This document shows positions 1-49,176 of a stretch of 49,176 nucleotides of DNA, in pieces. Both the position numbers and the translations under genes were made by a program. Location of the stretch: assembly GCA_020283715.1 (NCBI GenBank), contig JAIQCW010000242.1, forward strand, positions 1-49,176. The letters run 5' to 3'. Source of the DNA: Cytauxzoon felis (Eukaryota; Apicomplexa; Aconoidasida; Piroplasmida; Theileriidae). The notes below the pieces were generated by a model. It worked only from the letters and a program-made list of their open reading frames with translations, searched no databases and had not been told where the DNA came from. Every line of letters starts with the position of its first letter. Position 1 is the first letter of the stretch.

Positions 1-81
1 TCAATAAGAACAATGAAATAGCTTCGACTGAATCTTAATGTTGGATTAAGATGTTTCGTTTATCTATTTATAAAATATTAG

Positions 82-3000
82 GATATATTGATTCGTTTAT
101 TGGATCGTGTATTGGAATATCAATACGAGTATAATGAAATTGAATTATCAGAGTTGTGTATGTCATATATATATATGAGATTGCATTTCGAATTTTTAAA
201 TAAGGAATTGGATGATAACAATATGAAAACTTATGATATCCCAGACAAATCGTCTATTGTATTTGAACATTTGTTATCAAAATTGGGTACGAAATTAGAA
301 GTTTCTACAGTATTTAAAATTAAAACTATCTATTTATATTTAACTTATATGGTATGCGTTGTATATTTTTATTGTACTTAAATTATAGGAACCTGGATTG
401 TATAATAAGCTTTCTCAAGATGTTAAGGATATTATTATGAAATGTAATTCAATTAAATTCAACATTGCAGAATATTTATTGACATCATCATCTACCCATA
501 AGGAGATATCAAGTTATTTAAATCTAGTTGGTTTAAATATTTTTCTATATTAAAATATTATAGGTTGGTGTAATTCATAGAAATGAAGTACAATGTGGAC
601 CTTATTTGTTGGATATTGTACCTGAAGTTAATAATAAAATTGCAATTGAATATGATGGACCAACTCATTTCTATAATGAAACCACAATGAGAACCATTAA
701 ATCAATCCTTAAACACGAGGTGAGTATATCGATTATTATTAGACGACACAACTCGTCCATTGGTCCTATTATTATTTCTTTAAATAAGTAGAGGAAGATA
801 ATTTGGAATAAAGGAAAAATGGAACCAAGGATATTGTTATAAGATGACTGCTCCGCCATGGTTAGGAAAGACCGCTATGTTTTTGGCTGGTTTTGTCATG
901 TTAACTCCACATCGTATCGCAATGACTTGTGCTCCACATATATTAAAGAGGTTCCATTTATCTCCTACGGTGGTCAGTTTGTTTGTATATAAGATCCATA
1001 ATCCTATGGAACTTTCAAATTTATTCACCATGTTTTTTGCATTTATTGCATCATGTGTAAATGAAGCATTTGCTAGGGAAAATAAGATGTTCGATAGGAT
1101 AATGTCTTGTATATCCATATGGTTAATGTTTTTATCATCTGTTATTTCGTTTATAACCTTTATATCCGGTGGTGATTTCGGTTACTTTGATCAGTTCTAT
1201 TGGAGTATCTTATTTATTTCGTTTACCAATGGTATATATTCCAACCTTTGTTTTGGTGTCAATTACAATTCATCAATGTATGGAGCAGGTGTTCCTTCTT
1301 CAGGATTCGTTACATTCTTTATACATTATATCTATAAAGGGCTGTACTCTCACTTTCATTGGGATGATTATGATTATAAATTGGTTATTGTACAATATTG
1401 GTTTACCATGCTCTCTCTCGCCCTCACCGGCGCATTATGGACATGGGATCAAGTGATGCAAATGAGTGACCCACCAAAAACAACAATTACATTGGATATT
1501 AATGAAGGTACTGCTCTTACTAAAGAAGGTCAAACTCCAACTTATAATGGTGGTAAGATGAAAGTTACCAAAATGAATGATGTTGAGGGTTTCAACTTCT
1601 ACATCCATTCATTACCAAATGGAGGATCGTTTACATTGAACGCAACAATCAATCACGGCAATAGTAAAACTGGTACATTATCTGGTGTGGATAGTAATAT
1701 TGAAAATGTATATGAAGTGTATTATTATAAGAGTGGTAATAATGGAGCTTTAAAGGTTAAAACTGGTGGTGAAACGAAAATATACTATAACACTGACACT
1801 AGTCAGACAACTAGCACATGGACGGAATATACTGGTACTGATCCTAGTGGTGCTCTTGGAACTCTATTTACTACAATTAAAGAAGAGGTTGAGATTAAAT
1901 TGGAGAAGAAGAACAGTGAAAATTATGGATTTACATCAGATACGACTAAACGAATTAATGTTGTAACTGATACTAGTGAGGTACCGCCTGGATATAAAAA
2001 ATTTAAACATTCCAGAGATAATAACGCGCAATTTAAAATAGAAAGGGTTAGGTATGGTGGAAATGAGATAAGAGGTATAGTCACTGGTGACAATATTCCA
2101 GGTGTAAATGAAGTTCATGTGTATTATAGTGATACAGACCCCAATAAACCTCTACTTCTGTACACTAAAGTTAGTTCTACTTATAGTTATTATCGTAGAG
2201 GTGCGGAATGGAAAGAGATACAAGTGAAAACTGATAAAACCGCTGCACCAACTGAGAATGACCTTAAACCTCATCTTGATAAGATGGTTAGAATGGGTAC
2301 TTTTAAGGAATTTATATTTTTTGATAATCCAAGTCAGTGGTCACCTATTCTGATGCTTTCCTTTTCTCTTGGAACCGTCTATGGTTTTTACCCATCGATT
2401 TCTCCTTATTCATTGGTTGATGATCCTTTTGAAGGTAAAACTATCGAATTGTGGATTCAGTTTATTTCGACAATCCCCACTTACTTGATCGCAGTCATGG
2501 ATACAGTGGGTGGTGGTAGCACATTGAAAGGCCCAGGTGGTGTTCCTCAGTTTGGTGGAAAGAATTGGAATAAAGATGATGGAGGATACTACTGGTGGCA
2601 TATACAATGGCTATTCGCGATACCTTACGTCTTGTGTATGCACGTGTTTATATCTACGCTTCATTTCCCTGATGGTTGGATTGGTAGGCGTGTAAAGAAC
2701 AATGTAATTGTTGCTGGTATTGTGGCCAATATATTTAATGCTGTTCAAGAATGGTTAGAAGCCATCGGTTTTGGTGGTGGTGGGAAACAGGGCGATTATT
2801 TCATTGGAACTGTGGCACAGTATAATGGTATATCATTTCTAATCACTTGTATGATTACCATGTTTATCGTCGAATGCGTGTTGATTCAAAGGATAAATTT
2901 CGGATTTTTATGCAGGATGATTGAATGGACCTCTAAACTCTTCATCATATAAACTTGGATTATTGACCATAATTTCCCTCTCTTGTACCATGGACTTGCC

Positions 3001-3824
3001 ATTTATTCAATAAATTTAGCCTCATAATTATTTTTATTTAGTTGCTGATCAAGTTGGGATGGTCAATAATTCACGTGCCTTATCAGGAGTGGTCTCAGCT
3101 AAGTAAGTTGACTTGCCAAGTTTATAATGACAAATTAGCCTCTAATAAACAGAAGATTATTTATTGCAACAGGATAAAGTATTTAATTCATCTCTAATTA
3201 ATATTTATTCATAGGTTCATGCTCCATAAGATGTTTGAAACTAATCGCACTATCGACCCGGAAGAACAAACCTCAACTACACTACCCGCAGCTGATCTAC
3301 GTGAAGCGGAGGGGGAAGTAAATAGAGGAGCCACCACGGCGAGTGGTAATGATATATATCACGATGTTAGTCCTGCAGACAACTCTCCACCTGAGGTCCA
3401 ATCAACCTCTCCTTCTCTTGCAGAGAGCTCTTCCAATTACCTCCCCGTAAACGGTAATACCACTCCCAGAGATCGTGGCGAAGATGGAATGAAGAGTAAT
3501 ACTAGACCTCAGGTGGAACCCGTAGCTGATCTCAGGGAAGCGGAGGGTGAGGTAAATAGAAGAGCTGACGGCAGGACTAGATCTCAAGTGCAGTGCTGTC
3601 TGCAAGACGAAATAAAGCCGTATAATGCTTCAAGTGGAACTCATAGTAGAAATGGCGATGAGGAAATTTCATATATAGAGACGATAAGCAATGATGAAGA
3701 TGTTGTGGTAGATTTAGAGTCGATACAGGACATGGAGGATCACATAGCGAATGTGTTGATGAATGATGGCGAAATTGTGGATTTGGATGGGGGAGGTGAT
3801 GAAGGAGGTTATTTTAAAAATTAA
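82..3824 (+). CDS. RAP-domain protein (5' end outside window), with a nested gene in its third visible intron
   Basis: Visible exons: 82-351, 389-526, 564-719, 3042-3102, 3139-3178, 3215-3824 (about 424 codons); the 5' end is missing. All phases agree. The RAP domain, an RNA-binding fold common in apicomplexan organelle RNA proteins, begins in exon 564-719 (IAIEYDGPTHFY, TIKSILKHE) and finishes in exon 3042-3102 (LGWSIIHVPYQEWSQL). Only splicing 719 to 3042 restores the family's ending, so intron 720-3041 (2,322 nt) holds the complete gene at 844-2952. The last exon adds an acidic tail containing two in-frame copies of the dispersed repeat (PAADLREAEGEVNR type). An alternative end at 3197, reading through donor 3179, is possible; the 36-nt intron 3179-3214 with matching phase favours the longer form. 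Role in mitochondrial or apicoplast RNA is inferred from the family. Confidence 0.8.
844..2952 (+). CDS. Multi-pass membrane protein with FAINT-like ectodomain, nested in the RAP-gene intron
   Basis: Single uninterrupted frame of 702 codons. About six hydrophobic segments lie in residues 5-205, then a long hydrophilic insert (about 208-500), then about five more hydrophobic segments to the end. The insert looks like two FAINT/DUF529-type units, a piroplasm-specific fold: each has a strand-rich lead, a YYYKSGNN or VYYSDTDPNKPLLL core and a Trp-containing close (STWTEY, GAEWKEI). The entry motif WTWDQVMQM recurs as DEVKQM near 17055 and FDQVKQM near 18050 in broken relatives downstream. The gene lies wholly inside an intron of the RAP gene on the same strand. 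Function is unknown; a role at the parasite or host surface is inference. It resembles the Theileria Tpr-like membrane families in layout, but I cannot confirm that. Confidence 0.8.
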   Translation: MTAPPWLGKTAMFLAGFVMLTPHRIAMTCAPHILKRFHLSPTVVSLFVYKIHNPMELSNLFTMFFAFIASCVNEAFARENKMFDRIMSCISIWLMFLSSVISFITFISGGDFGYFDQFYWSILFISFTNGIYSNLCFGVNYNSSMYGAGVPSSGFVTFFIHYIYKGLYSHFHWDDYDYKLVIVQYWFTMLSLALTGALWTWDQVMQMSDPPKTTITLDINEGTALTKEGQTPTYNGGKMKVTKMNDVEGFNFYIHSLPNGGSFTLNATINHGNSKTGTLSGVDSNIENVYEVYYYKSGNNGALKVKTGGETKIYYNTDTSQTTSTWTEYTGTDPSGALGTLFTTIKEEVEIKLEKKNSENYGFTSDTTKRINVVTDTSEVPPGYKKFKHSRDNNAQFKIERVRYGGNEIRGIVTGDNIPGVNEVHVYYSDTDPNKPLLLYTKVSSTYSYYRRGAEWKEIQVKTDKTAAPTENDLKPHLDKMVRMGTFKEFIFFDNPSQWSPILMLSFSLGTVYGFYPSISPYSLVDDPFEGKTIELWIQFISTIPTYLIAVMDTVGGGSTLKGPGGVPQFGGKNWNKDDGGYYWWHIQWLFAIPYVLCMHVFISTLHFPDGWIGRRVKNNVIVAGIVANIFNAVQEWLEAIGFGGGGKQGDYFIGTVAQYNGISFLITCMITMFIVECVLIQRINFGFLCRMIEWTSKLFII
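3295..3612 (+). repeat. Dispersed palindromic-module repeat, exonic copy in RAP gene
   Basis: Contains two copies of the ADLREAEGEVNR-coding module, one SSNYLPVNG..PRDRG-coding module with the palindrome CCGTAAACGG at 3445-3454, PPEVQS/RPQVE palindromes (ACCTGAGGT type), and CTGTCTGCAAGACG at the end. All are read in the same frame as the copies in MORC. Confidence 0.85.
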
Positions 3825-3888
3825 AATTTGAGATGTTGAAATTTAAATAATAAATTTTATAGTATAATTTTATTTATTCTCTATATAT

Positions 3889-4290
3889 ATGGGTTTTGGG
3901 TGGTCGAGTAGGCCTTACACGGCTCCATTTTTGAGGGATGTTGTCTATAACTCTCATAATCCACTAAATACTGAGGAAAAGGGTAATGTTATGATCAAGA
4001 CGTCATTCATGAGACATATTCCATTTGCTACTAGATTGTCTTCATTACCAATATCGGAATCAAATTCGGGTCAATTTGGTGGTAACGGTGGGTGTTCAAG
4101 TACGTTGGATGTACAATCATTGGTACCTAATACAATATTCGGTGATCAATGTGATAATAAAATGATGGGAACTGATATATTCTTTCTACCAAAGCCAACA
4201 CAGCTATTAGCATTTGCTATACCGGTCTTTGTATTGATGCCCAATCTGACTGTATTCGCCAGACAGTGGTTCTTTTACGGACCAAAGTAA
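3889..4290 (+). CDS. Small membrane protein of unknown function
   Basis: Frame of 133 codons with an ATG 64 nt after the RAP gene stop, preceded by AT-rich leader. The protein is mostly polar and Gly/Ser-rich to residue 95, then has one hydrophobic helix (LLAFAIPVFVLMPNLTVFA, about residues 104-122) followed by a short tail, RQWFFYGPK. There is no obvious signal peptide. The shape, a C-terminal single helix with a short basic tail, resembles small subunits of mitochondrial inner-membrane complexes, but I do not recognise the family. No intron is needed. It could be conserved among piroplasms; a protein search would settle that. Confidence 0.6.
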   Translation: MGFGWSSRPYTAPFLRDVVYNSHNPLNTEEKGNVMIKTSFMRHIPFATRLSSLPISESNSGQFGGNGGCSSTLDVQSLVPNTIFGDQCDNKMMGTDIFFLPKPTQLLAFAIPVFVLMPNLTVFARQWFFYGPK

Positions 4291-4392
4291 AAAATAATTC
4301 AATTTGAAATTTAATGTATTTTTATTTTTTAAAGTTAATTTTAATGTAGTTTTGTTGAGAATTTTTGTAGTCAATGTACTTAGTTAGAGAGT

Positions 4393-7300
4393 ATGCATAT
4401 ACCATGTATTAGCGCCATTATACAACTGTCCGTACATTTAAGCACATTTACATGCATTGAATGGTTGCCAAGGGGATTTCATAGAGTTACTGTAAATGTA
4501 TTTACACATGTTAGTTGAATGATATATATATTCTCATAACCTCAATCCTCAGGATTTAAACGTACCACCACAAGGAGTAGAAGATGAATCGAAAACTGAG
4601 TATAGCATAGAAGCACTGAACTCTAATGGTGTATACAAATCCGGTCTATTCTTTAATTCTGGTGTAAATGACATTGTAAGTTGAATAATGATTTTTAAAT
4701 ATCATTAACAGGGTGATATCAATGAATTTGCAAATTTTACTTTAAAAGTACCAGCACTGCCGTCCTATCTCTCCAATTTATCTATATTTGTAGAATTCAG
4801 TCTATATTCACTAGATGGTAAATAAAAGTTACCAAGTTAATTAAGATTCTATAGGCAAAAATGAAGAACTAGTAGGATCAAATATCGTTAGAATAGGAAA
4901 TATCACCAAAGGTTTGTCTTATAAACAATGAAAACACTCTTGTCGAATATATATCTCACATTCCATTACCTTTTATCGAAGATTCTCCACTCGATGCCCG
5001 ATCCACCTGAGGTCTTTCCACTAGGCGTGGTGCCTCTTCTATTTACTTCCCCCTCCGCTTCCCTGAGATCAGCTACGGGTTCCACTTGAGGTTACAGTCC
5101 TACTCTTCATCCTTAGCACCATCTTCCATCATTCCCATGATGGATGATCCATCACTAACTTCATCACTACCTTCTCACCGCCACGATCTCTGGGAGTGGC
5201 TCTACTCTTTAGAGATAGATAATTAGAAGATGCCTCCACGGCGAGTGGAAAGACCTCAGGTGGAGAGCTGTCTGCAAGACGAAAAAAGGTGGATTGGACC
5301 TCAGATGTAGAGTTATCAATATATTATTTATATGATTATATATAATAATTTTATAGGTGTATCTGAGTATTCTCCTATAGTGATTGAGAAGACGTTTAAG
5401 ACTGCATTGATTGATACGATATTACATTGTTATGTACTTGGTTTTGATCAAGTATTGATAGAATGGGATAAGGTTAAATATCCGGATATATATAAATATT
5501 GGGATAAAAGGATTAATGAATCTGAATATAAATTATTATCAGAATGGTATTCAGGTTCTAATGGTTTAGAATTTGATAAAAAATATAATAGATATTCAGA
5601 TTTAGAATTGTCATGTTCGACATTATTAGATAATCGTGATTTGACATTATTTGTAAAATTATTATTAGATGAATTTATAAATGTAGATAATACAGATGTA
5701 ATAGTAAATTTAGTTAGTGAAGTACATACAAGTTGTCCTATACGTGACAATATAAATGAAAATGATTATAATTCAAATTCATTATTATTAGTTGGTATAA
5801 AATTATTAAGATTTATATGTAATCAAATTTTATTAAATAGTTATTTTAATATATCAAAATGTATAGATAATGATATAAAAGAATTTATTTATCCATTAAA
5901 TATTACTATTGGTGATTTTCCATTAGATGTTAATAAAAATGTTAAAGATATTATTTTAAAACGTATTGATTATATTAATAAACAATTTGAAACTGATAAT
6001 GATAATGTTATACAATTATTTATTGATGATCGTATAGAATTAGGATTACAATCTAAACAATTACATGATTCATTATTAGAATTATGGAATAAATTTATGG
6101 AAAAACAATCACTACTACCAACACATAAATCATATTCACATAATTATTGGAAACTTAAAGGAAATCATTATCAATTATATCTACCATTAGTATGTTTTAT
6201 ATCATATAAAACTCCACCTGTGGTTCAATACTACTCTTCATTCCACTCAACTCCACTTGAGGTCGTCCTGCCGTCAGCTCTTCCTTTTACTTCCCCTTCC
6301 AGCTCCCGTAGATCGCTTCCAGGTTCCACCTGAGGTTAATTCCTAATCTCGTCGAGATAAGTCTAAAGTGACAATATTCATGTTTGTGAGGAGATCTCAA
6401 TGAATATAAATTGTAATTAAATGAGGATCAGTAAATTCAATACAATCAACAAATTCCTTTTTAATGAGATATTGACATCATAAATTCATCTATTAGTTAT
6501 TCCACAATCTTCAGTAGTTTCCCCAGAAGTTAGGATTTTCCTTCAAAATTTGAGGGTGAAAATGATGTTAGTGAAATTAGTGATTGGACCTCAAGTGGAA
6601 CCCGTAGCTGATCTCAGGGAAGCGGAGGGGGAACTAAATAGAAGAGGCACCACGCCTAGTGGAAAGACCTCAGGTGGAAAGCTGTCTGCAAGACGAAGAT
6701 AACGTTGTAACCTCAAGTGGATGAGAGTGGAATACAGTTGAGAATGTATATATATTATACTCTCAGTCTTGCTCTTCAATACTTTTCTATTATAATTATA
6801 TTATTCTAGGGTTACAGTGATGAATCTTTATTGCGAATATTGAATTGTAATAGTGTAACTAACGAGCAGGATTTGTAAGTTTTACTGTTTGAATTTATAT
6901 TTACAATTAGTTTCCTTGCTGGTAATTATCCTTTTATTAAAAGCGTTACAAATGTGCGTTTTGATAATGTGAATAATCATGATGATCTTCATCTTTTTGT
7001 TTTCGTTCATGGTCTTGGTGGTCATCCAAAAAATTTAAGGGGATTTGCTAATTATTTTAAGTTTGTATTTAAGCATTGTAGGATATTTTATCCATACTCT
7101 ATATTCAAATTTAAAGGTTTGTGGCGTTTGTTTTATAATTTATATTAATAATTAGGTGATTTGGATACAAAGGGTAGTAAATTAGCAGAAGAATTGGGAA
7201 TTTTCTTGGAAGAAAAAAAATTGGCAAATTCTGTGGGTAGGATTAGTTTTGTATGCCATGGAGAGGGTGGTTTAGTTGGTATGTTTCTATAACAACTTTG

Positions 7301-7866
7301 AATTCATTATATATAGCACGTGCAAGTGTTGAACATATGCCAGAATCTATTAAAAGTAGACTTAATTTATTAATTACATTTGGTTGTCCTCATTTTGGAC
7401 TTCAACTTAATCCATTTGAAAAAACTATTGGGAAAGTTGGATATCTATGTAGAGGTAAATCGTATAGGGAAATGTTTTTAGATGATGCTTCGAAAAAGGA
7501 AGATACTTTTATATATAAGCTTAACCATAGTCAGGTAATTTGATGAATGATTGAAATTATATTATATTTCCATAGAATACATCATTATTCAAGACATTTA
7601 TAGCAATTGGTGTAGAACAAGATCATACTGTAAGAATAGGATCATCTACAATTAATGCTAAGGGTTATATCGATAAAGAATATGCAAAAGAAATGGAGGA
7701 AGGTATTGTAAAATATATTGGAGAGAAGAATATAATACGAATAGTATTATCATATAGTAATACAAACAAGAACTATTGCTGGAAGCAATGGTTGTCATCT
7801 GTACATGTATTTGAACGCAGGACTATAATTAGAGTTTTATTTTCATTACTCTATGATTATTTTTAG
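4393..7866 (+). CDS. FAM135-like protein: DUF3657 N-terminus and DUF676 serine-esterase fold with altered nucleophile
   Basis: Ten exons: 4393-4509, 4553-4675, 4712-4817, 4855-4911, 5357-6189, 6810-6874, 6911-7116, 7156-7278, 7317-7534, 7576-7866; 712 aa, all phases consistent. The start gives HLSTFTCIEWLPRGFHRVTV, matching the FAM135 opening (fungal to human 'F.n.DLFQRGfY.IRV'). The DUF3657 part ends near GVSEYSPIVIEKTF. The DUF676 alpha/beta-hydrolase starts at LFVFVHGLGGHPKNLR; the elbow normally reading GHSxGG is CHGEGG (Gly codon at 7260-7262 where the nucleophile Ser is expected). TFGCPHFG and a late EQDHTV segment are kept. It is therefore probably a non-catalytic or altered esterase. 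Introns 4912-5356 and 6190-6809 are long and filled with the dispersed repeat; the rest are 36-45 nt. Confidence 0.85.
4999..5312 (+). repeat. Dispersed module repeat in FAM135 intron 4
   Basis: Left part carries modules antisense to the coded orientation, including the reverse of ADLREAEGEVNR and palindrome CTCTTTAGAG at 5205-5214. The right part carries sense modules (CCACGGCGAGTGG, ACCTCAGGTGG, CTGTCTGCAAGACG). Nucleotides 5112-5154 match MORC exon 37097-37140. Confidence 0.85.
6210..6727 (+). repeat. Dispersed module repeat flanking a 245-nt core, FAM135 intron 5
   Basis: Antisense modules at about 6210-6336, a core at about 6337-6590, then sense modules to about 6727. The core matches 20337-20592 and, inverted, 29287-29528. 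In this copy the core's reading frame is broken by stops. Confidence 0.85.
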
Positions 7867-8009
7867 TTTCATGTAATTTATGGAATTTCCATACATAATA
7901 CAAACACAGAATTATAATGTTATACTTTGTTACTTTTAATTTATCTAATGCATAATTTATATCGTGTGGGCAGTTTGTCTAGATGGTATGGACATTAAAA
8001 TTTAAAATA

Positions 8010-9465
8010 ATGATTGTAATTCAAGTAGCTACGGAAGGTAAAGTTATTTTTTAAAAATGTTAATTTCAAACTTTGATTTTATAGATGGAAATTTGACGAC
8101 CTTATATTTAGAGGCGGAATGGGAGTTGACAAAGCTGAACCAACTGATACAGGAACAATTAAATATACCAATTAGTAATCAAAAATTATTTCTTGATGGG
8201 AATCCTATTGCTGAATCATGTAAATTAATTTCTGATGTTAATTTAAAGAATGGTGATGTATTATTAGTTAGAAGGAATTATGCCAATCTATTACAACCAT
8301 CTTCTGTAAATACAACAGCTATAGGTTGGTTTTTATATTAATTTATTCACTCTATCATTTAGATGAGACGCTACGTGAGAAGGCGAAGGAGATTTTGGAG
8401 AATTATAAGGTTGATTCATTGGCTACAGAGAGTATAAAGTTGCAAAATAAGGAATTGTATGATGCAATATGTTCGAAGTCTATAGATAAAGTTGTTAAAG
8501 TGCTGGAGAATGAATACAGAAGTAATGAAAAGGTTCGTTTTGTTGTTGCTTAAGATTATCCTCTTAGAAAGAGTTGGAGCATAGACAACGTTTGCTAAAG
8601 GCATATATTGATCCTTTAAACCCAGAATCGCAGAGTGTAATACAAGAAGAGATTGAAAGACAACGCATAAATGAGAATTATATTTCAGCACAAAATTATT
8701 TACCAGAATCTTTTGGTGGGTTGAACTGAATATCTCATCCATTCAAATTGTAGGGAATATAGTAATGTTGTATATAAATGTTGAAATTAACAATGTCAAA
8801 GTTAAAGCTCTTGTGGATACAGGTGCTCAGGTTTGCTTATTCTTCAAGAAATTAAATTTATTTAGCACACGATAATGCATAAAACTTGTGCGCAACGTTG
8901 TGATTTATTGAAGCTAATAGATGACCGTTTTAAAGGTATTGCAGTGTGAGTTGAAATATTTATCAAAATCCATCCTTTCTAGTGGTGTTGGTAGTACAAA
9001 GACTCTTGGAAAGATTCATTTAGCAAACATGAAAATTAATTCTATATTCATACCAGTCTCGTTTATAGTTTTAGATTATGGTCACGTAGATTTCATACTG
9101 GGACTAGATATACTAAGGAGGTATACCTGTAATATAGACTTGAAGAATAACCATCTTGTAATCAACGATGTTGTTGTACCTTTTCTATCCGAGAAGGAAA
9201 TTAAAGATGGTAGTGCAGTTTCAAGTGGAGTTAGTGTTAGAGGGGGATTGAATGTAGTCGAGACTGAAAGAAAGTCTAATGAATCACATGTATCCACAAG
9301 TGTATCAAATGATAAAGTCAGGAGGTATGAACTATTATAAACACATAATACATTTCTAGACTCTGTGAATTGCTGAATATAACACCGGAATATGCGCAAG
9401 AATTATTAAATATAGCCAATGGTGATGAAGAATTAGCGGCTTCATTTGTATTACCAAATAACTGA
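8010..9465 (+). CDS. DDI1: DDI1-type ubiquitin-shuttle aspartic protease (UBL, retropepsin, UBA)
   Basis: Eight exons: 8010-8037, 8085-8324, 8363-8532, 8568-8715, 8754-8830, 8866-8945, 8983-9324, 9360-9465; 396 aa. The N-terminal ubiquitin-like domain starts MIVIQVATEDGNL. The middle has the retropepsin fold with catalytic VDTGAQ (8814-8830), then the family hallmarks CAQRC, LIDDRFKGIAVGVGSTKTLG and FILGLDILRRYTCNIDL. A short UBA ends the protein (LCELLNITPEYAQELLNIA). DDI1 proteins bind ubiquitinated substrates and the proteasome and cleave polyubiquitinated proteins in cytosol or nucleus. All introns are short (33-47 nt) with no repeat insertion. The start ATG is chosen because exon 1 supplies the first beta strand of the UBL in phase. 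Confidence 0.95.
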
Positions 9466-10295
9466 AATTATACCTTAAAATAATTAATTTAATTATAAAT
9501 TATTGATATATAGTGTAAATTAACAATTTATAACATGTACCCTAGCTAGTGACGTCAGTACATCAAAGGCTGTTATATATACTGAATTAATCATATTTTA
9601 AATACACTATAGTAGTATCCATAGTTTTAAAGACATTTTTCAACATTGACTAATGTCAATTTAATTACTTACTAATATATTTATATTTAATTGTATACAT
9701 TAATTGTTTGTATAGTATATATAGTTGATGTGTATATCACATGGATACAAGTTGAATAAATAATTTTATAAATTTAAATTAATTAATTTGATAACAAAAA
9801 ATGGGAAATTCCGGTTATAAATGGTATATAATCATTAAATTTCTATTATAGAATCATTAAATGAAGAGTATTAATTGTATTTATTAATCTGATGTTTCAT
9901 CATCGGGCAGACGAAATGGGATTTCAGACAATGCATTGCATGTGATAGAAAGAGATTATATATATCATATATGAATTCATTATTATATATAAAAATCATT
10001 TTTTTTTCAAAATATGATGATTTCATCGTAATTTGATACGTACAAGTCAGTGAGGCATAATTGGGCAAATGTTGGCCGTTGTGGTCGTAATGACAATAAA
10101 ATGTATAATGGATAAGGAAAGTCAACAGAATAAAGAAAACAGATTGAATGATAATTTAAAGGTAAAATCATAAATTAAAGACCAAAAAATTTCTAGTTGG
10201 ATATAATTTTTACATGTTCCACAACTGTCTATACTAACTAATCCCAAAGGAATAAAAAATAAATAAAAGGAGTAAATATGTTTATATTCTATAAT
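9466..10295. other. 830-nt stretch without a confident gene
   Basis: AT-rich. It contains short coding-like patches that I could not join: + strand 9888-9960 (reads SDVSSSGRRNGISDNALHV) and 10066-10110 (VGRCGRNDNKMYNG), and a 54-codon minus frame near 10011-10173. One small multi-exon gene may be hidden here. No clear splice chain was found. Confidence 0.4.
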
Positions 10296-11269
10296 TTATA
10301 AAAATACAATTGATCCTGCCATCCATTCATAGAACTCGCGTTCATTAATGGCACATTTCTGGTGTTCATCAAGGACATTGAAAATGATGTACAAGTCTAC
10401 AATGTCAAATTGTAATTTACCAGATGTATGATCAGCACACATCCTATTAAATTCCTCTATAAGGATATGAATATATATTAAGTTTAAGAAACATACCAAA
10501 TTGCATACCATGATCGGGATCGCCAAGGGCATATTTACGGTAGCAATCAATATAAGCACCTTTAGATACATCCTTAATGACTGATTTCGCCTTTTCCAAT
10601 CTGAAACTCTTCCTAATGGCCTACATGAATTATATATTTATATACAAAAAACTTCAACATACAATTAAGAAACCAGTAAAGGATACACCGAAAATGAATA
10701 GGGTACTCAATAAACCAAATAATAAACGTAATGCACCAACAGATTTTGTAGCTCTAATTGTTACAAAAGTTGCTGCACCTAAAATCGATAACCATAATGA
10801 TTTGCCAGTCAATCTTGTTAAAAATCTCATGTTCCTTCTGATATGTCTACGGTATTTTGAAGCCCATCTAGGTGTTCCAGGTACATCCAATACCATTACA
10901 ATTAAACCATTTGACCTATATATATAAATTTATTAACATTATCATGGTATTAATAAATTAAACATACATTAAAAAGGATGATAGTAATACTGATGGGAGC
11001 TCTGTAATACCAAAGCAATTTAAAAACGTTAAAACAGCATTAGATAATACAGCGAGTGCTGCAAGAAAAAACAAAGTTTGATATCTCAAGTTTAATAATT
11101 CTAATGTACGTTCAAGACGAGCAGCTCCTGACTCCATATGTTCTGTGAATTTAGATACTGAGCTTGATGCTAATGGAGCATTCAAACCGTTAACACGATC
11201 GGAATCGTAATAAGTACGACCCGGAGCTTCTGAATAACCATAATTTGGAACACCCTCAGTTTCTAACAT
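10296..11269 (-). CDS. COPI-associated membrane protein with C-terminal EF-hand-like region
   Basis: Four exons on the minus strand: 10968-11269, 10663-10915, 10497-10620, 10296-10456; 279 aa with matching phases. About four membrane segments: TLFFLAALAVLSNAVLTFL, VLLSSFLM..GLIVMVLD, SLWLSILGAATFVTI and LLFGLLSTLFIFGVSFTGF. The conserved block VPGTPRWASKYRRHIRRNMRF and the overall layout match the COPI-associated protein family (PF08507), which is broadly present in apicomplexans and works at Golgi/ER membranes. After the last helix comes KSFRLEKAK and a helical tail ending DEHQKCAINEREFYEWM, which looks like a degenerate EF-hand. Introns are 40-52 nt. Function beyond membrane trafficking is inference. 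Confidence 0.85.
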
Positions 11270-12024
11270 GTTTTAACAAGAAGAATATTTTAAAATAACA
11301 ATTATAATCCAAATTTTATATAAATGTGTACGTAATTTAGTATCAATAATTTTACACAATACTAAATAAAGACACTTTTACATAAATACATAATATTATT
11401 CAACCAACCAAAATATTATTAAATTTATGTTGGTATATTACTATGATTATACCATTACTAATATAAATAAACCAAATATATAATGTCTCCTGATCGCCTA
11501 TTTGTATAATAAATTACAAGCATTACTCACACCCCATTTATATAGAGCATACACACCTCTGATATATCTAGAACGTTAACGCAATATAATACACTTGATA
11601 ACATTATCATACAAAACTATTTGATGTTTTCAGGTAAAATGTGCGATAATTACCAGAAAATTTTTTTAGACACCCTTATAATATATATGCCCCTTAATTG
11701 ACCAAAAATTTCCAAAATTTTGTTCACGATTCCTTATATTATTACTTCGATTCATATAATCCTTCTAAATTCATCATGTGTTGAATATTTATTTCTTTTA
11801 ATACCCAACTTTTATATCCATACATAACTATTTGCACAGGGCTGCTCTCTATACCCCTAGTATTATTTATTAACAAACCATAGTATAATTTTAATGTGGC
11901 TCTAATTTATCCATCCATGAGTCTGCACCTTGATTTTGTTGCGTGTTGATGATCTCCTACTGTTGGAATCCTTACACTTGGAAATACATATGTTGATGTA
12001 TGTATTAATTTAATATAAATCTAG
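11270..12024. other. Intergenic region between divergent genes
   Basis: 755 nt between a minus-strand and a plus-strand start, so it probably holds both promoters. AT-rich with several homopolymer tracts. I see no reading frame, RNA gene or dispersed-repeat module in it. Confidence 0.5.
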
Positions 12025-15000
12025 ATGTATTACTTGAAATGTAGACGTGGGATCTTAGATTCATTGGTAATCTTAAAGAGGTTTTACACTCCTCCAAGTA
12101 TGTATAATTGTTTATATCCCTTTATATTCGTATCATGTTTAATATATTTAAATTTTAGGTAGGAAGACTTGGAGTAAACAGCATCCAGATTTTAGAACAC
12201 CTAGACCATTGGTTGAGCCTTATAATTTGGGACGTTTACATCCAGATAGAGAATGGTGGAAGTTGTCTAAAAAGGGATTGACACCGGATACTTTTATGGG
12301 TTTCCCGGATGTTGTTAATATCCCTAAACATGGAGGATCATTGTATACTCATCTTATGGATGGGCCTACATTGGCTATGGTAATATTTTTTTATATCTTT
12401 ACATCCATCTACCTATAGATTGTCTATCGTTGCATAGAAAAGGACATTAATGATTCGGAGATTTGGAAGAAGTTGAAATTACAAGCGTTGAAGCTGTCTT
12501 TATCATTGGACCCCTATCTTATATCTATCCTATACCTTTATTTTTCATTTGCTGGGCATAATGATCACAGATTTATATCTACATTCATTGGTAGAATTCT
12601 AGCTACCCTATCGCAATTTACGCTGGAAGAATGTTCAAATATTATTATGGCTATGAGGAACCCAGACTTTAAACATGGGAGGTTTGTTTAGTCTTGGTTT
12701 GATTATCATTTATAGGACACTCGAATACATCATGAAACATGCCGAGGCATTAATATTGAATGAGGATTTAACACTTGAACCATCCTTGAGATTCTTATCT
12801 TCATTGAAGGGTTCAGAAATTATTCCAAAGAATTGTATCATCGCTATTGGTAAGTTTAGTTGTAAAGACGGCTGAAACTTATAGGGGAATTAATTGAGAT
12901 GTCCAATTTCAGTTGTATACAAGAGCCATTACTGCTCGATTGTTTGGATTGCTGCTGTACGCTCTTTGGTACAGTAGACTTTCTATGTGTTCTGAAATTG
13001 TTCCATGAGGAATGTCATATTCTCGAGACATCAAAGGACGTCAATCATTATCGCAACATCGTTTTACTCAACACAATGACAACATTTAACCTGAGGAACG
13101 CATTAATCACTGAAATGATCTTCAAGATGTAAGTTGAAGGATAAATATCCTCTCATTGAACATCAGGATTAAGGAGAATGGCTCATCGTCTACTTTCTAT
13201 GAGCAATGCCAATATCTAAAGTTGGCTGGCCGGCTACATGAAAGAATGCCCATCAATAACATCAGATTAGGTGAGTAAGATGCTCGTGATCATTCATATC
13301 ATTTCGTACCGTAGAAATTATGAAGTCGTTTGATAAACTCGTAGATGATCCAACATTAGCCATTGATGTATTGAGCGGCTTAATTTTTTGTACAACAAAA
13401 TTAGAACCTCTAGAGGTATGATTCAAAATCTCACACCACTTTACATCAATTCATACGATTAGTTGAAGTTGCTAATTGAAACCTCAAGTAGATTAGATGA
13501 TCTCAACAACAAAGACCTCTTGAGGTTATACTCCATCTTGTCCAAGTATAAACTTGAGGTACTTATACATTCAACCTCAGTTATAATCGATTTTAGGACG
13601 AATTGGATTATATCAAGCATAAAGTATACCAGAAATCATGGGATCTATTAGATGATTTATCAATCGATGAAATTATCCTACTAATGGTATTCCCAATTCA
13701 TTTAAACATTATCATCAACCACAGGATAACAAAGAATTAGAAAATGTCACTCAGGATAAGCTAAATCAATCATTCGATACAGTATTCAAACAAATTAATA
13801 CCTTGAACAGAAATCAATTGCTGAATTTTATCGACTTCTCCTCAAGGTATGTCCATATTATCCATGATATGATCAACTTCCACTCTACACGAGGCCCTAC
13901 ACTTGAGTTACAGCCTACTCTCAATTCCACTCGGCGTTTCACTTGAGGTTACCTCCACCGTAGGTCTTGCAGACAGCTGTTCTAATTACCTATCTCTAAA
14001 GAGTAGAGTCACTCCCAGAGATCGTGGCAGTGAGAAGGTAGAGATGTACATGGAGTTAGTACATGACCTCAAGTGGAACCCGTAGCTGATCTCAGGGAAC
14101 CGAGGGGGAGTAACTAGAGAAGCTGTCTGCAAGACGACGAATCTTGGAGAAGAAAGTTGGATTGGACCTCAGGTAATTGTGTGAATATAATTGACAGAGG
14201 TATTAATTTAAGTTACTGATGTGAGATATTGCAAGTTGTTTTTTAATGAAAGATAAATGAAATGACTACTGGTAATCCTGGTACTGATTTTGCTCCTGAG
14301 GATAATACTCAGAAGGATGTAAAGTTATGGATTGGTAAGCTGTCATGTTGACTAATGATATACTATTCGCCATATTCACCTCAATCTCAGAAAATCAAAC
14401 AGTACAAGGGACACTAGCTAAGGATTGGAATAGTGATGATGCTAATTCAGCGTGGTTAGCTACTGGTGGAACTAATAAATGGTCCGGTACATGGGAGGAC
14501 GCTGTTATAACTAATTGTAAGAGGGTTGCATTTATTTTATTTTCTACATCAATACCAGCTTAATATTTAAACTTTTATTAATTCAACAAATGGTTGGCAA
14601 GTTGGTAAAGCCACTGCTCCTGGTACTGATGCTGAACAGGATGTTAAAAGGATTGCCAACGTTATGAATAATGCTGAAAACGATAGTAAAGCTACTTGGT
14701 TTCACAGCGCTAGCAACACTACTATTAAAGATGCACTTGGTGAAATTACATCTGATGATCAAGTTAAAAATGCTGGTTTAGCGGCTTTAGTTTCATTTGG
14801 TACACTGGGATTATTAGTTCTAATTCTTGCTATTATTGTTTGTGTGAAAATTGAAATTCGTAGCCCACTATTTTCTTTTGCTATAAGAAGCATTGGCGTA
14901 TCTTTCGGTGTTCTTTCTATTGCTCCCATATTTTTATCTATATTCATTGCAAACCACCAAGAGAAAGCATCACTATACGAGTATACAGATAAAAGTGGTG

Positions 15001-16971
15001 GTGATAAAACTGTATTGAAAAACAATCTTTCTACTAAAATTAGTGATTTTGGTAAAGGCAGTAATAAAACTCAGGATCATGCTAAAAAAATTCGCCAAGG
15101 CTAATTTTGTTGAGGACCTTCAGTCAGATTTCTTCCCTCCTCCACTCTTAAATAAAACATCAGTTGATCAATTATTGGCTAGTGATGGTACCACTCCACT
15201 TACTGCTGCCAGTGGTGATGAAGCTCAAACGGCTCTTGAAGCCAAGAAGGAGATTAACTTCGATACATCTGGCGAAATTGCGAAATATCTAAACGATGCT
15301 ACCTATGAGGGCGTACCATATATATTAAGAGATGGGAGTAAGGTAATATGGGAACATGATACACTACATTCACAAGTACATGGCGATCATGAAAATAATT
15401 GTTATTTGAAATTCCTAATTGATCCTTTTATCGAAATGACTAGTCTAAATAATTTAACATCCCATTCATGCCAACTTATTACCTCTGGTTTTGTAGCTTT
15501 GGGTATATTTTGTTTCTTCCTCATGTTGAGCATCAACTATGGGATACATCTAACTGTAACTCTAGGCGATGAAGATTCAGAGCTTTCCAATAAAATTAGA
15601 AGCTTAGGATTTTCCTTCGCTCTCACATCCATATTTGCAATATTATCTGAAGTTTTAATCGCCAATCAGAATGAGAAGATCGCCTTGAGGAATTCTGAAA
15701 TTTATCTGAAGATTCACCAGGATGGCACTGATGATAATGCTTTAAATATTGCTGATCCTAGTGCAGTTACAGCAGCAGACGCTAATAGGATTAAAATTGA
15801 TAGAATTGTTAACAGCGCAGGTGCTGACAATGAAACTGATATTGCTAATGGCCTCAAGGTTAAGGATATAGTTGGATGAAATATTGTGGCTTTAATTCAT
15901 TACTCTGGACCATCGATCAATGTTGGAATATATATCATCCCAGCTATCTAAATTTTCAGGCTACGGATATAAGAAATGCTGCTAACCAAGGCGGTGGTAA
16001 TCCTGATGAAACTGAACTTAATGAGGTATTAGGGAAGCCGGATAATTCTAAACTTCCTGATCATTTAAAGGAGGGCAAGACTATACGTACAATTGGTTAC
16101 ATATTTTCCGGTATTATAGGCCTGGGTTTGTTATTTGGATTATTTTCTGGGGTTTATCTTTGTAAAACTGTAGACGTTAATGACCCCGACTTTTTGAAAT
16201 ATCCTAAATATGGTGGTTTTTATTTTGGTATAATCACATGTATTACCTTCATTATTCCAATAATTCTCCCAAATTATGTAAAGAAACGCGCCATTAAGGA
16301 ATATACTGCTGCTGATAAATTTACAGCCGCTTATAATTTTGCGAGGATTATTATACTTTCGGAATCGCAATATCAAGTGCGATAGCCGGGATATATATGC
16401 CCGGTCAACTAGGTGGTACACCTAATCCAACTCTTACTAATGCCAATACTTGTAGTTGTATACTCCTTCCGTCTTTTGGATATTGATTATACGAATAGTG
16501 GTGCATTTGGACCAAATGGTAAATGGTATGAGGATACTATATCAAAGAGAACTGATAAACATACGTGGTGGCATCTTACGCATGTAGCTTTCATTCCTCC
16601 ATACAACTTCTGTAATTCCCTCTTCATTTAAAATTCATCTCCGACTCATTAAAATTCATTTCATTTTAGGTCCATAGAATTTTCTCAGCGTATATTTAAT
16701 ACTTTACAAGACCTGTATGATAAATTAAATTCACCAAGAGGTGCAATTCTATTGATTAAATTATATAAAATGTTTGTATTAAATTATATAAATCTCATTT
16801 CATCTATTTAGGTGTAATGCTTCAATGGACTGTCCACATTTATTTAATATCCTAGACTCTATATCTAGGAAAGACGTTGATATTTCTGAATTACAAAAGG
16901 TTGAAATTAATGAACTGATGATAAAATACAATTTAAAACACCATACACTCTGTAAGAAATTACAATTTTAA
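12025..16971 (+). CDS. Conserved helical-repeat protein, probably mitochondrial, interrupted by a 2.8 kb intron with a nested pseudogene
   Basis: Twelve exons: 12025-12097, 12159-12379, 12419-12681, 12716-12849, 12885-13128, 13167-13270, 13315-13415, 13463-13558, 13597-13686, 13725-13846, 16670-16771, 16812-16971; 569 aa, every phase consistent. The N-terminus (MYYLKCRRGILDSLVILKRF) is basic and amphipathic like a mitochondrial presequence. The body is a run of Leu-rich helices (IIMAMRNPDF, LKLLIETSSRLDDL, LLRLYSILSKY, LNRNQLLNFIDFSSR) resembling FASTK/HPR-type proteins of apicomplexan mitoribosome or RNA biology; no RAP domain is seen. Exon 11 begins SIEFSQRIFNTLQDLYDKL. Introns are 34-61 nt except intron 10 (13847-16669), which holds the module repeat and a broken membrane-protein gene. 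Gene identity is uncertain, but the coding model is well supported. Confidence 0.75.
13885..14176 (+). repeat. Dispersed module repeat in intron 10 of the helical-protein gene
   Basis: Sense-oriented [13 protein letters not shown] module with palindrome CTCTAAAGAG at 13994-14003, then ADLRE-type module (shortened at about 14095), CTGTCTGCAAGACG and closing GGACCTCAGG. It sits just 5' of the nested pseudogene. Confidence 0.85.
14264..16631 (+). pseudogene. Broken multi-pass membrane protein copy nested in an intron
   Basis: A start at 14264 (MTTGNPGTDFAPED) leads into three tandem two-helix units: about 14775-14990 (ALVSFGTLGLLVLILAIIV ... IANHQEKASLYEYT), 15480-15700 (TSGFVALGIFCFFLML ... 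IANQNEKIALRNS) and 16090-16330 (IGYIFSGIIGLGLLFG ... LPNYVKKRAIKEYT). The last part, GPNGKWYEDT..THTWWHL-like, corresponds to GGKNWNKDDGGYYWWHI of the intact gene at 844-2952. Frames change near 14525-14570, at an A7 run at 15079-15085, near 16340 and near 16490, while 15868-15960 can be read as an ordinary intron. Several frame changes in a family copy favour a pseudogene; assembly error at the A7 run is possible. It lies fully within the host gene's intron, same strand. Confidence 0.65.
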
Positions 16972-17029
16972 TTTGTTACAACTGAAATTCATTATGTATG
17001 GTGGCACGAGAGTAAGAGTCGGTACCTTA

Positions 17030-17931
17030 TGATATTCACTATTTACACTAGACGAAGTTAAACAAATGGAAGGAGGTGCTCCTCCTAGTTCTTCGAATGC
17101 AACACTTTCAATAGAAGTTCAGAGTAATGGTACACTAAATATTACTCATGATTCTAATTGTACTGAGAAATCTGATACCGATAATCCTACTACTGGTTGG
17201 AGTAAAACTACATATACACCCAATAGCGGAACAATTACTATAAGTGTTGCTGCTTCTAGTGGTTCTGATAATAAAGGTCTTGAAGCAGCTATTGGTGAAG
17301 AGAAGAATGGTGTTGCTGAATTACACCATTATACAAGTGGCAATAATCAGGTATTGAGGTTAAAGAAGGACAAAAAATACATTTACTATAGGAATTCAAC
17401 AGGTCAAGGTCCAAGTACTAACATCAGATGGGAAAAATATGACGGTAATACAGAACCTAATGAGGCAGATGTTAAAACTATTGTCAAAATATTAGATAGG
17501 TAATGTACTCGATAAATTAAAAGTAGCGAAAGATAAGGTTGATGATGCACTCAGAGAAATAAATAAGGCAATTGAAAGTGCTCCAGCTGATCCATCTGCT
17601 CAAGCTAATAAAGTTAAACTTGAAGCAGTTAAAACTAAAATTGGTATCGCTAGAACTTCGGTTAATGCAATAACTACAGGTGCAGATTTTAAAGATATAA
17701 CTAGTCAAGATTCTGGTAAAGGTAAACAAGCAGTAGATGCTCTTGGACAAGTTAATTCAACAGCTACTTCTCAACTTGCCACTGCTATTCCTTATGGAAG
17801 TGGTAAAACAATTGCAGCCGCTAATATTACAACACTTATCAATGCAGCTATAAGTAAATTTAACGATGCTGCAACTAATGAAGTTGGTGATTATACAACT
17901 CCTAATACAACCTCATATAAGTCATGATCTC
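17030..17931 (+). pseudogene. Truncated FAINT-like membrane-protein relative, copy 1
   Basis: Begins with LDEVKQM, the point where the intact gene passes from helices to ectodomain, without upstream membrane helices. A Ser/Thr-rich FAINT-like unit runs to about 17470 (LHHYTSGNNQVLRLKKDKKYIYYRNS). The frame then changes; a 25-nt intron 17471-17495 in phase would join it to a helical module of repeated K/A-rich heptad-like text (LDKLKVAKDKVDDALREI to FNDAATNEVGDYTT), ending at a TGA at 17929-17931. Copy 2 at 18030-19535 has the same module order. No downstream membrane segments are present, so either this is a secreted form or, more likely, a truncated copy. Confidence 0.55.
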
Positions 17932-17935
17932 ATGG

Positions 17936-17985
17936 AGTTTGAGGAGAAGCAAATAAGAAGGCCTCCACGGCGAGTGGATTAAAGG
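17936..17985 (+). repeat. Short dispersed-repeat fragment
   Basis: Holds a degraded ADLRE-type module followed by CCTCCACGGCGAGTGG, directly after copy 1 of the FAINT-like fragment. Confidence 0.6.
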
Positions 17986-18029
17986 TTGATGGACATCGAC
18001 TGGAGAGTGTTTTCAAAGGATTCTTTTAG

Positions 18030-19535
18030 TATTATCTGTGATCTACTTTGATCAAGTGAAGCAAATGATACCTACACCATCATTGAATCTGAATGAAATA
18101 GGTAAAAACCCAGCTGATGGTTCTCCCGCTACAGTTGATATACAAATTGAAATGATGGGTGATTATCAAAGCGGTAGTACTAATAATGTTACAGTCTCTA
18201 CAACTCCTGATAACCCCAAAAGTGGTTTCAAGAGACATACACATTATATTGGCGCGAATAGATTTACGGTAAATAGAATTAAAAAGGACGCAAGCAATAA
18301 TCTTGCGGGTGCTCTAGCTAATGAGATAACTAAAACTAATACAAGATTTGTTCACGTTTATCATGGAGGGACAACTGGTAATACACCCCTGTTAATAGCC
18401 GTATGTATAAACTCTGGTTCCTCTGAAACTTGGACATATTATAAGAAAACGAATCCTGCACAGGATAGTAATGATGATTGGTCTTTAGAAGCTACTCTTG
18501 CTAATAAGAATCCTGACGGTTCTGTTGATGACAAGAATCATATAATAGTTGAGTTAGATAAATTGAATGATTGGGCGAATAGTGAAACTGTAATTCATAT
18601 AGAGAAAACGGATACGAAAGGTGTAAATTCTAGTGGTCAATATACTACTGGTCCAAGTAATGGTACAAAACAATTACTGTTGCCAAGACGATTGGGAGTG
18701 GTTCTAATGGAGTACCTCAAGGATATGTGGCATATGAGCATAATCCTGATACCACTATTACCGCTACTACATTCAAATTTAATGGACAGAATGTAGGAGG
18801 ATTTGACGGAGTTACACCAAGTATTGATGATAGTAAACCATTTTATGTATATTACAAGGATGATGATGAAAAACATGAAAGGCCATTGCTTGCTTACTTT
18901 CAAACAACTGGTAGCAAACCTCATAAATATTATGGAAGAGGTACGAAATGGAGACAAGAATACAGTAATACTACTGCATTAAATGCCGCTCAACTTCAAC
19001 CTCATCTTGGTGAGATAAATAGAGGAGGAACTTTTGGTGAATTTAGACAAGTTGAATATTTTATTACACATATGATCTGCGACAGGTAATTATGGTGAAT
19101 TTGTAGACAAATTTGGAACTGATGTTAAGAAAGCTATAATTGAGGAACTCGATAAGGCTAAAAATAAGGCTACAAATGCTACTTGGAGTTCCACTGGTGA
19201 TTCTAAAAAGACCGGTGTTTTAAGTAAAATTAATGCTGCTATACGAGATGTCAAAGCAATAAATACGGGTGCACAATTTATTGATACTACTACTACAGGA
19301 TCTCCTGGAGAAACAGCTAGTGATGCTCTTACCGAAGCTCAAAGTGAGGCCAGTGAAATTACCCATACTCATCTTTCTGGTTCAATTACAGCACAACAGA
19401 TTAAGACTCCTATAACTGAAGCTATAGACAAATTTACTAATGCTATAGATGATGAAGTTGGTCAACATACAACTGCTGCATTTCTTCTCCTTCGCCACGA
19501 TCTCAGGGAGTGGTTCTACCCTTTAGAGATAGATA
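18030..19535 (+). pseudogene. FAINT-like membrane-protein relative, copy 2, frame-broken
   Basis: Starts FDQVKQMIPTP after a possible intron end near 18033. The first FAINT-like unit (FVHVYHGGTTGNTPLLIA) runs to 18660; alignment with the intact gene shows a one-base shortfall in the A-run near 18664-18669, after which a second unit continues in another frame (FYVYYKDDDEKHERPLLAYF, RGTKWRQEY). Near 19037-19085 the frame changes again, explicable by a 49-nt intron in phase, leading to the K/A-rich helical module (AIIEELDKAKNKATNATW to AIDDEVGQHTT) also found in copy 1. The frame then runs into the dispersed repeat and stops at 19538-19540. Copies 1 and 2 look like a tandem duplication with decay. 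Confidence 0.55.
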
Positions 19536-19585
19536 ATTAGAAGAGCCACCACGGCTAGTGGAAAGACCTCAGGTAGAACTGCAAG
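19488..19585 (+). repeat. Dispersed-repeat fragment fused to FAINT-like copy 2
   Basis: Antisense SSNYLSL..DRG module whose core reads CCCTTTAGAG, one of the few copies where the palindrome is imperfect, then CCACGGCTAGTGG and ACCTCAGGTAG. Confidence 0.75.
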
Positions 19586-19589
19586 AGAA

Positions 19590-19910
19590 GGAAGGGGTCT
19601 AATGTATAAGACGAAAACAAATAGTACAAATTGACTTTGAAGAATTGAATAAAGTGTGGATATGATATTAGAGAGTGTTTTCATCTATAATTGAATGATC
19701 CGTAGATAAGTTTGAATGTGCTGGGATCGAACATGAACATTTTTTCTCCATTCTTCTTCTAGGGGAATTTTGAATATTAAAGGTGTATAAACGAACCATT
19801 TTCATAATGATATCGATTTTAACAATACCCGTATTGGATAATTTTGTTGATGAAAAATCTTGATCAATAGAATTTGGCTAAAGATAGAGTTAATTTAAAT
19901 GAAAAAAATT
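19590..19910. other. Intergenic stretch without a recognised gene
   Basis: About 320 nt between the broken FAINT-like copy and the 3' end of the PGAM-like gene. One short frame (about 19619-19670, IVQIDFEELNKVW) looks protein-like but could not be tied to anything. Confidence 0.4.
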
Positions 19911-21597
19911 TTATAAATTTACTGGTAGGAAAATTTTCAATGCATATCTTAACCAACGTGAATGACCACATACGATAAAAATATCCTCAGTAAAATTATT
20001 AAAAATTCGATTAAAAAATGATAACATTTTCGTATAACATAAATTCCTAGGTTGTTTAATATCATCAACCATTTTCAATCTTTTATATTTTTCATATGAT
20101 TCGGGAGAAAATATCATCTCCAATAAAGGAAATGTAATCGAACCAAAACATGAATGTAATGATACACAATCCGGATTAACAACCAATTCCTATAATATTA
20201 TTATAATTTTAAAAACAACTCCACCTGAAGTCCAATCTACCTCTTCTCTACTCGATCCTCTCTTCGTCTTGCAGACAGCTTCCTCTATTTACTTCCCCTT
20301 CCAGCTCCCGTAGATCGCTTCCAGGTTCCACTTGAGGTTAAAAACCTTATCTCACTGAGATACGACTAAAGTGACGGAATCCATGTTTGTCAGGATATCT
20401 CAATGAAGACAATACAGAATGAAGTGAGGAATATAGTAATAGATACAATCATCAAAGTCCTCTTCAATGAAGTATTGACATCAGAAATTCATCTATTAGT
20501 TATTCCACAATCTTCAGTAGTTTCCCCAGAAATGAAGAAATTCCTTCAAAATTTTGGGGGTAAAAATGAAGTTAGTGAAATTAGTGATTGGACCTCAAGT
20601 GGAAGTGGAACCCGCAGCTGATCTCAGGGAAGCGAAGGGGGAAGTAAATAGAGAAGGCACCACGGCTAGTGGAAAGACCTCAAGTGGAAGAGCTGACGGC
20701 AGGACTATAACCTCGAGTGGAAGCTGTCTGCAAGACGACCTCAGGTGGAAGACGAATGAAGATAGTGATTGGACTTCGGATAGAGTGCTAATATATTATT
20801 TGTTATGGATACATACTTCTAATTCATGTGTGATGTATATATGTTCATTTGTTTTATTGAGTCTAGATCTGAGTATAAACATGAGCGTGCTTTGTGCTCT
20901 CCTGTATGATTATAATATTATAATTGATATATATATAAACCTTAAATATGATGCGAATAATACACTTTTTTTACCTGTACCTGTAATGGCAGCTACATCT
21001 AATTCTAAATCTGGATTATTTTTTGCTTCTGATAGAAATTGTGCTACATCTAATGATTGTGATATGCCATTAGTAGTTAATGGTGAATCGCATATAAAAC
21101 TTTCATTAGTAAATATGAATAAAATTTCAAATAATAATAACAATACAGATGATACAAATAATTTAAATACATTTTTAACATTATAAAATGATGCATTCCA
21201 TACAGATTGTCTAAAATAAATAATATTATAATGATGTAAGGATATTATTATATATTATTACAATATAAATCATATTATAATAGATTGATTTAATACTTCA
21301 TTCAACATACCCATGTCTTATAAAGTATATTGTTTTAACTTTAACAGGGATATAATCAGCATCTTTACATAAATGTGCTTGTCTATGAATAGCAGAATCA
21401 TATTCATTAGTATTAAATATTGTAGTAAGTCTACAAAGAGAAAAATAAGTCAATCGCAACTTATAATATAAATAAGAAAATTTAAGATGAGTCTTTTCAA
21501 TTATTAACTCATCTTTGTTTATATTAGTTGGGGTATTTAATATTATTGAACCAAATACTAATGTAAAACAAATAAAAGCTACTACGTACTTTGACAT
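19911..21597 (-). CDS. Secreted histidine-phosphatase / phosphoglycerate-mutase-like protein
   Basis: Minus-strand exons: 21311-21597, about 20975-21210, 20817-20896, 19911-20189; about 293 aa. The N-terminus MSKYVVAFICFTLVFGSIIL looks like a signal peptide. The catalytic motif RHGQSVWN is split across the first intron (IYFIRHG at the end of exon 1). Further family marks are DSPLTTNGISQS, AQSTLMFIL, HELEELVVNP and the late catalytic VCGHSRWLR. The fold transfers or removes phosphate through a phospho-His; with a signal peptide it is more likely a phosphatase-like protein of the secretory route than the glycolytic mutase. The donor of exon 2 could be 20975 or 20981. Intron 3 (20190-20816, 627 nt) contains module repeats and the best copy of the 245-nt core. 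Confidence 0.75.
20215..20790 (+). repeat. Dispersed module repeat around the best-preserved 245-nt core, PGAM-like intron 3
   Basis: Antisense modules 20217-20336, core about 20337-20592, sense modules to 20790. In this copy the core keeps an open frame starting at 20403 (MKTIQNEVRNIVIDTIIKV...) that runs on into module sequence; the other two copies have stops. Confidence 0.85.
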
Positions 21598-22614
21598 TTT
21601 GAGATAATATCTCTAATTTACAAAAACATATAATCATTATAAAGTAAATATGACCGAAATAATTCCGATTCACTATATACAATTATTATATACTCAGTAC
21701 TAAAACAATTATGTCGATACACGACATTTATACAATGGTACTATTGATGTACAACAAAATGCGATTTCAGATCTCTTTAAATTTTATACAATATCACATT
21801 TACACATCATAACATAGAAGTAAAATTATCACTTCATACAGATCACGCCAATAAACCAATCCAAGTCACCTAAAATCGGTAACTCAACACATCGTATACA
21901 AATTTACATACAACAAAGATAATAATAATAAAATTATATTTATCTTCATAACTTAGATGATTTATATACAAGAGAATCTGATTTATTTAAATTTATAAAT
22001 AGTCACAGATAAACACTTTGTGTAAGGGGTGTAGGTGCTACAGTACATGACTATGTCACCGGAAGCCTAAAATTTAGCCTCAACTTGCGATTTTTAAGGC
22101 TAAAATAAATTAATAATTTATAAATATTATAACAATTGTGATAATTATCATGTTTATTACAGTGATTAGTAGTTAGACATTCTAGGAATGTGCATCTCCG
22201 CTTCGAGTCATAGAACTTTTCACAGCGCTATCAACGCGATATAATTTCACGTTATAAATGATTAATTAAACACATTCTCTTTAATTTAATGGTCACATCT
22301 GTACTATATACATGAATAACCGTGACACATTCATGTCTTATTATCAGGATATTGCGTTTCATTTTGTCCATTGAAGAACTGCAATGTCGACCACTATTGT
22401 ACCATGTATTATGTTTAAATGGACTGGAAAATGCGTAAATAGTATGAGATTGTCCAGCTGATGGACAAGGATGACTGGAAATAAGTACACAATGGGGAAT
22501 GACATGGCAAATTCTTGATAAACAGCGTATGAGCGCGTATTCGTGGCGTATATCACAGCTAATTACAGTGATTAAGTGATAAAGTACAATGTGTTGTCGT
22601 TATATTTCCTGAAA
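21598..22614. other. Intergenic region between divergent genes
   Basis: About 1 kb between a minus-strand and a plus-strand start, therefore likely to hold both promoters. AT-rich. A less AT-rich patch at 22015-22110 (TGTAAGGGGTGTAGGTGCTA...) and another at 22360-22560 show no good frame. No dispersed-repeat module is present. Confidence 0.45.
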
Positions 22615-23763
22615 ATGGCGCGCGAGGGTATGAAAAATCTATATACCCGCATAAATGACGATGTAGACGACGTTAATTCATCTAAATCTGATCATAATTC
22701 GATCATTAATGAAGAATTGAATGGTAATAATGACAGAAATTGTCATGGTTCTAAGGATTTTATCGATAATAATAATGTGGCACTTGGTAACTACTCTAGA
22801 CGAACATCTTCAAATGACTTGAAGAAACTATTAGATACTATATATGAGATTATAAATGAGTTATATGATGAAGAAATTATACCATCATTACATGAGATAC
22901 GTCGTAAATTACAATGTAATAATGGTTTGATGATAAATGGTGAAAATTTATTAAAAATATGTATTGAAGATGTAGATTGTAGATTTGATGTTAAAAGATT
23001 AAACAATGATAAAACAGATATTCATAAGGATTGGATTATAAATATTTATGGGAAATGTATTGAGATTGATAAGAATGAGATAATAGATTTATCATTTATA
23101 AAATTATTATTTCAATATATAATTTATATATCAACATATAAATATTATAAATGTAATAATAAAATATATTTTAGTGGACGTTATTTATATGCGAAATATT
23201 TAAAATATAATGGACCCCATGAATTTAAAAATTTATCTATTGGGTTTATTATAAAAATTATACAAAAATCTATAGATTTAGGTATATTAGTATATAATGA
23301 TAATAATCTTATACCTATTGTATTTTCATATACAATTGCTTATAGATTTCTAAATAATTATACATCATGTTATAATTGTCAATTAGTACGTGATAATATA
23401 TTAAAATTAATATTCATTTATAAATCAATATCATTATGTACATTACCAATATTATATAAACAACATTATAATATAGAACTTAATTATAATCAATTTGGAT
23501 ATACAAAATTAATTGAATTTATTAAATTAGAACTTAATAAATGTAAACTAGTACTAATTGATCATCATAATTATCATGTACGTCTATTAGAAGATGAAGA
23601 TGGTGATGAAGATAGTACAGAATGTGATGATGGATCATTAGAAGTATATAATATAAAAACTACAAATTCTGATGATGAAATCATTGAATCAATAATAAAA
23701 ATATCAAATATAGAAAATACAACAATATTATATCCATTTAAAATAACACGTATAAAATATTAA
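22615..23763 (+). CDS. LOTUS/OST-HTH domain protein
   Basis: Single exon, 382 codons from the ATG at 22615, chosen over an upstream in-frame ATG at 22576 because AAAATGGCG is the better context and the extra residues are unremarkable. A first winged-helix-like segment is at about residues 60-130 (LKKLLDTIYEIINELYDEEI ... LLKIC). A clearer LOTUS/OST-HTH domain is near the C-terminus (about 260-335): NILKLIFIYKSISLCTLPIL, then FGYTKLIEFIKLEL and VLIDHHNYHVRLL. LOTUS domains bind RNA (often G-rich) or RNA helicases; in apicomplexans several such proteins are of unknown role. The tail is acidic. Codon use is extremely AT-rich (TTA, ATA, AAT) compared with neighbours. Confidence 0.7.
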   Translation: MAREGMKNLYTRINDDVDDVNSSKSDHNSIINEELNGNNDRNCHGSKDFIDNNNVALGNYSRRTSSNDLKKLLDTIYEIINELYDEEIIPSLHEIRRKLQCNNGLMINGENLLKICIEDVDCRFDVKRLNNDKTDIHKDWIINIYGKCIEIDKNEIIDLSFIKLLFQYIIYISTYKYYKCNNKIYFSGRYLYAKYLKYNGPHEFKNLSIGFIIKIIQKSIDLGILVYNDNNLIPIVFSYTIAYRFLNNYTSCYNCQLVRDNILKLIFIYKSISLCTLPILYKQHYNIELNYNQFGYTKLIEFIKLELNKCKLVLIDHHNYHVRLLEDEDGDEDSTECDDGSLEVYNIKTTNSDDEIIESIIKISNIENTTILYPFKITRIKY

Positions 23764-23780
23764 TTTTATTTAATAATATT

Positions 23781-26045
23781 TCATGATATAATACCATCCG
23801 TTATAGTCGAACAATAACATGGACCATTTAATGTCATAAATTTAGAATCCTAATAACATTAATAAATAAATAACAATCAACATACCCTATAGTAACCAAT
23901 TCTATCTATACATTTAAAATCCTATAAATAATATATATAATAACAGAAACCATTAAATAACAAATATAGTGAAGATTAGGTCTAATCCACCTCTCCATTC
24001 CAACTGAGGTTACAACCTTCCCTTCCACTCGCCGTGGAGGCCTCTTCTATTTACTTCCCCTTCCAGCTCCCATAGATCGCTTCCAGGTCCCACCTGAGGT
24101 CCAGTACTATTCCTCATTCCATTACTACCTACACCTTCGCCACGATCTCTGGGAGTGGCTCTACTCTTTAGAGATAGGTAATTAGAAGAGCTGACGGCAG
24201 GATGAAGTGAGTTGGATTGGACGTCGAGTGGTGGTAACCTCAGGCGGAGTGGGGTTATTATGGGGTTAATTATTATTATAGTGTTTTTTATCCCCAGATG
24301 CCCTACTTGCCACATAATACTAAATTTACTTCAACTGTGCCACGATCTCTGGGAGTGGCTCTACTCTTTAGAGATAGGTAATTAGAAGAAGCCACCACGG
24401 CGAGTGGGAAGACAAGGTTGTAAAATCAGGTACAACGATATGAATATGAGTGTTTGATACTAACCTTTTGAACGAGTGTGAATGTTTCTTTACCTTTTTT
24501 TGAGGATAGTACATCATCTGGTTCACCATTGTATCCATCCCAATGTACTTTATCACCAGGATTTGATTGATCGGGTGGTACAAGTAATTCAACTTTTGTA
24601 TGGTCATTATTTGAAACACATAATACCATACCATTAGATTCTTCACCTCTTAATATTTTTTTACTTAAATTGGCCAATACACAGACCTTTTTATTCAAAA
24701 TTTCCTCAGGACCTAGAAATTCTACAAGACCAGAGCATATATTCCTAATCTCAGTACCGATATCTATCCTCAAACAATATAATCTATAGAAATCATATCA
24801 ATACAATATATAAACTCACTTATCAGCATCAGGATGCTTTCTTATCGATATAACCAACCCAATTACAACCTATAATTATCATATATAGAACGAAAAAGCA
24901 TGAAATGAGCTGTTGTATAATCCACCTGAGGTCCAATCCAACTCTCTTCCCACTCGGCGTGGAGCCTCTTCCAATTACATCCCCGTAAACGGTAAAGCCA
25001 CTCCCGGAGATCGTGGCGAAGATGAAGGTAGTAAGGATTGGACCTCAACTGGGGACCTCAATTTGGACCTGTAAGCGATCTACGGGAGCTGGAAGGGGAA
25101 GTAAATAGAGAAGGCGCCACGCCTAGTGGGAAGACCTCAGGTGGAACGAAATTTGTAATATTTATGGATTATTAACATACATTCAGCCTCGTAACATCAT
25201 CGTATGGTCTGACTTCGACGTTCTCCTTCTTTTCTTTCTTGGGTTTCTTTTCCTTTTCGACTGTAAATGTGTTATAAAATGGTGATCAAAACTTCAATAC
25301 CTTTGGGCTTTGCTTGAACCAATGGTTTATCCTATGGATGTTATAATTTTTATACGGATCTAACACACCTCTACAACAGTTAATACTTTATAACCCTCAA
25401 GAGAGTTTACGATTCCAGGCAAGTGTTGAATATGATCATACCACCTAACGAGATTAACGAACTCGGCCAGATCTTTCAATTTAGATGAAGACTAAGAGTT
25501 ATAATGGATGAAAGTATACAGTCTTACCATCCATTGATATAGCGATACAAACATGACCAAATCCGCAAGAGTAATTGATGGTCCCACGAAGAATGTCTCA
25601 TTGAGCAAATGATCATTCAACATCTGGAAAATAAGTTATATGGAATCATAATAAAGTCAACTTTACCTTCAATACATCAACTTCTGAGATACTATAGTCG
25701 TACTTTGACGCCAAATTAACAAATGAATCCATAGACCCCTTCAAAACATCATTTGATGGAACAAGTAATGATCCAGATTGATTACACCTCAGAATATACT
25801 CGAGAATCACAGGAAACTGTTTATAAGGAGCTGAGCCATCGTCTAATTTGAACGAGAGATCCTAAAGATTAGATGAAGATAAGGATTCCATTAGAATTCA
25901 AAGCAATAAAGAGAGAAATAAAGTTTAAACAAACCGTATGATTAGATGTAAGAGTTAATTTGACATTATTATTGCCAGTATAACCCAAAACAAGCCTTGA
26001 AATATCAGTCTTAGGGCTATTCGTACATATGATCAATTCCGGCAT
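23781..26045 (-). CDS. tRip-like tRNA-binding protein: GST-like N-terminus, EMAPII C-terminus
   Basis: Ten minus-strand exons: 25935-26045, 25667-25861, 25528-25623, 25369-25491, 25301-25331, 25181-25260, 24820-24869, 24465-24783, 23886-23921, 23781-23849; 369 aa, all phases consistent. Residues 1-175 are GST-like (FFVGPSITLADLVMFVSLYQW), followed by a Lys-rich linker (KEKKPKKEKKE) and an EMAPII/tRNA-binding OB domain (VGLVISIRKHPDAD, IRNICSGLVEFLGPEEILNK, KVCVLANL). The domain's ending (MTLNGPCYC) is recovered only across intron 23922-24464. The order matches Plasmodium tRip, which binds tRNA and assembles aminoacyl-tRNA synthetases; an AIMP1/Arc1 relative is the alternative name. Two introns (24870-25180, 23922-24464) are expanded by the dispersed repeat; the others are 36-73 nt. 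Confidence 0.85.
23985..24425 (+). repeat. Dispersed module repeats in tRip-gene intron 9
   Basis: Two clusters, 23985-24250 and 24335-24425, each with the SSNYLSL..DRG module (palindrome CTCTTTAGAG twice), the [13 protein letters not shown] variant and CCACTCGCCGTGG. Read on the minus strand most of this is open (24010-24315) although it is intronic. Confidence 0.85.
24920..25147 (+). repeat. Dispersed module repeat in tRip-gene intron 7
   Basis: Opens with CCACCTGAGGTCCA, then the YIPVNG form with palindrome CCGTAAACGG, the [12 protein letters not shown] variant and CCACGCCTAGTGG, closing ACCTCAGGTGG. Confidence 0.85.
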
Positions 26046-26227
26046 TTCAAGCGATAAAATTACAACAGATTAATTATATAAATAATATTTTAATTATTTT
26101 ACAATAAATTTATTTTTAACTATTTTAAAAGGGTATTATCCTCATCATCGATATGATGCCAACATAGACAATGTAGTCTTCAACATGAAGATAGAACCTT
26201 ATCTTCCAAAGGCATGAAGCTTATACA

Positions 26228-26480
26228 CCTGAGGTCCAATACACCCCTCCTTCCACTAGGCGTACCACCTGAGGTCCTGCCGTCAGCTCTTCTTATTATC
26301 TATCTCTAAAGAGTATAGCCACTCCCGGAGATCGTGACTGAAGTTAATTATTGGACCTCAGGTGGAGACTTCGAGTGGAACCCGTAGCTGATCTCAGGGA
26401 AGCGAAGGGGGAAGTAAATAGAAGAGCCTCCACAGCTAGTGGTAGAAGAGGTAGCTGTACCTCAAATGGAGCGCCTAGTT
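26228..26480 (+). repeat. Dispersed module repeat, intergenic
   Basis: Contains ACCTGAGGT palindromes, CTGCCGTCAG, an SSNYLSL..DRG-type module with CTCTAAAGAG, ADLREAKGEVNRR coding module and a diverged CCACAGCTAGTGG. Confidence 0.85.
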
Positions 26481-26615
26481 TGTAATATTCAATGAAGATC
26501 GATTGACGGTGGGACTGTCGTTCGGAGGAAGGTAAGTTAACAAATGGATCCAATACTGAGTATATAGGGATATTTTTACTGAGAGATTACAAAGTTCTAA
26601 GATGTATGATCATCA

Positions 26616-26641
26616 AGCGCCACCGTTAGACGGTGAGCGCT
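26616..26641 (+). repeat. Compact inverted repeat
   Basis: AGCGC-CACCGT, loop TAG, ACGGTG-AGCGCT: eleven pairs with a single bulged T, in otherwise AT-rich DNA. It could be part of a structured transcript or a binding site. Confidence 0.6.
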
Positions 26642-27391
26642 AGATATACTGAAAATAGCAAGCGTTATAACGGGTTACGGGTCAAAGATGGAAACAAGCG
26701 ATTCGTAGACGAAAATTGATAAAATTAGGATAAAATGAATGAATATAGAATATGGATTGTATTTTTGTGGTTTTATCCATGTAGCTGTAGGTATTCTTGA
26801 CTTCAGCTAACTGCGTCGCGTATGTAACAACGATAGGGATAAAATATTTTTCCATTATGGCTATATATGGGTATAAAGAGGTAAATAAATATGGAAAATA
26901 GAGTGACATACTTTAATAATGATATATTATGGTTGAGAATATTCAAGACATCTGAATATGAATAGAGTAGATGTGTATGGCTAAGTTGAGGTATGTGTGA
27001 CATGAGATTATAATAATAAAATAATGGATATAAGAGGGTATAATACATAATAGATAGAAATTGTATAATAAATTAAAGACAGATGACAATGATACAGTAG
27101 AATGGTTATATGAAGATACAATGCATGTTCGTGGGGATGAGATACATAAATTTGGAGATCATTAATTAGATTGAGAAAAAGGTAGCGTGATAATAATAAT
27201 AATTTTTTATTAATAATAGGATCATATTGAAAATAGAAAAATTCATCATTTGTGATGTACTAGAATTTTATATTTTATATGTATAAAGTTTAATAATCCA
27301 TTTACTATTAAATGTGAGGATTCTTTTAACTAGCTGAATCTTTTTATTATAAAATTTATTTTTCTATAATTTTAATACGGAAATATCTAAT

Positions 27392-29782
27392 ATGTCTGAC
27401 TCTGACTCTGGTAATAATCAAAATACCTATGCTAATGGTAATGATGCTATGGAATCTAATTATGATGAAGTTGTTGACTCATTTGATGCATTAAAGCTTA
27501 ATGAAGATTTACTTAGAGGTATCTATTCTTATGGTTTCGAACGGCCCTCTGCTATTCAGCAACGAGGCATCAAACCCATTATTGAAAATTACGATACCAT
27601 CGGACAAGCACAATCTGGTACTGGAAAAACCGCTACCTTTAGTATCGCCGCACTACAAATCATCAATTATGATCTCATGTCATGCCAAATACTCATACTC
27701 GCACCAACCCGTGAGCTTGCGCAACAAATACAAAAGGTATGTTGAAGCCACAAGTTTGATGGAAGAAAGTGATTAAATGGAGGATGACATATGAATTCTT
27801 TGTTGTATATGTTGAGGTTTACTGAAGTTTGATGAGGTTTGATATTTTATTGACCTAGTGAACCTTATACATCACCTCCTCATAATTATAATACTTCACA
27901 TAATATCTCATCATTCAGGTTGTATTGGCCCTGGGTGATTATTTAAAGGTGCAATGTCATGCATGTGTTGGTGGAACTGTGGTAAGAGATGATGTACATA
28001 AATTAAAGGCAGGTGTACACATGGTCGTAGGTACACCTGGACGCGTATATGATATGATTGATAAAAAGGCACTTTTAACAGATAAAATGAAATTATTCAT
28101 ACTAGATGAAGCCGATGAAATGCTCTCTAGAGGATTCAAAGGACAAATCCATGAAGGTTTGTTTACATGCACTAAGGAATATAGTAACTCCACACGAAGT
28201 ACAATCCTTATCTTCCACTCGGTGTGGAGCCTCTTCTCCGCCCGAGGTTGTCTTGCAGACAGCTCTTCTATTTAGTTCCCCTTTCAGCTCCCATAGATCG
28301 CTTCCAGGTATTTCACCTCCACTTGAGGTCCAATCAATACCATCTGACTGCCACGATCTCCGGGAGTGGCTCTACTCTTTAGAGATAGGTAATTAGAAGA
28401 GCTTACGGCAGGACTGACCTCATATTGAAATGTATATATTTTAATTATTCAATTATTATATTAATATATATAGTATTCAAGAGATTGCCTCCTGATATTC
28501 AGGTAGCGTTGTTTAGTGCTACGATGCCTAATGAGATATTGGAGTTGACTACAAAGTTTATGAGATCTCCAAAGCGTATATTGGTGAAGAAGGATGAGTT
28601 GACATTGGAGGGTATAAAGCAATTTTATGTATTGATTGATAAGGAGTTTAAGTTTGATACATTATGTGATTTATATGAATCAGTAACGATAACGCAGGCG
28701 ATAATATATTGTAATACTAGAAGGAAGGTGGATACTCTTACAACAAAGATGCAGGAGAAAGATTTTACTGTATCAAGTATGCATGGTGATATGGGACAGA
28801 AAGAACGTGATTTAATTATGAGAGAATTTAGATCTGGTTCTACACGTGTACTTATTACTACAGATTTATTAGCACGTGGTATTGATGTACAACAAGTTTC
28901 ATTAGTTATTAATTATGATTTACCTATGTCACCTGATAATTATATTCATCGTATCGGACGATCCGGAAGATTTGGACGCAAAGGCGTTGCTATCAATTTC
29001 GTCACACCACTCGATATGGACACCATGAAAAATATCGAAAATTACTACAATACACAAATCGAAGAAATGCCCGCCGATGTAAGTTTTCAAAATTTAACCC
29101 AAATCCACTCGAGGTCCAATCGCTACCTTCACCTCTTCCACTCGCCGTTCCACCTGAGGTCCAATCACTATCTTCATCATCTCTTTCCCACTCGCCGTTG
29201 TGGCCTCTTCTATTAACTTCCCCTTCCAGCTCCCGTAGATCGCTTCCAGGTTCCATTTGAGGTTTCCACTTGAGGTCCAATCACTGTTTTCCACTACTTC
29301 ATTTTACCACCAAAATTTGAAGAAAATCCTGAATATCTGGGGAAACTACTGAAGATTACTCAATGACTACTCGATGGAATTTTAATCTCAATACTTCATT
29401 CAAAAGGAATTTGATGATTGTATTTAATTTCCTGAAATCCATTAGATTCTCAGTTATATTCATTGAGATATCCTCACAAACATGAATTTCGTCACTTTAT
29501 CCTTATCTCCTCGAGATTAGTTTTATAACCTCAAGTGGATTACCCGAGAACGATCTACGGGAGTTTGAGGGGGAAGTAAATAGAGAAGCTGTCTGCAAGA
29601 CGACCTCAAGTGGAGAGGCTCCATGCAATGGGAAAGAGATGCTGAAGAATAGGATTGACCTAATTTACAATGTTTGTATAAACTTCTGTGGATGATACTT
29701 GTTAATTAGATTTTTTTTATGTTTATTATTGTGATTTATATATTTACTCATGATATAATTATAGATTGCGGAGTACATGTAG
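27392..29782 (+). CDS. EIF4A: Translation initiation factor eIF4A (DEAD-box RNA helicase)
   Basis: Four exons: 27392-27736, 27919-28156, 28474-29078, 29765-29782; 401 aa, the usual eIF4A length. It unwinds mRNA 5' leaders as part of eIF4F in the cytosol. Helicase motifs in order: Q motif ([12 protein letters not shown]), [44 protein letters not shown] and [13 protein letters not shown]. The last exon is only six codons including the stop (IAEYM), restoring the family ending EMPADIAEYM after intron 29079-29764. Introns 2 (28157-28473) and 3 (686 nt) are filled by the dispersed repeat; intron 1 (182 nt) is not. Without the last splice the protein would run into repeat sequence. Confidence 0.95.
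28188..28420 (+). repeat. Dispersed module repeat in eIF4A intron 2
   Basis: Antisense modules in order: [35 protein letters not shown] variant, ACTTGAGGTCCA, and the DRG module with palindrome CTCTTTAGAG near 28375-28384. Confidence 0.85.
29100..29648 (-). repeat. Dispersed module repeat flanking an inverted 245-nt core, eIF4A intron 3
   Basis: Antisense modules 29100-29286, inverted core about 29287-29528, modules to 29648. Includes the variant CCATGCAATGG at 29631-29641, where both arms have changed relative to CCAC...GTGG. Confidence 0.85.
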
Positions 29783-29996
29783 ATGAAGGTTGTATGATTT
29801 AAAGTATTTTTTTATGGACGTGAATGATTATAGTATACACATATATAATTAAAGTTGTTGATGCCTTAATTTATCATTAAAAATAAAAATAAAGTTTTCT
29901 GTCTAGCGCTTAATTTTATTTTTTGAAGCTCGTATAATAAAAAAAATCATGCATTGATCATTTATAGCATATCATTAATTTGCAATTATTTGAAAA

Positions 29997-31588
29997 TTAA
30001 TCTTCTATTGATTGTTTATTACATGTTCGATATTTGAATTTTATAATATTATTTGATTCTATTACTTTTATAATTTCAATTATTTGTAAACTATTTGGTA
30101 TTATACATGAAATTATTTTATCTTTGGTATCATTTATTAATGGATTCCTTTTGTTAATGGATGACTTTAATAAGTTATAAGATTGTTTCAATGTATTATG
30201 AGGCTTTGTTATATTTAATGGCCTATTTATATCGTTTAATATATTTATTATATGATCATCTTTTATTTCATCATCTGTTTGTGTTGATGCTTCACTATAT
30301 AGTGGCCTATTTATCATTATATCATTTGCAATTTTTATTTCATTGACTTCTTCTTCCTCTCTTTTGCTCCCTTCAGCCTCCCTGAGATCGGCTTCAGATT
30401 TCTGTTCATCCTCTTCTTGTACTACTTCTTCTTCTACCTCATCAGTATCATCATCTTCATCCTTCTTCTCTTCCTCGTCATCTTTAACTTCATTATTGCC
30501 ATCTCCATTTCCTTCATCTTTAACTTCACCATGTTCGATTTTAATGTTGCGTATTATAATATTACCGCCTTTATTCACATCATCATCATTTCCATCATCG
30601 CGTCCTAGATAACCTAGTGGATTCGGTATACCACTTCCCCAACCTTGCCATGGTGGTCTATCAATCTGTCTAGGTATTACTTCCCTCTTTATACATTTAC
30701 CATCATCTTCAACAAAACCATCATTACATAAACATGGTGGTGGTAATAAACCCGTATAACGACATGTTGAATTTTCTGGACATATAAAACCCCTGCATGC
30801 ATATTGATCTATAATTATAAAATAATTAATCTATAATAGACATACTTAAACAACAATTAAAGTAAACATCCATAAATGAATCCGTTGATTCAATTTTAAT
30901 GTCATCCAATAGTTTTGGAATAAATTTACAAGCTTGACTAAAGTCACATTCTTTTTTGACAATTTCTGTCACATTAAGCTGCTTAATTACATGATTTTCA
31001 TGTATACCACCGCCATATTGGGCTATTTTAATATTTACAAACCTATTTAGACCACATCTTAAAACTATTAGACCATTATCTCGTGCATAAGTAAAGTGGG
31101 CTTAATGTAATATTATATAGACAATTTACACTTACTTTCATTTGTTGTAATATCTAATGGATGACTGTCTATATAAAATAAAACTAAATTAATTCAATCA
31201 AACATACATCTACATGTATATTTTACTGTAATGCTGTTATTTATATGTCTGCAATCTTTATAATTTACATCACATTGAGTTCTCTTATAACATCTACTAG
31301 CAACTTCATTAGTTAATGAAACCAATTCATTACCACAAGTACCATATACACTAATTATATTAACCTCCATATGACGACAATTTATAGTTGCATTACCTTT
31401 TGATTTTAATACTATATTATATAATATTATTATAACTAATATTTATACCTCTAGCATTAGTATCCTCATAGTATTGAATCTCATTCCTACTAACAAAACC
31501 TAATTAAATTATATAAATTAATATGTAAAATTAATTTTAAACCTGATTCTACCAGTAAATTGAAGAATATTAATGATATAATATACAT
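29997..31588 (-). CDS. Secreted surface protein with two SUEL-lectin-like domains and an EGF-like domain
   Basis: Six minus-strand exons: 31543-31588, 31449-31499, 31208-31411, 31136-31168, 30846-31100, 29997-30808; 466 aa, phases consistent. Exon 1 gives a signal peptide (MYIISLIFFNLLVES). Two Cys-patterned domains resemble the SUEL/rhamnose-binding lectin fold: INCRHMEVNIISVYGTCG ... YTC (exon 3) and VLRCGLNRFVNIKIAQYGGG ... FNCC (exon 5). An EGF-like module follows (CRGFICPENSTCRY ... PCLCNDGFVEDDGKC), then a long acidic low-complexity region (EEEKKDEDDDTDEVEEEVV) carrying a fragment of the dispersed repeat in frame (EADLREAEG), and a C-terminal polar domain without a membrane helix. Probably secreted or held on the parasite surface by partners. 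The lectin assignment rests on Cys spacing only. Confidence 0.7.
30355..30397 (-). repeat. Dispersed-repeat fragment inside a coding exon
   Basis: On the minus strand this reads SEADLREAEGSKREEEE, in the same frame as the ADLREAEGEVNR module elsewhere, embedded in the acidic region of the lectin/EGF protein. Confidence 0.65.
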
Positions 31589-31733
31589 TTTTATACTCTA
31601 AAATCATACATTAAGATTAGCTGAACATAGATTCACTGATGATAATCAACACATAATATTGACAAAATATTAAATTAATATACATTATAGGAAAAAATTT
31701 ACGATATATCCTTCACAATTGCGATTAAATTGA

Positions 31734-32087
31734 TCAAACATCTTCAGAAAACTTATCAAAATTCTTGTTCAATACATCAACAACCTCTTCCTCATCATTA
31801 TCTTCATGTCCATCGACTGAAGACTGATCTATTGATGTCGATTCTAGACCCAAAAATCTTCTTCTAGTAGTTTTCTGAATATATTTAAGATCTTTAAGGT
31901 ATTTACTGGTATCTAATTGTTCATTTTCATCCTTAACTAAATCATCACGTTGATTATGAACATCTAAGCCTTGAATATCTTCATCTTGATCATTTTCAAT
32001 TTGATTTATCGAATTTTTTATAGCTTCCTTATTAATCTTTCTATTCCTGAACATATCTCTCTCACCATTAAAAATTGTATGATACAA
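31734..32087 (-). CDS. Small acidic charged protein, possibly Tls1/C9orf78-like
   Basis: 117 codons; the second ATG (MFRNRKINKEAIKNS) is the more likely start because it begins with the FRxRK text typical of the Tls1/C9orf78 (Hep_59) family, a spliceosome-linked nuclear protein. A short basic segment (LKYIQKTTRRRFLGLES) follows a charged stretch, and the tail is acidic (HEDNDEEEVVD). No membrane segment or signal peptide. It is much shorter than typical family members, so the assignment is tentative and the frame could be an exon of something larger, although no further exon was seen. Confidence 0.5.
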   Translation of the reverse strand: MYHTIFNGERDMFRNRKINKEAIKNSINQIENDQDEDIQGLDVHNQRDDLVKDENEQLDTSKYLKDLKYIQKTTRRRFLGLESTSIDQSSVDGHEDNDEEEVVDVLNKNFDKFSEDV

Positions 32088-32203
32088 GACATGTACAGAT
32101 GTAGTGGATGAAAGATAAAAATATGTTTGAAATAATAAAATGTGTATAATGTATAGTATTTATGTAGTTTATTATAATAAAATGCGATTTATTTGTTTAT
32201 AAA

Positions 32204-32943
32204 ATGGATTCGATAATAGGACCAATCCCATTTATGACTCGGATATATCTATCGACATCGGTCTTTCTCATGACTTTGTGTTCTTTAGATATAATTAGTC
32301 CTTTGAATTTATATATGAGTTGGACATTGGTATTTCAGGGTGAAATATGGCGAGTCATTACATGTTTTGTTTATTTTGGTTCATTTGGTATGATATTTTT
32401 TTGGAATATCTATGTATTGTATGTTTTAATAACATTAAACCATCTTTATAAACTTAGGATCCATTATTGTAGTTCATTAGAAAGTGTAACTATGCATAAC
32501 AAACCAGCTGATTTTCTATGGATGTTGATATGTACAGGGGCACTACTGTTGGTATGTCAATTTTTATACTATAAGATTCATAATCATATTCAGTTCTTCT
32601 CACAAATTTTCGGGCATAGTATGTTCTATGGAGGTACTATGATTAATATTTTAACGTATATTTGGGGACGAAAAAATCCTTACAATCGTGTTGGTATCAT
32701 ATTTCTCTCTGTACCAGCTCCATATCTACCATGGTATGTTTATGAATATGGATGAATAGTAATCTAATATACTCTTCATTTCATAGGATCTTGGTGATAT
32801 TATCGTATTTGGCGGATTATTTATTAAAAGAAAACTTATTGGGGATATTTGTTGGTCATATATATTACTTCTTCACAGATGTATACCCAAATATGCCAAT
32901 CTCTGGTGGTAAACGTATATTTGCAACACCAGAATTTCTGTAA
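32204..32943 (+). CDS. Derlin (Der1-like rhomboid pseudoprotease)
   Basis: Two exons: 32204-32733 and 32787-32943, joined in phase; 228 aa, normal for the family. Derlins form the ER retrotranslocation path for misfolded proteins; piroplasms and Plasmodium also have an apicoplast-type Derlin. Family marks: [16 protein letters not shown] start, [38 protein letters not shown] and the closing [16 protein letters not shown]. About six membrane segments. No long bipartite leader precedes the ATG, which favours the ER form. The intron is 53 nt without repeat. Confidence 0.92.
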
Positions 32944-33187
32944 GTTAATAAATTATAAATGTACATGAAACTCTAGGAAATTATTATTAAATCAATATGC
33001 TTAAAACATGTGATTCAAGTGAATCTATTGCGATGGATTGATTAAATTATATTGCCCTTACATTCTATAACATTATTAAAATACACATCCAACATACGAT
33101 CCTATACGATAGAATTTATTATTATTCCACGATTGAAGATGAAAATATATTCATTTATCAAAGACTGTATATTTATAATTGTCCATA

Positions 33188-33787
33188 TCAATTAAAACAA
33201 TTTGCGGTTGTTGGTGTAGATTCTTGATTGATAATCTTATACTTACAAGATAGACTTCTATGATCTAGTAATAATGAATCTGCAGTATCATCACGTTTTT
33301 TATTGATCTTTGGTTGTGTAATTTTATCAACTACGGTAATATATTTATTTGGTGGTACGTACATATTATCTGTAAAAGGTAATTTATAATATGATATTGG
33401 TCTCCTTTCTGAATTATCATGAGCAAATGGACAAAAAATATCCTTACATGACCCTTTGATATAATTTTCACAAGTTATAGTCTTGTAAAATTGTGGATGA
33501 TATAATACTTCATCTAAACAATGCGAGTATATACATTTATTACCATGTGGGCAATCTAATTTGGCTGTTTTATAATTTTCACCAAATGTAACATGTGCAC
33601 AAAATATAGGCATATATCTTATAAATGATTTATTTGATAAATATAATGGACATCTTCTAGTACAAACTTTACTATGGCTGAATATACACCTCGACTCCTT
33701 AAACATACACTTGCCATTATTCAAATTATTACAAGCCTTCGTACGAAAACACAATAATTCTTCGTTACTTAATAATATTGATGACAT
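33188..33787 (-). CDS. CCCH zinc-finger protein
   Basis: Single exon, 199 codons. Three or four CCCH-type fingers: CNNLNNGKCMFKESRCIFSH (residues about 19-38), a diverged one containing FCAHVTFGE, LDCPHGNKCIYSHC, and CENYIKGSCKDIFCPFAH. The spacing text YHPQFYKT..C before the last finger is like the Unkempt/plant tandem CCCH group, which binds mRNA. The C-terminal quarter is basic and polar. Expected role is post-transcriptional control in cytosol or nucleus; target unknown. Confidence 0.85.
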   Translation of the reverse strand: MSSILLSNEELLCFRTKACNNLNNGKCMFKESRCIFSHSKVCTRRCPLYLSNKSFIRYMPIFCAHVTFGENYKTAKLDCPHGNKCIYSHCLDEVLYHPQFYKTITCENYIKGSCKDIFCPFAHDNSERRPISYYKLPFTDNMYVPPNKYITVVDKITQPKINKKRDDTADSLLLDHRSLSCKYKIINQESTPTTANCFN

Positions 33788-34355
33788 TTTTAAATATACA
33801 TTTTTTTTAAATCAATAATTTATCTAACTTGAGATTCCAACATCATCCACATACACATTATAAACTTATGCATGCTGCTACCTAGTGGTATTATAAAAAT
33901 AAGATCAAGTTATGGAATTTTAATTATTTTATAAAGATAAGTATCATATTTTCCTCAATATATCTCGACTATGTCGTAAATTCTACACCAGACGCCTACT
34001 AGTTGATAAAAGGCGACCGTTACCAGTAATTCAACCAATGTGTAAGACCTTCTCCTCTATTTACCTAAGAATACCATTTATATTACATGTAAATCATTTT
34101 AAATTATTTACATGACATCTTTTTATCAACCATATTCACCCTCGTATATCCACAGAATATCCTCCATCATTTCATACCTACATAATGCACTTGGATGATG
34201 AATATGTCATATTATCACTTGTATGTGCGGGGTGATTCATGGAATGTGTTTTGATTGCTGATGCCTATATGTGATATAGATGTCGATCGATGACTACGTG
34301 TATAACACGTAGCAATAGTTTATACATCCATCAGATCATACTCAATGGATGGACA
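33788..34355. other. Intergenic stretch with a perfect palindrome
   Basis: 568 nt without a convincing gene. CTACGTGT-ATA-ACACGTAG forms a perfect 8-bp inverted repeat at 34294-34312, 44 nt beyond the stop of the minus-strand gene. A short plus frame at 34290-34487 mirrors the minus gene and is not called. Confidence 0.5.
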
Positions 34356-35054
34356 TCAAGTAATGAAGCTAATCAAACCCATGCGATAAACGCACTTAAC
34401 CTCATACCAAATGCTGGTGATAAAGCTTTTACCAAATTTACAGATGGTGTAAGTGAAACTAGTAATAATGATAACACCTGCACCTAATATCAAGTACACC
34501 ATAAGTAACCTAGAAATGATTAGATGGAACTTAGTTACTGCTAAAAGATGTACAATATCCTCTTCTGTCACCTTCCACACTATACCTTTCCTTACCACTA
34601 GACGTTCCACCTGTAATTCAGTACTACTCTTCATTCCACTCGCCGTGGTGGCTTCTCCACCTGAGGTCGTCTTGCAGACAGCTTCTCTATTTACTTCCCC
34701 CTTCGCTTCCCAGAGATCAGCTGCGGGTAGTCCACTTGAGGTTACAACCATCTCTTTTCCACTAGGCATGGAGCCTCCTTTATTTACCTCCCCTTCCAGC
34801 TCCCATAAATCGCTTCCAGGTGTTACAATTGAAGTCTGTTCTTCCGAGTTAATATCTTTCAAACAATTTTGATAATCATATTTACAACAGGGGCAGGTTG
34901 TACATTTAATTAATATGCTTCCACACTTATTTCTGGTTATTGTTCCTACTATTGTTATCTCATCGCCACCTGAAATAAGTGATACATGTGGCTTACAATC
35001 ACATTCTGCTGTCTTCAACTCCTCCGTATACGCCTCAACGAGTTTATACATCAA
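34356..35054 (-). CDS. Membrane protein with Cys-rich segment and in-frame dispersed repeat
   Basis: Frame of up to 232 codons; the first true ATG is at 35051. The N-terminal part has paired cysteines (TAECDCKPHVSLI, KCTTCPCCKYDYQNC). The middle is dispersed repeat translated in the standard frame (SDLWELEGEVNKGG, PAADLWEAKGEVNREA, EATTASG). The C-terminal part has a strong membrane helix (LLMVYLILGAGVIIITSF). No signal peptide is seen, so an upstream exon may be missing; only 137 nt, mostly repeat, separate it from the MORC stop. I do not recognise the family. If real, an extracellular Cys-rich head with a C-terminal anchor is likely. Confidence 0.5.
   Translation of the reverse strand: MMYKLVEAYTEELKTAECDCKPHVSLISGGDEITIVGTITRNKCGSILIKCTTCPCCKYDYQNCLKDINSEEQTSIVTPGSDLWELEGEVNKGGSMPSGKEMVVTSSGLPAADLWEAKGEVNREAVCKTTSGGEATTASGMKSSTELQVERLVVRKGIVWKVTEEDIVHLLAVTKFHLIISRLLMVYLILGAGVIIITSFTYTICKFGKSFITSIWYEVKCVYRMGLISFIT
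34600..34830 (-). repeat. Dispersed module repeat inside the 34.4-35.1 kb frame
   Basis: Read in frame on the minus strand. Contains CCACTAGGCATGG (about 34758-34770), an intermediate between the CCAC..GTGG and CCAT..ATGG forms of the palindrome. Confidence 0.8.
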
Positions 35055-35152
35055 CCGTACTACCCGTAGCTGATCTCAGGGAAGCGAAGGGGGAAGTAAA
35101 TAGAGAAGCTGTCTGCAAGAGGAAGACAAGGTGGAATGGACCTCAAGTGGGA
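35055..35152 (+). repeat. Dispersed-repeat fragment between two minus-strand genes
   Basis: Sense-oriented VADLREAKGEVNREA module, CTGTCTGCAAGAGG and GGACCTCAAGTGG, immediately upstream of the 34.4-35.1 kb frame. Confidence 0.8.
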
Positions 35153-35191
35153 AAAACTGAAAACATGTATGTATATAGAGTGGTGAGTAGA

Positions 35192-38100
35192 TTAGTTATC
35201 AAAGTTGATATTATTATCATTATGATGATCATTATCGTATTGTGGGTTATTGATGGGTGCAGTGATGGAGATATTATCATTAATAATATTATCCCAATTA
35301 GGTAATGTTTCATCATCTGATTCATGAGTACGTTTACTTCTACTTTGTAATAAATCATTATCATAATTAATTAATTGTTGTATTTTATTATTAACCCATT
35401 GATTTCTAATATTATCATCTTTACAAACTTTACAATATTGTGATAATAATGTTATTAATTTTGATTTAAATTCAAAATATACACGATTATTTTCATGTAT
35501 AAATTCTTGTTTATTAACAGATGGTATTAACCAATCTGGTACACTTATTATAGCTGTTAATGCAAATCTATATAATTCACCATCAAATAATGATTCCTTT
35601 GGTATATTATTCGAATTATTTATCTCCGATATCGATGCAGGAAAATGACACTCCAATCGTGATATCAAACGACCCTTAAAATATAATAATATCCCCGCCT
35701 CACAATATCGTACATCCTCATCTACTGTCTTTTCCTCTACCTTATCATCATCCACTACAGTTGATGTATTTCCACTCGCCATTCCACCTGAGGTCGTCTT
35801 GCAGACAGCTTCTCTATTTACTTCCCCCTTCGCTTCCCAGAGATCAGCTGCGGGTAGTCCACTTGAGGTCTCCACTTGAGGTCCAGTACTACCTTCAGTC
35901 TTTACATTTATCAAATGACCTTCTTCATAGCCACGATCTCCGGGAGTGGCATTACCCTTTAGGGATAGGTAATTGGAAGAGCTGTCTGCAGGACGAAGAG
36001 AGGTGGATTGGACCTCAAGTTGAGAGTTAGTATTATCATCATATGATTGAATATGTGTATTATTTGATTGTGGTAGAGGATTGAGGAATCCGATGAGTGC
36101 GAAGCATCCGTTAGAGTGATCAGATGGTTCGAATAAGAATGGCAATTCAACAGAATTATATAAACGTTTTTTAAGATAAAAATATAAACTGCCATTATTA
36201 ATTGAACGACTAATGGGGGTAACACCACAATAATTACAACCTACACGACTACAAGAATAATTTGTAACATTATCAACATCATCATTAGATTTAAATGGTA
36301 CAAGCTCAAAATTCTGTACAATCAATGTACAAGAACTATATAAATTCAACCAATACAAATATACAGGTAAACAATAATCCATAGAATATCTACCACACCT
36401 CCATAATGGAAAATCCATACGCCAATTATACAATGATTTCGGTTTCATCATTGCCACACCAACAGAAGGTACATCTGTTGTATTTTCATCTACCTTCTCC
36501 ATAACCTTATCATCATCTTGAAGCTTAACCTGTAGTCCATCTTTTCCATTGGATGGAGCTTCTCCACTAGAGGTATTCCCACTAGGCGTGGTGCCTTCTC
36601 TATTTAGTTGTCCCTCCGCTTCCCTGAGATCAGCTGCGGGTTCCACCTGAGGTCCTCCACTTGAGGTTACATCCTTATTACCGCCATCATCGCCACGATC
36701 TCCGGGAGTGGCATTACCGTTTACGGGGAGGTAATTAGAAGAGCTGTCTGCAGGACGAAGGGAGGTGGATTGGACCTCAAGTGGAACAGATGTTGCAACT
36801 ACGGTTGGAGTATTGTCTGGAAGACCTAGTGTAGATGTATTGAAAGTGGATGATTGTGGGTCATTATTGAATGAATTTCCATCAATATCCATGGTCTTTT
36901 CCACAACTTGAGATAGAGTATTGTTATTAGCTTCAACACCTGAGGTTACAACCACATCTGTTGCACTCGGCGTGGCGCCTTCTTTATTTAGCTGTCCCTC
37001 CGCTTCCCTGAGATCAGCTGCGGGTAGTCCACTTGAGGTCTCCACCTGAGGTCCAGTGCTACTCTTCATTCCACTTGAGGTTTCATCCAACACATTCTTA
37101 GCACCATCTTCCATCATTCCCATGATGGATGATCCATCACTACCTTCACCGCCACGATCTCCGGGAGTGGCATTACCGTTTACGGGGAGGTAATTGGAAG
37201 AGCTGACGGCAGGATGGACCTCAGGTGGAGAGCTGTCTGTAGGACGAAGAGAGTTGGATTGGACCTCGTGTGGAACAGATGTTGAATCATTATCCAGTAT
37301 ATTATCATTTGATGTAAATGTAATGGTATTATCATGTTCATCACTATGTCGTTCATCATTTCTCTCTTCGCTACGCTCAGTACACTCATCACTACGTTCA
37401 GTTCTTTCCTCGCTGTGTCGTTCTTCGCTACGTTCCTCACGACTCCGTTCATCTCGATCATCATTGTAGCATCTGAGTAGTAGTGTATCATCTTCTTTAG
37501 AATAGTAAATTTCATCTAAATCAGTTCTCAATTGCCAAAAGAGTATTCTGGTACCTGGATTAGTACCGAGTACATTGATTTGATCTGCTAAGAGTGCTGC
37601 GCTATTGAATGGGCTATAGCTCATTAATAATCTTTGATGATGTCTTTGATCTACCATACATGTACCATCACGATTGATTAATTCTTTACTTGGTAATTTC
37701 CACATACACATAGGTGCTGCCATTTCTCTAGATTCACATTGTCCCATTAATTCTAATGAGAGCATACCGATACCGATAGAATCATGTGTTCTAGACATAA
37801 CAGCACAACTGGATGCTAATCTAGCATATGCCATTTTAAAACCACAACCATATTCATAATTAGGACTACGTTCACCAGTTTTAGATTGTCCAAATAATTT
37901 TAATAATTTATTCATAGCAGTAACATCAAGTCCATTACCATCATCTTGTATTGAAAGCATACCTTCATCACCTTGTGGTGATAAATTCCATGTAATAATA
38001 ATTTTACTACTAGATACAGATTCTTTAAGTGAATTAGATACTAAATGTGCAATAGCACCAAATGCCCATCTTTGTTCACTACATAATGCCCATAATATAT

Positions 38101-39871
38101 CAGGTGAATGTGATTCTCTATAATACCAAGGTGGATATAATCTAACATCACGTATATTACAACGTGTTTGTATAGAATCAATAGGTGATAATATAGAATT
38201 TTTTAAAAATAAATCTTCACCAGTTAAACTTAATACCCATGCATCACTTAATATTTGTTTTCTATGAAAACCACCATGAAAAAATATACATGGTACAGAT
38301 GGTTTTGTACCAGGAAATAATATATTTCTCTTCTCAAAAAAACATGCTACATGTAATTGTCTAGGTTCAAATGGTTCACCAATATAATTCCTAGGATAAT
38401 TTGGTCTTAAACTATACCATCTACGTTGTGAAAAAAAATAAAAATATAATTTATCTGATGCAATTACATTTTTTTTTGCACCAGAACTATATGTTAAACC
38501 ACCTGTTAATAACATTAATCTTTCTATTGTCTTTGGTACACCTGTATTTATCTCTTTACAACGTTGTGCTATAAATATTGAACTATAATGTGATCTAGGA
38601 CCTATATTACCCTCATATTGTATATTAGACCATGTACCTGATATAGGATTATTTAAATGAAACATCCATAAATCATCTAATAAACAACGTTCACTACGAT
38701 CAACAAAACCATTTGAAGATGATGTCTCACCACCAAATATACATATTGTATCATCATCTGCCCATAATGCACATACACCAAAACGTACACATGGCTTATT
38801 ATCATCACATTCTACTAAATACCATGTCGTATTTATTATATTATACGCCCATAAATCATTTAAACATTGAAATTGATTACGTAAACCTGTCTTACCACCA
38901 AATATAAATAAATAATTTGCACCTGTTGTCTTTTGTATCGATTCACAACGTGCTGGATATACTAATGCTGAATGCTCATCACGTGGTGCTGGTGCTCTAC
39001 CTGTGGCATGTTTACGCATCCATTTACGCTTCTCTAAATCTAATACATAAACATCATTAAAAAATCTTTCACCATTAAAACCACCAAATATTATTATAGC
39101 ATGAGATTGCTGTATAATCGCAACATTACATGAATTTCCTTCACGATGTGATGGTATCTCACCACTAAATATAATCTGCTTAGAACTAAAATCTACCAAA
39201 TTTACTACATGAGCTTTTGCTAAATTTAAACCACGACTCCTACCATTACTACCACCCATCAAATATGCACGACTACCAATACATATCAATGAATGACCAT
39301 ATAATGGACCAGCAGTTAAGGATCTACGTATAGGTAACCAACATGCCTTCTGTAATAATACACCAGCTGATGTTGTACGACCACTAGTATTACTCTTCTC
39401 ATCAATCGATTTCTTTACATTCAAATTACGCCGTATTGAACGTAATATATCATCCTTTGAACTATTACTATAACCAGATGATGATACCAATCCCTTCGAT
39501 TCAGATGATGACATACCATTCTTATAACTCCTAGATAAACTAAATGCTGATTCTATTTTCATTAAACCATTCTGATCTGGTAATGGAGCACGATCAGGAT
39601 CACTCTCCAATTGCTTTATTACAGCATGTAAACGATCATGACCTACAACTGCACCTATATATGAATACACCTTTGAATGCTCAAATTTATTCGCCAAAAA
39701 CTCCGTTACAATGTCCCTTATACACTGACGCTGCGATGGTGTAGTTATACTATCATTTGCCAACACCTCCAATAAATTAAACAATGTGGGACGGGAATTC
39801 GTACCACGACCACTCGATGATGATGGCTCCTCCAATGATTGCACATTCATCTCCGACATCTCAATTACCAA
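35192..39871 (-). CDS. Kelch-MORC GHKL-ATPase-like protein with repeat-derived insertions
   Basis: Single exon, 1,559 codons. Kelch repeats occupy about residues 175-570 (IIIFGGFNGERFFNDVYVLDL, FIFGGKTG, ICIFGGETSS). The GHKL ATPase begins near 600. Its N-box, normally AxAELxDNAxDA, reads FGAIAHLVSNSLKES: the catalytic Glu is His and the following Asp is Ser, with Asn kept. DDGNGLD, LFGQSKTGE and GCGFKMAYARL are present. An Arg/Glu/Ser tract (about 805-845) precedes a region to about residue 1390 with three in-frame blocks of the dispersed repeat (PAADLREAEGQLNREG, SSNYLPVNGNATPGDRG). Apicomplexan MORC is a chromatin silencer working with HDAC3 and AP2 factors in the nucleus. Start: first ATG of the frame, though the internal MSEMN start is also good. 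Confidence 0.88.
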   Translation of the reverse strand: MVIEMSEMNVQSLEEPSSSSGRGTNSRPTLFNLLEVLANDSITTPSQRQCIRDIVTEFLANKFEHSKVYSYIGAVVGHDRLHAVIKQLESDPDRAPLPDQNGLMKIESAFSLSRSYKNGMSSSESKGLVSSSGYSNSSKDDILRSIRRNLNVKKSIDEKSNTSGRTTSAGVLLQKACWLPIRRSLTAGPLYGHSLICIGSRAYLMGGSNGRSRGLNLAKAHVVNLVDFSSKQIIFSGEIPSHREGNSCNVAIIQQSHAIIIFGGFNGERFFNDVYVLDLEKRKWMRKHATGRAPAPRDEHSALVYPARCESIQKTTGANYLFIFGGKTGLRNQFQCLNDLWAYNIINTTWYLVECDDNKPCVRFGVCALWADDDTICIFGGETSSSNGFVDRSERCLLDDLWMFHLNNPISGTWSNIQYEGNIGPRSHYSSIFIAQRCKEINTGVPKTIERLMLLTGGLTYSSGAKKNVIASDKLYFYFFSQRRWYSLRPNYPRNYIGEPFEPRQLHVACFFEKRNILFPGTKPSVPCIFFHGGFHRKQILSDAWVLSLTGEDLFLKNSILSPIDSIQTRCNIRDVRLYPPWYYRESHSPDILWALCSEQRWAFGAIAHLVSNSLKESVSSSKIIITWNLSPQGDEGMLSIQDDGNGLDVTAMNKLLKLFGQSKTGERSPNYEYGCGFKMAYARLASSCAVMSRTHDSIGIGMLSLELMGQCESREMAAPMCMWKLPSKELINRDGTCMVDQRHHQRLLMSYSPFNSAALLADQINVLGTNPGTRILFWQLRTDLDEIYYSKEDDTLLLRCYNDDRDERSREERSEERHSEERTERSDECTERSEERNDERHSDEHDNTITFTSNDNILDNDSTSVPHEVQSNSLRPTDSSPPEVHPAVSSSNYLPVNGNATPGDRGGEGSDGSSIMGMMEDGAKNVLDETSSGMKSSTGPQVETSSGLPAADLREAEGQLNKEGATPSATDVVVTSGVEANNNTLSQVVEKTMDIDGNSFNNDPQSSTFNTSTLGLPDNTPTVVATSVPLEVQSTSLRPADSSSNYLPVNGNATPGDRGDDGGNKDVTSSGGPQVEPAADLREAEGQLNREGTTPSGNTSSGEAPSNGKDGLQVKLQDDDKVMEKVDENTTDVPSVGVAMMKPKSLYNWRMDFPLWRCGRYSMDYCLPVYLYWLNLYSSCTLIVQNFELVPFKSNDDVDNVTNYSCSRVGCNYCGVTPISRSINNGSLYFYLKKRLYNSVELPFLFEPSDHSNGCFALIGFLNPLPQSNNTHIQSYDDNTNSQLEVQSTSLRPADSSSNYLSLKGNATPGDRGYEEGHLINVKTEGSTGPQVETSSGLPAADLWEAKGEVNREAVCKTTSGGMASGNTSTVVDDDKVEEKTVDEDVRYCEAGILLYFKGRLISRLECHFPASISEINNSNNIPKESLFDGELYRFALTAIISVPDWLIPSVNKQEFIHENNRVYFEFKSKLITLLSQYCKVCKDDNIRNQWVNNKIQQLINYDNDLLQSRSKRTHESDDETLPNWDNIINDNISITAPINNPQYDNDHHNDNNINFDN
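35775..36032 (-). repeat. Dispersed module repeat, exonic, MORC block 3
   Basis: Coded as PAADLWEAKGEVNREA and [17 protein letters not shown]. The palindrome is CCCTTTAGGG at 35955-35964. Residues about 1280-1366. Confidence 0.9.
36546..36790 (-). repeat. Dispersed module repeat, exonic, MORC block 2
   Basis: Coded as PAADLREAEGQLNREG and SSNYLPVNGNATPGDRG. Palindromes CCATTGGATGG (36546-36556) and CCGTTTACGG (36717-36726). Confidence 0.9.
36945..37265 (-). repeat. Dispersed module repeat, exonic, MORC block 1
   Basis: Coded as PAADLREAEGQLNKEG, SSIMGMMEDGAKNVLDE and SSNYLPVNGNATPGDRG. The 37097-37140 part is shared with FAM135 intron 4 (5112-5154). Confidence 0.9.
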
Positions 39872-41306
39872 CTCCGATCATTATAATCTATAGACGTTTT
39901 ATGAAGAGACTAAGTGTATAACGAAGTTGAAGTGTGTTGAGGACGTGTGATGATAATGGAATGATATATGTATTGAAGAGGGAGTAAAGTGATAATGTGA
40001 TATCTGTATTGAAAATGAAATGTCCGTATACCTCAGTTTCTCACTTCCTTCCTTCTTCCCTCCCTCACCTCATTCAATGACACTGTAATATCTTCCCACT
40101 TCCTTCAACAATAAGTCTGAATATCTTCCTTCCTTCAATTAAATGGGTATCGTATGATTAAAGTATTCATTACTCTAGGTTAGTAGGGAGATTAATAAAT
40201 CGTCAATCAAAAAAAGTATGGTGATAAGTATATAAATGGATAATAAAAAAAGAGATGAACAATATACAATAATGCATCTACTCGAGTCAAATTGGATCAG
40301 ATGTGTATTAATGCAGTACATGCAGAATGAAATGTCTACAACAACATCAATAACCCAGTATAAAGAGACAAGAAACACATTACGAAGGAAAGTAGAGTAA
40401 TGAATAGATTTAATACTGATATAATAGTATACAATTTTTTGAAGGATAGATTTAGAAAGATATCGAGAAATGGAGTAAACAACTTACTTTTATAATCAAA
40501 AAAATATAAATTTTACAATCATATTAAGATTTAAACGCCTTCCTACAGCCACACATTCGATTATAACTACAAATTATATAGTACATTATAATCTATACAT
40601 AATTCATTAGCGTTATCAACTGATAATCATTCAACGTTGCACAGACACAAACCCCACGTCTATTCCTTTATCAAATCAGCACCATTGCACTACCAAAGCA
40701 CAGGTACCTCTCTACATATATAATTTCATCATAATTCCTATATGTCTAATGATAATATTAGATCATTTTCATATCTTTATATATCATCTATACCAAATTC
40801 CTAATTTATACATTACATCTATTACACATTATAACCATTCTCTACTATAGAAGACAATATTTCCTACCATTATTCTATACATCTTATTCCATTTTTAATT
40901 CACATTTTTTATTTTATCTCATCTGTTTATACTCTACTTCCATCTTTGTATTCTTGGAAGGCATTACTTATATGGTCGGGTCATATATTATATCACATAT
41001 ACACTAACTTATTCCAACTATATTAATATATAGTGTTCAATCTCTGTCATAATACATATAAACATTGGGTGCTTGTTATAGGATAAAGCCAAAACTACTA
41101 CTATCCTACACATGTAAGATCCGAGATCACTGAACCACAATTATTTATATTTAATATAATCATATTATAATTTTACATTAATATAAATACAGTTGCTACA
41201 TAATGCTCTAAGTTCAACACATCTAAGTGGATCTCGAACCAAAATATCAATCTGTCTACAAGACTTGTATGAAGATACTCTGCTGAGATCATCCTATAAA
41301 ACTCGA
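39872..41306. other. 1.4 kb gene-free region
   Basis: Upstream of MORC (minus) and downstream of RPC4 (minus). AT-rich, with a CT-rich stretch at 40030-40140 in front of MORC that may belong to its promoter. A less AT-rich segment at 40628-40712 could be a small RNA gene, but I could not match it to any known class. No dispersed-repeat modules. Confidence 0.45.
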
Positions 41307-42074
41307 TCAATTACCATTGATATCATCAGGAAGGTCAGGATATACAACGAAACGATGATGATAATCCCCTAGGAATAGAAATTCATCATTCTCATCCAGT
41401 AGACAAGCGACCTGTTGTTTACATGTAGATCTATTGCCAGGTGAGAAGCTAAAGATGTGTCCATCGAGATCCAATTTGATCTTGCCACTCTTGAATACTT
41501 TCAACTTTCCCATTCTACCAGATGGTAAGCAATCTAACTTCGATGATTGATATATACTCTCATCCGCCCCTAAAGAGTAGATTTAAACAGGTGAAAGTGA
41601 ATAGAGGAGATGAGGCTATGGATGGAAGCCTAATTAGAATTGATCTCATCTTCATATTATAAATGTATACAATACAAAAGACATACCTTGTCGTTTTAGT
41701 GCGGGTAGAACGCTGGGCATTTGTATGTGTAACAAATGTGTACCTCTAAATAAAAATTTGATGGATTATAAAAGATACCTACACTTTATTGAATATATTC
41801 GTATCATTTTCCTTGACCTAAAGTTATATATAACCTTTAAATAACCTCAACTTACATCACTATTAGCAATAGGTAGTATATGCGGTAACAAGGCATTAGG
41901 ATTAGATTCAGCTAATTTATCAAGCACATCACCACTACAGATATCTACTGCATCTTGATATGTATAATAATTATCACTATTTTGCGATGATTTATGTTCC
42001 AACTTTACATTATAGTATTGGGAACCTTCGTCTGATGCAGCCGACGAGGAATCCTCTGCAAACAAATCAAACAT
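41307..42074 (-). CDS. RNA polymerase III subunit RPC4 (POLR3D/Rpc53 family)
   Basis: Four minus-strand exons: 41856-42074, 41783-41817, 41687-41745, 41307-41569; 191 aa, shorter than yeast or human RPC4 because the N-terminal region is reduced. The family's conserved end is complete: LLHIQMPSVLPALKR (RPC4 'lqlPs.LP' block), then GRMGKLKVFKSGKIKLDLDG, FSFSPGNRSTCKQQVACL and a VVYPDLPDDI close. RPC4 pairs with RPC5 in Pol III initiation and termination in the nucleus. The small second exon is set by phase: it joins NIFNKV to GTHLLHIQ. Introns are 37-117 nt with no repeat. An alternative frame through exon 3 is open but lacks the RPC4 motif. Confidence 0.85.
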
Positions 42075-42154
42075 TTAATGATACATAAATATTTAAATTA
42101 AAATTAAAATCTTTTTTTAAAATTTGTATAAAATTTCCCGTTAAAAATCCAATA

Positions 42155-45100
42155 TCATTCTCCCTCAGCACCATCATCGTTCATTGGACGCTTCCTCATA
42201 TCATATGACCCGGGGATTATCGATATGGATTTTGTAACATCAAACGTCTTATATATCCCAACCATTTGATTACATAGCTCAAACATTTGATTACGTAGCG
42301 ATATGATTATAAATTGCGCATCTTTTGTGCGGTCTTTAATATTCTGTGCTATTATAGAAACATTACGGAAGTCTAATGCCGCATCAATCTCGTCCATAAA
42401 ATATACCGGATTCGGCTTATAATGATGCAAAGCAAATACCAAAGCCAATGATGATAACGTCTTCTCACCACCTAATGTTTTTATAAAGAGACATATGGTA
42501 CATTAGACATTCTACCCGAGTTCCATCCTGCCGTCAGCTCTTCCTTTTAGTTCCCCCTCCGCTTCCCTGAGATCAGCTACGGGTTCCACTCGAGGTCCAG
42601 TACTAACTCCACTTTCCATTCCACTAGCCGTGGAGGCCTCTCTATTTACCTCACCTCGACTCCCATGGATCGTCTCGGATTCTTCGCCACGATCTCCGGG
42701 AGTGGCTCTACCCCTCGGGGATAGGTAAATAGAAGAGCCTCCACGGCGAGTGGAAAGTGTGGAATTGGATCTCAGACGGAAATTGAAGAGAAGATACAGT
42801 GTCTCAGTGAAGTGATTCTCTCTCCATCTGATTCATTCATGACATACCTGATAGATTATAAATTTGTTTCCAGCTCTTATTTACGGGCCTTACTGAGAAT
42901 AAGATACCTTCCGTAAATGGCTCCATTGAGTCTACTAATTCCAACTCTGCATCGCCTCCCAACGTTATCGTCTATAGATCATATATGAAGAGTATGTGTT
43001 GATTCTTTACTAACCTGATACATTTCTTTGAGTTTATTGGCGATGATTGAGAAATTGAAGAGGAATTCTGATTTCCTATTAAAGCATAATTGTTCGTGTA
43101 TGGCTTTAGCTTCATCTCTTTTGGATTGTAGATTAAGTAGTTCTTGTTTTTTGTTAATAAAATCTGAGACTTTAACCCTATAATCTTCGATAACACCCAA
43201 GTTGGGTACATTCCCCATTTCTTTTTTAAGTTCTTCAATTTTTTTAATTAATAATTTCAAATTTACTTTTTTCAATTCATCCTCATTTATATTCAGTTCA
43301 TCATCGAGATCATCATGTTCTTGTACAGTTACAACATCACCTTCCTCAATCCCCAGAACCTCCCCATCATCCCCATCAATAATATCAACAATATGGGGTT
43401 CATTTGTATGATTGAAATTATAAGTTGATAATGTATTGATACAATCTTTACTAATATTGTATAGATTTAGAGTATTTTTATATAGGTTTTTAATACTTTG
43501 GATATTTTTTTGATGTTCAGCGATCTTATGTTCAAGTAATGTTAAATGTTTTTTTAATTCATCAATATTATGTTTAACATCAACAGTTTTCAATTCATTT
43601 TCTTGTATTAATTTATTATTACTACTTAAAGTTAGATTCAATTCATTATGCAACTTCTTCAATTCTTCATGTTTATTATTGACTTCAATCAATTCTTTAT
43701 TTACATTCGCAGCATCATCTTCTAATTTATCTAATTCTTGTTCCAATTTTTTCTCTCTATTCTTATGATCTGCAATATCCTTTTCAAATTTATTTACATC
43801 TCTAGAACATTTTTCAGCATCACCAAGTAAATTAGCCGCTTCTTTCCTATATTTCTCAACATCTTTACGTATTTTAACTAATTTATCATCTAATTCAGAT
43901 ACTTTATCTTTCCATATCTTCAATTTTCCATTGCCAACATTCGCTAATGATTTAGATGCCTCTTCAACTATTAATTCTTGTTCTTTAATCTTACTCTTTA
44001 TACTTTCACATTCCTTCCTCTTGTTATTCAATTGTAATTTAACCTGCTTCAATTCATTATCTTCATCTAATGATTTAATTTCCTCCATCACTTTAATTAT
44101 TTCAGTTTCTACATTACTCAATTGAAGCTTATCATTGCTTATAATCTGATTACAAGTCTCCAACTCGTATTTCAAATTATCCCTCTTCTTAGATAGCTTA
44201 TCCTCATTCTCATGCATCGTTTCCAAATCATTCTTCAACTTATCCAATTCGCTACATTTCATCTCCAACTCCTCATTCATTTTTGAAAGTACCCCATAAT
44301 CTATAGATTTATCGGGTTTTTTATCCCTATATTTTTGTAAATTTACCCCACCACCACATAATCTACCATCAGGTTCAATAATTTCACCATCTAATGTAAC
44401 AACACGTTTCCTAGTACCATAACCGAATTCGGTAGCTCGATCTAATGTAGATGTGACCATAGTATCACGTAAAGCATGAAAGAAGCATATTTTATATTTA
44501 GGATCATTTAATTTAATAAGATCGATTAATCGTTCAATACCATTAGGAATGTTTGAAGAAGAAAGTACTTTATCCATTTGTTTCTTAAGATCTTTATTGA
44601 GTACTGATAATGCGATAGCAGATATGCGCCCCAAATTTTGCTTCCTTAATTCATCGAATATTTGTGATGCAATATCGGGTGTATCAACAACTATTGTTTC
44701 TAAGGATGAACCACATGCTGCTATAAATGCTTTCTCATATCGTTGATCTATAGTACATAAATCATATAGTCTACCATGTACACCTGTAAATTTTCCCGGG
44801 ACCATTGACATTATATAATTATATTGATCATTACCACATGACAATTCATCATATTCGATCTTCTTAGATTCATATTCATCTTTGAATCTCATATATTCCT
44901 CAGATTTTAATTTCACTAAACCTTCGAGCTCTGTGATGGCATTAACATCAAAGGTCCCGATACTTTCCAACTCTTGTTCCATCTTCTTATAACTCCTTTG
45001 ATTTTTCTCAATGGATAATTTTAATGTCTTCTCATTAGTTTTCAGTTCATCTAATTTACTCATCAACTCCTTCTTGCTGGATTCCATCAATACTAAAGAC

Positions 45101-46599
45101 GTCTCAAGTGTCTTAATTTCTTTAGAACATTCATCATGTAATTGTTGTATAGGGGCCAATTTCTGTTCACATTCATTTAAATATCGTGATGCTTTATCCA
45201 TCTCAGGCTTAAATTTATCTGTCATTTGCTCAAGCTCTAACTCAGCTTTATCCAATTCATCCTGTACTATAGGAAGTGATTTAATTAACTCTTCAACAAT
45301 TTCTAACTTGTCCTTTGAACCTTTTTCATATTGTGGCTTCTTGGTCTGTAATTTCTTTATCAATTGTGTCTTCTCTTCAACCTTCTTAACCTCCCTGAAT
45401 AATTGTGCCCTTAAATCCTCATCCTTATTACACATCTTCTGGAATGAATCAGATAATACCTTCTGTCTACTTGTAGTACTAATTAATTCTTCTTCTATAC
45501 CTTTAATCTTTATAGAAATTTCTTCCTTATCCTTCAACACATGAGAAATTTCCTCTTCATATTCTTCAAGTCTCTTTGTCAACCCTTCTAAATTAACATT
45601 ACCTTCATCCAGTTCAATTTTAGAATCATAAAGCTCTTTATTTACTAATAAAAACGACATTTTATGTAGAGCCTTCTCCTTATTTATATATTCATCAGCC
45701 TCATCCTTAGCCTGTTGTAAATCCTCAATATCCTTCTGAGATACCAAAGCACGATTACTCTGCTGTTGTACTTGATCCTGTAGTTCCTCATATCTAGCAC
45801 AAGCCTCCTTAATCTCAGGTATATATTGATTAGTACCAATAATATCCTCAATATATTCCAATAAACCCTCCTCATCAGGCTTTGTACCCTTTGGCTTCAT
45901 CTGCGATATCTGCTCAACCTCACCTTGTAATATCAAAAAACGATTGTTATATAAATCCATACCATAACTTTTCAATGCATTACTAACCTGTTTCTGGGTA
46001 GATACAACACCATTGATACGATATTTAGATGTATTATCATGAGATACCTCCCTAGATATAATCAATTGTGATCCCTCAATAATCTCATAATCATCAACAC
46101 AAGGATCCCTATCCAATATTTCACAGAAATGTATGGCCACTTCCATAGAATCTAATGGACGACCCTTATTCTTTTCAATATAAAATGATGAATTATGTAT
46201 CAAATCAGATAATCTATCAAACCTCATCTGTTTAGCACGAAAACCAAATACAAATAACATAGCGTCAATAACATTACTTTTACCTGAACCATTAGGACCA
46301 ACAATAGATGTAAATCTCTTGTGAAATGGACCTATAGTTCTAACACCACCATAACTTTTAAAATTACGCAAGACTACCTTCTCTATAATCAAACGACGTA
46401 TAGGCTCATTCATATTCCTTATTTCAGAACCAATGGTACGAACATGCTCCTGATATTTCTTAGATTTAACTGAATTCATCTGAGATGGAGTAGACATAAT
46501 ATCATCATCGATAGCCTCTATATCGATTACAGGTTCTTGTCTATCTGGAACCGTAGTATGTCTAGGGGTTTCCGCTGTAATAGATTTCTTCCTAGCCAT
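42155..46599 (-). CDS. SMC4: Condensin subunit SMC4
   Basis: Three minus-strand exons: 43015-46599, 42848-42971, 42155-42471; 1,341 aa. The start at 46599 (MARKKSITAETP) is preferred over an upstream in-frame ATG at 46626. Walker A GPNGSGKSNVIDAMLFVFG near residue 100 and the SMC4-type ILQGEVEQISQMKPKG are followed by coiled coil, hinge (about 600-760: VHGRLYDLC, YEKAFIAACG, ETIVVDT) and the return coiled coil. The C-terminal head comes from exons 2-3: TLGGDAELELVDS, signature LSGGEKTLSSLALVFALHH and Walker B PVYFMDEIDAALD. Condensin compacts chromosomes at mitosis. The intron 42472-42847 (376 nt), which cuts the signature motif between LS and GGEKT, is loaded with the dispersed repeat. Confidence 0.95.
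42513..42778 (+). repeat. Dispersed module repeat in SMC4 intron 2
   Basis: Includes CTGCCGTCAG, reverse of VADLREAEGELK, CCACTAGCCGTGG and the DRG module whose palindrome is the GC-only form CCCCTCGGGG (42711-42720), then CCTCCACGGCGAGTGG. Confidence 0.88.
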
Positions 46600-47269
46600 T
46601 GTTATGAGTGATATAATAAAAATCAAAGTAAAATATCAAATCATACTCAATATACAGTTACGAATCTATAAGTGTATGGGCATGAACATAAGACAGTTTA
46701 CACATCGTCAAAAATATGCCCATGTGTAAGGTATCAAATAAAAATTATAGATTTATAAATTCTATAAATTAAATACACACTAAATTAAACATTTGAAAAC
46801 AATTCATTTATTCTAATTATATAAGAAGGAGACATTTTTAATTGACACCCGAATATGAGATGAGGTTATCGTGGTTTATAAATTACGAAAACATTACGTA
46901 ATTAAGGCGAGTTAAGGGATTTATGTACTTACTAATTTAAATATTATAAAAATTGTTCGATAAAACATTCATTCTTATGTCTAATAATATTTGTAGGACT
47001 TTACATGCATTCCTGTTACCCCTAGGCTCCAAGGTCCACGTGATCATAGGTCTATAATAACCTGCGCTATGTATTACTTATACTACTATATATATAAATC
47101 CAATGTCATTAATAAACACATTTATCACATAATTATATTTGCGATTGGCCCCCTGTGATTCCGATGTTGAACTCCAGTATATAAATAAATTGGTATCTAT
47201 AATACCAATTTAATTTAAAAATATTTTGACGATGTATTAGTTTGTGTATTTAATATATCTATATTTAAG
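46600..47269. other. Intergenic region between divergent genes
   Basis: 670 nt upstream of SMC4 (minus) and of the small membrane gene (plus), so probably both promoters. AT-rich except 47000-47065, which includes the palindromes CACGTG and TGATCA and reads as no protein. No repeat modules. Confidence 0.45.
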
Positions 47270-47726
47270 ATGGGCCATACGTCGTTGAATGATCAATCAT
47301 CTGGTTCATATTCAAATGAGCTACAATATGAAGATAACAACGAGCTGTCAACAGAATTGTGTGATGAGGTATATTTATTAAATTAAAAAAATGATCCTTT
47401 ATATATTTAAAATTAAATTTATAGAAAGTTTTGAAACAGCGCTTACTTGAAAATGACATAACATATCCGGTCATATCATGCTTTATTACTGTCTTAATTC
47501 CAATATATGGTATGTCCTATATATTTATATACTAATATTAATAGGCTTCATCGCTTTTTTCATGAATCGCCATTTAAATAGAAACTCACCGAGATATAAA
47601 TGGTTTAGTAGAGCTCTAGGTTTGGGCTCGGGATTGGCCGTTGTATATACATTTTTATTATGTGCATATGTACATCATTATCATACCCACGTCAAACCAG
47701 ACGACGTGCTTGGCTACTCTTACTAA
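47270..47726 (+). CDS. Small two-helix membrane protein of unknown function
   Basis: Three exons: 47270-47368, 47425-47509, 47545-47726; 121 aa with consistent phases. The N-terminal third is polar (MGHTSLNDQSSGSYSNELQY). Two membrane segments follow: VISCFITVLIPIYGFIAFFM and LGSGLAVVYTFLLCAYV, with a basic loop RNSPRYKWFSRALG between them, and a His-rich tail (HHYHTHVKPDDVLGYSY). No signal peptide; topology suggests a hairpin with both ends on one side. I do not recognise the family. The clean exon structure argues for a real gene. Confidence 0.65.
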
Positions 47727-48245
47727 AGAATAATGATAACATATAATATTTTAAACAAAACAAATTATATATTTATTAATAGTCTTGTAACCATATCTTG
47801 TCAAGCATTATATACCAAAGAAGATAACACGGGAGCGATTCATTATTCATGAAAAATTATAGAAATATACTTTAAAATTTACTCTAAATTCATTTATATA
47901 TAGAGTTCATAATAGGTATTACACCTGAGGTCCAATCCTACTATCGTTCCACTCGCCGATGCACTTGAAGTCCATCTTTTCCATTGCATGGAGCTCCTCT
48001 ATTTACTTCCCCCTCCAGCTCCCGTAGATCGCTTCCAGGTTCCACTTGAGGTCTCCACCTGAGGTTAAATCCTTACTACCTCTACCTTCGCCACGATCTC
48101 TGGGAGTGGCATTACCGTTTACGGGGAGGTAATTGGAAGAGCTGACGGCAGGATGGACCTCTGGTAGAACCCATACTGAGTTGAGATGACAAATATGTCA
48201 TGTGACCAATGCTTATTGTTACATCTTGTTGTTATGTTCAAGTAT
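47727..48245. other. Intergenic region between convergent gene ends
   Basis: About 520 nt between the stops of two convergent genes. The first 200 nt are plain AT-rich sequence; the rest is mostly the repeat cluster listed separately. Confidence 0.5.
47925..48176 (+). repeat. Dispersed module repeat, intergenic
   Basis: Contains CCATTGCATGG (47981-47991), reverse of [20 protein letters not shown] and ACCTGAGGT palindromes, and a DRG module with CCGTTTACGG, closing with GCTGACGGCAGG. Confidence 0.85.
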
Positions 48246-49176
48246 TCAATTGCTTTTGACCTTCTGTATTCTTTTGAGATATTTGATGGTTTCTGTTACG
48301 GAAAATGCGACAATTAAACAGATCGTGAAGGCGGTCACTGTGACTACGAGATTATAATCATTTTGATTGGCAATAGGTACGCTTAATGCAAGATAATGTT
48401 GTGCATCGGTGATATTATATCCCTTAAATATGAAATTATTAGTGACGTATGCTAATCCTAGACGATTGTATTGTTTACAATTCAATGGTTTTAACTCATT
48501 TACAAATTTATTTATATAAATACGCTTCCATTTATTATTATTATATGCGTTGTTATTGTTACTATCATTTGTTTTAAATGTAATTTCTTTAAGAAAGTTT
48601 AAATATGGGGTAAAATAATTATGAAGTGTAATGGGGTTGACATTTTTATAGATATATACTAAAGGTTGTGATATTAATGTATAATCGTATGATCTGGGGG
48701 TTTTTATCAATTTACTGACCTCTTTATCATTAGATTTATACATGTGAGTATATCGTGTATGGAATGGTAATCTATAACTTATAGTAATATATTCACATTT
48801 ATCCAATACATTATTATCCAATATTACATAACCATTATATATTATACTCGATGAATCTATGACATGATTCTCTATATTAACAAAGGGTAACAACAAATAC
48901 GATAAACCAAATGTACATCCATCCAAAGAATCTTTTCCATGAGAAGTATTGGTATTATCAGACACAGGTGGTGGAATGTGGGGATTATTTTCTTTGTGAG
49001 GTTTATTATCACCATGTTGCCCCATAATATTATGATCGTTATGATTTCCAGTATTAGTTTCATTATCATTAATAGTATCACTTGAGAAACCAAATGGACA
49101 ACGTGAGGGTTTTTTCCTAACATCAGCTTCTCCACTGGCCGTGGGGGCTTTTCCACCTGAGGTCAAATCAACATTC
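48246..49176 (-). CDS. Partial membrane protein of unknown function (5' end outside window)
   Basis: Open frame from the right window edge to the stop at 48246-48248, at least 309 codons. The first visible residues are dispersed repeat in its usual frame (DLTSGGKAPTASGEADV). A polar linker with a His/Asn-rich stretch follows. Then comes a globular-looking part starting DGCTFGLSYLLLPF with paired Tyr-rich segments (YITISYRLPFHTRYTHMY, YDYTLISQPLVYIY). A single membrane helix (LVVTVTAFTICLIVAFSV) stands near the C-terminus with a basic tail KYLKRIQKVK. It is probably a type I-like surface or organelle membrane protein. I do not recognise the family; upstream exons are not visible. Confidence 0.65.
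   Translation of the reverse strand, partial: NVDLTSGGKAPTASGEADVRKKPSRCPFGFSSDTINDNETNTGNHNDHNIMGQHGDNKPHKENNPHIPPPVSDNTNTSHGKDSLDGCTFGLSYLLLPFVNIENHVIDSSSIIYNGYVILDNNVLDKCEYITISYRLPFHTRYTHMYKSNDKEVSKLIKTPRSYDYTLISQPLVYIYKNVNPITLHNYFTPYLNFLKEITFKTNDSNNNNAYNNNKWKRIYINKFVNELKPLNCKQYNRLGLAYVTNNFIFKGYNITDAQHYLALSVPIANQNDYNLVVTVTAFTICLIVAFSVTETIKYLKRIQKVKSN
49135..49176 (-). repeat. Dispersed-repeat fragment in coding sequence at the window edge
   Basis: Reads ACCTCAGGTGG then CCCACGGCCAGTGG on the minus strand; translated in frame as TSGGKAPTASG. It continues beyond the window. Confidence 0.7.

Follow-up and report, generated by a model that had tools for sequence, protein, structure and literature searches.

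This locus, in a Cytauxzoon felis contig of which 49,176 nucleotides were analysed (the window), raises the question of whether the two arms of a short palindrome, repeated in a dispersed module, change together between copies and, if so, what keeps them complementary.

A complementary core and its limited covariation

A sequence-only reading had named four variants of a ten-base core, each of which we found exactly at its place, and one exception. The exception exists, but it lies two bases to the right of the 19517-19526 originally given.

5205-5214, + strand: core CTCTTTAGAG, in the A module starting at 5180
19519-19528, + strand: exception core CCCTTTAGAG, one pair broken
35955-35964, + strand: core CCCTTTAGGG, A module within the MORC reading frame
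36717-36726, + strand: core CCGTTTACGG, A module within the MORC reading frame
42711-42720, + strand: core CCCCTCGGGG, A module in the SMC4 intron

Searches with the 20-base module start (up to three mismatches) retrieved 14 copies in the window, against none in 100 shuffles, and nine of these copies had not been named before. The cores were CTCTTTAGAG (6), CCGTTTACGG (5), CCCTTTAGGG (1), CCCCTCGGGG (1) and CCCTTTAGAG (1), with all four pairs complementary in 13 of the 14. Together with 245,090 further bases of the same genome (in all 294,266 of 8,623,106 bases), 117 copies were read. Four Watson-Crick core pairs were present in 106 of them, compared with a mean of 56 and a maximum of 70 when the 3' arms were re-dealt (2000 shuffles); of the remaining 11 cores, ten carried a broken pair and the last a T-G pair. 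Across the whole genome (8.62 Mb), the pattern GGGAGTGGNNNNACYSTTYASRG, in which the variable sites of both arms may be C/T or C/G only, so that breaks with other letters go uncounted, had 2472 matches. Of these, 2443 belonged to one of three complementary types (CTC/GAG, 1746; CCG/CGG, 389; CCC/GGG, 308), with 29 remaining. The arms thus stay complementary, as had been claimed, and far beyond chance.

The differences between copies had also been read as paired change, a classic sign of a maintained stem or palindromic protein site, with significant pairs expected once all copies were aligned. We built a tree of 105 distinct copies and compared it with a branch-preserving null of 150 simulated alignments. 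Only one of the four core pairs, 2-9, was significant (E 0.007); pairs 3-8 and 4-7 gave E values of 1.3 and 17, and pair 1-10 was nearly invariant. Paired changes on a single branch were reconstructed only at pair 4-7, twice. Repeated paired change is supported only in part, and for most pairs the tree-aware signal is weak. The contrary outcome envisaged by the sequence-only reading, variants falling into a few lineages with no repeated paired change, was found in its first half, the core forming three main lineages (few types on shared backbones). The classic covariation signal in the core itself is weaker than had been claimed. Close copies whose backbones are similar bear different cores, so a single event, conversion or template switch, may exchange the entire core, and both arms would then change together without two mutations. 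The alignments of B and A modules (A2 and A3) hold distinct copies only, drawn from the window and the further sequence sampled as C4, C8 and C9; of the 77 A references, A3 leaves out one, in which the core lacks a base (L036:4627-4673). The case for a maintained stem is stronger beyond these ten bases than within them, namely round the loop GATCTNNGGGA and in the terminal hairpins.

Anatomy of the unit and its B hairpin

The core is part of a unit of about 280 bases, composed of two related hairpin modules that point away from each other. In the A module, GCCAC-GATCTCNGGGA-GTGGC is followed by the core, GTAATTRGAAGAG and a terminal hairpin. The B module reads CCC-GNA-nnn-GATCTNNGGGA-nnn-NGA-GGG and continues with GTAAATAGAAGAG and its own terminal hairpin. 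A variable centre separates the modules, and TCCAC(C/T)TGAGGT-like boxes bracket the unit at both ends.

4986-5309: A/B unit (box, terminal hairpin, reverse-complemented B, centre, A, terminal hairpin, box)
6213-6721: B/B unit with a conserved centre of about 220 bases; sister copies at 20220-20749 and 29104-29614
6601-6629, + strand: typical B hairpin, CCC-GTA-GCT-GATCTCAGGGA-AGC-GGA-GGG
24921-25145: A/B unit, both end boxes present
26224-26470: A/B unit, both end boxes present
28237-28424: A/B unit within the eIF4A intron
35756-36023: A/B unit, in frame in MORC
36563-37274: two A/B units, in frame in MORC
42511-42754: three-module array within the SMC4 intron
47920-48168: A/B unit, both end boxes present

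Divergent orientation was observed in 123 of the 148 neighbouring modules less than 450 bases apart. The two terminal hairpins (GTCTGCAAGAC / CTCTGCAAGAG / CCATGCAATGG) of a pair matched in type in 33 of 114 cases, with 33.3 expected, which indicates that the modules are shuffled. Genome-wide there are some 2,800 A modules (1432 forward and 1403 reverse matches, with none for a backward-pattern control). Three pairs of aligned units were 87-89% alike over 229-245 bases, with sharp ends and unrelated flanks. Paired and singlet A modules did not differ significantly in divergence (1.13 differences in 98 copies versus 1.42 in 19; p 0.11). A more-than-random spacing between units was considered and rejected, the coefficient of variation of the gaps (0.63-0.78) being roughly that expected from a minimum gap of 450 bases.

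The 11-base loop GATCTNNGGGA of the B hairpin is flanked by three pairs whose arms come in nine complementary combinations, of which seven are present in at least two copies. Among 292 exact loops, taken with no pairing filter, all three flanking pairs were complementary in 276 (re-dealt mean, 93). A2 required a paired inner stem, and in its 52 distinct B-type rows, pre-selected in this way, 68 cells were doubly changed against 24 after shuffling. It retains a chance-like row (L038:3124-3152, loop GATCAATGGGA) and a weak B-like match at 30389, which is also among the 292 loops. This weak match is out of frame with the local open reading frame. Under the tree-aware null, two of the three inner pairs were marginal (E 0.13 and 0.82) and the outer stem pairs were not significant (E 3.3, 58 and 862). 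The mismatches of the internal loop are retained, G-A at -6/+6 in 166 of 179 copies and A-G at -4/+4 in 152. The minimum-energy RNA fold contained the inner stem in 40 of 62 distinct hairpins in the sense direction and in 19 in the antisense direction; DNA folding parameters recovered it in 17 of 62, and folding as DNA rather than RNA was set aside on this difference, which is no more than suggestive. Single hairpins were not unusually stable as RNA (z -0.17 to -1.78, five tested).

Units in introns and reading frames

Units lie both in introns and within open frames, and the genes concerned in the window are as follows.

28157-28473 (approximate): eIF4A intron, splice sites placed from homology
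35192-39871, - strand: MORC/CRC230 homologue (Kelch and GHKL ATPase), 1559 aa, with three in-frame units
42173-46626, - strand: SMC4 gene, split by a unit-bearing intron
42472-42847 (approximate): SMC4 intron, GTATGT...ACATTAG, splice sites placed from homology

In both SMC4 and eIF4A, ordinary sequence beyond the unit forms the ends of the intron. An introner carrying its own splice sites finds no support in these two genes, with splice sites placed as above. The orientation of the unit relative to the gene is opposite in the two introns, and thus neither strand is favoured as the transcribed one. The inserts are missing from the MORC orthologues of four piroplasms (T. equi, B. gibsoni, B. 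divergens and P0124), and no empty site was seen at the DNA level. The MORC insert itself retrieved no protein with an E value up to 1 among the best 7999 candidates of a 5.8-billion-protein collection. Pfam was run on MORC and on ten of the 19 listed long frames.

Units are found in frame within unrelated protein genes, those other than MORC being predicted from open frames. In 26 of 98 A/B pairs, both modules fall in a single open frame of 200 codons or more; module spacing is a multiple of three in all 26, as sharing a frame forces it to be, versus 31 of the 72 others. Most copies of either module are not in frames of this length (87 of 117 for A, 144 of 186 for B). Copies in long frames nearly always keep one frame, the second reverse for A and the first forward for B. 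Selection on the peptide was tried as an explanation and rejected: GCT/AGC-type B showed no synonymous excess (26 of 91 changed codons in 32 long-frame copies versus 47 of 183 in 80 copies elsewhere).

A probable invasive palindromic element and its rivals

We consider it probable (roughly 0.6) that the core belongs, with several other small stems, to a modular palindromic unit dispersed through the genome, an invasive element similar to REPINs and Rickettsia palindromes. Such a unit would multiply as one inverted doublet, as bacterial REPINs and Rickettsia palindromic elements do, probably through folded single-stranded RNA or DNA whose hairpins must form. Only copies that fold would be copied onward, so that complementarity is kept; conversion would swap whole cores between copies, and copies landing in exons would survive only where they are open and in frame. 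A bolder version is tentative: a palindromic doublet that spread itself, through a folded single-stranded intermediate and machinery unlike known transposases, to occupy about one-eighth of the sampled apicomplexan DNA and rewrote many proteins by in-frame insertion. Among eukaryotes it would be the first element comparable to REPINs and Rickettsia palindromic elements.

Paired arm change could also arise passively, if the palindromes were altered by replication template switching or whole-core gene conversion and selection for folding were unneeded. The few core types, differing between units of similar backbone, and the weak tree-aware signal of most core pairs are compatible with this account. 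It is nevertheless unlikely: arm-to-arm copying would also pair the GNA/NGA internal loop of B, yet the mismatches there are kept, and GATCTNNGGGA is a conserved, asymmetric loop. That loop, with a predicted UNNG tetraloop and G.A mismatches, together with stems that covary and fold preferentially on one strand, would suit a functional RNA element kept by selection, such as a protein-binding transcript hairpin, and spread through gene regulation. However, A and B are oppositely oriented, so that only one sense of each appears in a transcript, orientation to the gene is inconstant in the two introns examined, MORC carries three units, and GCT/AGC-type B copies in long frames have no extra synonymous bias. 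We regard this explanation as improbable.

A double-stranded palindromic site bound by a protein has in its favour a near-perfect dyad in the core and changes at the fourth pair in two copies (T-A to C-G and T-A to A-T), despite the strain that a two-base hairpin loop would impose. It is very improbable in view of the three different dyads in use genome-wide and the adjoining conserved parts, which have no dyad symmetry. Hardly credible is a protein-coding repeat in which the encoded peptide (...NYLSLKGNATPGDRG..., PAADLREAEGEVNREG) makes the arms covary. Its single argument is the one frame held by long-frame copies, against which stand the majority of copies outside long frames, two arrays in introns, the absence of visible codon-level constraint and the lack of protein matches to the MORC insert.

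Returning to an invasive element, a report on REPINs, or REP-BIMEs, describes many copies, inverted doublets of short palindromic modules with a variable spacer and compensatory changes on both sides of the hairpin (PMC3116915). The unit shares the high copy number, the inverted doublet of palindromic modules and the variable spacer, but it is eukaryotic, carries several hairpins in each half of its roughly 280 bases and also occurs inside open frames, unlike the extragenic REPINs. The Y1 (RAYT-type) transposase (PF01797) had no match in this genome, with the control matched in 5 of 14 genomes. Rickettsia palindromic elements, as PMC10969869 presents them, appear selfish, lie in frame in unrelated protein genes and encode a recurring peptide. 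Likened here by anatomy and placement, the units are also palindromic, inserted in frame and associated with a recurring peptide; they differ in being eukaryotic, in numbering thousands rather than tens, in occupying introns too and in their inverted two-module anatomy.

The units resemble MITEs in being short, mostly non-coding and dispersed, with inverted ends (end boxes and inverted modules), but the searches made detected neither target-site duplication nor a partner transposase. For 107 units with ends assigned by a tolerant box search, some of them perhaps misplaced, duplicated 2-mers numbered 8 (7.7 shuffled) and 4-mers 0 (0.2 shuffled). The transposase searches covered Y1, MULE and Helitron: no MULE was found (controls, 3 of 14), and the Helitron search matched none of its controls. 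RVT_1 was confined to a single 1010-codon frame. The introner elements of Amoebophrya, as described in PMC7789003, are likewise inverted-repeat elements spread through the genes of an alveolate parasite; here, by contrast, the unit does not reach the intron ends in either SMC4 or eIF4A, and copies elsewhere occupy open frames.

A 64-genome apicomplexan survey (PMC9141347) concluded that DNA transposons had not invaded the phylum and reported no class II elements. It dismissed its MITE candidates as likely false positives and found Cytauxzoon felis and three Theileria species free of elements. The unit resembles just such mobile DNA as these parasites were believed to lack. Some 2,800 palindromic units in a theileriid-like genome, a number of them within proteins such as MORC, would alter the picture of transposon-free Apicomplexa. 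They would offer a eukaryotic system in which palindromes spread without a recognisable transposase and in which protein tolerance of repeated insertion can be followed, and would help to apportion covariation between selection and conversion.

Kinship with 5S rRNA, based on short-word likeness, was discarded when a 5S family search retrieved a single genomic locus, away from the units, with 47 of the 80 candidates scored. Rfam gave no gathering-level match in the window. An exact A-motif scan of prokaryote genomes retrieved one match, in a Gemmatimonadetes contig.

The ten-base core of the A module

The unit described here is built from two related hairpin modules, A and B. The sequence-only reading had claimed that the two arms of a ten-base palindrome in module A change together, so that complementarity is kept. 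The four cores that it named are all present where it placed them; the exception, with one broken pair, also exists, but at 19519-19528, two bases from the reported place. The surrounding module occurs 14 times in the window and never in shuffles, and 13 of the 14 window cores keep all four pairs. Sampling was extended to 294,266 bases of the same genome (the window, contigs C4 1-120000, C8 1-70000 and C9 1-10000, and pieces of C1-C3 picked around matches), where 106 of 117 A-module cores have four Watson-Crick pairs.

Fully paired cores among the 117 A modules of the DNA read
CTCTTTAGAG: 73
CCGTTTACGG: 21
CCCTTCAGGG: 6
CCCTTTAGGG: 3
CCCCTCGGGG, CCCATTTGGG, CTCTATAGAG: 1 each

Among the imperfect cores, ten are broken at a single pair and the remaining one carries T-G at the fourth position. 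Genome-wide, three complementary core types make up 2443 of 2472 matches to a variable-arm pattern, which is blind to pairs broken by other letters. Core pairing lies far above naive shuffles. Under a tree-preserving null, covariation was sustained for pair 2-9 (E 0.007) and failed for 3-8 (E 1.3) and 4-7 (E 17). Moreover, three units that are mutually 85-88% alike over 221-233 bases bear the cores CCCCTCGGGG, CCCTTCAGGG and CCGTTTAGGG, the last with a one-base deletion. Considering that few pairs pass the tree-keeping null and that such similar units differ in their cores, the core seems to have been exchanged or altered as a whole, and few independent paired changes can be counted.

A better-supported stem around the module loop

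The module carries the loop sequence GATCTNNGGGA. The three bases flanking it on each side pair in 276 of 292 exact copies, which were gathered without a pairing filter.

Arm sets around GATCTNNGGGA
CAC/GTG: 113
GCT/AGC: 108
AGC/GCT: 36
AAC/GTT: 9
GAT/ATC: 4
AGT/ACT: 2
GAC/GTC: 2
TCC/GGA: 1
GCC/GGC: 1 (weak match)

Among 52 distinct B-type rows, chosen beforehand for a paired inner stem, changes on both sides filled 68 cells, against 23.6 in shuffles and 1-10 in slid controls. Under a tree-aware null the B inner stem had E 0.007 at its middle pair and 0.13 and 0.82 at the two adjacent pairs; the outer-stem pairs had E 3.3, 58 and 862. The outer stem is mainly CCC/GGG or CCT/AGG and pairs in 164-173 of 179 copies; a 3x3 loop separates it from the inner stem, with G opposite A in 166/179 and A opposite G in 152/179. 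RNA folding of three B examples yielded this same structure with a UNNG tetraloop closed by C-G. The complete structure with tetraloop was obtained for 19 of 62 distinct B hairpins and the form without the outer stem for 31. The alignment consensus fold matches in tetraloop and inner stem. Folding is more stable on the sense strand, with a mean energy of -7.2 kcal/mol against -4.8 on the antisense. Terminal hairpins also occur in paired variants: GTCTGCAAGAC (51), CCATGCAATGG (14) and CTCTGCAAGAG (9).

Anatomy of the unit and its likeness to known elements

Close module neighbours are divergent in 123 of 148 cases. Loop-to-loop distance is 41-79 bases in 73 of 98 A/B pairs and 261-318 in 21 of 25 B/B pairs; the DNA read holds 21 B/B units around a conserved centre of ~220 bases.

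Conserved B/B centre in the window
6342-6562
20345-20565
29302-29520, reverse

Units are closed at their ends by TCCAC(C/T)TGAGGT-like boxes; exact matches to the box ACCTCRRGTGGA number 322 in the sampled DNA, against none for the backward control. A tolerant box search set both ends in 107 of 155 module clusters. These 107 units have a median of 282 bases, add up to 36,395 bases, or 12% of the sampled DNA, and show no target duplication at the ends so placed. Three alignments of similar units are homologous inside, with no homology in the flanks. The centre of one unit subfamily contains a further palindrome, GATGGATCATCCATC (window 37093-37161 and 5108-5176), and runs of the short word (CTA/TCAA)CCCGGAAGAAC and its variants lie in several unit centres at about 29-48 kb of C8 (loci L045-L047).

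In its doublet anatomy, its dispersal, its copies in frame and its folded modules, the unit resembles bacterial REP doublets (REPINs), as described in the part consulted of PMC3116915, and Rickettsia palindromic elements (RPEs), according to excerpts of PMC10969869. Genome searches found neither Y1 nor MULE transposases, with controls giving matches. The sole reverse-transcriptase match, to RVT_1, lies inside one 1010-codon frame (G000:C56:73693-74436) that could be telomerase or a LINE-like element. As a transposase and an empty site are missing, we call the unit REPIN/RPE-like and not a member of either family. The exact A motif occurs once in prokaryotes (84,980 species, one genome each) and is absent from the viral contigs searched.

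In the sections consulted of PMC9141347, 64 apicomplexan genomes are reported to lack class II elements, and C. felis and three Theileria to lack elements altogether; introners are described in Amoebophrya (PMC7789003, in part). The portions seen of papers on Theileria non-coding DNA (PMC2612703) and the T. equi genome (PMC3505731) make no mention of such a unit, and no description was recognised in the open-access literature, judged mostly from listings.

Units in genes and open frames

The genome comprises 8.62 Mb in 181 contigs, and the window proteins are of piroplasmid apicomplexan type. For SMC4 the nearest relatives are those of Theileria equi, at 51%, and Babesia gibsoni, at 50%. In a 16-sequence SMC4 tree, flagged by the tool for long branches and uneven composition, the window falls with Theileria (100/99) but outside the group of T. 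equi, T. annulata and T. orientalis (96/94).

Two of the unit-bearing genes of the window
35192-39871, minus strand: MORC/CRC230 corepressor homologue (Kelch and GHKL ATPase), with an acidic RSEER-rich stretch and three units
42173-46626, minus strand: SMC4

The MORC homologue is 81% identical to its T. equi counterpart over the best-aligned half only. Its open frame contains the three units in two loops, and at these places four aligned piroplasm orthologues lack such sequence; when the inserted stretch was compared with 5.8 billion proteins, none of the best 7999 candidates was a relative with E of 1 or less. With the RSEER-rich stretch, the units make the protein ~300 residues longer than that of T. 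equi (1559 vs 1250). An SMC4 intron with ordinary ends (GTATGT...ACATTAG) holds a three-module array, and eIF4A has one unit in the intron between ...FKGQIHE and VFKRL..., with splice sites placed from homology. The eIF4A frame also extends beyond the usual C-terminus into unit-like sequence (about 29085-29216).

In 26 of the 98 A/B pairs, distributed over 19 frames, both modules lie in the same open frame of 200 codons or more. The spacings of these 26 are all divisible by three, which sharing a frame makes inevitable; in the other 72, remainders 0/1/2 number 31/15/26. A Pfam domain was found in three of ten unit-bearing frames tested, with several in MORC, so some frames may not be genes. 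One frame that contains a unit and has no Pfam match looks like a WD-repeat protein. GCT/AGC-type B copies within long frames gave no sign of peptide-level constraint.

CTC/GAG cores of A modules are scarce in long frames (9/76, versus 21/41 for other types; p 1e-5, 294 kb). CTAAAT in place of GTAAAT is commoner in long-frame B copies (C in 15/42 versus 13/144; p 9e-5, the strongest result among 130 tests). These associations may reflect either splice-like words avoided in exons or separate exon-borne lineages.
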